Shown: positions 1 to 49,272 of the stretch, piece by piece
How the letters are laid out: each line of letters starts with the position of its first letter
Numbering within the stretch: position 1 is the stretch's first letter
Assembly (NCBI GenBank): GCA_919902505.1
Contig: CAKKRE010000047.1
Span: 1-49,272, forward strand
Reading direction: 5' to 3'
DNA length: 49,272 bases
Source of the DNA: Nitrospiraceae bacterium
GTDB taxonomy: Bacteria; Nitrospirota; Nitrospiria; Nitrospirales; Nitrospiraceae
Notes under the pieces: model-generated
Told to the model about the DNA's origin: nothing
The model's database searches: none
Seen by the model: the letters and a program-made list of their open reading frames with translations, nothing else
Made by a program: the position numbers and the translations under genes

Positions 1-90
1 GTCGGCGGCGTGAGGCTGCAATTCATGGCGTCCACTATTGACGACCGAGCTCAGGTTGTGAAGATCGGCCTTGGTGGTGGGGAAGGCTGA
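1..90 (+). CDS. C-terminal end of an unidentified protein (partial)
   Basis: An open frame runs from the first base to a TGA at 88-90 and gives about 29 residues, ending KIGLGGGEG. It has no start in the window, so it would be the tail of a gene beginning upstream. The composition is protein-like (LQFMASTIDDRAQVVKIG), but the piece is too short to assign a family. It could be chance read-through. Its position suggests the last gene of an upstream operon in the same mobile region. Confidence 0.3.
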   Translation, partial: VGGVRLQFMASTIDDRAQVVKIGLGGGEG

Positions 91-370
91 TAGGTACCTA
101 GGGATAGACCAAGGTGTGAAAGCCGTCCATGAGAGACGGCTACGCCTTACCCCCTGTCCTTTTTGCCCGTCTTTGCGCCCATCGCTGAACCTGAGGCCAA
201 GGCGTTCGCTCAGAAGGGTATTCTGTGAGGCATCCCCGCCGACCGAATCCCGCGCCTACTATGCGCGTAATAGCAGGCACAACCAACCAAAGAAAAGATC
301 CAAAGGCCGGGACTGCCCACCGGCCAACCTTCTCGCAACGGAGCAAAAATAAATTTTCAGCATGACAGCC

Positions 371-461
371 CTGCAAGTCTTGCAGCCGTACCAAGGAAAC
401 TTCTGAGCGTTGACGTGCGGTTCTCTCTGACTCTCACTCTTACATCTTTGCAAGTCTTGCA
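371..461. promoter_or_regulatory. Two matching dyads, candidate operator pair
   Basis: Two perfect inverted repeats share the core TGCAAG-T-CTTGCA: CTGCAAGTCTTGCAG at 371-385 and TGCAAGTCTTGCA at 449-461. A further half site (CTGCAAG) follows at 465-471. The dyad centres are about 77 bp apart, close to seven helical turns, and both lie just upstream of the promoter at 492-520. This looks like a pair of binding sites for a dimeric regulator that could loop the DNA. The rest of 91-370 shows nothing I can support as a gene or site. Confidence 0.55.
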
Positions 462-491
462 CACCTGCAAGAGTTACCTAGGTTTGACTAC

Positions 492-520
492 TTGACAGTA
501 TTTCTCGGCTAGTGAATACT
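492..520 (+). promoter_or_regulatory. Sigma-70-type promoter
   Basis: A consensus -35 TTGACA (492-497), a 17-bp spacer, and a -10 AATACT (515-520). Transcription would start near 527 and lead into the gene at 575. The dyads at 371-461 lie immediately upstream, so the promoter is probably regulated. Confidence 0.6.
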
Positions 521-574
521 CGGCACATGGCAAGCGTAGTTCAGACCAATTCAATAACCAGGAGGGACAGCAGG

Positions 575-1138
575 ATGAACGCCACAGCAGAACGCGCAGA
601 GAGACATCAGGAGCAAGCGGAGCAGATTGCCTATGACCTGGAGACCTTGTGCATAGCGATGGCCCCCAACCAAGACGCCGTTCAAGACGCAGCAAGGCGC
701 GGCGATCTCGGCGAGGAAATGAGCGCCCTTACCCGCCAAGCCTTTGAGCGAGGCGAGGGAAGCCCGCGCTTCCGCAAGCTCATGGGCATACTTCAGAGCA
801 TGGAAGCAGCACTTGTGGCCGTGTGTCTTGCTCTGTGTGTGGTGGTTCCGTCCGAGGCCATGGCGTGGGAGGGAGACTTGTCGAACGCGCCGGGATGGAG
901 CGACCTCACGACCTCCTATGATTCTCTTTCGGGAGGCGAACGAGCCAGCGCAGACGCCTACGCGCAAGAGTTGCTGACCAATGAGAGGCAGGCCGCTGAA
1001 CACGCGGAACAACTTCAGACGCCTTTGACGTATGGAGAGCCGAGCTATCAGAGCCCTGTTCACAACTTCACGGCTTTTGGTCCGAACGGAACGGCGTTGA
1101 AATGCACACAGACGAGTCGAACAGTAGATTGTTTCTAG
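575..1138 (+). CDS. Small membrane or exported protein of the mobile region, unknown function
   Basis: 187 residues. I chose the ATG at 575 because GGAGG (561-565) precedes it at good spacing; the upstream in-frame ATG at 512 lies inside the promoter. Residues 1-70 are charged and probably helical (many E, A and R). Residues 76-92 form one hydrophobic stretch followed by SEAMA, which looks like a signal-peptide cleavage site in the middle of the protein. An internal start at 782 would turn it into a classical signal peptide, but that ATG has no visible ribosome site. The rest is soluble, with two cysteines near the end. I do not recognise a family. It is the first gene behind the regulated promoter and precedes the helicase. 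Confidence 0.7.
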   Translation: MNATAERAERHQEQAEQIAYDLETLCIAMAPNQDAVQDAARRGDLGEEMSALTRQAFERGEGSPRFRKLMGILQSMEAALVAVCLALCVVVPSEAMAWEGDLSNAPGWSDLTTSYDSLSGGERASADAYAQELLTNERQAAEHAEQLQTPLTYGEPSYQSPVHNFTAFGPNGTALKCTQTSRTVDCF

Positions 1139-1158
1139 AATAGCAAACACCGTGGAAG

Positions 1159-1240
1159 GAACGAGGCGTCCAGTCGTCTCCTAGGGTACCCGGCCTTCGC
1201 CCGCCGATGGAGTCTAGGAGGATGGCTGGGCGCTTCGTTC
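1159..1240. repeat. Long imperfect inverted repeat between the small membrane gene and the helicase
   Basis: The left arm GAACGAGGCGTCCAG (1159-1173) pairs with CTGGGCGCTTCGTTC (1226-1240) with only two differences, both G-U compatible in RNA. Inside it TCCTAG pairs with CTAGGA. Together the arms make a stem of about 25 bp around a GC-rich loop. It lacks a T-run, so it is not an ordinary terminator. It could be a structured leader of the helicase mRNA or a DNA cruciform. Confidence 0.6.
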
Positions 1241-1279
1241 GTTCTACACAACCCATGAAGGGCGAAAACTTCATCAATC

Positions 1280-3382
1280 ATGATTACGCATCAACGAGAA
1301 CGGCTGGCACGATGTTCCTACCAGATGCATCGGGACCAACTCGAAAGCCACCATAACCGCCTCAGCGCCTCTCACGATCATTCCCTCCGCTCCTTCCATG
1401 CCCTCCTCGCTGGAATGATCGACGGCACCGACCGCAGCCTTCACGGAAAGTGGGCATGGGGTAGCGGGACAGGATGGGGCAAGTCTACCGGCCTCTGCTC
1501 CTTCATGCGGGGCCTTGGCTCGCTCTACATGCTGAGCCAACCTGGACGACCGTGGAACCATCACGGCCACGTCTCCGCGATTATCACCGCCGCACGTATC
1601 GAAAGCCTGTATGAACTCCGCGACCAGATGACGCGAGCTGACAAGGGGAACTCTGCCTTCCGCTTCCCTGTACCTGCCCATCGGATTGCTGTGCTGCATT
1701 CAGACTGGACGGGGAAGTATGAAAAGAGCGAAGACGGTAAGGACGCGCCTATCGTTCTCGTCGCTCACAACAAACTGAAGCACCTTGCCAAGCGACCCAC
1801 CAAGGACCAAGAGGAATTCCTCTACTACCATGACCAACCGAGAGACCTGTGCATTGTCGATGAAGCCTTCAGCGAAAACGAAGTGGGCTACCTCGACCAA
1901 GGCCTTCTCTGCAACGCCCTCCGGACGTGCCTCCTCAATGCGAAGGAGCACCCAAAGGCTCATGACTTCTTGCTGCTCATCGACACCCTTGAGCCCCTGT
2001 ATCGCGCACTCAAGGCCGAGAATCTCCGACAAGACAAGCTCACCGTTCTGGGTCACCAAGAGGGCATGATCCCATCACCGGCCCTGAGCCAAGACAACAT
2101 CAGCACGCTTGAAGGCTTGGTCAAAAGAGTCAGCCCCCTAAGCCAAGTTGATAAGACCCTCCTCTGTAAGTTCCTCCAGATGATTCCTTCTCCACTTCGC
2201 CTCATCCGAGGCAATCAAAGCGGAGTCGTCACCATCATCAACACCATGCCGCCGTGCTTGACCAACCGAATCGAACTCAACGCCTCGTTTGAAGTCGGTA
2301 TGCTGTCCGCCCTTGATCCGACTATCAAGAATGCTGACGACCACTTCCCGATGCTCCAGATCTTGAAGACGGAGTACGGTCTTGAGGGCTTGGCCGGAAT
2401 CATCGACTACTCAGACATGCACATCACCCACCTTCAACGAGGTGGAGGCAAGAGCACGATGAAAGGGCATCTTGAAGACCTCGCCAAGGAGAAGGGGTCT
2501 ACTAAGGAGATTCTTGATTTCTACATCAAGGCAATTAAAGCTACTCCTGAAGACGAAGGGGTCTTAGTGCTGACCTACAAAGAGGACGGCCTCGACTACG
2601 TAGAGCAACTTCAACGGGTCTTCGTTCAAGCCGGTATTGATATCAACCGGATGATCGTAGACACCGAAGGAACGGCTCAGCCGAGGATTGCCTTCACGAC
2701 CTATGGGAACCATGTGGGTACGAATAAGTTTCGCTACTGCTCTACTGGCATCCTTGCCGGAGTTCAGCAGCGACACAAGGCGGATATTGCCGGTTCCATG
2801 TGTGGAGCACGAAAGTCTATCGCGAGTCAGATCGACTTTGCAGAGGTAGACCTTGTGCATCAAGCCGTAGCGGCGTCCGATGCTCAACAGGCGATAGGCC
2901 GGTTACAGTGTCGATTGGTCAAGAATGGAAAGGCGTTACCGGCAAGAATCTATGTGGTCCATCTCGACTCCTCAGAGCGTACCTTCAAGACACGGCTGAC
3001 CAAGGCGTTTTCGAAGGCTGGATGGACAGACCAGACCTCAGAAAACAGGCTGAAGAAGAGTCAAACCTATCAGCTCATGCTGAAGGTGGGGGAGTATCTG
3101 AAGGCCCACGACCAGGGAACACCGATCAAAACGGGAGTTATCAAAGAGGCCATCTCAAAAGGGACCTCGACCTATAAGAAAGCTATAGGCTCAGGTCCTT
3201 TTTCAAAAGGGGTCTCGGGCTATAAGAGAGATATAGGCTCAGACCCTTTTTCAAATCAGGTCTGGAAAGATGCTATCCGCTTGTTCTTAAAGAACAATTC
3301 AGAATGGACAAGGCGAGGACAGGCGCTCATCAAGGCCATAGACAAAGCAGGGCGGGAGGTCGAGGAGGAAGCGGTAGCGTAG
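1280..3382 (+). CDS. Superfamily-2-type helicase/ATPase of a mobile element
   Basis: 700 residues. Helicase signatures are visible in order: motif I TGWGKST at about residues 64-70, motif II IVDEA at about 192-196, and motif VI QAIGRLQCR at about 535-543. These predict an ATP-driven nucleic-acid motor, probably the replication or maintenance helicase of the element. The C-terminal 75 residues contain a 16-residue unit repeated twice (KGTSTYKKAIGSGPFS, then KGVSGYKRDIGSDPFS) whose DNA folds into hairpins. Start choice is uncertain because no clear Shine-Dalgarno precedes the ATG at 1280. A weak 8-bp hairpin follows the stop. I cannot name a specific family. Confidence 0.75.
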   Translation: MITHQRERLARCSYQMHRDQLESHHNRLSASHDHSLRSFHALLAGMIDGTDRSLHGKWAWGSGTGWGKSTGLCSFMRGLGSLYMLSQPGRPWNHHGHVSAIITAARIESLYELRDQMTRADKGNSAFRFPVPAHRIAVLHSDWTGKYEKSEDGKDAPIVLVAHNKLKHLAKRPTKDQEEFLYYHDQPRDLCIVDEAFSENEVGYLDQGLLCNALRTCLLNAKEHPKAHDFLLLIDTLEPLYRALKAENLRQDKLTVLGHQEGMIPSPALSQDNISTLEGLVKRVSPLSQVDKTLLCKFLQMIPSPLRLIRGNQSGVVTIINTMPPCLTNRIELNASFEVGMLSALDPTIKNADDHFPMLQILKTEYGLEGLAGIIDYSDMHITHLQRGGGKSTMKGHLEDLAKEKGSTKEILDFYIKAIKATPEDEGVLVLTYKEDGLDYVEQLQRVFVQAGIDINRMIVDTEGTAQPRIAFTTYGNHVGTNKFRYCSTGILAGVQQRHKADIAGSMCGARKSIASQIDFAEVDLVHQAVAASDAQQAIGRLQCRLVKNGKALPARIYVVHLDSSERTFKTRLTKAFSKAGWTDQTSENRLKKSQTYQLMLKVGEYLKAHDQGTPIKTGVIKEAISKGTSTYKKAIGSGPFSKGVSGYKRDIGSDPFSNQVWKDAIRLFLKNNSEWTRRGQALIKAIDKAGREVEEEAVA
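3157..3251 (+). repeat. Two 47-nt hairpin units with compensatory changes inside the helicase gene
   Basis: Unit 1 (3157-3203) and unit 2 (3205-3251) repeat with a 48-nt period, in frame. Each unit has an outer stem (AAAAGGGACCT with AGGTCCTTTTT in unit 1; AAAAGGGGTCT with AGACCCTTTTT in unit 2) and an inner stem (CCTATA/TATAGG or CTATA/TATAG) with a 7-nt loop. The outer stems differ between units by two changes on each arm that keep the pairing. Each hairpin is bounded by an A-run and a T-run, so each resembles a bidirectional intrinsic terminator. Confidence 0.8.
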
Positions 3383-3392
3383 GTGGACAGGA

Positions 3393-3414
3393 AAGGCTCC
3401 GGTTAGGGAGCCTT
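3393..3414 (+). terminator. Hairpin after the helicase gene, weak terminator
   Basis: AAGGCTCC (3393-3400) pairs perfectly with GGAGCCTT (3407-3414) around a 6-nt loop, 11 bp after the helicase stop. No strong T-run follows, so termination may be partial. Confidence 0.4.
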
Positions 3415-3518
3415 AGACCCTGCCGGAGCTGTGCCTTAGGGCGGTCTTTGGTTGGTCCTTGGTTCGTGGGTCGATCTCACAGCCAAGGCACCACCAAGGC
3501 AGACGCAAGATAGGAATC

Positions 3519-3557
3519 GTGACAAATCTTGTCACAGCGTGACAGCCTTTTAGTCAC
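3519..3557. promoter_or_regulatory. GTGAC/GTCAC dyad pair upstream of the small gene
   Basis: GTGACAAATCTTGTCAC at 3519-3535 and a second dyad, GTGAC...GTCAC, at 3539-3557. They lie directly upstream of the ribosome site of the gene at 3587. Candidate operator or iteron sites, matched by a second pair behind the gene. Confidence 0.6.
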
Positions 3558-3586
3558 GATTTCAAACCTACATAAGGAGACCAACC

Positions 3587-3811
3587 ATGGCAAAGTCAGA
3601 AGCCGAACGACAGAGAGACCATAGGGAGAAGCAGCGGGCAGCAGTCATTGAGAAGTACGGCTCAACGAAGGAGGGTCGTGAACGGATGGGAGGTCGGATA
3701 GAGAAGCTCCTGAGAGATCACCCAAGGTATGCGTACCACATTGACCAGCTCTTGGGCAGGATCAACAGGGAGCTGAAGGGAGGGCGTGACAAAGGTTCAG
3801 TCACGGTGTGA
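3587..3811 (+). CDS. Small basic, helical protein flanked by dyads; unknown function
   Basis: 74 residues starting MAKSEAERQRDHREKQRA, with a good ribosome site (AAGGAG, about 3574-3579). It is rich in R, K and E and predicted mostly helical; residues 45-63 (HPRYAYHIDQLLGRINREL) look like a second helix. The family is not recognised. The gene is bracketed by two GTGAC/GTCAC dyads on each side, and the last pair overlaps the stop codon. This suggests a small DNA-binding protein acting on these sites (autoregulator, partition or replication-control factor), an inference from context only. Confidence 0.65.
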   Translation: MAKSEAERQRDHREKQRAAVIEKYGSTKEGRERMGGRIEKLLRDHPRYAYHIDQLLGRINRELKGGRDKGSVTV

Positions 3812-3824
3812 CAAGGGCTGTCAC
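3786..3824. promoter_or_regulatory. GTGAC/GTCAC dyad pair at the gene's 3' end
   Basis: GTGAC...GTCAC at 3786-3804 (19 bp) and GTGACAAGGGCTGTCAC at 3808-3824 (17 bp). The order of lengths (19, 17) mirrors the upstream pair (17, 19). The stop codon of the small gene (3809-3811) lies inside the last dyad. No terminator is visible here. Confidence 0.6.
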
Positions 3825-3941
3825 GATCTTGCTCAAGGTCTTCGAGTCTATTCATCTTCAGTACTCAGTCTTGCCATGAGGCCTTGGTTCTGCCTTAACC
3901 ATCTACCTTAGACCCTAGCTGATTACAGGTCTGCCTGGATC

Positions 3942-4292
3942 TCATTGTTGACAAGGAAAGGTGACCCGTAGCGCCTTCGTAACCAGGTGGCTTCCTGCCA
4001 AGTGCCATTCATCGGGATGCTCGTTCAAGTACTTCGTCACGATGGCACCGAGTTGAGAGATCGTGACGCTTTCAGGAATACATATAGAACCTCCCAGTGA
4101 ATCAGCAACTCCTGTCACGTATCCCATGAAACGTGAGGCGCTTAGATAATCAGCCTTTTCAGATCGATTAGCTTTCTCTCCTTCTTGCATCATTGGTATA
4201 AGGTTATTTCCATCGTAGAAGGCGGCTGAGGCGTCGGAGAAGGCACCGGAGATCAATGCTGCGATGGTTATTAACGCCCTTATCCCGACCAT
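3942..4292 (-). CDS. Rap1a/Tai-family exported protein
   Basis: 116 residues. The ATG at 4292 was chosen because GGAGG precedes it; the longer frame from 4304 would start inside that ribosome site. Residues 1-23 form a signal peptide ending SDASA. The rest carries the hallmarks of the Rap1a/Tai family: GYVTGVADS, then CIPESVTISQLGAIVTKYL, then HPDEWHLAGSHLV and a final FPC. Founding members are periplasmic immunity proteins against type VI secretion amidases, but many homologues stand alone. No toxin partner is visible here. It is translated from an mRNA shared with the upstream gene, whose end contains its ribosome site. Confidence 0.75.
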   Translation of the reverse strand: MVGIRALITIAALISGAFSDASAAFYDGNNLIPMMQEGEKANRSEKADYLSASRFMGYVTGVADSLGGSICIPESVTISQLGAIVTKYLNEHPDEWHLAGSHLVTKALRVTFPCQQ

Positions 4293-4294
4293 GC

Positions 4295-4558
4295 TTACCT
4301 CCAATACTCATCATCTTCAAGCAGGCGCAGACCCGCTTCTGTTATCTCTATGTTGTCGCCGGTTCGTTTGATAGATTCCCACTCAAGTAGATCACGCAAA
4401 ATAGGCGCAATGTCGCCGGTTCGGTGTAGATCGAAATGGGCATAGAGGAGATCGTAGTTTCTTGCTCCATGCTCCTTGAGATTGCGCAGAACGTCACGCT
4501 TGAGAGGGTTCTCTTTCCGTCTAGCCTTCTCGTAATTTGGTCCGTAGAACTTGGGCAT
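4295..4558 (-). CDS. Small winged-helix-like protein
   Basis: 87 residues from the ATG at 4558, which follows GGAGG at 8-nt spacing; an upstream in-frame ATG at 4612 lacks a ribosome site. The segment DVLRNLKEHGARNYDLLYAH, followed by APILRDLLEWESIKRTGD and IEITEAGLRLL, is the helix-helix-helix-wing order of a small winged-helix domain. That suggests DNA binding. Its stop is 2 nt from the start of the Rap1a-like gene, so the two are co-transcribed. It may be the regulator of the pair. Confidence 0.65.
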   Translation of the reverse strand: MPKFYGPNYEKARRKENPLKRDVLRNLKEHGARNYDLLYAHFDLHRTGDIAPILRDLLEWESIKRTGDNIEITEAGLRLLEDDEYWR

Positions 4559-4681
4559 CTCTATATCCTCCCATGAGAAACGGTGGGCGACTCTACCACA
4601 GGGGACCAACATGGGCTAGGCTCTTCAAGGAGGGCTCTGAATGCGGGCGGAAGTCAATGGGTTACGATGGGCGACATTGGG

Positions 4682-4710
4682 TTACATTTGTCAGACAAAA
4701 GTAGTACACT
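4682..4710 (+). promoter_or_regulatory. Promoter with embedded palindrome
   Basis: TTACAT (4682-4687), a 17-bp spacer, then TACACT (4705-4710) make a plausible promoter for the small gene at 4747. A perfect dyad, TTTGTC-A-GACAAA (4687-4699), sits inside the spacer and is a likely repressor site. Confidence 0.45.
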
Positions 4711-4746
4711 GGTAACACGGTCTTACTCCTGAAAGGAGCTATTCTT

Positions 4747-4917
4747 ATGGGCATGTATAGCGCCATGATGAAACAAGTACACGAACACGCTAAGAAGCTG
4801 GAGAAGTCTGGTCAGTTGGAGCGGATGTTTCAAACGCAGGAGCGGAAGCAGAACCAGCAGACGGTGTGTCCTTCTCCTCTGAAGAGAGAAGAGGGTCGCG
4901 GGCATCTCGGTAAGTAA
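4747..4917 (+). CDS. Small basic protein, convergent overlap with the next gene
   Basis: 56 residues starting MGMYSAMMKQVHEHAKKLEK, with AAAGGAGC just upstream (about 4731-4738) and a promoter with a palindrome before that. Residues 8-38 are probably helical and highly charged. No family recognised. Its last 128 nt overlap the 3' end of the opposite-strand gene at 4790-5671. The good ribosome site favours this being real, but one of the two overlapping ends could be misread. Confidence 0.5.
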   Translation: MGMYSAMMKQVHEHAKKLEKSGQLERMFQTQERKQNQQTVCPSPLKREEGRGHLGK

Positions 4918-5671
4918 TGTTAAGATTCTTGATTTCGCTGTACCTAATTAAGAAATAGTCCCCTGGCTCTATCCGTTGCCAAGAAAACGTTGGCTTCCCA
5001 TCAACCTTCCTGAATTTACTCCTCCTCGCAGCAGTAATGATCAAATCTCTTAGTGCCCCCTTCTCATCAGTGGTGAAAGCCGCGACAAGGCCCCTGTAGA
5101 GACGAGTTTTTCCTGCTTCTTCGGTTGGCTCATCGGTCAAGGCATCGACCCATACAATAATATATTTCGAAGGAACTCCCTCCAGCTGTCCGCGTCCCAG
5201 GATTGAATATATCCAATCATTTCTGAAAGCGAAAATCTTCGGGCAATGCACGTCTAGCTCAAATTCCCATACGATCCATCGAAAAAGATGTCCAAATCCA
5301 AAAGCCGCTGACAGGATAAGGACATAGTAGATGAGGAGATGGCTTTTGCTCTGATAGAAATGATCAAGAACCTCTGAAAATCGTATGTTGTAGTCAGAGC
5401 CAGTATTTGAAAACTCTCCCGCCAACATTCTAAACACGCTTTCGGTATTGAGCGCGTGATGAATGACATGGGCGTGCTGAAGCCATATAACAATTAGGAC
5501 GCCTACAATGTGAAAGGGCAGAGAGAAAATGATGGCCTTGGCTAGATCATCCGTCCAAGTTCTCTGAAGCACCTGACGAGTAAATTCATGTGCAAAGTAA
5601 CAAGCTAAGAAAATATATCCAGGCAGGGCGAGAAGAAGAAAAAGCAGAGATGTGAAGGCTATGTTAGTCAT
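4790..5671 (-). CDS. Three-helix membrane protein, DUF6338-like
   Basis: 293 residues. An N-terminal hydrophobic segment (residues about 5-27, LLFLLLALPGYIFLACYF), a second at about 45-65 (AIIFSLPFHIVGVLIVIWL) and a third at about 112-132 (LLIYYVLILSAAFGFGHLF) are followed by a soluble domain of about 110 residues that looks beta-rich, and a low-complexity Ser/Pro/Thr tail. The overall plan (short membrane part, then a small soluble domain) resembles the DUF6338 family of uncharacterised proteins often found on mobile elements; I cannot confirm this without a search. AT-richer than the core genes, in keeping with transfer. Confidence 0.65.
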   Translation of the reverse strand: MTNIAFTSLLFLLLALPGYIFLACYFAHEFTRQVLQRTWTDDLAKAIIFSLPFHIVGVLIVIWLQHAHVIHHALNTESVFRMLAGEFSNTGSDYNIRFSEVLDHFYQSKSHLLIYYVLILSAAFGFGHLFRWIVWEFELDVHCPKIFAFRNDWIYSILGRGQLEGVPSKYIIVWVDALTDEPTEEAGKTRLYRGLVAAFTTDEKGALRDLIITAARRSKFRKVDGKPTFSWQRIEPGDYFLIRYSEIKNLNITYRDARDPLLSSEEKDTPSAGSASAPAFETSAPTDQTSPAS

Positions 5672-5743
5672 ACATCCAGCCGGAAGCTACCATAGACACC
5701 CTCTTTTGGCTAGGCACACCAGTTGCGGCACAGGTCCTTGTAG

Positions 5744-5926
5744 TCAGTAATCATCCGGCCCAATCCCTTCCCCCTTCGCACACGGCGGACAGTACAACAT
5801 CTCCGCCGTCCAGATCGTCCACAGAGCGTCGTCCGTTGCATCAGCGGCCTTCTTGCCACATTCACAGCAGAACGCGCCCCATTGCTTCCGCACCAACACT
5901 GAGGCTTTCAGATGCTGAACAGGCAT
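5744..5926 (-). CDS. Small zinc-ribbon-like protein
   Basis: 60 residues from an ATG preceded by AAGGAG at 5-nt spacing. Two cysteine pairs (CCECGKK at about 20-26 and CPPC at about 46-49) are arranged like a zinc ribbon. No other domain is visible. Probably a small metal-binding accessory protein of the mobile element; no more specific role can be given. Confidence 0.6.
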   Translation of the reverse strand: MPVQHLKASVLVRKQWGAFCCECGKKAADATDDALWTIWTAEMLYCPPCAKGEGIGPDDY

Positions 5927-5987
5927 ATCAACTCCTTCAACTAAGGTTCAACATAAGGCAGTACCGCTCCCTTGCGGTCGGTCTGGC

Positions 5988-7502
5988 TTAAAACGTCACC
6001 TTCTCTACTGCTTCCTTCAGCGCCTTTACAGTAAACGCATCCTCCACATGCACATACGTTTGATTCTGTGCCGAGCCGGGGAGCGCATGCCCGAGAAGCC
6101 GATGCCGAATCTCCGACTGTACCCCGGCCTTCATCAACTCCGTAGCCCAGAAGTGCCGACAGCTATGCAGAGTTAATAAAGGATCGGAGATACCAGCCGT
6201 CCGCATCGTCCTCTTCACGGTCATAGACAGATCCCACGTGCGAGAGAGATCAGGGAAGAGGCGCGCCTTCGCTCCGGCCTTGCGTCGAGCCTTCACAAAG
6301 TCCATGAACCCGAGCCCGAGCAGGGTGGAAGACAGCGGCACCTTGCGGGCGGAGTTCGTATTCTTCAGGAGCAGATCCCGCGTCTTGTCCTCGTAGAGGT
6401 CAATGAAGTCGATCCCATCCCGCTCCTTCACTTGATCCACGCACAGCGGGAACGCTTCGCCGCCTCTCATGCCGGTATGCATGACCAACACGGTCCCCCA
6501 GAAGCGGGAATCTCTCTTTCGTGTCTTGAGCAGCGTGTCTAGTATCGCCCGCATCTGTTCCGTGGTGAACGGCTTCCGGACATTTGATTCCATCTTCTGT
6601 TGCCGTGCCGCCACACTCAGGCCTTCTAATGGGTTCTTTTCGAGCTGGTCATGCGTGACCATCCACCGGAAGAAATGCTGGAGGTAGGACAGCTTTTTGT
6701 TGAATGAACGGGCCGACACCTTGGCGAGTTGCTGGTCCTTCCACTTCGTGCACGTCGCCTTCACGAAGTCCCGTCGTACCTTCACCGTCCCCCAGTCGAG
6801 GCCGGACATCTGAAGGAACTCATTAAGGGTCTGTTCAATCTCCCGCTGTGTGGCCGGTCGCCGGTAGGCATGTTGCGACATGTACGAGTCAAAGGCTGTG
6901 CGGAGGTCAACCGAAGGCACCACTAAGGCAGCGGGAGCCACGACCGGCGACGGAGCCAACGCCGCAGACGAGGCCGGTGTGTAGCGCCCATCCATCCGGC
7001 GTATTTCTTCCTCAAACAGAGACACGCGGGCCTTCAACAACTCACGACAGAGACGCCTGTACTCTCCGGACGCTCGACCCATCTTCAAGCCGTGTTGTTG
7101 GACCAAGCCGTCCGCCAAGCTCGTCACCTGCCATTGTTTATTTCCGATTAAGGCTTCGTGGGCTTCCTCCAGTAAGTCCCCGTACACGTCTGTCTGGTCT
7201 TCTACGTCCTCAGGATCGAAGGCACCGCTCTCTATTTTGGCCTGTTCGGTACGGTCAAGTTCTGCCTGTTTCCATTCCTCTACGAGTCGCCCTAAGTCCT
7301 CTCGGATTTGACTCACCACAGCCTCCTTTGGTTGCACTCTTTTAGCAAAAGCGGTAGCAGTCGCCAAGGCTTCAAGTTGTTTCGACCTTACCACGGCAAC
7401 CTCACGGTCCCTAGTCGAGAGCGAGTACCAGAGCTGGTTTGCTCCAATACGGAAGCGGATATGGTACATTGAGCCGCGTTGGACAACCGTTGGTTTCAGC
7501 AT
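5988..7502 (-). CDS. Tyrosine recombinase (phage-type integrase)
   Basis: 504 residues from the ATG at 7502 (MLKPTVVQRGSMYHIRFRIG); the open frame continues upstream but would overlap the recG start. The C-terminal catalytic domain shows the expected residues: Arg in HTGMRGGEA, the His-x-x-Arg box in LHSCRHFWATELM, the GH of LLGHALPG, and the nucleophile Tyr in QNQTYVHV. The middle contains a core-binding (SAM-like) domain with FDSYMSQHAYRRPATQREIE. It would integrate and excise the mobile element by site-specific recombination. It sits at the element's edge and is divergent from recG, with only 27 bp between the starts. No excisionase is recognised. Confidence 0.9.
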   Translation of the reverse strand: MLKPTVVQRGSMYHIRFRIGANQLWYSLSTRDREVAVVRSKQLEALATATAFAKRVQPKEAVVSQIREDLGRLVEEWKQAELDRTEQAKIESGAFDPEDVEDQTDVYGDLLEEAHEALIGNKQWQVTSLADGLVQQHGLKMGRASGEYRRLCRELLKARVSLFEEEIRRMDGRYTPASSAALAPSPVVAPAALVVPSVDLRTAFDSYMSQHAYRRPATQREIEQTLNEFLQMSGLDWGTVKVRRDFVKATCTKWKDQQLAKVSARSFNKKLSYLQHFFRWMVTHDQLEKNPLEGLSVAARQQKMESNVRKPFTTEQMRAILDTLLKTRKRDSRFWGTVLVMHTGMRGGEAFPLCVDQVKERDGIDFIDLYEDKTRDLLLKNTNSARKVPLSSTLLGLGFMDFVKARRKAGAKARLFPDLSRTWDLSMTVKRTMRTAGISDPLLTLHSCRHFWATELMKAGVQSEIRHRLLGHALPGSAQNQTYVHVEDAFTVKALKEAVEKVTF

Positions 7503-7529
7503 GGATAACCCCAAAGCGGTTGCAGTGTA

Positions 7530-10070
7530 ATGCCACGTCCTGAATCCGCCGACTCTCACGATCCGTTCCAAGCCTTCCTGCATCGTGTAACCAGACCGAT
7601 TGAATTTGCTTGTCGCGATGCCTACGCCCATCTCTCGACGGTCAGGAATCTTGACCGTTTTGTGTCGGAACAGGTGATCGGCACGCTCGGTGAGCGAGTC
7701 TATCCGCGAGCGCTGGAGACGGAACTGATCTCACTACGCAACCTGTTTGTCGACTTCCACACTCGGCTCACACCCCTCGAACAACAGGATCGGCTCACGA
7801 AAGCGCTGGCGCTGCTCAGCCGCCTACAAGGGGGCGCGCGAGCGGTGAGTCAGCCGATGGGGTCTCCGAAGGGGAACCAAATACAACCTCCACCGGTTCG
7901 GTCCAGCCCTGCCAGACCGCTGTGGGAGTTATCGATTCAATATGCAAAAGGAGTTGGTCCCAAACGAACCCTTTTGCTGGAGCGGCTGGGCGCGTGCACG
8001 GTCGAGCAGGCCTTGTGGACGTTACCATGGCGTTATGAAGATCGTTCGGTCATGACGCCGGTGGCCGAACTTGTGCCGGGGGCTACACGGAGCGTTTGCG
8101 GCGTGATCACTCGGGCAGAGGCAACGCGTGCGCGCGTTCGCCGGCTGTCGATTCTCGATGTGGCCGTCCAGGACGCAACGGGGACTGTGCACGCGGTGTT
8201 TTTTAATCAACCTTACTTGGAAGATGTGTTGAAGGAAGGCCTGCGGGTCATGATGTCCGGGCGGGTGGCGGCCGGCCGGGGTGGGTGGACAGATGTGCGG
8301 TTGGAGGCGACGCAATTTGAGGTCCTGAGCGGCGGCGAGGATGAGTTACTCCATGTGGGGCGCATCGTTCCGATCTACCATGAGACGAAGGGGTGGACAT
8401 CGCGCCAGATGCGTGCCTTGTTGCAGGGGTTGCTGGCGGAGTATGGGGCTGGCATGGAGGAGGTACTGCCTCTGTCTGTCCGTGCGCGCCATCGGCTACC
8501 GCCTATTGGCGAGGCGATTCAGCAGGTGCATTTTCCTCTGCCGAAGACGGATCTGGCCGCTCTGGATCAGGGGGTGACGTCTGCCCACCGCCGATTGGTA
8601 TTCGAAGAACTGTTGCTGCTGCAAGCGGCCATGGTGCTTCGCCAGCGGGAGATGAAGGAAGAGCCCAAAGCATTTCGGTTCAATCCTCATGTGTCGCAGC
8701 TGAAGCAACTGGCGAAGGTCCTGCCCTTTACGCTGACTTCCGCGCAGGAACGCGTGTTTCGTGAGATTCAGGCCGATATGGTGAGTTCGCGGCCGATGAA
8801 TCGCCTGGTGCAGGGGGATGTCGGGTCCGGGAAGACCGTCGTGGCGCTGCATGCCCTGGTGATGGCTTGTGGATCGGGCTGCCAAACGGCGTTGATGGTC
8901 CCTACAGAAATTCTGGCCGAACAGCACTATCTGAATCTCGCCCCCTTGTTGGAGGCCGTGGGATTGAAGGCAGTGCTTCTGACCAGCGGCAGGAAGGCAA
9001 AAGACCGAAACGAGACGCTGAAGCAGTTGGAGTCCGGCGCTGCGCAGGTCGCGATCGGCACCCACGCATTGATTCAAAAGAAGGTGCGGTTCGCTCAGCT
9101 TGGCCTGGTGATTGTCGATGAACAGCATAAGTTCGGCGTCCTGCAAAGGAAGACGTTGCTGGAGAAAGGATATCGACCGGACGTGCTGGTGATGACGGCG
9201 ACGCCGATTCCGAGAACTCTGGCCATGACCGTTTATGGAGACTTGGATGTATCAGTGATCGATATGTTGCCGCCGGGCCGCAAACCGGTGCGAACATTAC
9301 TCTATACGGACGGGCAACGTCACAAGACCTGGCAGCTGGTGGGGGATGAGTTGAAGGCCGGGCGCCAGGTGTATATCGTCTATCCGCTGGTCGAGGAATC
9401 CGAGAAGGTGGATCTCAAGGCGGCCATTCAGGGTGCGGAACATCTGCAGCGCGAGATCTTTCCTCAGGCGCGGGTCGGGTTGCTGCACGGCCGGCTTCCG
9501 ACCGCGGAAAAAGAGCGTACCATGGCGGCGTTCAAGGCCGGGACAATTCAGGTCCTCGTGGCCACAACCGTGATTGAGGTCGGGGTGGACGTGCCGAACG
9601 CGACGGTTATGGTCATCGAGCATGCCGAACGATTCGGATTGGCGCAGTTACATCAATTGCGAGGGCGTGTCGGTCGTGGAGCTCAACAATCGCTTTGTAT
9701 CCTGATGGCCACGTATCTTGCGCGAGAGGGCAGGGCACGAGTCAGTCGCGACGGTCGGCCGGAGGAGAATGCCTCCAGTGCACAGCAACGGTTGGCTGCG
9801 CTCGTGAATTCAAACGATGGATTTGTCATTGCCGAAGAAGACCTCCGGATCAGAGGCCCCGGTGAATTTCTGGGGCTGCGTCAGTGGGGGGTGCCGGAGT
9901 TTCGAGCTGCGAATCTGGTGCGGGACGCGCAATTGTTGGAGCAGGCCAGGCAGGAAGCCCTGATGTTGCTGGAGCAGGATCCGGGCCTGGCGCTGCCTCA
10001 GCACCAGGCGTTCAAGGCTGCCATGTTCCGGCGCTGGCGGGGCAAGCTGGCCTTGGGAGATGTGAGCTAG
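7530..10070 (+). CDS. recG: ATP-dependent DNA helicase RecG
   Basis: 846 residues. RecG remodels stalled replication forks and Holliday junctions. Visible parts: an N-terminal extension of about 120 residues, the wedge/OB domain (about 150-320), motif I GDVGSGKTVV near residue 430, the DEQH box near 530, TATPIPRTLAM, and motifs V/VI (VIEVGVDVPN, HQLRGRVGRG). The RecG signature GPGEFLGLRQWG lies near the end. It is longer than E. coli RecG (693) because of the N-terminal extension, which is common outside Proteobacteria. The start abuts the integrase of the mobile element, so the promoter or even the first codons may derive from the insertion. A palindromic element follows the stop. Confidence 0.95.
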   Translation: MPRPESADSHDPFQAFLHRVTRPIEFACRDAYAHLSTVRNLDRFVSEQVIGTLGERVYPRALETELISLRNLFVDFHTRLTPLEQQDRLTKALALLSRLQGGARAVSQPMGSPKGNQIQPPPVRSSPARPLWELSIQYAKGVGPKRTLLLERLGACTVEQALWTLPWRYEDRSVMTPVAELVPGATRSVCGVITRAEATRARVRRLSILDVAVQDATGTVHAVFFNQPYLEDVLKEGLRVMMSGRVAAGRGGWTDVRLEATQFEVLSGGEDELLHVGRIVPIYHETKGWTSRQMRALLQGLLAEYGAGMEEVLPLSVRARHRLPPIGEAIQQVHFPLPKTDLAALDQGVTSAHRRLVFEELLLLQAAMVLRQREMKEEPKAFRFNPHVSQLKQLAKVLPFTLTSAQERVFREIQADMVSSRPMNRLVQGDVGSGKTVVALHALVMACGSGCQTALMVPTEILAEQHYLNLAPLLEAVGLKAVLLTSGRKAKDRNETLKQLESGAAQVAIGTHALIQKKVRFAQLGLVIVDEQHKFGVLQRKTLLEKGYRPDVLVMTATPIPRTLAMTVYGDLDVSVIDMLPPGRKPVRTLLYTDGQRHKTWQLVGDELKAGRQVYIVYPLVEESEKVDLKAAIQGAEHLQREIFPQARVGLLHGRLPTAEKERTMAAFKAGTIQVLVATTVIEVGVDVPNATVMVIEHAERFGLAQLHQLRGRVGRGAQQSLCILMATYLAREGRARVSRDGRPEENASSAQQRLAALVNSNDGFVIAEEDLRIRGPGEFLGLRQWGVPEFRAANLVRDAQLLEQARQEALMLLEQDPGLALPQHQAFKAAMFRRWRGKLALGDVS

Positions 10071-10089
10071 GCAGCTTTGATGCTGCCGG

Positions 10090-10213
10090 CAGGCTGTTGA
10101 GAAAGGCCGCCAGCGGCGTTCTCGCCTCGCTCAGAGGCTCAACGTACTGCACCGAGTACGATTCGCCTCTTCACTCGCTGCGGCCTTGCTGGACGGCCTT
10201 TCTGAACAGCCTG
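10090..10213. repeat. 124-bp palindromic repeat element downstream of recG
   Basis: The ends are near-perfect inverted repeats of about 25 bp: CAGGCTGTTGAGAAAGGCCG at 10090 and its complement (GGCCTTTCTGAACAGCCTG) ending at 10213. It has no coding capacity. The form is that of a MITE or REP-type dispersed element. It may also act as a transcript end for recG. Confidence 0.75.
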
Positions 10214-10312
10214 TAGGGCATCCGGGTCCGATTGGCACCTTGCCGGACGATTCTTTCCTGGAGGCGGCGTACAGTTTGTCAACACACCGCTGGTTCGGTG
10301 GAGGGGTGATCG

Positions 10313-10639
10313 ATGGGAATGTTGCAGCGCTTGAGTCACGATTTACGAGCGGGCTGGGTGACATTGCGGCACGGCACGGCCAAGGCCGCCACGCGTGCAT
10401 TGGAAGAGGGCGAACTGCTGCGCTACCGCCTGGAATTGCGAAAGGTGGATCAGCAGCTTGACGATCTCCACGGGGACATCGGCGAACGGACGATTGCATT
10501 GCACGATCGTGGTGAATCGGCCGACCGTGTCCTGTCCGACTCGGAAATCACCCGCCTGATGCAACAGGTGCGGACGCTGCAGGATGAACGCACCAAGTTG
10601 CTGCTGGAAATGAATGACATCACGATCGATGGCCAATGA
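10313..10639 (+). CDS. Small coiled-coil protein, unknown function
   Basis: 108 residues, preceded by GGAGGGG (about 10301-10306). Residues 30-100 are strongly helical with heptad-like leucines (LRYRLELRKVDQQLDDLHGD, then ITRLMQQVRTLQDERTKLLL), so a coiled coil is expected. No signal peptide or membrane helix. Its end overlaps the start of the Ppx/GppA gene, so the two are probably translated together. Family not recognised. Confidence 0.7.
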   Translation: MGMLQRLSHDLRAGWVTLRHGTAKAATRALEEGELLRYRLELRKVDQQLDDLHGDIGERTIALHDRGESADRVLSDSEITRLMQQVRTLQDERTKLLLEMNDITIDGQ

Positions 10640-11600
10640 GACACAGTCGATGATCCCCGAGACGACTGCTCCCCCAAGGATTTTTGCAGGAATCGATATC
10701 GGAACCCTCACCTGTCGCTTGCTGATTGCAGAATGTTTTCCGGCCGGGCGGCTTCGAGAGCTTCGATCTGATCGACGCATTCTTCGACTGGGCCAAGGGG
10801 TGGATCGGGATCGGGTGCTGCGTGCCGATGCTATGGCACGGGTGGTGGCCACGTTGAAGGAATGGCGCCAGGTCATTGACGGCTATCATGTTGACGCGGC
10901 AACGGCTGTGGCGACGAGTGCGGTGCGCGATGCGAAGAATCGTGAAGAGTTTTTGGATCTGGTGCAGCGAGAGGCCGGGTTTCAGGTGGAGATTATTTCC
11001 GGCGAGGAGGAAGCCCGCCGAACCATGCTGGGTATCCGCTCCGGCCTGCCTCCAGGAGTGACCGACCTGCTGGCGCTGGACATCGGCGGCGGGAGCACGG
11101 AGTTTATTCTGGATCAGCCTGGCCGGCCGACGATGGCGCGCTCAATCGACATCGGCGTCGTGCGGTTGTGCGAACGCATGTTGCACAGTGATCCCCCGAC
11201 ATCAAGCGAGGTGCAGGAAGCGCGAGACTGGGTGCGCCGGGAAACCGCTGCCGCCATAGCTGCAATGCCACTGCCGTCAGGAGTGATGTTTGTCGGCACC
11301 GCAGGAACCATCACCGCACTGGCTGCAATGGCTCAGCAGTTGCCTGCCTATGAACCGGCAAGGATTCACAACTACACGCTAACGATCGAGATGGTTAGAG
11401 AGTTGGAACGACGGTTGCTCAGCCGGTCCAGGGCTCAGCGAGAAGGTCTGCCCGGTCTTGAACGAGGCCGCGAAGACGTTATCGCTGCCGGCGCCATCAT
11501 TCTGCGAACCGTAATGGAGACCTTGCTGATGTCGAGCGTGCTTGTGAGTGACTTGGGATTAAGGGAAGGTGTATTGATACATCTGGCCGGTGGTCGTTAA
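10629..11600 (+). CDS. Ppx/GppA-family exopolyphosphatase / pppGpp phosphatase
   Basis: About 323 residues. Actin-like-fold phosphatase that removes phosphate from polyphosphate or from pppGpp. Signatures: GIDIGTLTCRLLIAE near the start (phosphate-1 loop), LALDIGGGSTEFIL near residue 145 (phosphate-2) and FVGTAGTITALAAM near 220. The length matches short single-domain Ppx proteins lacking the HD domain. The start is ambiguous: ATGs at 10614, 10629 and 10650 are all possible and none has a strong ribosome site; coupling to the preceding gene is likely. Polyphosphatase versus pppGpp activity cannot be decided from the sequence. Confidence 0.85.
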   Translation: MANETQSMIPETTAPPRIFAGIDIGTLTCRLLIAECFPAGRLRELRSDRRILRLGQGVDRDRVLRADAMARVVATLKEWRQVIDGYHVDAATAVATSAVRDAKNREEFLDLVQREAGFQVEIISGEEEARRTMLGIRSGLPPGVTDLLALDIGGGSTEFILDQPGRPTMARSIDIGVVRLCERMLHSDPPTSSEVQEARDWVRRETAAAIAAMPLPSGVMFVGTAGTITALAAMAQQLPAYEPARIHNYTLTIEMVRELERRLLSRSRAQREGLPGLERGREDVIAAGAIILRTVMETLLMSSVLVSDLGLREGVLIHLAGGR

Positions 11601-11771
11601 ACCCTGGAGCCTTACACAATCATTCCAGTCAATCCTTCTGGCGATTGCTGATCAATGACGAGGCTTGCCTTGGTCAGCCGATGGCTCCGTTCGAACATGA
11701 GCCCCTCCCGTGCGGCTGTGCGATACACCCGAATTGCAAATAGTGCTGAGGCTTGAGGAATCGTGCGGACG

Positions 11772-13265
11772 TTACCGTTGCGAATACCAGCGAAGGCCGC
11801 TCTTTTGTTCGGTGAAGGTCGGTTGGGGAATGCCGCCCGGCTTTTCGAGCAGCAGCACTTTGAAGTCGATGAGGCCGAACCAGGCCGGGTCGGCGATGTC
11901 GTGGTAGTGGCAGCCTTGGAGTTTGGGTAGGATGTCGCCCAGGGTCTTGGTGAGTTCACTCTCCGTGTAAGCTCTCACAGAAAAGTTCTGCCCCAGTCCC
12001 TGACAGAATCGTTGAATCGTATAGGCCGCGCCGGTGCAGAGGACTTTCGTGTCGGGTTTGATCTGCAAAAACTGCGGGAGCGACAGGTACCGTTCCTGAA
12101 AGCCGAGCCAGCGTACCGCTTGCCGGAGGTGGCTGTACTGCACCTCGTATTCCGTGTGGTGGGGGAGCTTCACGGCGGCGGGCCAACCTTCTTCGACGCC
12201 AAACTCCGTGAGAAATGCCCGACCGCCTGGCTTGAGCACTCGCCAGACTTCGGCGACAAATCGCATCGGTCCCAGATTGAAGATCGCTTCTTCGGGCAAT
12301 TCCTTCTCAAGCGGCAACCTCAGTCGCCTGATCCAATCTAAGGCTTCTTGATGTTGCGCAGACTCGCCTGTGCCTTCCGTGAGCTCCTTGCGGCTGAGCT
12401 TCACCGGCGTCATATCGGCCATATTTTCGTTGTCGATGATGAGGTCGACGGAGTTGTCTCTAAAGGGCAGGCATTCGCCGTTGGCATGGGTGCCGGTGCC
12501 GGTCCAGCCGCCGGCCTTCGCGCGTTTGGCCTGCAGCTGCAGGAACGGGCGCGTGACATCCAACGAAATGTATTGAATGCCCTGTTTCTCGAACGGCAGT
12601 AGTTCCTGTCCTAGTTCGCGGGCGACATAACCCAAGCCACCACCGATCTCGACAATGACTTTGGGTTTCGGTTTGAACCAGCCAAGGCGGCGTAATTGGC
12701 GCATGAGCAGGCGGCCATAGGTCGTGCCGCCCAGGGCCTCGCAGGGCTCACGGAAGAGGTGGGACACGGTGGTTTCGATCAGATCGAAGTGGCCGTCCTC
12801 CAGGTCACTTTCCTTCAGCTCGTGGACATGGAAGTCCTCAAGGTGTTCTTCACCTTCAAACTCCTGCTGCCCCGACCAGCCTTCCCGGATTTGTTGCAGG
12901 AGCAGGTCCCATTTGGCCTTGTGGCGATGGCCCCCGGGCGGCTCCGTGCCGAAGTAGCACAGCGAATAATTGGGCGTGGACCACCGTGCCAGGTGCCAGG
13001 TCCCGGGCTGGCCGTCCGGGCCGCAGATCTTATTACCGTACTTCTCCAAGAGCGCGCCCACCGTAATGTGGCCGTTCATCGAGGTGAGCATTTCAATCCC
13101 GACGACATTGAGCCGGACGAGGGGGAAATCGTCGTCGAGCGGCGCCAGCCACCATTCGTCGAAGGCGTGCTGGTAGGCCACGAGGTCGGGAATACGCCAG
13201 GCTAGCAGGCTGAGGGTGTCGCCGCTCAGGGTGAGGGGCTCTTGGATGGCTGCGGCAGCTTTCAT
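11772..13265 (-). CDS. PqqD-like domain plus SAM-dependent methyltransferase
   Basis: 497 residues. Residues about 15-80 (LSLLAWRIPDLVAYQ, then LNVVGIEMLTSMNGHITVGA) resemble a PqqD-type small domain that presents peptide substrates. The C-terminal half is a class I methyltransferase: motif I VEIGGGLGYVARELG at about 205-219, an acidic motif after ISLDV, and VWRVLKPGGRAFLTEFG near residue 345. It probably methylates a small molecule or peptide. There is no obvious partner gene nearby. The next gene, a cupredoxin, lies upstream on the same strand. The substrate is unknown. Confidence 0.75.
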   Translation of the reverse strand: MKAAAAIQEPLTLSGDTLSLLAWRIPDLVAYQHAFDEWWLAPLDDDFPLVRLNVVGIEMLTSMNGHITVGALLEKYGNKICGPDGQPGTWHLARWSTPNYSLCYFGTEPPGGHRHKAKWDLLLQQIREGWSGQQEFEGEEHLEDFHVHELKESDLEDGHFDLIETTVSHLFREPCEALGGTTYGRLLMRQLRRLGWFKPKPKVIVEIGGGLGYVARELGQELLPFEKQGIQYISLDVTRPFLQLQAKRAKAGGWTGTGTHANGECLPFRDNSVDLIIDNENMADMTPVKLSRKELTEGTGESAQHQEALDWIRRLRLPLEKELPEEAIFNLGPMRFVAEVWRVLKPGGRAFLTEFGVEEGWPAAVKLPHHTEYEVQYSHLRQAVRWLGFQERYLSLPQFLQIKPDTKVLCTGAAYTIQRFCQGLGQNFSVRAYTESELTKTLGDILPKLQGCHYHDIADPAWFGLIDFKVLLLEKPGGIPQPTFTEQKSGLRWYSQR

Positions 13266-13346
13266 CTGGTTAGGTCCTGCGCACGAAAAGCCGCAGCCTA
13301 CACGAGCGTGGCGCTGACGTGCAAGAACCTCGATGAGGAGGAGTGG

Positions 13347-13721
13347 CTACGTCTGCGAGGGAAGCAGCGGCGACTCCGTCACGATAATCATGCCGCGCAT
13401 AATGGGGTGAATGCGGCATTGATAGGGGTAACGGCCAGGCGGCAGGCTAGGGATGGTGTAGGCTCCTCCCGGTTCGACGGCCCCTGAGTCGAAGGCGCAA
13501 CGGCCGCTTTCTTCAAGGCATGCATCGTGGGTCACGGTATGGTGGGTGGGCGTTGGATTTTCCCAACGGATGGCGCCGCCGGCGGTGACGGTCACCGCTG
13601 CAGGCACATAATAGGGTGATCCGCTGTCCATCAGGACTTGCGTCGCCGGTGGCGTCGCAGAGGTCGGCCAGGCTATCAGGGTACTTGTCGCCAATACGAA
13701 GAAGAACAGTCGCCAGCTCAT
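13347..13721 (-). CDS. Exported cupredoxin (plastocyanin/amicyanin-like)
   Basis: 124 residues from the ATG at 13721. Residues 1-22 are a signal peptide (LFFFVLATSTLIAWPTSA). A type 1 copper site is visible: His60 or His61 in THHTVTHDA, then Cys102, His105 and Met108 in YQCRIHPIM. It should be a periplasmic blue-copper electron carrier. Two extra cysteines (about 68 and 75) could form a disulfide. The longer open frame from 13991 would put about 90 non-homologous residues ahead of the signal peptide and is rejected. A perfect TATAAT lies upstream (13760-13755, minus strand). Confidence 0.88.
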   Translation of the reverse strand: MSWRLFFFVLATSTLIAWPTSATPPATQVLMDSGSPYYVPAAVTVTAGGAIRWENPTPTHHTVTHDACLEESGRCAFDSGAVEPGGAYTIPSLPPGRYPYQCRIHPIMRGMIIVTESPLLPSQT

Positions 13722-13754
13722 AGCGTCATCATTCCGGTGAATCAATATACATCT

Positions 13755-13760
13755 ATTATA
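13755..13760 (-). promoter_or_regulatory. -10 box for the cupredoxin gene
   Basis: Perfect TATAAT on the minus strand, 34 bp before the start at 13721. The -35 is poor (TCCGTC at 17-bp spacing), which suggests an activator or another sigma factor. The rest of 13761-14029 shows no convincing gene. Confidence 0.45.
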
Positions 13761-14029
13761 CATAGAGACAGGTTCCCGACGGAAGGATTCAGTCGGCCTA
13801 TGGGGACGCGTCCGCTTGGGCTGGAGGACGGAACAGGCCGGGTCGTGCTGGATGCGCCCGGGAGGCGCCGGCATCACGAATGCGAACGCTTGGAGTGGTG
13901 CGACAGCGTTGCAGTCTGACACAGTCTTCCGTGGGTGCAGGATGGTTGCAAGAACCTGGTTGTTCATGCTAGATGGAGGCCGCTTTACCACCGACGTGCC
14001 ATGCTGAAGACCTGAGAGGAGGACGTGGA

Positions 14030-14611
14030 ATGGCGAAGAAACTCGTGAAAAAGAAAAGCGTTGCTGCCAAAGCCTCGCGGCCGAAAAAAGTCGCGGCGAA
14101 AAAGGCGACGAAGCCGAAGAAAGCCGTGACAGCCAAGAAGCCTGTGAAGGCGAAGAAGGCGGTAAAGGGAAAACCGGCCGCGAAGAAAGTCGTCAAGCCC
14201 GCAAGAAAAGTGGCCAAAAAACCGGCTGCAGTGGCCAAACGTCCTTCCAAGGCCAAGCCCGTCTCCAAAGCGGTGAAGCCGGCTCCGAAAGCCGTCAAGC
14301 CTGCGGCAAAGCCCAAATCCAAGCCTGCGCCCCCCAAGGTCAAATCTCCGGTCGAGCCCTCGGCCGTGATTCCTGAGTCGAAACCCGCGAAGCCTCCAGT
14401 GCCCGAGGTCAGCAGGGTCACGAAGGTGGAGCCGCAACCGCTGGAGCTCGACGACGAAGAGGAAATGGCGGAAGACCTTGAGGATGTGTCGGAAGAAATC
14501 GAGGAAGAGATCGAAGAAGAACTCGGACTCGATGGTGAAGACGACGACGTGGACTATCTGGAAAAGTCGGAAGATCTCCTCGACGACGCAGACGAGTATC
14601 GCAACAATTAG
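14030..14611 (+). CDS. Histone-H1-like basic protein with an acidic tail
   Basis: 193 residues from an ATG preceded by GAGGAGG. Residues 1-120 are almost only Lys, Ala, Pro and Val in H1-like repeats (KKATKPKKAVTAKK, KPAAKKVVKPARKVAKKPAA). Residues 140-193 are strongly acidic (LDDEEEMAEDLEDVSEEIEE). The basic half should bind DNA or RNA without sequence specificity, as bacterial AlgP/Hc1-like proteins do. The acidic half could shield it, or bind another protein. The repeats are low-complexity and prone to copy-number change. No neighbour suggests a pathway. Confidence 0.8.
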   Translation: MAKKLVKKKSVAAKASRPKKVAAKKATKPKKAVTAKKPVKAKKAVKGKPAAKKVVKPARKVAKKPAAVAKRPSKAKPVSKAVKPAPKAVKPAAKPKSKPAPPKVKSPVEPSAVIPESKPAKPPVPEVSRVTKVEPQPLELDDEEEMAEDLEDVSEEIEEEIEEELGLDGEDDDVDYLEKSEDLLDDADEYRNN

Positions 14612-14821
14612 CCCACGTTGGTGTCGTGGCTTACCGGGTTGTGCTCGGTGGATGCTTCTCCACGCCACGTGCTCCCTAGCCAGTGAAGGTTCCGCTGAAC
14701 AGGCCTGATGGTGTCCTCCGTCCCGACAGGCCTGGGACTGTCTCGGGGGAGTCCTCGATCCCGTCGCTGTGGTGCTCCGCTGGTAGCGGCTTCTGGCCAT
14801 CATCCTGATCCTGTAGATTTC

Positions 14822-15274
14822 ATGAGCCATTTTTTGTTTATCGCCGGAGCCCTTCGTGAGCGGACTTCCCAGGAGAGTGCCGAGATGCAGCTTGGCGCCG
14901 GGATTTGGGGCCTCTGCACGGCCTTGATCCGCGACAATCTCCAGAAGTTTCTGGCGCCTGACTCCCACGGACTGGTGTATGTGCTGAAGGAAGGCATTCG
15001 AGCGGAATTTGCGGTTACTTCACCCGTCCAGCCATTTCAAGCCCTGGATGAATTGCTCAAGGACGAGGTGCGAACAGAAGCCCGATATGGATTTGTTCGG
15101 ATCACGCCGCTCCGGCGTTGGCAGGTTCATGCGCCGGACTGTCAGTCCTTGCTTCAGCGGGTGTTGGGCATCGAGGAGCAGGCGGAGTTGAGCCGCCGGC
15201 TTGGCCTCGGAATGCATCGTCTCACGGACGCGGAGTTTCGGGCAATCGTCGAAGGGTTGGGGGTGGAAGCGTAG
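14822..15274 (+). CDS. Conserved-looking protein of unknown function
   Basis: 150 residues from the ATG at 14822 (MSHFLFIAGALRERTSQESA). An upstream in-frame ATG at 14708 would add residues of non-protein-like composition. No membrane helix or signal peptide. The fold looks mixed alpha/beta (GLVYVLKEGIRAEFAV, then YGFVRITPLRRWQVHAPDC). Ends 28 bp from the convergent protease gene. The ribosome site is weak. Family not recognised. Confidence 0.6.
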   Translation: MSHFLFIAGALRERTSQESAEMQLGAGIWGLCTALIRDNLQKFLAPDSHGLVYVLKEGIRAEFAVTSPVQPFQALDELLKDEVRTEARYGFVRITPLRRWQVHAPDCQSLLQRVLGIEEQAELSRRLGLGMHRLTDAEFRAIVEGLGVEA

Positions 15275-15302
15275 CCGGTGACGTCCACCGACCGCGGGAC
15301 TC

Positions 15303-15983
15303 CTATTCGAGTGTGCCTCCGGTCATGAGACGGTAAGCCTCCTCAACTGTGGCGACCTCTGTGACTTCAACGTTGAGCTCCCAGGCGAGCCGGTTGAGGT
15401 TCCAGCGCGGATCGTCTCGCTGGCCTTGGGGGATCAGGATCGTGCGATAACCCTCGCGGGCTGCCGCACGAATCTTGTCGGGGATGCCGCCCACGGGCCC
15501 GATCGTGCCATCCTTGGTCATCGTGCCAGTTAAGGCGATCCCTCGCCGGATATGCTCTCCTTTCAATAGCGCCGCAAATCCGACCGTCATCACTGCGCCG
15601 GCGCTCGGGCCGTCTGTTCCGGTTGCGGCGTAGGCGATGCCCATGGCGCTGACCGTTCCCGACTGATCGATCTGCGGTGTGTGGGCGAGCGCATATTGAA
15701 AGGCAAGGACCATGGAACTGAGGTTCGTCTGTCCTGGCCGGATGTTGCCGCCCAGCCATTGCAACTCTATGGGCGAGGGGCTTGGCCGGTGATCCCAACG
15801 CAACAGGAGCACTTCGAACACGCCGAGGTTATTCGCTTGGATCGCCGCGAGCATCGGGACTTCGACCACCGATTCTGCACCGGCGAACGGGATAGTTGCG
15901 AGTAGCACCGCGGTGCAGACAAAGACCGTGCATAGGAAGCGCCGGCCTCTGCTGGTACGAACCACGGTCGTAATCGCGGACAT
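15303..15983 (-). CDS. Exported Lon-type (S16) serine protease domain protein
   Basis: 226 residues from the ATG at 15983. Residues 1-36 are a signal peptide or membrane anchor (RRFLCTVFVCTAVLLATIPF). The rest is a Lon proteolytic domain with no ATPase part: Ser127 in TDGPSAGAVMT and Lys170 in GGIPDKIRAAA form the Ser-Lys dyad. Their separation (43) equals that of E. coli Lon (Ser679, Lys722). A periplasmic, ATP-independent Lon-like protease is therefore predicted. Substrate unknown. The frame upstream to 16214 overlaps the divergent gene and is rejected. Confidence 0.85.
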   Translation of the reverse strand: MSAITTVVRTSRGRRFLCTVFVCTAVLLATIPFAGAESVVEVPMLAAIQANNLGVFEVLLLRWDHRPSPSPIELQWLGGNIRPGQTNLSSMVLAFQYALAHTPQIDQSGTVSAMGIAYAATGTDGPSAGAVMTVGFAALLKGEHIRRGIALTGTMTKDGTIGPVGGIPDKIRAAAREGYRTILIPQGQRDDPRWNLNRLAWELNVEVTEVATVEEAYRLMTGGTLE

Positions 15984-16065
15984 ATGAGTCGAAGTGTAGC
16001 AAAGGCATTGGGGGAGTAAAGTGTTCGCACCGTTACGTGTTTTTCGGTTGGTTCGGAGAGCCTGT

Positions 16066-17175
16066 ATGGAATTATCGCCTCGACCCACTCGACCAGACGG
16101 ATTTTCCATCTGGGCCGCAATAGCGGTGCTGTGCGGAATGGTCCTGCTCCCTGGTATGCTGCGCGCAGAATGTGCCGCGGAGACGGGTGTGAAAAACGCG
16201 GCGGCTGTGTTCACCCTGCATTTACCGAATAGCTGTACGGAGGCCGAGCGGGAGGCGCGAGCCGTATCCGCGCAGGAATTGCTGCGGGCGCTGGCGGCGG
16301 GGAAGGGGCTGGATCTGTCGGGGGTTGTGATTCAGGGCGACCTGGTGCTCGATGAGCTGCCGGCTCAGAAGGTGAGTGCGGTGGGCGACCTGGCACCCGA
16401 GGACCGTCGAGTGCTTGAGGGGCTGAATGACGAGGAGGTGCATGTCATCCGCGGGCCATTCGTGATCAAGCAGTCGAGGGTGAAAGGACGGATCGTCAAC
16501 CGGCTCAAGAGCGGGTTTCTGTTGATCACCGGACCGGTGGTGTTGGCGCACACGGATTTCGCCGGATTCGTCGACCTTTCGCGCACCGTGTTTCTCGGCC
16601 TGGTCGATGGATCGAATGCGACCTTCCATCAGGAGAGTTATTTTGTTCAGGATCGATATACGCAGGGCGCCATGTTTTCGGATACGCATTTCGGTCCGCA
16701 CGCTCGATTTCACCGCTCGGTGTTTGCCGGCCCGGCGATTTTTCGCGGGGCGACCTTTCAGGGATTGACCGAGTTTCTGGAAGTGGTGTTTGAGCAGGAT
16801 GCGAATTTTTCACGTGCGGCATTTCACCTCGGCACAGGATTCTCCGGCGCGCATTGCCGTGCGAAGTGCGACTTCTCTTCGTCTCAGTTCGATCGGGAAG
16901 CATTTTTTCTGTTCGCCATCTTCGACCGTCCGGCTACTTTTGCCTCTGCGCGGTTCGGATCGCAGGCCGACTTTTCCGATGCCACATTTAAACAGGCCGA
17001 TGATCTCGCGCAGGCGACTTTCGCGCGCGCACCGCTGCTGACCAAAACCGCTCGTGTCAGCACAACGGTGCCGGGTCCTACGGCTTCCGCCTCGGCTCCA
17101 TTTTCCCTGGCGGTCACGATCTCCCTATTTGTCATGGCGCTGGGGCTGTTGGCCTATATCATCAGGGCCAAGTAG
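16066..17175 (+). CDS. Exported pentapeptide-repeat-like protein with C-terminal membrane helix
   Basis: 369 residues from the ATG at 16066, preceded by GGAG. Residues about 14-36 are a signal peptide ending near LRAEC. The middle (about 80-320) has repeated motifs of the form (F)-x-(G/A)-x-x-F, such as TDFAGFVDLSRTVFLG, RFHRSVFAGPAIFRGATF and ASARFGSQADFSDATF: the right-handed beta-helix of pentapeptide repeats. The C-terminus ends in one hydrophobic helix (FSLAVTISLFVMALGLLAYI) and a basic tail. It is probably anchored in the inner membrane with its repeat domain in the periplasm. Function unknown. Confidence 0.75.
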   Translation: MELSPRPTRPDGFSIWAAIAVLCGMVLLPGMLRAECAAETGVKNAAAVFTLHLPNSCTEAEREARAVSAQELLRALAAGKGLDLSGVVIQGDLVLDELPAQKVSAVGDLAPEDRRVLEGLNDEEVHVIRGPFVIKQSRVKGRIVNRLKSGFLLITGPVVLAHTDFAGFVDLSRTVFLGLVDGSNATFHQESYFVQDRYTQGAMFSDTHFGPHARFHRSVFAGPAIFRGATFQGLTEFLEVVFEQDANFSRAAFHLGTGFSGAHCRAKCDFSSSQFDREAFFLFAIFDRPATFASARFGSQADFSDATFKQADDLAQATFARAPLLTKTARVSTTVPGPTASASAPFSLAVTISLFVMALGLLAYIIRAK

Positions 17176-17208
17176 CCCTGGCCGAACCCACAACATATAG
17201 TTTTAGTC

Positions 17209-17238
17209 TTGCCCGATCCCCCCATAAATTGGTATAAG
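17209..17238 (+). promoter_or_regulatory. Promoter of the scpA-scpB operon
   Basis: TTGCCC (17209-17214), an 18-bp spacer, and TATAAG (17233-17238) inside the longer string TTGGTATAAG. The same TTGGTATAAG string recurs in the first rRNA promoter at 48968-48977, pointing to an extended -10 style. Confidence 0.5.
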
Positions 17239-17273
17239 ATTGAAACTTTGGCCAAGGGAGCACCTCGTACCTG

Positions 17274-18053
17274 ATGGACCAACCGGAACTGCCCTACCAA
17301 GTCAAGATCGAGAACTTCGAAGGTCCCCTCGATCTCCTCTTGCATCTCATCAAGAAGAACGAAATCAACATCTACGATATTCCGATTGCGCTGATCGCTC
17401 AGCAATACTTGGACTATCTGTCGGTGATGAAGGAGTTGAACCTGGCTGTGGCCGGTGAATTCCTCGTGATGGCGGCGACCCTGCTGCATATCAAGTCACG
17501 GATGTTGTTGCCGGTCGACGAGGTGGCGGTGGATGAGGAAGACGGCCCCGATCCGCGCGAGGAACTCGTCCGGCGACTGCTCGAATATAAGCAGTTCAAA
17601 GAGGCGGCTTCGCAGCTGGACTATAAAGAACGTTTGTGGCGGGATGTCTTTTCGCGCGAGCCCGGTCCGCCTGTGCAAATCACCAAGGACGAAAGTCTGC
17701 TCGACGACATTTCGCTCTTCGACCTGGTTGATGCGTTGCAGGGTGTCTTGTCCCGCCATCCAGGCAAGCGGCTTGTTGAAATCATTCCGGACAACCTCAC
17801 GGTCCGCACCCGTATGAGCGCCATTATCGAGGCGCTGGAACTGCACGAATCCATGGCCTTTACGGCGCTGTTCGAGGAGTCGAGTCACCGGCTCGTGGTG
17901 ATTGTCACGTTCCTGGCCCTGCTCGAACTGATTCGAATCAGGGTCGTGCGCGTGTTTCAGAGCGAAACCTTTGGAGCAATTCTTGTCTCGCGTGCCTTTT
18001 CAGCGGTTGCGGAAGGGGATCTAGTGGAGGAGTCTGAATGGAAGAACCTATGA
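17274..18053 (+). CDS. scpA: Segregation and condensation protein A
   Basis: 259 residues. ScpA is the kleisin that bridges the SMC dimer and recruits ScpB in chromosome condensation. The N-terminal signature is clear: VKIENFEGPLDLLLHLIKKN, then INIYDIPIALIAQQYLDYL and AATLLHIKSRMLLP. The C-terminal winged-helix part (LVVIVTFLALLELIRIRVV) is present, so the protein is full length. It overlaps scpB by 16 nt, so the two are translationally coupled. Confidence 0.95.
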   Translation: MDQPELPYQVKIENFEGPLDLLLHLIKKNEINIYDIPIALIAQQYLDYLSVMKELNLAVAGEFLVMAATLLHIKSRMLLPVDEVAVDEEDGPDPREELVRRLLEYKQFKEAASQLDYKERLWRDVFSREPGPPVQITKDESLLDDISLFDLVDALQGVLSRHPGKRLVEIIPDNLTVRTRMSAIIEALELHESMAFTALFEESSHRLVVIVTFLALLELIRIRVVRVFQSETFGAILVSRAFSAVAEGDLVEESEWKNL

Positions 18054-18955
18054 GTCCCGGCGTGGAGGAGGCAATCGAGGAATCGATCGAGGTGCGGGAG
18101 CCGGTTGACGAGCCGACTGCGTCACTCGATGCTGTCGAGGTGGAGCCCGAGGTTGGCCAAGGCAGTATCACTGAAGTGTCGGCCCCGGCGGCCGATTCTG
18201 CGCTTTCCGATATGCGAGCCCTGAAGGGCATCCTTGAGGCCTTGCTCTTTGTGACGGCCGAGCCTATTCCGGTCACGCGGTTCTTGGCATTGCTCGGAGC
18301 GGTGACGAAGCAAGATGTCGATCAGGCGCTCGCGAGCCTTGCTCAGGACTATGAGCAGGAAGGCCGCGGGCTGCAGTTGGCTGAAGTGGCCGGCGGTTAC
18401 CGGATCGTCACCAAGGCCGAATTCGCCCCGTGGCTCAAACGGTTGGAGAAGGTCAAGTCTCCCTCGAAACTCTCGCGCTCAGCCGTGGAGTCCCTGGCGA
18501 TCATTGCCTATAAGCAGCCGATCGTTCGCGCGGAGGTAGAACAGATTCGAGGGGTCGAAACATCGGGGGTCATTCGGACGCTGCTGGAACGAAAACTCGT
18601 GCGCATCGTTGGCCGGAAGGAAGAGCCGGGACGCCCGATCATGTATGGGACGACCAAGTTTTTCCTCGAACATTTTGGGTTGCGCGATTTATCTCAGTTG
18701 CCGCCGCTTCGTGAGTTCAAAGAGTTGGGAGAATCCGAGCAGGCGATGTTGCCGATCGACGATGTGGTGGTAGTGGATGGAGAGCCGCTGCTGCAAGTCA
18801 CTGAGGCATCGGGCGAAGGCCTGTCCGAAGACATGGCTGAGCCTGTGGCGTTTCTTGAGCCGGGAGATGAAGCGGGACAGACTTCAGAGTCACTTGTTCT
18901 GGAGAACGAGGCCGGAGAGAACCTTGTCGTCGCCGATATCGCGGAAGAGTCCTGA
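18038..18955 (+). CDS. scpB: Segregation and condensation protein B
   Basis: 305 residues. Partner of ScpA and SMC. Two winged-helix domains are visible at about 55-215: ILEALLFVTAEPIPVTRF, GYRIVTKAEFAPWL, then LSRSAVESLAIIAYKQPI and the typical IRGVETSGVIRTLLERKLV, ending GRPIMYGTTKFFLEHFGL. An acidic N-terminal extension of about 50 residues and an acidic C-terminal tail of about 80 residues make it longer than the usual 180-200. A strong terminator follows. Confidence 0.93.
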   Translation: MEEPMSPGVEEAIEESIEVREPVDEPTASLDAVEVEPEVGQGSITEVSAPAADSALSDMRALKGILEALLFVTAEPIPVTRFLALLGAVTKQDVDQALASLAQDYEQEGRGLQLAEVAGGYRIVTKAEFAPWLKRLEKVKSPSKLSRSAVESLAIIAYKQPIVRAEVEQIRGVETSGVIRTLLERKLVRIVGRKEEPGRPIMYGTTKFFLEHFGLRDLSQLPPLREFKELGESEQAMLPIDDVVVVDGEPLLQVTEASGEGLSEDMAEPVAFLEPGDEAGQTSESLVLENEAGENLVVADIAEES

Positions 18956-19035
18956 TTGCTGTTCGCAATGTCTGCTGAGAGAGTCCGGTAGATTCGCCCC
19001 GCATTGCCGTCGGTACTCCTTCAGTCGTTATGCAT

Positions 19036-19085
19036 AAAAGGCCTTCGAGAGACTCCTGTGAAGGGGGTTTTCCCGAAGGCCTTTT
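19036..19085 (+). terminator. Bidirectional intrinsic terminator after scpB
   Basis: AAAAGGCCTTCG (19036-19047) and CGAAGGCCTTTT (19074-19085) are perfect 12-bp inverted repeats. The A-run and T-run at the two ends let it work on both strands. Confidence 0.85.
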
Positions 19086-19123
19086 GTGTCTGACGATCAG
19101 CAGTAGTTCGCGGCTGCGAGCAC

Positions 19124-19304
19124 CTAACCCGGACTATTCATGAATACCTGCTCCGGCGTCCGATCCTCTCGCCCGGCGGGGTTTTTCTCGTTCGGCCTCC
19201 TCGACGGACTGCACGTACGCCTGCGTCGGCCTTACGTGCGAGAAACCCCGGCGGGCTTCCGTCTCGAACGCCTCGCGACGGCATGCATGAATAATCCGGG
19301 CTAG
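19124..19304. repeat. 181-bp inverted-repeat element, copy A
   Basis: It begins CTAACCCGGACTATTCATGA and ends TCATGCATGAATAATCCGGGCTAG-like, with terminal inverted repeats of about 25 bp. A second copy of the same length lies inverted at 43487-43667 and matches over most positions by eye. It has no credible ORF. CTAG/CTAA ends fit insertion at YTAR sites as used by IS5-type transposases, but this is only a suggestion. Its last bases supply the stop codon of the neighbouring gene. Confidence 0.8.
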
Positions 19305-19867
19305 TGGCACCCGATTGGAACAAACCCCGCGCCGAAGATTCGTGACAGGGTAACGTACCGGGCATTGTCAGAGAACGAATAACTTGGTCCGTACCAGTTC
19401 CGGGTCGTTGGATTACCGCCGTACGAGGGATCGGTTCCGAAGAAGAATCCGCCGCGGCTGTTCTGATTCAAGTGAATCCATTCCATATACATACTGCAGA
19501 CTTCGCCCTGCACCGACCCGCCGGCGGTGTTGCCCGCATACCAGTCGCGTCCCGACTCCGGTATCTGGGACAGATTGCGCAAGGCGCCGATGGGGGTGTC
19601 GTATGAAAAATCTTTCGCTTTCGGGATCGGCTGATAGGTCGAACCGCTGGGAGGGGCGAGTGGCAGATCGGGCAGCGAGGGCACAACGGAGAGCGCTTTG
19701 AGGACCTTGGCCTGGCAATCGGGCCTCTCCTTATTGGTGTAGAGGATCGTTCCCTCTGGGCCTGGGCATTCCCACATTTCGACAGGGGATGACTCGACCG
19801 CGTGCACGCTGGGAGTAAGGAGCAGACTCCCAGCGAGGATTGCGAGCACAAGTCGTGTTGGCCACAT
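19301..19867 (-). CDS. Exported protein of unknown function, tail set by the repeat
   Basis: 188 residues with a signal peptide (residues 1-23, LVLAILAGSLLLTPSVHA) and a short N-terminal part (VEMWECPGPEGTILYTNKER) that resembles the small DUF4124-type domain. Later comes a Gly/Tyr/Asn-rich region (RGGFFFGTDPSYGG). It should be periplasmic. The stop codon TAG is formed by the terminal CTAG of the 181-bp element, so the original C-terminus may have been altered by that insertion. The family is not recognised beyond this. Confidence 0.65.
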   Translation of the reverse strand: MWPTRLVLAILAGSLLLTPSVHAVESSPVEMWECPGPEGTILYTNKERPDCQAKVLKALSVVPSLPDLPLAPPSGSTYQPIPKAKDFSYDTPIGALRNLSQIPESGRDWYAGNTAGGSVQGEVCSMYMEWIHLNQNSRGGFFFGTDPSYGGNPTTRNWYGPSYSFSDNARYVTLSRIFGAGFVPIGCH

Positions 19868-20100
19868 GGTACACCTCCGATTGGTTCATCTTACCGGGTA
19901 CGCGCGTTGTTATCCAACGTCGAGAGTGCAGAGCCTATGATATTCGAAAGAAATGCGTCCATCCAGCTTTGGGGGGATGGCTGTCTACCTGCCCCTCATC
20001 CTGGCGCGCAGCTTCGTCCGTTCCCGTCGACGCGGTGACTCCGTTGCCGATGTGTAAGCGGAAGAGTCTCCAGCGCGCCCCAAGCCACGCGGGTCTTGCC

Positions 20101-20130
20101 TTGACTCCCTTCTTTTCGCTTTGTTAGACT
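20101..20130 (+). promoter_or_regulatory. Promoter of the NHL-repeat gene
   Basis: TTGACT (20101-20106), an 18-bp spacer and TAGACT (20125-20130), 62 bp ahead of the start at 20193. The rest of the 325-bp gap holds nothing I can assign. Confidence 0.5.
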
Positions 20131-20192
20131 GTCCGATCTAAGTTATTGAAACATCCGCCAATCTTCACCAATCTCGTACCACGAGGAACACC

Positions 20193-23162
20193 ATGATCAA
20201 GGCTTGGCTGCTCGACGAAATGTTTCGGTTTGACCGGCGGTATCTCACGGCGGAGGGAAGTCAGAGTGAGTGGGGCGCCGGGGACTCCGTTGCTGAGGAG
20301 GAAGACCTGCCTCCTGCACCGACTGGAGTGGCCGCTCAAGCCGGAAATGGACGGGTGATGATTACCTGGGACGCTGTGCCGGAGGCCATGTATTACAACC
20401 TGTATTTCATGACCACCAAGGGCGTGCAGATTAAATTCTCCGAACTCACCCGCCCCATCGCCAGCGCGGAAGATTTCAAGACCGTTATCGGCGTGACCAA
20501 GGAAAAGGGGACATGTATTGAAGGTGCGCAGTCGCCCTTCATGCATGACGATTTGGCAAACGGAACGTGCTACCACTATGTCGTGACCGTGGTGACGCAG
20601 AAGGGGGAGAGTCCCGAATCCCAGGAAGTCATGGCGATCCCGGCTCCCTACCTCATTGCCAAGATCATCGGGCAGGAGGGCGTGGAGGACGGCGAGTTCA
20701 GTTCTCCGACCGGTATTGCGGTAGACAAGGACGGCAATATCTACGTGGCCGATACCGATAATCACTCCATCCAGAAATTCGACAAAGACGGAAAATTCCT
20801 CGGTCGCTGGGGCGGCGAGGCCGGCAGCGCAGAAGGCGGCTACTATTATCCGCGCGGACTGACCACGAATTCGGACGGGCAGGTGTACGTCGCCGATACC
20901 GGCAACAATCGCGTGCAGCGCCTCGACACAGACGGCAATCCCATGAAGGCCTGGGGTAAGTTCGGGTTTGCCTGGCGTGGGGCCGACATGAATAAGTTCG
21001 ACGCTCCCTGGGGTGTGACCACCGATCAGGACGGCAATATCTACGTGACCGATACCAACAACGCCCGCATTCAAAAGTTCAAGGGCGACGGAACCCCGTT
21101 GTTGAAGTGGGGGCGGGATGGAAGTTTCGACGGAGCCTTTTTCTTTCCGCGTGGTGTGGCCGTGGACTTCGTCGGGAATACGTACGTGGCCGATGAAGGG
21201 AATAATCGCATTCAGAAGTTCGATACCCGCGGAAGCTTTTTGACCAAGTGGGGACGTGAAGGAAGCGGTCCCGGCCAGTTCAAAGCCCCCTGGGGCGTGA
21301 CCTGCGATGCCTTGGGCAATGTGTACGTCGTCGATCAGGGCAACCACCGTATTCAAAAGTTCGACGGAAACGGGACGTTTCTCTGTGCCTGGGGAAATCG
21401 TGGAAAGACCGAAGGCCAGTTGAACTTCCCGTCCGGCGTGGCCGTGGACAAGGAAGGGGCGGTGTACGTCGTCGATAGCGGTAACCATCGGGTCATCAAA
21501 TACGTGCCGACCGATGAAGAGCTGGACCGCGGCAAGGCGGAACGCGAACGGGCGCAAGCCGTCAGTGAGTACCCGATTCCCCGCAATCTGGCGATCAAGC
21601 CCGGAGATACCGAAACATTCTTGAGCTGGATGGATGTGCCTGGGGTGGTCTCCTACAATCTCTACTTCCATACCTCGGCGAATCTGACGCAGGAAGGCGG
21701 CACTAAGATCGAGGGTGTGACCAGCCCATACAATCACTCAGGATTGACCAACGACCAGGCCTATTATTATGCGCTGACGGCGGTCTATGAGGACGGCACG
21801 GAGAGTGGATTGTCGGACGAAGTGTCCGCGACACCGGTGCTGATCGATATCACGGCTCCGCAGACGCCGTACGCGGTGATCAACCACGGCGCGTTTATGA
21901 CGAACTCGCCTGAAATTGTCGTCACGATTTCCGCCACCGACCTCGATACCGGCGTGGCGGCGTACTACATCTCAGAGAACCCGATGACCCCGATGGCGGG
22001 AACCCCGGGCTGGGTGGAAGTTCCGCCGGCGATCAAGTTCGGCGCGACGATTCCTTTCATTCTGTCTCCTGGGGACGGGCAGAAGACCGTCATCGTCTGG
22101 TTCAAAGACCTCGGAAACAATATCTCAACGCCGGCGAGCGCGACTATTCTCGTCAACACCTCCGGCTATCTTTGTGTCTCCAAGTGGGGCAAGCCTGGTC
22201 GTGGCGCGTCCTTGCTGCACGGCGGCGAATTCATGGCGCCGATGTATGGCCTGGCCATCGATCAGCAGGGGGCGATCTTTGTCGTGGACAACGGGAACAA
22301 CCGTATCCAGAAATTCGATCGCACGGGGAATTTCATCATTCTCTGGGGGAATTTCGGCGCCGCCAATGCGAACTTCCATAACCCGACGGGTATTGCCTGC
22401 GACGCCAAGGGCGATGTCTACGTAGTGGATACTAACAATCACCGCGTGCAGAAGTTCGACGGGAAGCTGGGTGGCTACATCATGAAGTTCGGATCGCGCG
22501 GAAACGGCGAAGGCCAGTTCAATGCGCCATGGGGCATCGCGATCGATCGGGTGCGCGGGTACATCTATGTCGTGGATAGTGCCAACTTCAGAGTGCAGAA
22601 ATTCGACATGAGCGGAGAGTTCATCATGTCATGGGGCAGTTTCGGCAACGGCGACGGTCAATTTTATTTCCCTCGCGGGATCGCCGTAGACCAGGCCGAC
22701 GGCACGGTGTACGTCGTCGATATGGGCAATCACCGCGTGCAGAAGTTCGATACCAGCACCAACGTGTTGCCGCAGTTGCTCACCAAGTGGGGCGGCAGTT
22801 CCGAGGCCGGCCATGCCAGCAGTCCGTTGGCGCAGGAAGCCGGACAGTTGCGCTCTCCTTGGGGTATTACCGTCGATGGTCAGGGCGATGTGTACGTCAC
22901 GGATACCGGCAACCATCGTGTCGAGAAGTTTGATCGTGAGGGCAACTTCATCGCTCAGTGGGGCGGATTCGGCGGTGGTGACGGACAATTCAACTTCCCG
23001 TACGGCATCGTGGTGGATTCACGGGGGAGCGTGTTCGCCGTTGATAGCGGAAACACCCGGGTGCAGCAATTCATGCCGGCGGATGAAGGCAGCGAGCGAT
23101 TGCAGGAAGAGGCGGAGGCCGCCGCAGAGTTGGGACAGGTCGATAAAACCACGAGAGTGTAA
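20193..23162 (+). CDS. NHL-repeat beta-propeller protein with FN3-like domains
   Basis: 989 residues with the ribosome site GAGGA. Order: a short N-terminus; an FN3-like domain (about 42-150); six NHL repeats (about 155-455, each with a pattern like [20 protein letters not shown] then [14 protein letters not shown]); a second FN3-like domain (about 465-560); a spacer domain (about 560-650, with AYYISENP and WFKDLGNN); and about five more NHL repeats (660-965). NHL repeats form six-bladed propellers that bind proteins or sugars. There is no recognisable signal peptide, unusual for an FN3/NHL protein, so a cytoplasmic or non-classically exported location is possible. Function unknown. Confidence 0.85.
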
Positions 23163-23200
23163 GGGCAACGGGCGAAAGGCCCGGGAGAGGGTGGCGACTG

Positions 23201-24667
23201 ATGTTAGAGAAGGAGATTCGGCTCGGGCTCACCTATGACGACGTCGTCTTGGTACCGGCTAAATCACAGGTCCTCCCCAGCGAGGTCGACACCCGTACTC
23301 GCCTGTCTCGAAACATTCAGCTGAATATTCCCATCGTCAGCGCGGCCATGGACACCGTGACTGAAGCGCGATTGGCCATTGCCATGGCGCAAGAGGGTGG
23401 AATCGGCATCGTGCATCGTGTGCTCTCTCCTACCGATCAGGCGGCTGAAATCGACAAGGTGAAGAAATCTGAGAGCGGGATGATCCTGGATCCCATTACG
23501 ATTTCGCCGGATCAAACCATCCGTGATGCGCATGACCTCATGGCCAGATACCGGATTTCCGGGATCCCTGTGACCAAGGCAGGCAAACTGGTCGGGATCC
23601 TCACGAATCGAGACTTGCGTTTTGAGACGCGAATGGAGCTGAAGGTGTCGCAGGTGATGAAGCGCGATAAGCTCATCACCGCCCCGGAGGGAACCAGCCT
23701 CGAAAAGGCCCGTGAGATTCTGCATGAGCATCGGATTGAAAAGCTGCCGGTCGTCAACAAACAATTTGAACTCAAGGGCCTGATCACGATTAAGGACATT
23801 GAGAAACGGATCAAGTATCCCAATGCCTGCAAGGATGCCCACGGTCGTTTACGGGTCGGGGCGGCTTTGGGTGTGGGCCCCGATACCGCAGACCGGGTGG
23901 CGTTACTGGTAAAGGCCGGCGTCGATGTGGTGGTCGTGGATACGGCGCATGGGCATTCGCAGGCTGTGCTGGATACGGTCAAAATGGTGAGAAAAGCACA
24001 TCCAAAGTTGGACATCATTGCCGGCAACATCGCGACGGCCCAGGCGGCCAAGGATTTGGTCAAGGCCGGTGTGGATGCGGTGAAAGTAGGCGTAGGACCC
24101 GGTTCGATCTGCACGACACGCATGGTGTCCGGCGCAGGCATGCCGCAGTTGACGGCGATTGCAGATTGCGCCAGGGCATTGGCCGGATCGGGTGTTCCGG
24201 TCATCGCCGATGGGGGGATTAAGTACTCCGGCGATATTACGAAAGCCTTGGCGGCCGGTGCCTCGGTGGTCATGCTGGGCAGTCTACTCGCAGGAACGGA
24301 AGAGGCTCCCGGCGAAACGGTGCTGTTCCAGGCACGTACCTATAAAGTGTACCGCGGCATGGGTTCGATCGGGGCCATGGAACGGGGTGGCGGCGATCGA
24401 TACGGCCAGGGCGGACGACCGACACCGAAGTTGGTTCCCGAAGGCATTGAGGGACGGGTGCCCTACAAAGGCTTGCTGGCCCCCCATATTTACCAGATGG
24501 TGGGCGGCGTGAAGTCCGGCATGGGCTATTGCGGATGTAAGACCATCCCGGATTTGCAGCAGAAGGCGACGTTTATCCGCCAGACAGTGGCCGGTCTCCG
24601 CGAGGGGCACGTGCACGACGTCATCATCACTAAAGAAGCTCCCAACTATCGCACCGATTGGGAATAG
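23201..24667 (+). CDS. guaB: Inosine-5'-monophosphate dehydrogenase
   Basis: 488 residues, the normal length. It oxidises IMP to XMP with NAD, the committed step to GMP. Visible: the N-terminal barrel start ([20 protein letters not shown]), a pair of CBS domains (about 95-210), and the catalytic loop [15 protein letters not shown] with the active-site cysteine near residue 304. The flap region [11 protein letters not shown] is also present. It is followed by guaA, separated by a 77-bp quasi-palindrome. Confidence 0.97.
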
Positions 24668-24672
24668 CGCAC

Positions 24673-24749
24673 GTAAAACGTGAAAGGTGAAATGTGAAAA
24701 GTCCTTTCCCGTTTTCTTCATCCCCCGCATTTAACCTCTAACGTTTTAC
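24673..24749. repeat. Quasi-palindrome between guaB and guaA
   Basis: The left arm at 24673-24694 (GTAAAACGTGAAAGGTGAAA plus TG) and the right arm at 24728-24749 are complementary at 19 of 22 positions. The left arm is made of a degenerate heptamer, roughly ACGTGAAA. A pyrimidine-rich loop lies between. No T-run follows, so it is not a classical terminator. It could be a processed mRNA hairpin or a dispersed element. Confidence 0.6.
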
Positions 24750-24762
24750 ATCTCACGCCGCT

Positions 24763-26319
24763 ATGGAACTCTGGCACGATCGAATCCTTGTCCTCGATTT
24801 CGGATCCCAGTACACGCAGCTGATCGCACGGCGTATCCGTGAAGCGCAGGTCTATTCGCAGATCCTGCCCTGCACCGTGCCGCTCGCGACGGTATTAGCC
24901 TACCGTCCGAAGGGTATCGTGTTATCCGGCGGACCATCGAGCGTGTACGACAAGAAGGCTCCTTCGATCTCCAAGCAACTCTTCGAACAGGGCATTCCCA
25001 TTCTCGGGATCTGCTACGGAATGCAGCTGGTGACGCATCTGCAGGGCGGCGAAGTGGAGAAGGCTCCGCACCGCGAGTTCGGCCGGGCCGAACTGACCCT
25101 CGACGACCGGTCGGATCTGTTCAAGGGAATCGGAACTCGTGGCTCGACCGTCGTGTGGATGTCGCACGGGGATCGCATCGAACGGATGCCGCCAGGATTC
25201 CGCTCCATCGCGCACACGGACAATTCTCCCATCGCCGCGATGAAGCGGCACGACGCCAGGCAGCGCATCTACTGTCTTCAATTTCATCCGGAAGTGGCGC
25301 ACACCACCGAGGGCGCCACGATCCTCAAGAACTTCGTCTACGATATCTGCGGCTGCAAGCCGACCTGGACCATGCGCTCCTATGTTGAAACGGCCGTGGA
25401 ACAGATCAGGCAACAAGTCGGGACGGAGCGGGTGATCTGTGCCTTGAGCGGCGGGGTGGATTCCTCTGTGGCGGCCGCACTCACGCATCGTGCGGTCGGC
25501 GATCAACTGACCTGCATTTTCGTCGACAACGGGGTGTTGCGTACCGGTGAACGGGATCAGGTCGAGAAAACCTTCGCGTCGCAGATGCATCTGAACATGC
25601 GGATCCTCGATCGCACCAGTCAGTTTCTCACGGGCCTGAAGAACGTGACCGACCCCGAGCGGAAGCGAAAGATTATCGGTCGTCTCTTCATTAAGAATTT
25701 TGAGGTCGAGTCCAAAAACTTGAAAGGCATCAAATACCTCGTGCAAGGCACGTTGTATCCCGATGTCATCGAGAGCGTGAGCTTCAAAGGTCCCTCGGCG
25801 ACGATCAAAACGCATCACAACGTCGGGGGATTGCCGACCAGAATGAAATTGAAGCTGGTGGAGCCCCTGCGTGAATTGTTCAAGGATGAAGTCCGGGTCT
25901 TGGGCCAGGAACTGGGCCTGCCGGATGAAATCATTTGGCGGCAACCCTTTCCAGGTCCCGGCCTGGCGATCCGTGTGCTCGGCGCAGTCACCAAGGAACG
26001 CCTGGCCATTCTGCGTGGGGCGGAAACGATCGTCGATCAGGAAATTCGCGCTGCGGGACTGTATCGGGAGATCTGGCAGGCCTTCGCGGTTCTGCTGCCG
26101 ATCCGGACAGTCGGTGTCATGGGTGACCAGCGGACGTATGAATATGTCATTGCCATCCGCGCAGTCACGAGTCTCGATGGCATGACCGCAGACTGGGCCA
26201 AAATTCCAAACGATGTGTTGGGGAAGATGTCGAGCCGGATCATCAACGAGGTCAAGGGCGTGAATCGAGTCGTCTACGACATCAGTTCCAAGCCGCCTTC
26301 CACAATCGAGTGGGAGTAA
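24763..26319 (+). CDS. guaA: GMP synthase (glutamine-hydrolysing)
   Basis: 518 residues. Converts XMP to GMP with glutamine and ATP. The N-terminal class I amidotransferase domain shows GICYGMQLV, with the catalytic Cys near residue 84, and the QFHPEVAHT box. The ATP-pyrophosphatase domain has the P-loop [10 protein letters not shown] near 228-237, and the C-terminal dimerisation domain ends [14 protein letters not shown]. It completes the guaBA pair. The start follows the 77-bp palindrome, and no separate promoter was recognised. Confidence 0.97.
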
Positions 26320-26346
26320 CGCAGTCGTGAATCGTCGCCCGTGAAG

Positions 26347-26368
26347 CGCGGACATTTCCGAGTCCGCG
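26347..26368. repeat. Hairpin between guaA and the pseudouridine synthase gene
   Basis: CGCGGAC and GTCCGCG form a perfect 7-bp stem with an 8-nt loop. An outer pair, GTGAAGCG (26341-26348) and CGCTTCAC (26381-26388), may extend the structure. There is no T-run. Confidence 0.45.
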
Positions 26369-26399
26369 AATGACGAGAGACGCTTCACAGAAAGTGTGA

Positions 26400-27662
26400 A
26401 TGGAAGTCAGACTACAGAAACTCATCGCCGGTACCGGACTCGCTTCGCGACGCAAAGCCGAGGAGTTGATCACGTCCGGGCGCGTGACGATCAACGGCAA
26501 TGTGGTGAAGGAACTCGGCACCAAGGTCGATCCGGCTCGCGACCATGTGAAAGTGGACGGGAAACATCTGCGGGCCGCACAGCCCTACGTCTATCTGATC
26601 CTCAATAAGCCCAAGAACGTGATGTCCACGCTCGATGATCCTGAGGGCCGTCCCACGGTGAAGGACCTCCTGCACGGAGTCACCGTGCGTGTGTTCCCGG
26701 TCGGCCGCTTGGATTTCGACAGCGAAGGGCTCATGTTGCTCACGAATCATGGCGACCTGGCCCAGGCCCTGCTCCATCCCCGCTACCATGTGCCGAAAAC
26801 CTATTTGATCAAGGTCAAGGGTGTCCTCGACGATGCGAAGATCGATGCCCTGGAGCGAGGCGTCAAACTGGAAGACGGCTTCACTGCGCCGGCAAAGGTG
26901 AATAAGGTCAGTCGGGCTGAGAGCAATTCATGGCTTGAGGTCACGATTCACGAGGGACGGAAGCATCAAGTGAAGCGGATGGTCGAGGCGGTGGGCCATT
27001 CGGTGATCAAACTCGTGCGTGTAAGGATGGGACCGTTGCTGTTGGGAGACTTGGCGCCGCGGGAGTATCGATTCCTGACCGACCGCGAAGCAAATCGGTT
27101 GCGGGAGTTGGTCGAAGATCGGGTAGCCAGAGCCGAACGCCCGGAATTGGATGCGTCGGGAAAGCCGACTCGCTGGATGCCGCCGACGGAACCGGCTCCG
27201 CCCCGTCCACCCAAGCCCGAGCGTTCCGGGCGCGGACCAAAAGCCCAGCGTTCCGAACGGGGGCCCCGGTCTCAGCGGTCCCTGGCCGGTGCGAAACCGT
27301 TACGCTCAGGTCGCGGAACCACGCGGCGCCCCATGAGTCCCGGTGCCAAATTTCGTCGTCCTGCCAAAGGGGTTGGATTTCAACGGTCTCAGGCCGGCCC
27401 GATCCCGCAGGGGGCTGACCGTGGGCCTGGCTCGCGTCCGACCGGGCCAGACCAGAAACCCCAGCGCACTCAACCTGGAGCAGGATTTCAGCGGCCCCGG
27501 TCCGGTGCGAAACCTCAAGGCCCCGGTCGTGGCATGACGGCTCGGCGCTCGGGTCCTGGTCAGAACTTTCAACAGAAGCGGCGCGGCGGATCATCAGCTT
27601 CGCGCCCGGGACAACGAGGCCCTGCTGGAAAATCGCGGCCCTCAACGCGGAGAAGAGCATGA
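26400..27662 (+). CDS. RsuA/RluB-family pseudouridine synthase with a long basic tail
   Basis: 420 residues. An S4 RNA-binding domain (residues 1-60, [20 protein letters not shown]) is followed by the catalytic domain, with the active-site Asp in [15 protein letters not shown] (about 101-115), [12 protein letters not shown] and [12 protein letters not shown]. It is closest to RluB, which modifies 23S rRNA. Residues 245-420 form a tail rich in Arg, Gly, Pro, Ser and Gln with repeats such as [14 protein letters not shown]. That tail is unusual in length, resembles RGG RNA-binding tails and is probably disordered. The stop overlaps the aspS start (ATGA), so the genes are translationally coupled. 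Confidence 0.9.
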
Positions 27663-29422
27663 AGATCAGGACCCATCGGTGTGGGGAATTGACCAAGGCG
27701 CAAGTCGGTCAGCAAGTGGTGTTGAACGGATGGGTGCAACGTCGCCGGGATCACGGCATGGTGCTGTTCATCGACCTGCGCGATCGAACCGGGTTGACGC
27801 AAGTAGTGTTCAACGCCGAGCGGAATGCGGCGGTCCACCAAGCCGCACATACCTTGCGGAGCGAATGCGTTGTGTCGGTGACCGGCCAGGTGATGGCCAG
27901 GCCGGATGAGTCCAAGAATCCGAACCTTCCCACCGGTGAGATCGAAGTGTTTGTGGATGCCGTCGAGATTCTCAACGAAGCCAAGACGCCGCCCTTCATG
28001 ATCGAGGACGACATTGAGATCACCGAGTCCCTTCGATTGAAGTACCGCTATCTGGATCTCAGGCGACCGAGGATGCAGCGGTTGCTAGGATTGCGTCACG
28101 GGATCATGCAGGCGGTGCGAGCATTCTTGAATGCGGAGCAGTTTCTGGAAGTGGAAACGCCCGTATTGACCAAAAGTACGCCGGAAGGCGCTCGTGATTA
28201 TCTGGTGCCCAGCCGCGTGAATCCGGGGATGTTTTATGCGCTGCCCCAGTCGCCGCAGCTGTTCAAGCAGGTGTTGATGGTGAGCGGTGTGGATCGGTAT
28301 TACCAGATCGCCCGTTGCTTCCGCGACGAAGACCTTCGTAACGACCGTCAGCCGGAATTTACCCAGATCGATCTCGAAATGTCGTTTGTGGATCGTGAGC
28401 AGGTCATGTCGCTCATGGAACGGATGATTGTCTCCGTGTTCAAGGATGCCGGCGGAGTGCAATTGCCGACGCCCTTTCCCCGGATGACCTATGCCGACGC
28501 CATGGGGCGCTACGGTTCGGACAAGCCGGATCTTCGGTTCGACATGCCCTTGCATGATGCCACGGCGTTTGCCGCGAAGAGCGAATTCAAAGTGTTCAAA
28601 GAGGCGGCGACCAAGGGCGGACTCGTCAAGGCGCTGATCGTGTCCGGAGGGGCTTCCATGGCGCGGAGTCGTATCGACGCGCTCGGTGAAACGGCGAAAA
28701 GTTTTGGAGCAAAAGGCCTGGCTTGGTTGAAAGTCACTGCGGACGGCCAGTTGGAATCGGTGATCGCCAAATTTCTCGATGCCAAGGCCTTTGCCGAGGC
28801 CTTGCCGGAAGCGAAGCCCGGCGATCTGGTGCTCTTCGGCGCGGACAAGCCAGCCATCGTGCACGATGTCTTGGGGCGAATCCGACTGCTGCTTGGTGAG
28901 GAACTGAATCTCATCGACAAGATGGCCTGGAAGCCCTTGTGGGTGGCGGAGTTTCCATTGCTGGACTATTCGCCGGAGGAGAAACGCTATATCTTCATGC
29001 ACAACCCTTTTGCCGCGCCGATGGATGAAGATGTGCCGTTCCTCGACACGGAGCCGTTGAAGGCCCGGGCGAAGGCCTACGATATGGTGCTGAATGGAAG
29101 TGAAATCGGCGGCGGCAGCATTCGCAATCATCGCAGCGACATCCAGTTTCGGATTCTCGATCTGTTGGGGATCGGCAAGGAACAGGCGCAGGCCAAGTTC
29201 GGTTTCCTGCTCGAAGCGCTGGAGTATGGTGCTCCTCCCCATGGGGGTATCGCATTCGGCCTCGACCGGCTGATCATGCTGCTGGGCGGTGCCGATTCGA
29301 TTCGCGATGTCATCGCCTTCCCCAAGACGCAACGCGCGCAATGCCCGCTCACGGAGGCGCCTTCTGTCGTGACCGCCGATCAGTTGAAGGAGTTGCGCAT
29401 CAAGCTGGATCTCGTCGAGTAG
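27659..29422 (+). CDS. aspS: Aspartyl-tRNA synthetase
   Basis: 587 residues, the usual bacterial length. Contains the OB-fold anticodon-binding domain ([20 protein letters not shown]), class II motif 2 ([20 protein letters not shown]), the bacterial GAD insertion (about 285-410), and motif 3 ([15 protein letters not shown]). Whether it discriminates Asp from Asp/Asn charging cannot be decided from this window. It overlaps the preceding gene by 4 nt, and aroC begins 18 bp later, so the three form an operon. Confidence 0.97.
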
Positions 29423-29440
29423 GCAGGAGCCATCCAATTC

Positions 29441-30577
29441 ATGGCCGGCAATACGTTGGGCCGAGTCTTCACCGTCACTTCATTCGGCGAAAGCCACGGA
29501 CCGGCGATCGGTTGCGTGGTGGATGGGTGTCCGCCGGGCCTCGCGCTGTCCACCGAAGACATTCAGCGGGATCTCGACCGGCGCAAGCCGGGCACCTCAC
29601 GCCACGTGACGCAGCGACAGGAATCCGATACCGTTGAAATCCTCTCCGGGGTGTTCGAGGGCAAGACGACCGGAACCCCGATCGCCCTCTTGATCCGGAA
29701 CGAAGACCAGCGCAGCCGCGACTACGGCAACCTCATCGACACGTTCCGTCCGGGCCACGCCGACTACACCTACTGGCAAAAGTATGGCATCCGCGACCAT
29801 CGCGGCGGGGGGCGATCCTCGGCGCGGGAAACGGCCGTGCGAGTGGCGGCGGCGGCGATTGCCAGGAAGTGGTTGCAGGAGAAGCACGGTGTGGTCATCC
29901 GTGGCTACCTCAGCCAACTCGGGCCGATCGAAGCTCCATTTCAGAGCTGGGAAACGGTGGACACCAATCCATTCTTTTCGGCGAACACCGAGGTGGTGGG
30001 GAGACTTGAATCGTTCATGGACGAATTGCGAAAGGCCGGCGATTCCGTCGGGGCGAAAATTACCACCGTGGCCGAGCAGGTGCCGGTCGGGTGGGGCGCT
30101 CCGGTCTATGCGAAGCTGGATGCTGATCTGGCCGGCGCCATGATGAGCATCAATGCGGTCAAAGCGGTGGAGATCGGCGCAGGGTTCGCTTCGGTGGCGC
30201 AGCGCGGGTCGGAACATGGCGATGAACTTACGCCGGAGGGGTTTGTGACGAATCATGCCGGCGGCATTCTCGGCGGTATTTCGACCGGGCAGGATGTCGT
30301 CGTGACGATCGCGATCAAGCCGACATCAAGCATCCGTATTCCGCGACGTTCCATCGACAAACAGGGCAACCCGGTGACCGTCGAAACCGATGGGCGTCAT
30401 GATCCTTGCGTCGGTATCAGGGCCACGCCCATTGCCGAAGCCATGATGGCACTCGTGCTCATGGATCATGCTTTGCTGCATCGCGCGCAGAACGCCGATG
30501 TGCAGACGGCGACGCCAAAGATTCCGGGTTCTTCACCGTATGGTGCTGTTCCGGTGAGTAAGAAACCAAACGCATAG
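29441..30577 (+). CDS. aroC: Chorismate synthase
   Basis: 378 residues. Converts EPSP to chorismate with reduced FMN, the last step of the shikimate pathway. Signatures: [20 protein letters not shown] at the N-terminus, [20 protein letters not shown], and [20 protein letters not shown]. Ribosome site AGGAG about 13 nt upstream. Co-directional with aspS. Confidence 0.96.
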
Positions 30578-30690
30578 ATTAAGGCTGATCCTGCGAAGCC
30601 GAGTCGTCTTCAGTCTGACTCGTTTGTTTGATCGGCGGGCTACGTGTCGTTCGTTATACCTGATGATCAACGAAAGAGGACTGTGAGCCA

Positions 30691-31161
30691 ATGATCGAAA
30701 TTTATACCGACGGGGCCTGCAGTGGGAATCCAGGACCCGGTGGCTGGGGGGCTTTACTGCGCATAGATAACGCTGAAACGGAAATGTGCGGCGGAGATCC
30801 GGCCACGACGAACAACCGCATGGAACTGCTCGCCGTCATTGAGGCGTTGCAGTCGCTCACGCGGCCGGTGGAGGCGCGTGTCTACACCGATTCGCAGTAT
30901 GTGCAAAAAGGTATCAGCGAGTGGATTCATAGCTGGAAGCGGCGCGGGTGGAAAACCGCCGGCAAAGAGCCGGTGAAAAATGAGGATTTGTGGCGTCGTC
31001 TCGATACGCTCGCCTCCGGTCATAAGCTGGAATGGCACTGGGTGCGGGGTCACAACGGTCATCCGGAAAACGAACGCGTGGATGCCCTGGCGCGAGCCGG
31101 TCTCGAACAGTCTCGCCGGGCCGGGAAGGCGATCGGCGGTACGCGGCAAGAAACGTTTTAA
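30691..31161 (+). CDS. rnhA: Ribonuclease HI
   Basis: 156 residues. Degrades RNA in RNA-DNA hybrids. The catalytic acidic residues are in [14 protein letters not shown] (D), [13 protein letters not shown] (E), [11 protein letters not shown] (D) and [10 protein letters not shown] (D). The RNase HI handle region is also present ([20 protein letters not shown]). Ribosome site GAGGA upstream. Confidence 0.95.
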
Positions 31162-31220
31162 TAGATACGCGACAGCTTACGCAGTGACCATCTAGCCCGC
31201 TGTATGGCGCTCTCTTCCCC

Positions 31221-31352
31221 GATCCTCGACATTTAACATGCCATCGTCTATCAAGGTGAACAGCAGGTTTTTCCGACCTGTCGCTCAGCCTGGCCGCCGG
31301 CGTACATGGCGTAATTCTCGGACCGAACGGTGCTGGAAAATCGACCCTCCTG
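31221..31352 (+). pseudogene. Truncated copy of the 5' end of the ABC ATPase gene at 32295
   Basis: This stretch matches 32300-32432 closely, including the P-loop coding sequence (GGACCGAACGGTGCTGGAAA here). One base is missing in the run CAGGTTTTTCCG (CAGGTATTTTCCG in the intact gene), causing a frameshift, and the similarity stops abruptly at TCCTG. The result is a non-functional remnant. It lies upstream of two paralogous lipoprotein genes, so the locus has been duplicated. Confidence 0.85.
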
Positions 31353-31455
31353 GGTAGGTACGTCTCAAAGCCAAGCCCAGCCTGGTGCGCAGTTGCTGGC
31401 TTGCAGTTCCGCCGGCGGATAGAATGGCGTATGTGATGTTGGAAGGAGGTGCAGG

Positions 31456-31854
31456 ATGATGCGCTTCGTTCCTGTGTCCCTCGTGGTGGTCGCGATGCTG
31501 TCGAGTTGTGCCCTGGTCCTGCCCAAAGAGACTCGGTATCTACGCAGTGCGCAGGGTCGAAGCAACCAAGCGGAGGTGGCTCAGGTCTTAGGCCGACCCC
31601 TGATGACGACCACCAGTCCGGAAGACGATGCGGTGTGGGTCTATCAGGTACGGGAGCAGGAGGCAGGGAACCGTTGGACTTCGACCGGCCTGTGGTGCGA
31701 CGAGTATGTCCTGACATTTGATAATCGCTCGATCTTGAGACGTTGGACCCACAAATCTGAGTTCCATGGCGGAGAACTGATGCCGACCTATTGCGTACCC
31801 GGCGGGATGACCATGCCGATCGCGACCAAGCCGAAAACCGAGTTTCAGCGATAG
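31456..31854 (+). CDS. Small lipoprotein, paralogue of the next gene
   Basis: 132 residues with a strong ribosome site (AAGGAGGTG). A lipobox (LSSC, Cys18) ends the signal peptide. The mature part (RSNQAEVAQVLGRPLMTTTS, then VWVYQVREQE and WCDEYVLTFDNRSILRRW) resembles the SmpA/OmlA/BamE small-lipoprotein fold. It aligns with the following protein throughout: both have YLR/YLH, VLGRP/QLGKP, WVYxVR, WCDEYxLxFD and HGGELMP. It is probably in the outer or inner membrane; function unknown. Confidence 0.8.
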   Translation: MMRFVPVSLVVVAMLSSCALVLPKETRYLRSAQGRSNQAEVAQVLGRPLMTTTSPEDDAVWVYQVREQEAGNRWTSTGLWCDEYVLTFDNRSILRRWTHKSEFHGGELMPTYCVPGGMTMPIATKPKTEFQR

Positions 31855-31914
31855 CCCGAGCCGTACGGGATGTGGGGCTCGATCAAGGGGGTCGCGCATG
31901 AAAGGAGGTGCCGC

Positions 31915-32298
31915 ATGCGGGCTGTTATGACTGTCCTGTTGCTCAGCGGCCTGCTGATGTCTCTTGGATGCACGCTCTTTCAGTCCAAGGAAAGCATTTA
32001 TTTGCACACGGCAACGAATCAGGCGACCCAGGAACAGGTGAGGCAACAGCTCGGGAAGCCACGCCTGGTGAGCGCGACGCGCCTGGGCGAACCGGTCTGG
32101 GTGTACGAAGTGCGGGACATCGAACCGATGAGCCAAAGCTCATGGTCTACTCTGGGCTCCTGGTGCGACGAATATACGTTGCGGTTCGACAAGGAGGGAA
32201 TTTTGCGTGAGTGGAAACACCAGTCATTCGTGCACGGCGGTGAACTGATGCCCTTGTCCTGCAATTCGACGTTGGGTGTCGAGAAACCGGCCTTGTGA
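31915..32298 (+). CDS. Small lipoprotein, paralogue of the preceding gene
   Basis: 127 residues from the ATG at 31915, which follows AGGAGGTG at the same spacing as its paralogue; an earlier in-frame start at 31870 is rejected. Lipobox LSLGC near residue 19. The fold is as in the previous gene (QATQEQVRQQLGKPRLVSAT, WVYEVRDIE, SWCDEYTLRFDKEGILREW). The stop overlaps the GTG start of the ABC ATPase by 3 nt, so the two are coupled. Confidence 0.8.
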   Translation: MRAVMTVLLLSGLLMSLGCTLFQSKESIYLHTATNQATQEQVRQQLGKPRLVSATRLGEPVWVYEVRDIEPMSQSSWSTLGSWCDEYTLRFDKEGILREWKHQSFVHGGELMPLSCNSTLGVEKPAL

Positions 32299-33080
32299 CG
32301 ATCATCGAGATTCAGCATGCCACGGTCTATCGAGGTGAACGGCAGGTATTTTCCGACTTGTCGCTGAGCTTAGCCGCCGGCGTCCACAGCGTGATTCTCG
32401 GACCGAATGGCGCGGGAAAATCGACCCTCCTGAAGCTCTTCTCCATGGAAATCCATCCTGTACCCCGCGACCACACGAGGCTCCGCCTGTTCGGCGAAGA
32501 GCAATGGAATGTGTGGGACCTGCGACGGCACTTGGGGGTCGTCTCGCATGACTTGCAGCGCCACTATCTGGACAACGCCTACGGCATCAACGTGATCCTC
32601 TCCGGGTACTATGCGAGCGTGGATACCTATGAGCACCAGGCGTTCGATGATGAACAATGGGTGCGGGCGGCGAAGATCATGGAGGATCTCGGCATCGGCC
32701 CTCTGCAGGAGCGCCGCTTCGGTGACATGTCCACCGGTGAGCAGCGGCGGTTTCTTCTTGGGCGAGCGCTGGTCCACGATCCGCCGGTCCTCGTGTTGGA
32801 CGAACCGACCAGCGGGCTCGATCTCAAATCCTGCTTCCAGTATTTAGACCTCGTGCGTGCGCAGATTCACAAGGGCAAGACAGTCGTCCTCGTCACCCAC
32901 CATCTGCACGAAATTCCGCCGGAGATCGATCGAGTGATCTTTCTCAAAGGAGGGAAAGTCGTGGCCGACGGTCGGAAATCTGCACTCCTGTCCAACGACC
33001 ACATCAGCACCCTCTTCGACCGCCCCATCGTGCTCGCTCAAGCCAACGGCTGGTATCAAGCCCTGCCTGGCCTGTCGTAA
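32295..33080 (+). CDS. ABC-type ATPase subunit
   Basis: 261 residues starting at a GTG that overlaps the preceding stop. Walker A GPNGAGKSTLLKL near residues 36-48, signature MSTGEQRRFLLGRALV, Walker B PVLVLDEPTSGLD, then the H-loop in LVTHHLHEIP. It resembles the molybdate- or iron-type cytosolic ATPases (ModF-like). There is no permease or binding-protein gene next to it, so its partner is encoded elsewhere. The truncated copy at 31221 shows that the gene has been duplicated at least once. Confidence 0.88.
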   Translation: MTIIEIQHATVYRGERQVFSDLSLSLAAGVHSVILGPNGAGKSTLLKLFSMEIHPVPRDHTRLRLFGEEQWNVWDLRRHLGVVSHDLQRHYLDNAYGINVILSGYYASVDTYEHQAFDDEQWVRAAKIMEDLGIGPLQERRFGDMSTGEQRRFLLGRALVHDPPVLVLDEPTSGLDLKSCFQYLDLVRAQIHKGKTVVLVTHHLHEIPPEIDRVIFLKGGKVVADGRKSALLSNDHISTLFDRPIVLAQANGWYQALPGLS

Positions 33081-33089
33081 CAGGTCGGA

Positions 33090-34124
33090 TCATCCCCCTG
33101 CCAGCGTCACCGTAAATGTCAGGTTGGTATCGATGCGGCGGACCTTGACGCTGACTTGCTGTCCCGGCTTGGTTCGTTCAATGAGATAGTTCTTTAAATG
33201 GGCGGCATCCTGAATATCGGTGTCGTCTACGGCAATGATGATGTCGTGTTTCTCAATGCCGGCTGACTTGGCCGGTTCCATCACGTCGTTCACCGCCATG
33301 CGCCACCTGGTGCCGTCCTTCACTGCGACCATGTGAATGCCCATCTTTGAGAAGGCCATCGGCTTTCCGTCCAGTGCGGCGGTGACGATCCGTTCAGCGA
33401 GCATCGCCGGAATGGCAAAGGCCATGCGGCTGCAATGCGCGGTGGAGTCGTCCCGTTCGGTCTGGATGATGGCGTGCATGATGCCGACCACTTCCCCCTT
33501 GTCGTTGAAGAGGCCGCCGCCGGAGTTGCCGCTGCAAGCGGCTACGTCGGCTTGAATCAGGCGCGTGTCCACGGTTTGAAGAAAGGTGTTCGTATTGCCC
33601 AGGTGTCCGAACGACATGGTCGGGCCCCACCCCATGGGATACCCTACGGTGAAGACTTCTTGCCCCGGTTGTACGTCGCCGGGCGCGAAGGGGACGCTTG
33701 CGCGTAACTTGGCGCGATGGGCCTCGGCGACGCGATAGACCACGACGTCCATGAACGCACTGTCGCCGACGAGATCGGCGGAAAGTTCATGGAGGTCTGT
33801 CGTCAGGATACGGATCTGCTTCTGAATAACGGCGCCGGTCGTGACATCTTGTTTCTCCGCTGCGTGGCGGGCGGTGACGATGTAGCCGTCGCGAAGATGA
33901 AATCCGGTTCCCCGTACCAGAATCTTGCCCGGTTTGTCCGGTGTACGTTGGTCTTGCGTGTCCTCCAGGACACCGATGGTGGCCAGTTTGGCGCGATCCA
34001 GCACCGTGGCCTCAATGGCTGCCGCCTCGTTCGTGAAGATGCCTGTGGCCAGACTCACGGCGGCTATCATGCCGACCGAACCACGCACAATCTGTTTGAC
34101 GTAATCGAGTGACGAACGCGACAT
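33090..34124 (-). CDS. Exported trypsin-like serine protease with a PDZ domain
   Basis: 344 residues. Signal peptide at residues 1-36 ending NEAAA. The catalytic triad is visible: His87 in TARHAAE, Asp126 in SAFMDVVVY and Ser201 in CSGNSGGGLF. A PDZ domain follows (about 240-335; MEPAKSAGIEKHDIIIAVDD). It is a DegP/HtrA-like periplasmic protease with a single PDZ domain. It is convergent with the ABC ATPase gene and divergent from the Slp-like lipoprotein gene. Confidence 0.88.
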   Translation of the reverse strand: MSRSSLDYVKQIVRGSVGMIAAVSLATGIFTNEAAAIEATVLDRAKLATIGVLEDTQDQRTPDKPGKILVRGTGFHLRDGYIVTARHAAEKQDVTTGAVIQKQIRILTTDLHELSADLVGDSAFMDVVVYRVAEAHRAKLRASVPFAPGDVQPGQEVFTVGYPMGWGPTMSFGHLGNTNTFLQTVDTRLIQADVAACSGNSGGGLFNDKGEVVGIMHAIIQTERDDSTAHCSRMAFAIPAMLAERIVTAALDGKPMAFSKMGIHMVAVKDGTRWRMAVNDVMEPAKSAGIEKHDIIIAVDDTDIQDAAHLKNYLIERTKPGQQVSVKVRRIDTNLTFTVTLAGG

Positions 34125-34246
34125 AGGGAACCGTTCCTTTCGTGAGGATGTCGTCAGAGCTGCAGTATAGCCTAGAGGCAGGAGTGGATGAAATGTGGTC
34201 GTGCGTCCAGTGGCGATGAACGTGAGGTCCAGGGGAGATTCCGACG

Positions 34247-34275
34247 TGGCATCCTCACGCGTTGGGCGTTATACT
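34247..34275 (+). promoter_or_regulatory. Promoter that would give a leaderless mRNA
   Basis: TGGCAT (34247-34252), a 17-bp spacer and TATACT (34270-34275), with the ATG only 6 nt after the -10. Transcription would start at or within a base or two of the start codon. Confidence 0.45.
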
Positions 34276-34281
34276 GATCGC

Positions 34282-34842
34282 ATGCTGATGCAGCTACGCC
34301 AATCTCTGGTGATAGGGCTCCTGGCTGTGACCGCCGGGTGTGCCACGTCGGTCATTCCCGAATCTCTTGAACCACAGGTTGATAAGGCCGTGACGTTCAG
34401 CCAGGTGTTGGAATCCCCCGACTCGTACCGTGGGAAGGTCGTGGTATGGGCCGGCGAAGTGCTCATAGCCAGAGCCCTGAAGGGCGGCACGCAATTAGAG
34501 GTGCTCCAGCTCCCCTTAGATGACGAGCAGGGGCCGGTTATCGACCGCATGGAATCCAAAGGGCGGTTCCTCGCATTACAGAAAGAGTCTCTCGATCCGG
34601 CCACGATGACGGACGGCACCAGGGTGACGATTGTCGGCGAAGTAACGGGGGCGTCGGTCGAAAAAATGGATGAGGCGGACTATCGCTTTCCGACGCTGGA
34701 GATCAAACATCTGCATCGATGGACTTCCCGGCGAGTGGATGACCGTCGGGTGATCGGACCTTGGTGGAACGTGTTCGGCGGGGTCGGTATCGGGGGAGGC
34801 GGTCGCAGCGGCGGCGGGGTCAGCATCGGCACCGGGTTCTAG
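34282..34842 (+). CDS. Slp-family outer-membrane lipoprotein
   Basis: 186 residues from the ATG at 34282; the upstream open frame is not protein-like. Lipobox VTAGC near residue 18 follows a signal peptide (LVIGLLAVTAGC). The Slp family (starvation-inducible lipoprotein) is suggested by FSQVLESPDSYRGKVVVWAG, TRVTIVGEVTG and LEIKHLHRWTSR. The C-terminus is Gly-rich (GVGIGGGGRSGGGVSIGTGF). No Shine-Dalgarno precedes the ATG, in keeping with the leaderless promoter. Confidence 0.8.
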   Translation: MLMQLRQSLVIGLLAVTAGCATSVIPESLEPQVDKAVTFSQVLESPDSYRGKVVVWAGEVLIARALKGGTQLEVLQLPLDDEQGPVIDRMESKGRFLALQKESLDPATMTDGTRVTIVGEVTGASVEKMDEADYRFPTLEIKHLHRWTSRRVDDRRVIGPWWNVFGGVGIGGGGRSGGGVSIGTGF

Positions 34843-34988
34843 TTCTCACGTCATCCTTCGGCCAACCATTCCATTTCCAGGCTGTTCCGTTCGAAACGGT
34901 CAGCATAGGCTTTCTTCCTTCGATCACCGCGTCGCCGAAAATAGCTCCGCCGAACCCCGCAAATACTGGTATTTCTCTCCTGAGCCGG

Positions 34989-35017
34989 TTGACAGGATCA
35001 TACGTAAACCGTAGCCT
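34989..35017 (+). promoter_or_regulatory. Promoter of the DGR target gene
   Basis: Consensus TTGACA (34989-34994), a 17-bp spacer and TAGCCT (35012-35017), 37 bp before the start codon at 35054. Probably drives target, avd and RT together, as they are co-directional and closely spaced. Confidence 0.5.
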
Positions 35018-35053
35018 GTCACCAGTTCACGCGTTCACCACTCTTTGAGCGCT

Positions 35054-37741
35054 ATGGCGACAATCTATCTCTCCTCCACCTACGAAGACCTGAAAGACTA
35101 CCGCCGTGCTGTGGTTGAGGCACTTCGACAAAGTGGGCACCATGTCATCGGGATGGAGGATTACGTCGCGACCCACCAACGGCCCGTCGATGAATGCTTC
35201 ATGGACGTGGCAAAGGCCGAGCTCTATGTGGGACTGTTCGCGTTTCGCTATGGGTACGTTCCGCCGCCCCACCACAAGAATCCCAATGGTTTGTCGATCA
35301 CCGAGTTAGAGTTCCTGCATGCCGAAAGCCTCAAGAAGCCCTGTCTCACATTCATAGCCAAACGCGACGTGGGTATTCCGCTGGATCTTGTGGATGCCTA
35401 CACGGGCGATGGAGACAAAGGTACCCAAATTGAACGGCTGCGCCAATACTTGCTCACAGAGAAGCTGGCCAGTGAGTTTTCGCAGCCGTACAGGCTCGCC
35501 GCCCTCGTGCTCGCGGCGGTCACGAAGCATCTGGAGACGAAGGAGCAACCTGAATCACCGGTCATTCAAGCGCCAGCCTCTCCGGCGACTGTTACCTGGG
35601 ACATCAAGGAGAAGGGCTCGCCCTATCCTGGCTTGTTGCACTTCACGCGCAAGTATGCGCCGGTGTTCTTTGGGCGGGATGCGGAGATCTGCGAGATCCT
35701 CGACCGCCTGCGTGGGCCGGAAGGACGCTTCATCCTTATCAGCGGCGATTCGGGAGTCGGAAAGTCCTCGGTTGTCGATGCCGGGATCTTACCAAAACTT
35801 GAACAGGGGGGATTGCCGGGTGGGGAGACCTGCGAATGCGTCCGGATGTTGCCGAGTCAGGGCCAGCAACCGTGGCATGCTCTCCTGGCGGCGCTCGGCT
35901 CCCTGGCGACCCGGGCAGGGCTGAGGCCGGATAAGGTCATCGAAGACCTGACTCGGAACCCGGACACCTTGCCGGGCTATCTCATGCGCATCGTCAAGGA
36001 TGGTACGGGGCATCAGGCGCTGGTGCTCTTCCTCGATCAAATGGAAGAGCTCTTTACGGCTCAGGACCCAGTCACGGCCAATCAGTTTCTCGCGGCGCTG
36101 TATCGAACGGCGCAAGAAAAGGTTGTCTGGGTCCTGGCAACTATCCGTAGCGACCAGCTGCATCATTGCCATCGGCATCCTGACATGGTGACGGTGCTGC
36201 GCGGTTCGGGGCACTATCCCGTCGGGCCTGTCGAATCGTTCATGCTGAACGATATGATCGTGAAGCCGGCTCGCTGTGCCGGACTGCGTGTCACCGACCG
36301 GCTGGCTCGCCGAATCGTCGAGGAAACGGGGACGAAGGAAGGAAATCTGCCTCTCCTGGGGTTTGTATTGGAGAAACTCTTCGAGAAGCGGACGGATCAT
36401 GAGCTTAGAGAGGATCAGTACCAGCAACTGGGAGGAGTGGCCGGAGCGATCGGCGAGCACGTCAAAACGGTTGAAGCAAGAATCGAGCAGGCGGTGGCGA
36501 TAAAGGCTGATCGCCTCTTACCTGACATCTTCCAGGCCTTGGCAAGAGTCCAGAAAGAAGAGGGGATCCCCACCCGCAATCGCCCGCTGTTGACCGACTT
36601 CACCGGGTCTCACCGGACGGTTGTTGACCTGTTAATAACCGAGCGCCTTCTCCGCACAGAAGGGGAGGGCGAGGCTGCGACGGTGTCACTGAGCCATGAA
36701 CGGCTCTTCGAAGCCTGGCCCGCGCTCAAAGACTATGTCGACACACACAAGAAGGTCCTGGTCGATCGTACGCTCCTGGAGAGCCGTGCCAGGAAATGGG
36801 CGGAGATAGGGAAGCCCTGGTTGAGTGGCCTGGCGTCTGGGCGCGAATACAAGGACTTTTTGCGGGCTGGGGGAACTGCCACCTCAGTGATGAAGAACTA
36901 CCTTGCGGCGAGCCGCAGAGCCCAATGGCTCTTCAAGGGAGCCGTGGCATTGGCACTCTTGATGGTGGCTGTCACGACCTGGCTGTGGCAGAAGGGCTAT
37001 AACCTCGATCAGGCTGGAATCAAAGTCCAATCGCTCTTTGTCGGCATTCATGTTGACCCGGACAAAATGGGATGGATGAAACAGATTGATGGCGGCTCCT
37101 TTAAGCGGGGGGACGTTGAGCGGTTGGGAGAACCGTGGCGCAACCCCGTTCGGCCGGTCACGATCAAGCCCTTTGCCATGGGGATATACGAAGTCACCTT
37201 CGAGGAGTATGACAGATTTGCCATTGCTGAAGGAAAACCATTGCCGGCTGATCAGGGTTGGGGGCGTGGCCGCCAGCCGGTGATCAACGTCTCCTGGGAA
37301 GATGCGAAGGCCTATGCCCTGTGGCTCTCTCAAGTGACCGGCAAGCGCTATCGACTCCCAACGGAATCGGAATGGGAATATGTGGCACGAAGCGGACCGA
37401 AGCAGGAGGTTTGGGCAGGCACCATCGAGGAATCCAAACTTGGGGAGTATGCGGTCTTCGTCAATAACTCAAAAAACCGCACGGCAGAAGTCGGCGGGAA
37501 ACAGAAAAACGATTTCGGTTTCTATGACCTGAGTGGGAATGTCTGGGAATGGGTCGAGGATTGTTTGCATGGGACTTACGATGGCGCGCCGAATGATGGC
37601 TCGGCTTGGTTAGAGACAGACGGCGGCGATTGCGGCGTGCGCGTGATCCGGGGCGGTTCCTGGTACAGCGGTCCGGTGCACTTGCGTGCCTCGAACCGGG
37701 GCAGCGACATCGGTTTCCGTCTTGCCCAGGACCCTCCGTAA
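35054..37741 (+). CDS. DGR target: DUF4062-nSTAND1 NTPase-TM-FGE/C-type-lectin receptor-like protein
   Basis: 895 residues from the ATG at 35054; a TTG at 35045 is less likely. Order: DUF4062 (about 2-165, IYLSSTYEDLKDYRRAVVEA); nSTAND1 NTPase (about 190-610) introduced by SPYPGLLHFTRKYAPVFFGR, with P-loop GDSGVGKSS (231-239) and Walker B LVLFLDQMEE (Asp328); one membrane helix (about 629-646) preceded by SRRAQ, so the N-terminus should be inside; then a formylglycine-generating-enzyme/C-type-lectin domain (about 676-895; LPTESEWEYVARSG, GNVWEWVED, GGSW). The last 30 residues are encoded by the variable repeat. Variable positions are Tyr871, Ser872, Gly873, Val875, His876, Gly883, Ser884 and Asp885. 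This predicts a receptor with a diversified outer domain and an NTPase signalling part. Confidence 0.9.
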   Translation: MATIYLSSTYEDLKDYRRAVVEALRQSGHHVIGMEDYVATHQRPVDECFMDVAKAELYVGLFAFRYGYVPPPHHKNPNGLSITELEFLHAESLKKPCLTFIAKRDVGIPLDLVDAYTGDGDKGTQIERLRQYLLTEKLASEFSQPYRLAALVLAAVTKHLETKEQPESPVIQAPASPATVTWDIKEKGSPYPGLLHFTRKYAPVFFGRDAEICEILDRLRGPEGRFILISGDSGVGKSSVVDAGILPKLEQGGLPGGETCECVRMLPSQGQQPWHALLAALGSLATRAGLRPDKVIEDLTRNPDTLPGYLMRIVKDGTGHQALVLFLDQMEELFTAQDPVTANQFLAALYRTAQEKVVWVLATIRSDQLHHCHRHPDMVTVLRGSGHYPVGPVESFMLNDMIVKPARCAGLRVTDRLARRIVEETGTKEGNLPLLGFVLEKLFEKRTDHELREDQYQQLGGVAGAIGEHVKTVEARIEQAVAIKADRLLPDIFQALARVQKEEGIPTRNRPLLTDFTGSHRTVVDLLITERLLRTEGEGEAATVSLSHERLFEAWPALKDYVDTHKKVLVDRTLLESRARKWAEIGKPWLSGLASGREYKDFLRAGGTATSVMKNYLAASRRAQWLFKGAVALALLMVAVTTWLWQKGYNLDQAGIKVQSLFVGIHVDPDKMGWMKQIDGGSFKRGDVERLGEPWRNPVRPVTIKPFAMGIYEVTFEEYDRFAIAEGKPLPADQGWGRGRQPVINVSWEDAKAYALWLSQVTGKRYRLPTESEWEYVARSGPKQEVWAGTIEESKLGEYAVFVNNSKNRTAEVGGKQKNDFGFYDLSGNVWEWVEDCLHGTYDGAPNDGSAWLETDGGDCGVRVIRGGSWYSGPVHLRASNRGSDIGFRLAQDPP
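37639..37729 (+). repeat. DGR variable repeat (VR)
   Basis: 91 bp at the 3' end of the target gene. Compared with the template repeat at 39286-39376 it has 81 identical positions and 10 differences. All 10 fall at template adenines (7 A to G, 2 A to T, 1 A to C). The differences hit 8 codons in two clusters. The 3' 20 bp (ending CTTGCCCAG) are unchanged and would hold the initiation-of-mutagenic-homing region. Confidence 0.95.
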
Positions 37742-37854
37742 CCCTGTGCCCTTTGCTCTTTTACCCTTTGCGTCTTCAATATTCTCCGTGACTCCAGTGT
37801 CTGAATGGGTTTAAGAGTTCGGGTGCGTGCAACTGAAGAGTGAAGGGGATGCCT

Positions 37855-38214
37855 ATGGCCGCCTCCACCGTGCCCCAGGCCGTGCAATCGTGCCACGAGT
37901 TGCTGCTCTGGCTGATTCCACAGCTCGACAAGTTTCCACGAGTGCGCCGGTTCACGCTGGGGGAGCGCATCGAAGCCGGGTTGCTCGTCGTGCTGGAGTT
38001 GTTGGTTGAAGCGGCCTACAGCCGCAACAAGGAGGCTCCGTTGCGGCGCGCGAATGTGCAACTGGAGGTTGTGCGCCACTTCTGGAGACTGGCTCATGAA
38101 CTAAAAGTACTAGCGACACGCCAGTACGAGCACGGAGCCACACTCATCGATAACCTGGGCCGGCAGATCGGCGGCTGGCTCCGCAGTCACTCTCCGGCTC
38201 AGCCGAACCCATGA
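37855..38214 (+). CDS. avd: Avd-like DGR accessory protein
   Basis: About 119 residues. Entirely helical and basic, with helices at about 6-24, 37-52, 60-85 and 90-110 (for example RRANVQLEVVRHFWRLAHEL), matching the four-helix-bundle accessory variability determinant. Avd forms a pentamer that binds the reverse transcriptase and the template RNA and is needed for cDNA synthesis. The start is at 37855 or 37849; AAGGGG (37843-37848) favours 37855. The stop overlaps the RT start (ATGA), so the two proteins are made in coupled fashion. Confidence 0.85.
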   Translation: MAASTVPQAVQSCHELLLWLIPQLDKFPRVRRFTLGERIEAGLLVVLELLVEAAYSRNKEAPLRRANVQLEVVRHFWRLAHELKVLATRQYEHGATLIDNLGRQIGGWLRSHSPAQPNP

Positions 38215-39293
38215 CACGCATCGGTGGCATCTGGGGTCAGCTCACGAGTTTTGAACATCTCCTGCGGGCCTACCGCACAGCCCGGCGGGGAAAACGCGGG
38301 CGACCCGGCGTGGCCGAGTTCGGGCTGAATCTCGAACACGAGCTGCTTACTCTGCAACGCGCACTGCGAGAAGGAACGTATCGACCCGGCAATTACCGCC
38401 TCTTCACGATCTACGAGCGCAAGCCGCGCGTCATCGCTGCGGCGCCGTTTTGCGACCGGGTCGTGCACCACGCGATCATGAATTTGATCGAACCGCCGTT
38501 GGATCAGACCTTCATTGCGGATTCCTACGCTTGCCGTCATGGCAAGGGCGTCCATGCAGCCGTGGACCGCTATCAAGCCTGGGCGCAAACCTATCGATAT
38601 GCCTTGAAAATGGACGTGCGGCAGTACTTTCCTTCCATCGATCACGGTCTGCTCAAGGAGAAGCTTCGTCGACGGATCAAAGACCCGCGTGTCTTGGATT
38701 TGCTGGATCGCATCATCGAAGGCTCTCCGAGAGGGGACCCCGAGCCTTGCTACTTACCCGGTGATGACCTCTTCACGCCGTTCGAAAGACGCGCTGGCAT
38801 CCCCATCGGCAATTTGACGAGTCAGTTCTTCGCCAATCTGTATCTCGACGACCTCGATCACGACATCAAGCAGGTGTTGCGCGTCCGGCCCTACCTGCGC
38901 TACGTGGATGATATGGTGGTGCTGGACGATGATAAGGCCCGACTTGCCGACATTCGTGACGCCGTTCGGGAGCGGCTCGTAGCCGATCGGCTCAGACTCC
39001 ATCCCTGCAAGGCGCATGTGACGCGTGTGATCGATGGGCTCAATCTTCTCGGCTACATGGTATATCCGAACCAGCGTCGGTTGCGAAACGATAACGGGCA
39101 CCGCTTCGCCCGCAGACTTCGCGCAATGGCGAAGGCCTATCGAGCTGGGCGTCTGGACTGGGCCGACGTCGCGGCCTCGATTCACAGTTGGGTCGGCCAC
39201 GCGAAACATGCCGACACGGAAGGCCTTCGGCGGGCGATCTTCTCCCAGGCTGTGTTCATCAGGGGAACGGGCCAAGAGACGGCGAGCGCGTGA
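38211..39293 (+). CDS. DGR-type reverse transcriptase
   Basis: 360 residues. Copies the template RNA into adenine-mutated cDNA. Visible motifs: the first catalytic Asp in KMDVRQYFPSIDH (Asp135), the DGR-typical IPIGNLTSQFFAN (about 197-209, in place of the QGxxxSP of other reverse transcriptases), and YVDD at 231-234. A thumb region follows (LHPCKAHVTRVIDGLNLLGY). The length fits DGR RTs, which lack RNase H and maturase domains. The last 8 nt overlap the template repeat. Confidence 0.95.
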   Translation: MTRIGGIWGQLTSFEHLLRAYRTARRGKRGRPGVAEFGLNLEHELLTLQRALREGTYRPGNYRLFTIYERKPRVIAAAPFCDRVVHHAIMNLIEPPLDQTFIADSYACRHGKGVHAAVDRYQAWAQTYRYALKMDVRQYFPSIDHGLLKEKLRRRIKDPRVLDLLDRIIEGSPRGDPEPCYLPGDDLFTPFERRAGIPIGNLTSQFFANLYLDDLDHDIKQVLRVRPYLRYVDDMVVLDDDKARLADIRDAVRERLVADRLRLHPCKAHVTRVIDGLNLLGYMVYPNQRRLRNDNGHRFARRLRAMAKAYRAGRLDWADVAASIHSWVGHAKHADTEGLRRAIFSQAVFIRGTGQETASA

Positions 39294-39376
39294 TCCGGGG
39301 CGGTTCCTGGAACAACAATCCGGAGAACTTGCGTGCCTCGAACCGGAACAACAACATCGGTTTCCGTCTTGCCCAG
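39286..39376 (+). repeat. DGR template repeat (TR)
   Basis: 91 bp beginning inside the RT stop region. It holds 20 adenines, 18 of them in the codon-aligned AAC/AAT/GAG/GAA-type positions (GGAACAACAATCCGGAGAAC). Read in the VR frame it gives GGSWNNNPENLRASNRNNN: asparagine codons, which when mutated at both As reach 15 amino acids and no stop. This is the master copy for VR. Confidence 0.95.
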
Positions 39377-39408
39377 TCCGCCCGCACGGCCAGTGGCCGG
39401 TCCCGGAG

Positions 39409-39432
39409 CCGGCCTGTTCACGGACAGGCCGG
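39409..39432 (+). ncRNA. Stable hairpin just downstream of TR
   Basis: CCGGCCTGT (39409-39417) pairs perfectly with ACAGGCCGG (39424-39432) around a 6-nt loop. It lies about 33 nt after the TR. In other DGRs the RNA just past the TR is structured and primes or anchors reverse transcription; this hairpin is the best candidate for that role here. It could also be the RNA's end. Confidence 0.5.
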
Positions 39433-39617
39433 GTGAGGCAGCGGGTGTCCATGAGCCTGTTTCCCGGCCTCCCATCGAAACGGGAACGCCGAATAGAGGG
39501 CCTGGGGTGACGCGTTCGGGGCTGGTAGGCAATGCCGAAGGCCCCGACGCTGATTTCCCACCGTGTGATCGCGACTATTGGTGAGATAAGGCGTGAGCCG
39601 CTCCGCACAGCATTATT

Positions 39618-40484
39618 TTATAACCGGCTATCGGCGAAGCTGTTGCAGACTGCGGGATCGCCGCTTTGCAGCCCTCGACGGAGCCAGGTCATGCGTTGTT
39701 CGGATGACCCGTGGGTCCAACTTTCCGGTTGCACGTGACCTTGCCCCATCTTCTGGAGTCGATCATCGCCGATGGCCGCGGCGGCTCGTAGCCCTTCCTC
39801 GAAATCGCCGGGCTCGATCAGGTTGCGGTTGTGTTGGGCATGATAGCCCCAGACGCCGGCAAAACAATCGGCCTGCAGTTCCATTCGCACTGACAGCGCA
39901 TTACGCTCCGTGGTCGAGGCACGTTGCTGCAGCCGGGTAATTTTTTCGGCGATGCCAAGCAGGTTCTGTACATGATGGCCGATCTCGTGTGCGATGACAT
40001 AGGCTTGCGCGAAGTCGCCCGGTGCGCCGAGCCGTTGGGCCATCTCGTTGAAGAAGGAGAGGTCCAGGTAGACCTTGTGATCGCCGGGACAGTAGAACGG
40101 GCCCACGGCGGACGAGGCGGTGCCGCAGACGGAGCGCACCGCGCCGGTGAACAGCACCATCTGGGGATTTTCATACGTGCCGCCCAATCGGGGGAGCAGG
40201 ACCCGCCAGGTGTCTTCGGTGTCGGCCAACACCACGGAGGCAAATTTACCGAGGCCGTCGCGCGGTGCGTCCTTCGGACCCGAACGCTCCGGTTCCGGTG
40301 GCGCGGTGATCTCCTGAACGCCGTTCAGCATGTTGAGTAGTGTCAGGGGATTGGTCCCGGTCAAGAAACTCACGGCGAGGACGAGCACGATGCCGCCTAG
40401 TCCCAGACCCATACCGGATTTGGCCGCCCCCATCCCACGACGATCTTCGATGTTCTGGCTCTCGCGTTGACCTTCCCATCGCAT
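39618..40484 (-). CDS. Neutral zinc metallopeptidase, YpfJ-type
   Basis: 288 residues from the ATG at 40484, preceded by GGAG. Starts MRWEGQRESQNIEDRRG, the usual beginning of this family; residues about 32-50 form a membrane helix (LGLGGIVLVLAVSFLTG). The zinc site is HEIGHHVQNLL. The C-terminal part (MELQADCFAGVWGYHAQ) supplies the third metal ligand. It is an inner-membrane-anchored protein with the peptidase domain outside. Substrates are unknown for the family. Confidence 0.9.
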   Translation of the reverse strand: MRWEGQRESQNIEDRRGMGAAKSGMGLGLGGIVLVLAVSFLTGTNPLTLLNMLNGVQEITAPPEPERSGPKDAPRDGLGKFASVVLADTEDTWRVLLPRLGGTYENPQMVLFTGAVRSVCGTASSAVGPFYCPGDHKVYLDLSFFNEMAQRLGAPGDFAQAYVIAHEIGHHVQNLLGIAEKITRLQQRASTTERNALSVRMELQADCFAGVWGYHAQHNRNLIEPGDFEEGLRAAAAIGDDRLQKMGQGHVQPESWTHGSSEQRMTWLRRGLQSGDPAVCNSFADSRL

Positions 40485-40746
40485 GGCAGGGCTCCTTGTT
40501 GAACATCCGGGTGTGCGACCGACCGACGAGGAGTGTGAGGGGTCGGGCCGATGGAACCACATTTGGCGCCATTGAGCAAGCCGGGGGTGTCCCTAGCGTA
40601 CAGTACGCACGCAACGCGTGCCCTTACTGTCTGGGTGCCGGATTGAGCGGCGCGTTCGAGCCTGCGGCCTCTGTGATCGCGGCCGGTGGGCTGTCGCACG
40701 TTGACGCAGTGGGTCGGTCTGTCCCGGGTGCCCGACATAATCTGAC

Positions 40747-40776
40747 TGGACAGGCGGATGGTAGCTTCGCTAGACT
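40747..40776 (+). promoter_or_regulatory. Promoter close to the ATG of the lipoprotein gene
   Basis: TGGACA (40747-40752), an 18-bp spacer and TAGACT (40771-40776); the ATG at 40783 is 6 nt beyond the -10, so the mRNA would be leaderless. The rest of 40485-40782 shows no convincing gene. Confidence 0.45.
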
Positions 40777-40782
40777 CATTCC

Positions 40783-41400
40783 ATGACCACTATGACCAAC
40801 CCGATGCATCGACAGGCCCCAACTCGGGCGCATGTCGTTGTGCTGGCGCTGGCGGGGCTTCTCGGCCTCTCCGGTTGTCAGTCACCCGGAACGCCGCTCC
40901 CTCCGACCTTGAAGCCGAGCCTAGCGTGGCCGGAATGTCCTAAGATCGGCGGGACTTATGAATTGCAGGGAGAACCGCTCCCCGGCACGATGAATTTTTA
41001 CCGGAACCGGGACAACAAGCTCACCTTGAATGCCATGCTGGGCGTGGCGGTGCCCGCGGATCTCGCGCAGGAAGCGGTGCGGGTGGAATTGGTGCATGAG
41101 GACACCCTGGAACTGGTCAACCGGTTTGATGGCGCCATCACGGCCCATCAATTGGATCTCCAGCCGGAGGATCGGGTCACCTGCGATCGCAATCAGATCC
41201 GAATTCACCGGACCCGCTCGGAAGGCGGGGTAGCTGAAGAGCCCCTCCGCAACATTTCCGACATTGCCCAGGAATTGACGCTGGAAGGGGACGGCAGCCT
41301 GCTGGTCAAGACCCGCATCATGAATCAGAGTAAATCCGCCTTCTTTAGCACACCGGTTCCTCATGAGGAATACTCCGCGCGTTTCAGGCGATTGGATTAA
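40783..41400 (+). CDS. Lipoprotein of unknown function
   Basis: 205 residues. A signal peptide with lipobox LSGC (Cys32) follows a short basic start. The mature protein is beta-rich (GTYELQGEPLPGTMNFY, VRVELVHEDTLELVNRFDGA, DRVTCDRNQIRIHRTRSE). No known domain is recognised. No Shine-Dalgarno sequence precedes the ATG, which lies just beyond a -10 box. Confidence 0.7.
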   Translation: MTTMTNPMHRQAPTRAHVVVLALAGLLGLSGCQSPGTPLPPTLKPSLAWPECPKIGGTYELQGEPLPGTMNFYRNRDNKLTLNAMLGVAVPADLAQEAVRVELVHEDTLELVNRFDGAITAHQLDLQPEDRVTCDRNQIRIHRTRSEGGVAEEPLRNISDIAQELTLEGDGSLLVKTRIMNQSKSAFFSTPVPHEEYSARFRRLD

Positions 41401-41529
41401 ACGGGGCGCGTCGAGTGCTCCCTCATCACCGGTTCTCCGTCACAGGTCCTTCCTCAGCGTCCTCCACGGCATTGTGCCTGCTCCTGTGATAGGGCGACGG
41501 GGCAGAGCGAGGCGGGGCATGTCGTTCGC

Positions 41530-42117
41530 ATGATGGGGCACCGTGCCGGTCGCACGCTGGTGTTCAACAAGCCCTACGATGTGCTGCCCTGCTTTACCGA
41601 TCCGGAGGGGCGTCCGACCCTTGGCGACTACATCGATGTGCCTGGCGTCTATGCTGCCGGTCGATTGGATCGGGATAGCGAAGGTCTGCTGCTGCTGACT
41701 TCGGACGGGGCGTTAGCCCATCGCATTACCGATCCCGAGCACCATCTTCCCAAAGTCTATCTTGTACAGGTTGAGCGTATCCCCGATGCGGCTGCCGTGG
41801 AACGGCTGCAACAGGGGGTGGTGGTCGGCGGGAGACGCACGAAGCCTGCTCGGGCTCGTCTGTTGCTGGAAGCGCCTCAGATCCCGGAACGGCCGGTGCC
41901 GATTCGATTCCGGAAGCATGTGCCCACCGCATGGCTGGAGCTCACCCTGCGCGAAGGTATGAATCGCCAAGTGCGACGAATGACTGCGGCCGTCGGCCAC
42001 CCCACCTTGCGATTGGTGCGGACTGCGATCGGCCCGATTACGTTGGGGGGGCTTCTGCCCGGTCAATGGCGGGACTTGACCAAGGAGGAGACGGCGGCGC
42101 TCTCTCGTGAGCGCTGA
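41530..42117 (+). CDS. RluE/RsuA-type pseudouridine synthase
   Basis: 195 residues without an S4 domain, which is typical of RluE. Catalytic Asp in GRLDRDSEGLLLLTSDG (about 45-61), with HLPKVYLVQVE, REGMNRQVRRMTAAVGHPTL and the C-terminal GGLLPGQWRDLTKEE. It modifies rRNA; RluE acts on 23S rRNA. It is smaller than the RluB-like gene in this window and has no basic tail. Confidence 0.88.
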   Translation: MMGHRAGRTLVFNKPYDVLPCFTDPEGRPTLGDYIDVPGVYAAGRLDRDSEGLLLLTSDGALAHRITDPEHHLPKVYLVQVERIPDAAAVERLQQGVVVGGRRTKPARARLLLEAPQIPERPVPIRFRKHVPTAWLELTLREGMNRQVRRMTAAVGHPTLRLVRTAIGPITLGGLLPGQWRDLTKEETAALSRER

Positions 42118-42160
42118 GGGTCGGACTCGCTCATGGCCGCTGCGAGAGGAGGCGATTAGA

Positions 42161-42622
42161 ATGAAACGATCTGATCGGATGATGTGTCTTGTGTGTAGCC
42201 TGCTGCTGGGGCTGTGCACGCTCGTTTCCCCGGCTCAGGCCGATGGCACGCTCATGACCAAGCCGAGTCGCTATTCGGTGGCTGAGACGATCAATCGGGT
42301 CGAGCGGGTCGTGACCGAGAAAGGGATGAGGCTGTTCGCCCGCATCGATCATGCGGACGAGGCGAGGAAAGTTGGGTTGGAGATGCCGCCTGCCGAGTTG
42401 CTGATCTTTGGCAATCCCCTGGGCGGCACGGCGCTCATGTTGGCCGCGCCGACTGTGGCTATTGACTTGCCGATGAAAGCCCTGGCTTGGCAGGACAAAG
42501 CCGGTCGCGTGTGGCTGACGTACAATACGGCCGCGCTCCTGCCGTTGCGGCATGGGTTGGCGGCAGAGCTGGCAGCCAGACTCGATCCGGTTGGGGCCTG
42601 GCTGGAGCGCGCCGTGGATTAA
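42161..42622 (+). CDS. Exported DUF302-type protein
   Basis: 153 residues from the ATG at 42161. Signal peptide (LVCSLLLGLCTLVSPAQA). The DUF302 fold is suggested by YSVAETINRVERVVTEKGM, LFARIDHADEARKVGLEMPP, LLIFGNPLGGTALM and VWLTYNTAALLPLRHGL. The family is small and its role unknown. The C-terminal part is complete. Confidence 0.82.
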   Translation: MKRSDRMMCLVCSLLLGLCTLVSPAQADGTLMTKPSRYSVAETINRVERVVTEKGMRLFARIDHADEARKVGLEMPPAELLIFGNPLGGTALMLAAPTVAIDLPMKALAWQDKAGRVWLTYNTAALLPLRHGLAAELAARLDPVGAWLERAVD

Positions 42623-42801
42623 TGACGCGGTGTGCAAGCGGTGCGTTGGAAAAAAACCCGAAGAGGATTAAGATGGCGCCCATGACCGCTCTGTTATGTC
42701 GGAATGCCAGGATTCGTGGCGTGTATCGATTGAACGATGTTCTCTGAGAGCATGTGCGATCAAAATTGTTGAGTCGTCTTTGTCGAATGAGGGGAGTGAC
42801 G

Positions 42802-43347
42802 ATGAGGTCACAGGCAATCGCGGTGGGCAGGGTCTCCTGGTTACTGGTGCTGTGTGGGATCGGTCTTCTGCCGACCGTATCTGCGTTGGGTGCCAATCCG
42901 GAGTCCGTGCCGTTGTCCGACATGCGACACATTAAGAAGTTCGTGGCAGTCGAAGTGCAAACCCAGGGAACGGCTGAGAAGCTGGGTATCAACGGGGCCG
43001 AGTTGACTGATGTGACCAGGGTGACGCTGCTCAATAAAGTGCCGGGGATTGCACTCGAAGCATCGAGTGGTCCCTCTTCCGACGCTCCCGAACGGCTCAA
43101 CCAACTCGGATTCTTTACCTGCGAGGTCTGGACAGTGGGTGAACAATATATTGCCGCCTATCATGTGGACTGCAATGCCGGATCCTATACGGCGCAAAAA
43201 ACGCCGGGGAGCCTGTGGAATCAAGCGATTCTCGGGTATGGGCCAAGGGACGAAGTCTCCGATGCCGTCCGAAACGGGGTGCGTGCGATGGTAGAGCTCT
43301 TCGCGAACACCTTTGCGAATGCCCGTATGGACACGGGGGGCCGCTAA
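42802..43347 (+). CDS. Exported protein of unknown function
   Basis: 181 residues from the ATG at 42802, preceded by GAGGGGAG. Signal peptide at residues about 1-31, ending SALGA. The mature part is alpha/beta with two cysteines that could pair (FTCEVWTVG and YHVDCNAGS). It ends in a helix (DAVRNGVRAMVELFANTFAN). The pattern resembles exported proteins with a repeated short-strand fold. The family is not recognised. Confidence 0.7.
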   Translation: MRSQAIAVGRVSWLLVLCGIGLLPTVSALGANPESVPLSDMRHIKKFVAVEVQTQGTAEKLGINGAELTDVTRVTLLNKVPGIALEASSGPSSDAPERLNQLGFFTCEVWTVGEQYIAAYHVDCNAGSYTAQKTPGSLWNQAILGYGPRDEVSDAVRNGVRAMVELFANTFANARMDTGGR

Positions 43348-43486
43348 GGCCAGCCTGCGGGCTTTTCAGTCTTGTGCCTTCGAGGCGAGCGTGTGCCTGT
43401 CCGTCGTCTCCATGTGTCACCGCTCCGCCTCTCCCGCTGCACCTCAATCTTCCATGCCTCAGCCGCCCTCCGACTGATCAGGCATC

Positions 43487-43667
43487 CTAGCCCGGATTAT
43501 TCATGAATGCCGTCGCGAGGCGTTCGAGACCGAAGCCAGCCGGGGCTTCTCGCAAGCGAGGCCGACGTAGGCGTACGTGCAGTCCGTCGAGGAGGCCGAA
43601 CGAGAACAGCCCCGCCGGGCGAGAGGATCGGACGACGGAGCAGGCATTCATGAATAGTCCGGGCTAG
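43487..43667. repeat. 181-bp inverted-repeat element, copy B
   Basis: Reverse-oriented partner of the element at 19124-19304, same length. Starts CTAGCCCGGATTATTCATGA and ends ATTCATGAATAGTCCGGGCT plus AG; the two ends are complementary over about 25 bp with one mismatch. No credible ORF. The rest of the gap 43348-43730 holds only a weak possible terminator after the preceding gene and the promoter at 43695. Confidence 0.85.
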
Positions 43668-43694
43668 CTGAACCCTTGAAGAATCCCTTTTTTC

Positions 43695-43722
43695 TTGTCT
43701 GCACTGGGCTGCGACATAGAAT
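43695..43722 (+). promoter_or_regulatory. Promoter of the membrane-protein/hydroxylase/GH3 cluster
   Basis: TTGTCT (43695-43700), a 16-bp spacer and TAGAAT (43717-43722). The ATG at 43731 is 8 nt downstream with GGGAG in between, so the leader would be extremely short. Confidence 0.4.
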
Positions 43723-43730
43723 AGGGAGCG

Positions 43731-44210
43731 ATGCCTGATTCAGCTTCAGATCCGCGCGCCTCTCAAGCCTACGGTTGGCTGCTGCTCGGGTTGTTGCTCC
43801 TGTTCCTCTTTCGTGTCGTGACGCAGCTTGTTCAATCCGTCTCACCGGTAGCGGTGCTGCCATCATTTGAAGCCTGGCAGAGCGGAGCGCTCCCGTATCC
43901 GCTGTTGGTGGCGTTTCAACTGCTGATTCTGGTTGCCTGCGCTCGGGTGGTCTGGAGTGTTCTCTCCGGGACCGTCGTGTCGTCAGCCAAGAAGGGGCGG
44001 CGGCTTCTGGCCTTGGGGTGGGTCTACTTCATTGCGATGGGTATTCGGCTCGTCGTCGGACTGACCATCGCTTCGGATCATTTTTGGTTCGGTGCTACGC
44101 TGCCCACGCTGTTTCATCTGGTGCTGGCGTGCTTCCTGCTCGTCTGGGGCGCCTTTCATACAACAAGTGCGGCCGGTTCGGCTCCTCCTGCCGAGAGAGG
44201 TGCGTTGTGA
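43731..44210 (+). CDS. Four-helix membrane protein, first gene of a lipid-type cluster
   Basis: 159 residues. Four hydrophobic helices: about 13-35 (WLLLGLLLLFLFRVVTQL), 55-75 (LLVAFQLLILVACARVVW), 90-110 and 120-140 (LPTLFHLVLACFLLVWGAFH). The stop overlaps the next start by 1 nt, so it is co-translated with the hydroxylase-type gene. Family not recognised; it may be a partner of that enzyme. Confidence 0.72.
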   Translation: MPDSASDPRASQAYGWLLLGLLLLFLFRVVTQLVQSVSPVAVLPSFEAWQSGALPYPLLVAFQLLILVACARVVWSVLSGTVVSSAKKGRRLLALGWVYFIAMGIRLVVGLTIASDHFWFGATLPTLFHLVLACFLLVWGAFHTTSAAGSAPPAERGAL

Positions 44211-45082
44211 TGACACTGCTTCGGTCCGCAGTCTATCCCGCACTGTTACTGGCCTGCGTCATCGGCAATCTGGCGCTGTTTCACATGGGCGCGGGCGTGC
44301 TGGTAGCGACCTACGTGCCGGTTACGCTCGGGACCTTGCTGATCCTGGCACTGGAGGGACTGTTGCCCTATCGACCGGACTGGCGGCCGTCACGGGCTGA
44401 GGTCATCCAGGATTCGACCTTTCTCGCACTCGTGCATGTCGTGCTGCCGAAGGTCTTGGCGGCGACGTCGGTGTTTGTAATCGTCGACGTGCTTAACGGA
44501 CGAGACTGGGTCGTCGCTTCCTGGTGGCCGCATGACTCGCCGGTTCCGGCTCAGACGGTATTGATGGTGCTGATCGTCGATGGCCTGCGGTATTGGCTGC
44601 ATCGTCTGAGTCATGAGTGGGAGCCGCTTTGGCGTGTTCATGCGGTACATCATGCTCCGCAGCGGCTCTATACACTCAATGTGGGGCGATTTCATCCCAT
44701 CGACAAGGGGCTCCAATTCCTCTTCGACGCCTTGCCATTCATTGCGCTGGGCCTTCGGGAAGATGTGTTGAGCCTGTATTTTGTCTGGTACGCCGTGAAC
44801 GGGTTCTTTCAGCATTCCAACGTGGATGTGCGATTGGGATGGCTGAATTATGTGGTCAGCGGGCCCGAGCTACATCGCTGGCACCACTCGATGCGGAAGG
44901 AGGAATCCAATCACAACTACGGCAACCATTTGATTGTCTGGGATGTCATCTTCGGATCCCGCTACCTGCCGGACAATCGCGCCGTCGGCGCGCTGGGATT
45001 GGCGAATCGGCGCTACCCGAGCGGCTTTGTGGATCAAATGACGGCGCCCTTTACCCCCGACCTCGATAAGCAGCCGGTGTGA
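44210..45082 (+). CDS. Fatty acid hydroxylase / sterol desaturase family protein
   Basis: 290 residues from the ATG at 44210. An integral membrane di-iron enzyme family that adds oxygen to lipids. Three histidine boxes are visible: HRLSH (about 131-135), HAVHH (about 144-148) and HRWHH (about 223-227), plus HNYGNHLIVWD. Several membrane helices (LLACVIGNLALFHMG, YVPVTLGTLLILALEGLL). The substrate, whether fatty acid, sterol-like or other, cannot be read from the sequence. It overlaps the GH3 gene by 4 nt. Confidence 0.88.
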   Translation: MTLLRSAVYPALLLACVIGNLALFHMGAGVLVATYVPVTLGTLLILALEGLLPYRPDWRPSRAEVIQDSTFLALVHVVLPKVLAATSVFVIVDVLNGRDWVVASWWPHDSPVPAQTVLMVLIVDGLRYWLHRLSHEWEPLWRVHAVHHAPQRLYTLNVGRFHPIDKGLQFLFDALPFIALGLREDVLSLYFVWYAVNGFFQHSNVDVRLGWLNYVVSGPELHRWHHSMRKEESNHNYGNHLIVWDVIFGSRYLPDNRAVGALGLANRRYPSGFVDQMTAPFTPDLDKQPV

Positions 45083-46713
45083 GTAGCCGGATGTTCAGAT
45101 CGCTTTATGATCCCGTCCTGTCGTTGTCCCTGATGCTGACGAAATATCGGGACTGGAATCCCTTCATTGCCCAGACGCATTGCCCGGAGCGGGCGCAGCA
45201 GGCGGTGTTGCGGGATATTCTACGGCATCAGGCCGGCACGGCCTTCGGGCGGACACATCGGTTTGGCATGTTGCGAACGTACGAAGAGTTTGCTCGTGAA
45301 GTTCCGATCTGCACCTATGAAGATCTGCGATCTGCCATCGAGGCCCAGGAGAAAAATCGTGAGCTGCTGCTGACGTCCAGCCCACCGCTTCTGTTTACCC
45401 AAACCAGCGGGACGACCGGCGTGCCGAAACATATCCCGATTCTCAAGGCAACCGTCCGAGCGATTCGCCGCTATCAGCGCCTGTTTGCCTATGCGCAATG
45501 GCAGGGAGTGCCGGCCATCTATCAAGGAAGTGTGTTGGTGATCAACGGACAAACCATTGAAGGCCGTTTGCCGGGTGGGACCCCATTCGGCTCGATGTCG
45601 GGGTTGATGTTCGATTGTCTGCCCGGGGCCATTCGGAGGAAAAGCCTGCTTCGAGATGGGGTTCCGGCTGGGTCGGATTATCGGCAGCGCTATCGTAACA
45701 TGGCAGTCCGCGCCTTGGCAGATCCGTCTCTTTCGGTGCTGGCCACGCCCAATCCGTCGACGATCCTAAAGTTGCTGGCGGTGATCCGCTCGGAGTATTC
45801 GACACTGTTGGAACTGCTGGCGGGTGGGTCACAGTCGGATGTGCGCTCACTCTCCTGTCCGGTCAGTTCCGTACGATTGTCGCAGCTCCAGGCACTCGTC
45901 GGGCAAGCGGCGGGACTGGATTGTGCGACGCTCTGGCCGAACTTGCGGGCCGTGGTGACATGGACGGGTGGAAACTGCGCGGTGCTGATCGCCGGGCTTC
46001 GCGCATTGTTGCCGCCACGGACCAGGGTCATTGAGATGGGGTATCTCTCGAGCGAGTGTTTGGGGACGGTGAATGTGGATGTGCTCAATAACCGCTGCGT
46101 GCCGACCCTGGAGGAGAATTTCTTCGAGTTCGTCGAGGTTGATGACGATGCGCCCGGGGCTGAGCCGGTCTTGCTCCATCACCTGCAGGAGGGCCGGAAC
46201 TATGCCGTGATTGTGACAACCAGAAACGGGCTCTATCGGTATGCGATGAACGACATCATCGAAGTGACGGGGTTTTTCAATCGGACCCCCACGATCCGCT
46301 TTATCCAAAAAGGGAAGGGTGTGACCAATATCACGGGGGAAAAGCTCTATGAACATCAGGTCACCGAGGCCGTGGGGCAGGTTCTGAATGCGCGTGGGCT
46401 GAGCTCGGAATTTTTTGTCATGTTGGCCGATGTCGAGGATTCGCGCTACACGCTGTGTTTGGAACATATCGCGCTGCCGGTTGAGCTGGAGGGTCTGTTG
46501 GAAGAGCGACTCTCGGCGATGAATATTGAGTTCAAGGCAAAACGGGCCAGCGGGCGACTGCAGCCGATTCGCGTGCTGCAGTTACGTCCGGGCACCGGGG
46601 ATGCCTATCGGCAGCATTGCGTCAGCAAGGGGCAGCGGGAGGCGCAGTTCAAGCTGATTCGTCTGCAATATGCCCATGAGTGCACATTCGATTTTGGCCA
46701 GTATGGGAGATGA
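45079..46713 (+). CDS. GH3-type acyl-acid amido synthetase / acyl-adenylating ligase
   Basis: 544 residues starting at a GTG that overlaps the upstream stop; the ATG at 45091 is the alternative. GH3 proteins join a carboxylic acid to an amine or amino acid by way of an acyl-adenylate. Visible: the adenylation loop LFTQTSGTTGVPKHIPIL near residues 105-125, YLSSECLG, and TRNGLYRYAMNDIIEVTGFF, followed by NITGEKLYEHQV. Best known in plants for hormone conjugation; bacterial members are less well understood. Its place between a lipid hydroxylase and an amino-acid-epimerase-like enzyme suggests that it makes an N-acyl amino acid or peptide-like lipid. Confidence 0.85.
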   Translation: MSSRMFRSLYDPVLSLSLMLTKYRDWNPFIAQTHCPERAQQAVLRDILRHQAGTAFGRTHRFGMLRTYEEFAREVPICTYEDLRSAIEAQEKNRELLLTSSPPLLFTQTSGTTGVPKHIPILKATVRAIRRYQRLFAYAQWQGVPAIYQGSVLVINGQTIEGRLPGGTPFGSMSGLMFDCLPGAIRRKSLLRDGVPAGSDYRQRYRNMAVRALADPSLSVLATPNPSTILKLLAVIRSEYSTLLELLAGGSQSDVRSLSCPVSSVRLSQLQALVGQAAGLDCATLWPNLRAVVTWTGGNCAVLIAGLRALLPPRTRVIEMGYLSSECLGTVNVDVLNNRCVPTLEENFFEFVEVDDDAPGAEPVLLHHLQEGRNYAVIVTTRNGLYRYAMNDIIEVTGFFNRTPTIRFIQKGKGVTNITGEKLYEHQVTEAVGQVLNARGLSSEFFVMLADVEDSRYTLCLEHIALPVELEGLLEERLSAMNIEFKAKRASGRLQPIRVLQLRPGTGDAYRQHCVSKGQREAQFKLIRLQYAHECTFDFGQYGR

Positions 46714-46720
46714 AGGCAGG

Positions 46721-47815
46721 ATGCAAGTGCGCAGCTTGACCATGACATCGTTGGACATTCCCTTCCGGCAGGCTTTTACGCATGCCTCGGCCGCACGGAG
46801 CAAAACTGAAGCGGTGTTGGTCCGCGCAGAGTCTGTCCGTGGGCTGGTCGGGATGGGGGAGGGGTGCCCGCGGCACTACGTAACGGGGGAAACTGTGGCC
46901 GGCGCGCAGGAGTTTTTTCGCAGTCATCGGAGCGAATGGATGACCTGTTCAACAGTGGATGATCTGCAGGCGTGGGGAACCGCGCATGCTGATCTCATCG
47001 ACCGCAATCCGGCGGCTTGGTGTGCGGTTGAAACGGCCTGCTTGGATTTATTGGGAAAAGAGATGGAACAGCCGATTGAGGTGGTGCTTGGCTGCACACC
47101 GCTGTCCGGGCCATTTCAGTACTCGGCTGTATTAGGCGGGGAGAAGTTCTTCTCGTTCGAGAGGCAGCTGCGTCAGTATCTCGCCGTAGGGTTTTCAGAT
47201 TTCAAGCTCAAGGTCATGGGAGATCTGGAGGCCGATCGTGAGCGCGTGGCCGCGCTCACGGCTGCGGGCATACCAGGCCTTCGCGTGCGGCTTGATGCCA
47301 ACAATCGGTGGCACCGCGTGGATGAGGCCTGCGAGTATATTCAGGGCTTAAATGGCACGTTCACCGCATTGGAAGAGCCGTTGCGGGTCGGCGATTACGA
47401 GGGGTGCCGGATACTTTCTCGACGCTGTGGTGTGCCGATTATCTTGGACGAGAGTTTTGTGAGCGTGGGGCAATTCCCGGTCATTGAAGCCGAGCCTTCG
47501 TTGTGGATCGTGAATATTCGCGTCTCCAAGATGGGCGGTCTGCTGCGAGCATGTGCGGTCGCCGCGCAGGCCAAGTCGCTCGGTATTCCGATCGTCGTCG
47601 GCGCGCAAGTGGGGGAGACCAGCATTCTCACGAGGGCGGCGTTGACCGTGGCGGACCGGTATCGCGACGTCATGACGGCTCAGGAAGGCGCGTTTGGGAC
47701 GCACCTGCTCGAATACGATCTCTGCGACCCGCCGTTGATGTTCGGGAGAGGCGGGCGTCTTGCGGTGGACGGCTGCTACAACCGCCCTGGTCTTGGGTTA
47801 TCGTTTGTGCGGTGA
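46721..47815 (+). CDS. Enolase-superfamily enzyme, dipeptide epimerase-like
   Basis: 364 residues from the ATG at 46721; the ATG at 46703 is another option. The enolase superfamily takes a proton next to a carboxylate. Visible: FKLKV (Lys-x-Lys base, about 160-164), RLDANNRW and ALEEPL (metal-ligand Asp and Glu), IILDESF (third metal ligand), and VNIRVSKMGGLLRA with the opposite Lys base. The pattern fits the muconate-lactonising/L-Ala-D/L-Glu epimerase subgroup. It follows GH3 by 7 bp, so an epimerised amino acid is a plausible substrate or product in the pathway. Confidence 0.85.
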   Translation: MQVRSLTMTSLDIPFRQAFTHASAARSKTEAVLVRAESVRGLVGMGEGCPRHYVTGETVAGAQEFFRSHRSEWMTCSTVDDLQAWGTAHADLIDRNPAAWCAVETACLDLLGKEMEQPIEVVLGCTPLSGPFQYSAVLGGEKFFSFERQLRQYLAVGFSDFKLKVMGDLEADRERVAALTAAGIPGLRVRLDANNRWHRVDEACEYIQGLNGTFTALEEPLRVGDYEGCRILSRRCGVPIILDESFVSVGQFPVIEAEPSLWIVNIRVSKMGGLLRACAVAAQAKSLGIPIVVGAQVGETSILTRAALTVADRYRDVMTAQEGAFGTHLLEYDLCDPPLMFGRGGRLAVDGCYNRPGLGLSFVR

Positions 47816-47881
47816 GATTCGAGATTCTTGGAATTTGGATTGGTCCTGATTGTGTGTCTACGTAGTTGCGCTGGTTCTCAG

Positions 47882-48910
47882 TTAAAGGCGTTCCACATCC
47901 GCAATAATCGTGTGTAGTCCACTCGACCCCGCTGGCTGCGGTCGAATGAGTTCGGCGATCTGAGGTTGTCCCTTGCTGTCGATGGCGCGGACAGCGACCT
48001 GGTATTTGCCGCGTTTGGATGGGCGCCAGGTGTAGCTCCAAATGACCCATGAATAGGGAGACATCGGGGTTTCAATCTCGCAGGAATCCCATGTTCTGGT
48101 CGCATCCAAGCTGATTTCGACTCGGCTGATGGAGTTCGGACCGCCGAAGGCGATCCCGCGGAATCGTTGCTCGGGGCCGCGTAACGTCTGGTAGTGTCCG
48201 GGGGAATCAATGCGTGAAAATGTCTTGATGGTGGCATCATCAGTCCACCCCTTTCGCTGCCAATACCCTCGATAATCCCCGGCGTAGGCTTCGATTTCCA
48301 CAATCCACTTCACGTTTTTGATGCCATAAAGCCCCGGTACCAGCAACCGCAACGGAAATCCGTGTTCCTTTGGCAACTTCTCGCCGTTCATGAGAAACGC
48401 GAGCATCACATCATCTTGCATGGCGCGTGTCAGCGGAATGCTGTCGTCGTACGCGTCCGCGCCGCGGAAGACGATATCGCGTGTGGTGTCCTCGTCAATC
48501 TCCGCTTCCTGCAAGAGTTTTTTGAGCGAAATCCCGCGCCAGCGTGCATTTCCGAGGCTATCGCCTCCGGGCAAGGTATCGATACACATGAGGGTGGAGA
48601 TCTGCTCGAAGTTGTTGCGGTTCAACAGCTCGCGCCAGCCCAGGGACAGCGGTTTCTTCACTTCGCCTTTCACCGAGAGACGCCATTCGTCTTGCCGAAG
48701 CTCGCGAGAGACGTTAAAAGGGGAGTCTGAATAGTTCACCACGTAGAATTTTTTGTTTTCTGTGAAGTAATTTGTCTCACGCGGGGGCATGGCGAACATG
48801 CGACCGAATAAAGATCCGACCGCATCGCAGCCGCCAGTGAGGCCAGCAGCAGCCGCAATTCCAGTGAGTTTTAAGAGATTTCGTCGCTTCAGCGAAAGCC
48901 AATTTTCCAT
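47882..48910 (-). CDS. Molybdopterin-dependent sulfite oxidase-like protein, MsrP-type
   Basis: 342 residues from the ATG at 48910 (MENWLSLKRRNLLKLTGIAA); a TTG at 48928 would add 6 residues. The twin Arg in KRRNLLK and the hydrophobic stretch after it suggest a Tat signal, and GGC (about 25-27) could serve as a lipobox. The molybdopterin domain holds the Mo-binding cysteine in TLMCIDTLPGGD (about 108). The C-terminal dimerisation-type domain starts near residue 240 (GPNSISRVEISLDATRTWD). It is likely a periplasmic reductase or oxidase; the partner cytochrome is not nearby. Confidence 0.87.
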   Translation of the reverse strand: MENWLSLKRRNLLKLTGIAAAAGLTGGCDAVGSLFGRMFAMPPRETNYFTENKKFYVVNYSDSPFNVSRELRQDEWRLSVKGEVKKPLSLGWRELLNRNNFEQISTLMCIDTLPGGDSLGNARWRGISLKKLLQEAEIDEDTTRDIVFRGADAYDDSIPLTRAMQDDVMLAFLMNGEKLPKEHGFPLRLLVPGLYGIKNVKWIVEIEAYAGDYRGYWQRKGWTDDATIKTFSRIDSPGHYQTLRGPEQRFRGIAFGGPNSISRVEISLDATRTWDSCEIETPMSPYSWVIWSYTWRPSKRGKYQVAVRAIDSKGQPQIAELIRPQPAGSSGLHTIIADVERL

Positions 48911-48948
48911 AGAAATACTCTGCGACAATAAAAAGATCTTTTCAAGGC

Positions 48949-48977
48949 TTGACTCCAGAAACCCAGATTGGTATAAG
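48949..48977 (+). promoter_or_regulatory. rRNA operon promoter P1
   Basis: TTGACT (48949-48954), a 17-bp spacer, TATAAG (48972-48977). It lies on the plus strand, about 235 bp before the 16S 5' end, and is divergent from the molybdoenzyme gene. Confidence 0.6.
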
Positions 48978-49071
48978 GATGCACGTTTGATCCAGCCTAG
49001 TGGCCGATGCGGTTGTAAGACCTGCGACGGATTCTCAGGAACCCCAGATCAAAAAATAAGTTCTGACCCTC

Positions 49072-49100
49072 TTGACAAGGTCGGCCCCGCGTAGTAGATT
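49072..49100 (+). promoter_or_regulatory. rRNA operon promoter P2
   Basis: TTGACA (49072-49077), a 17-bp spacer, TAGATT (49095-49100), followed by a GC-rich discriminator (GCGCGGC). That is typical of promoters under stringent control. Confidence 0.75.
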
Positions 49101-49129
49101 GCGCGGCTCGCGTGACGAACGCGAATCGG

Positions 49130-49140
49130 TTCTTTGACAA
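49130..49140 (+). promoter_or_regulatory. BoxA-like antitermination sequence
   Basis: TTCTTTGACAA in the rRNA leader resembles the boxA element bound by NusB/NusE in rRNA operons. The leader that follows runs about 70 nt to the 16S start. Confidence 0.5.
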
Positions 49141-49212
49141 CTGAATAGAGCGAGAAATGAGTAAGGTAAGGTGTATTGAAGAGGTGGCCCTCGGGTCCAA
49201 TTCAAGTAGAAC

Positions 49213-49272
49213 CTTTATGAGAGTTTGATCCTGGCTCAGAACGAACGCTGGCGGCGCGCCTAATACATGCAA
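49213..49272 (+). rRNA. 16S ribosomal RNA, 5' end only
   Basis: Contains the universal 5' region AGAGTTTGATCCTGGCTCAG at 49220-49239, then ACGAACGCTGGCGGCGCG. By comparison with E. coli numbering the mature 5' end lies near 49213. The gene runs off the window. Confidence 0.97.

What the first reader, a model, noticed from the sequence alone, without database searches (positions are those of the whole stretch)
37639..39376. Diversity-generating retroelement with an intact VR/TR pair
The target gene's 3' end (VR, 37639-37729) and the template after the RT gene (TR, 39286-39376) are 91 bp each and differ at 10 positions. All 10 are adenines in TR, and none of the 71 non-adenine positions differ. 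Between them lie an Avd-like gene and an RT with the DGR-type IPIGNLTSQ and YVDD motifs. This is the complete signature of a functional mutagenic retrohoming system. The adenine-only pattern suggests that VR was rewritten since it was last identical to TR.
Basis: partly seen in the sequence, partly recalled or inferred. Interest (0 to 1): 0.96.

Follow-up and report, generated by a model that had tools for sequence, protein, structure and literature searches.

The report
Self-mutating immune-type receptor in Nitrospira
This is a genuine and recently active diversity-generating retroelement, a known kind of system that keeps rewriting a few letters of one gene; here that gene encodes an immune-type receptor of a nitrifying bacterium, and fingerprints left in the template and its copy show that the rewriting really happened.

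Summary
Confirmed. The VR/TR pair is real and slightly longer than reported: 97 bp, 11 mismatches, all at TR adenines. Avd and the RT are real, and the RT groups with DGR RTs, not group II introns.

The window belongs to a Nitrospira-like genome. The target is DUF4062 (TIR-like NADase family) - nSTAND1 - probable TM helix - FGE/C-type-lectin domain. That is the STAND-sensor class already reported as DGR-diversified (PMC10907252), so this is a new member of a known kind.

What the tools add is evidence of activity:
(1) TR and VR share a 24-bp deletion found in none of 13 other TRs.
(2) Every VR with an intact RT frame matches its own TR at the 14 fixed columns where TRs differ (2-11 mismatches to other TRs). 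The one VR beside a frameshifted RT has drifted at 17 non-A sites.

Less expected features:
- a covarying structured RNA 3' of TR, not in Rfam;
- a 32-nt pyrimidine-rich element right after VR, unique in the genome and conserved in 12 loci, where BPP-1 has a hairpin;
- out-of-frame VRs in 5 of 14 related loci against 1 of 109 pairs elsewhere.

The cassette sits in a site (Slp / zinc peptidase) that is empty in most of the genus.

Defence-sensor function is inferred, not shown.

The parts
35054..37741 (+). DGR target gene: DUF4062 (35063-35323) - nSTAND1 (35621-36811) - probable TM (36929-36985) - FGE-sulfatase/C-type lectin (37082-37726) with VR at its 3' end
   Evidence: Pfam hits nSTAND1 1.8e-82, FGE-sulfatase 9.7e-45, DUF4062 2.7e-20; hydropathy peak at residues 629-647; FGE/TvpA fold
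37633..37729 (+). Variable repeat (VR), in frame, stop codon ends 12 nt after it
   Evidence: 97 bp, 11 mismatches to TR, all at TR adenines
37740..37771 (+). Conserved pyrimidine-rich element directly 3' of VR (AACCCTNTGCNCTTTGNNCTTTNACCCTTTGC), candidate target-recognition sequence
   Evidence: 12 loci, mean identity 85% against 30% in the next 32 nt; single copy in the genome; no hairpin
37849..38214 (+). Avd accessory protein
   Evidence: NF033474 96.7 bits (cut-off 80), bAvd 2.2e-17, phrog_3206 7.5e-21
38211..39293 (+). DGR reverse transcriptase, IPIGNLTSQ and YVDD intact; overlaps avd by 4 nt and TR by 14 nt
39280..39376 (+). Template repeat (TR); 24-bp in-frame deletion relative to all other TRs, between 10-nt repeats AACCGGAACA (single remaining copy 39341-39350; VR counterpart 37694-37703)
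39377..39569 (+). Conserved structured RNA 3' of TR; predicted to pair back to the 3' end of TR (39366-39379); probably the 3' part of the TR transcript
   Evidence: RNAalifold plus covariation controls, covariance model hits beyond its training set; no Rfam family
34195..34842 (+). Left flank of the insertion site: Slp outer-membrane lipoprotein
   Evidence: Pfam Slp 3.4e-36; synteny
39618..40562 (-). Right flank of the insertion site: neutral zinc metallopeptidase
   Evidence: Pfam Zn_peptidase 1.1e-110; synteny

Best explanation
A chromosomal DGR of the cellular, Avd-containing type. The transcript running through avd-RT into TR and a structured 3' RNA would be copied by the RT-Avd complex into cDNA with errors at template adenines, and this cDNA replaces the VR of the gene 1.6 kb upstream. 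SHOWN by sequence comparison: VR has been overwritten by TR in this lineage (shared 24-bp deletion, concerted evolution, A-only mismatches). INFERRED: the copying chemistry (from BPP-1). INFERRED: the diversified C-type-lectin domain is the ligand sensor of a STAND receptor; ligand binding drives nSTAND1 oligomerisation and activates the N-terminal DUF4062 TIR-like NADase, depleting NAD+ in an abortive, defence-type response. A single predicted TM helix between STAND and sensor would put the sensor outside the cytoplasmic membrane. My split: DGR 0.98; active in this lineage 0.93; sensor of a defence-type receptor 0.65; NADase output 0.5.
For: A-only mismatches. RT, Avd and tree. Shared 24-bp TR/VR deletion against 13 intact-length TRs. 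Own-TR matching at 14 variable non-A columns: 8 mismatches in all, every one from the locus with a frameshifted RT, against a permuted mean of 50.6; none of 100,000 permutations as low. A second lineage (G173: TR in L054, VR in L097) shares a 3-nt insertion in both repeats. Target domains, FGE/TvpA fold. DUF4062 shown to be a TIR-like NADase in antiphage defence (PMC13174449). STAND-CLec DGR targets proposed as antigen sensors (PMC10907252).
Against: No population data: current activity is not shown. The deletion cuts the repertoire from about 10^16 to about 10^10.6 protein variants and removes a loop that all compared CLec domains keep; AlphaFold confidence is poor there, so the sensor could be impaired. 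BPP-1's post-VR hairpin is absent. Neither defence nor NADase activity was tested, and PADLOC has no model hit for the target.
Confidence: 0.8

Rival explanations
1. The DGR was active until recently but is now silent or declining in this lineage; the TR deletion is an early step of decay, as in relatives that lost RT, TR or both.
For: Decay is common nearby: L057 RT frameshifted with 17 non-A VR differences; L049 YVDD to YVDY; L052 TR overwritten by VR-like sequence; G013 keeps only the target and a truncated avd.
Against: In the window RT, Avd, TR, 3' RNA and VR frame are all intact, and 0 of 71 non-A sites have drifted.
Confidence: 0.2
2. VR and TR are kept alike by ordinary gene conversion, and the A differences reflect selection on exposed residues rather than error-prone reverse transcription.
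For: One relative (L052) shows VR-like sequence at the TR site, so conversion in either direction can occur.
Against: In loci with an intact RT frame nearly all substitutions are at template A's (0 or 1 non-A difference per locus), and homogenisation fails where the RT is broken.
Confidence: 0.03
3. The diversified domain is not a defence sensor but serves kin recognition, or recognition of surface or nutrient ligands, on the cell envelope.
For: Predicted TM places the CLec domain outside; PMC10907252 itself lists kin recognition as an alternative.
Against: TIR-like or TIR effector and STAND domains in the window and relatives are typical of abortive defence.
Confidence: 0.25

Closest known systems
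Thiohalocapsa PB-PSB1 DGR 6 and related clade 5D STAND-NTPase DGRs (PMC10907252)
   Same: nSTAND1 plus C-terminal FGE/CLec domain carrying VR, adjacent DGR RT; proposed antigen sensor
   Different: Here one target, DUF4062 as N-terminal domain instead of EAD8, a predicted TM helix between STAND and sensor, Nitrospira host. Whether the RT falls in clade 5D was not tested against that tree.
Bordetella phage BPP-1 DGR (Avd-TR-bRT, mtd)
   Same: Avd, RT related to bRT, A-only TR/VR differences, CLec target fold (Z 9 to Mtd)
   Different: Order here is target-avd-RT-TR (TR after RT, overlapping its stop) instead of TR between avd and RT; no post-VR hairpin; cellular STAND target rather than a tail fibre
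Treponema denticola TvpA DGR
   Same: FGE-type CLec fold with VR (2y3c, Z 17.2, rmsd 3.4 over 199 residues)
   Different: TvpA is a surface lipoprotein without STAND or DUF4062 domains (own knowledge); here the VR loop is 8 residues shorter than in the CLec domains compared
Swarozyc DUF4062 antiphage system (PMC13174449)
   Same: Shares the DUF4062 domain, shown there to be a TIR-like NADase
   Different: Swarozyc uses a fixed auxiliary domain and is activated by the phage portal; here the sensor is a diversified CLec on a STAND receptor

Membership tests
Diversity-generating retroelement | Near-identical TR/VR with mismatches confined to template adenines | tested here: met
   11 of 11 mismatches at TR A over 97 bp
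Diversity-generating retroelement | RT of the DGR clade | tested here: met
   Tree split from group II RTs, SH-aLRT 100; best PDB hit BPP-1 DGR RT 8ub7 (that 8ub7 is the BPP-1 RT is own knowledge, the table says 'Reverse transcriptase'). Retron RTs were not in the tree; the retron model scored far below its cut-off
Diversity-generating retroelement | Accessory protein (Avd) in this subtype | tested here: met
   NF033474 above its cut-off
Diversity-generating retroelement | Target with a CLec-fold variable domain | tested here: met
   FGE-sulfatase 9.7e-45; TvpA and Mtd matched by fold
Diversity-generating retroelement | Information moves from TR to VR | tested here: met
   Shared 24-bp deletion and own-TR concordance; evolutionary, not experimental
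Diversity-generating retroelement (BPP-1 type) | Hairpin/cruciform just downstream of VR for target recognition | tested here: not met
   No stable hairpin in 4 loci, z 0.06 to 0.83; a conserved linear element lies there instead. Known from BPP-1; not required of every DGR
Diversity-generating retroelement | Mutagenic retrohoming observed in cells | not testable with these tools
   Needs cultures or reads
STAND NTPase conflict system with diversified sensor | N-terminal effector, central STAND, C-terminal diversified sensor in one protein | tested here: met
   DUF4062, nSTAND1, FGE with VR
STAND NTPase conflict system with diversified sensor | Anti-invader activity | not testable with these tools
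   No experiment possible
DUF4062 TIR-like NADase (Swarozyc) | Conserved catalytic glutamate | tested here: inconclusive
   A conserved SITELE(F/Y) motif is present in the intact DUF4062 copies, but it was not aligned to the proven E97 or E1008

The most novel reading that the evidence does not exclude
In Nitrospira-type DGRs coupled to cell-death receptors, out-of-frame VRs are a selected, reversible OFF state: variants that recognise self are silenced by retrohoming slips, and the next round of retrohoming from the intact TR restores a fresh sensor. In this family target choice uses a conserved linear pyrimidine-rich element 3' of VR instead of a hairpin.
Probability: 0.15. Interest if true: 0.8.

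Novelty: new member of a known kind. Interest (0 to 1): 0.5.

Why it matters
DGR activity is usually argued from one VR/TR snapshot. Here a shared deletion, concerted evolution over nine loci and a broken-RT control give phylogenetic evidence of TR-to-VR copying in an environmentally central nitrifier genus whose DGRs are barely described in the papers I could search. It also yields two testable parts (a conserved 3' RNA and a post-VR element) and a natural series of intact, decaying and empty alleles at one chromosomal site.

Tried and rejected
Rfam for the 3' RNA: no hit. Stability of the window's 3' RNA alone is not unusual (z -0.54); only the comparative evidence supports it, and the long-range helix to the TR 3' end has no both-sided covariation. 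Post-VR hairpin: not found. Remnants of the cassette at empty sites: none by RNA model (one chance-level hit, E 0.43) or by DNA outside G013 and short flank matches. A second TR/VR pair or remote VR in the genome: none. PADLOC: RT hits are generic, target none. Viral contigs: RT relatives at most 44% identical; plasmids: no target relative above 60% identity; so no sign that this cassette rides on a phage or a sequenced plasmid. The FGE model is from only 9 sequences (mean pLDDT 68) and its VR loop (residues 206-215) is below 50, so I draw no conclusion on whether the shortened loop folds. A first indel scan counted alignment run-offs past the repeat end as frameshifts; replaced.

Full report
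OBSERVATION. The genome (G000, 4.24 Mb, window = contig C47) has no other TR or VR copy. The nearest named relatives by RT are Nitrospira MAGs.

GENES. Target 35054-37741: DUF4062, nSTAND1, one hydrophobic helix (residues 629-647), FGE-sulfatase/CLec domain whose end is the VR. No Cys lies in the VR segment, so FGE-type catalysis is unlikely (sequence; the place of the FGE cysteines is from own knowledge). Avd passes the NCBIfam equivalog cut-off. The RT is closest to the BPP-1 DGR RT among solved structures (7.7e-49; group II 4.2e-20) and falls with 34 other DGR RTs, including BPP-1, apart from six group II RTs (SH-aLRT 100). The RT stop codon lies inside TR, so TR begins within the 3' end of the RT gene.

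ACTIVITY, LINE 1: A SHARED DELETION. Thirteen other TRs at Nitrospira-order loci carry a 24-nt stretch (AACAGGAACAACNCCGACAACCGG or close variants) that the window lacks in both TR and VR (one of the 13, L052, is itself partly overwritten by VR-like sequence). The junction is exactly what deletion between two 10-nt copies of AACCGGAACA gives. The window TR keeps all its adenines while VR does not, so the simplest order is deletion in TR, then copying into VR. Genome G173 shows the same with a 3-nt insertion in both repeats. The deletion lowers the predicted repertoire from about 10^16 to about 10^10.6 protein variants and shortens a loop kept by CLec domains of other phyla. Literature on BPP-1 notes in-frame slips within AAC repeats (PMC12875486).

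ACTIVITY, LINE 2: CONCERTED EVOLUTION. Nine loci have both repeats in the alignment. At 14 never-A columns where TRs differ, each VR beside an RT with an intact reading frame matches its own TR without exception and others at 2-11 mismatches. The sum over own pairs is 8, all from L057, whose RT is frameshifted; the permuted mean is 50.6 and none of 100,000 permutations is as low. L057's VR has 17 non-A differences in all. In the window, all 27 non-A columns that vary among TRs agree between VR and own TR, including one state (column 19) found in no other TR. Ordinary gene conversion does not explain the A-only mismatches.

RNA 3' OF TR. About 190 nt after TR are conserved in 12 loci and fold with 55 consensus pairs; 97.6% of cells pair, 8 pairs change on both sides (shuffles 4.3), slid controls 0-2. 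The model finds the element directly after the TR in four loci outside its training set: L062 (3.5e-37), L026 (1.1e-5), L058 (1.8e-5), L024 (0.0025) (E-values are rough). A long helix joins it to the TR 3' end, reminiscent of BPP-1's priming region (own knowledge), but that helix lacks both-sided covariation, so priming is only an idea.

ELEMENT 3' OF VR. A 32-nt pyrimidine-rich sequence at 37740-37771, starting in the stop codon, is kept at 85% mean identity in 12 loci against 30% for the next 32 nt, occurs at that place only in the loci held and once in the whole genome. BPP-1 needs a hairpin there (PMC3240598); none is seen here. A target-recognition role is inferred from position.

SITE AND HISTORY. 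In most of 29 congeneric genomes Slp and the zinc peptidase are neighbours, mostly about 0.1-0.9 kb apart. The window and G001 hold the cassette between them, G014 holds avd-RT-TR beside the peptidase, and G040 (another genus) holds one there too. G013 holds a target with in-frame VR and a truncated avd, RT and TR gone: a frozen sensor. I cannot tell repeated gain from repeated loss. N-terminal modules differ between related cassettes: DUF4062-STAND, TIR with STAND or alone, trypsin-like, ankyrin (named by eye except for the window).

FRAMESHIFTED VRs. With a scan that asks for good matches on both sides of a gap, 5 of 14 Nitrospira-order pairs (L047, L049, L051, L055, L089) have an indel in VR that breaks the frame, against 1 of 109 elsewhere (L031, another CLec target); Fisher 5.2e-5. 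Caveats: many of the 109 are near-copies from one phage group, shared ancestry is ignored, L049's RT is mutated at YVDD, and these are mostly MAG consensus sequences. The window's own VR is in frame. Reversible silencing of a self-reactive suicide receptor is an attractive idea, not a result.

FUNCTION. STAND-CLec targets of DGRs have been proposed as antigen sensors (PMC10907252). A 2026 preprint reports DUF4062 as a TIR-like NADase in antiphage defence (PMC13174449). Together with the domain order this makes a diversified receptor with NAD+-depleting output the best reading; it remains inference. That a DUF4062-STAND-CLec DGR target has not been reported before I cannot claim; supplementary tables were not readable.

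VERDICT. Ordinary in kind (a cellular STAND-sensor DGR), unusually well supported as active in its recent past, with three side features worth following.

Noticed in passing
L047, L051, L049, L055, L089, L031 (VRs): VRs with 1-2 nt indels that break the reading frame while TR stays intact; enriched in Nitrospira-order loci (5 of 14 against 1 of 109).
   Followed up: partly
L212 (G013:C51), 1717-6187: Orphan DGR target: in-frame VR, truncated avd, no RT or TR, and a duplicated 3' fragment of the zinc peptidase gene upstream of the target; suggests loss of the DGR after insertion.
   Followed up: partly
L052 (G040), 8943-9080: TR site carries a hybrid: TR-like 5' half, VR-like 3' half and VR-type flank; template apparently destroyed by recombination.
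   Followed up: partly
L049 (G001), RT: Catalytic YVDD reads YVDY; VR has one non-A change and a 1-nt deletion.
   Followed up: no
L059 (G135), about 0.6-15 kb: At least 11 FGE/CLec segments around one DGR, several with A-biased mismatches to one TR: a possible multi-target array.
   Followed up: no
G000:C82, 24070-24288 and 28162-28470: A weak DUF4062 match and a sub-threshold Avd-like match about 4 kb apart, without a detected DGR RT.
   Followed up: no
window 31269-31352 and 32349-32432: 84-bp direct repeat at 87% identity; the second copy lies in an ABC-transporter ATPase gene and includes a Walker A-like segment: probably a tandem gene duplication.
   Followed up: no
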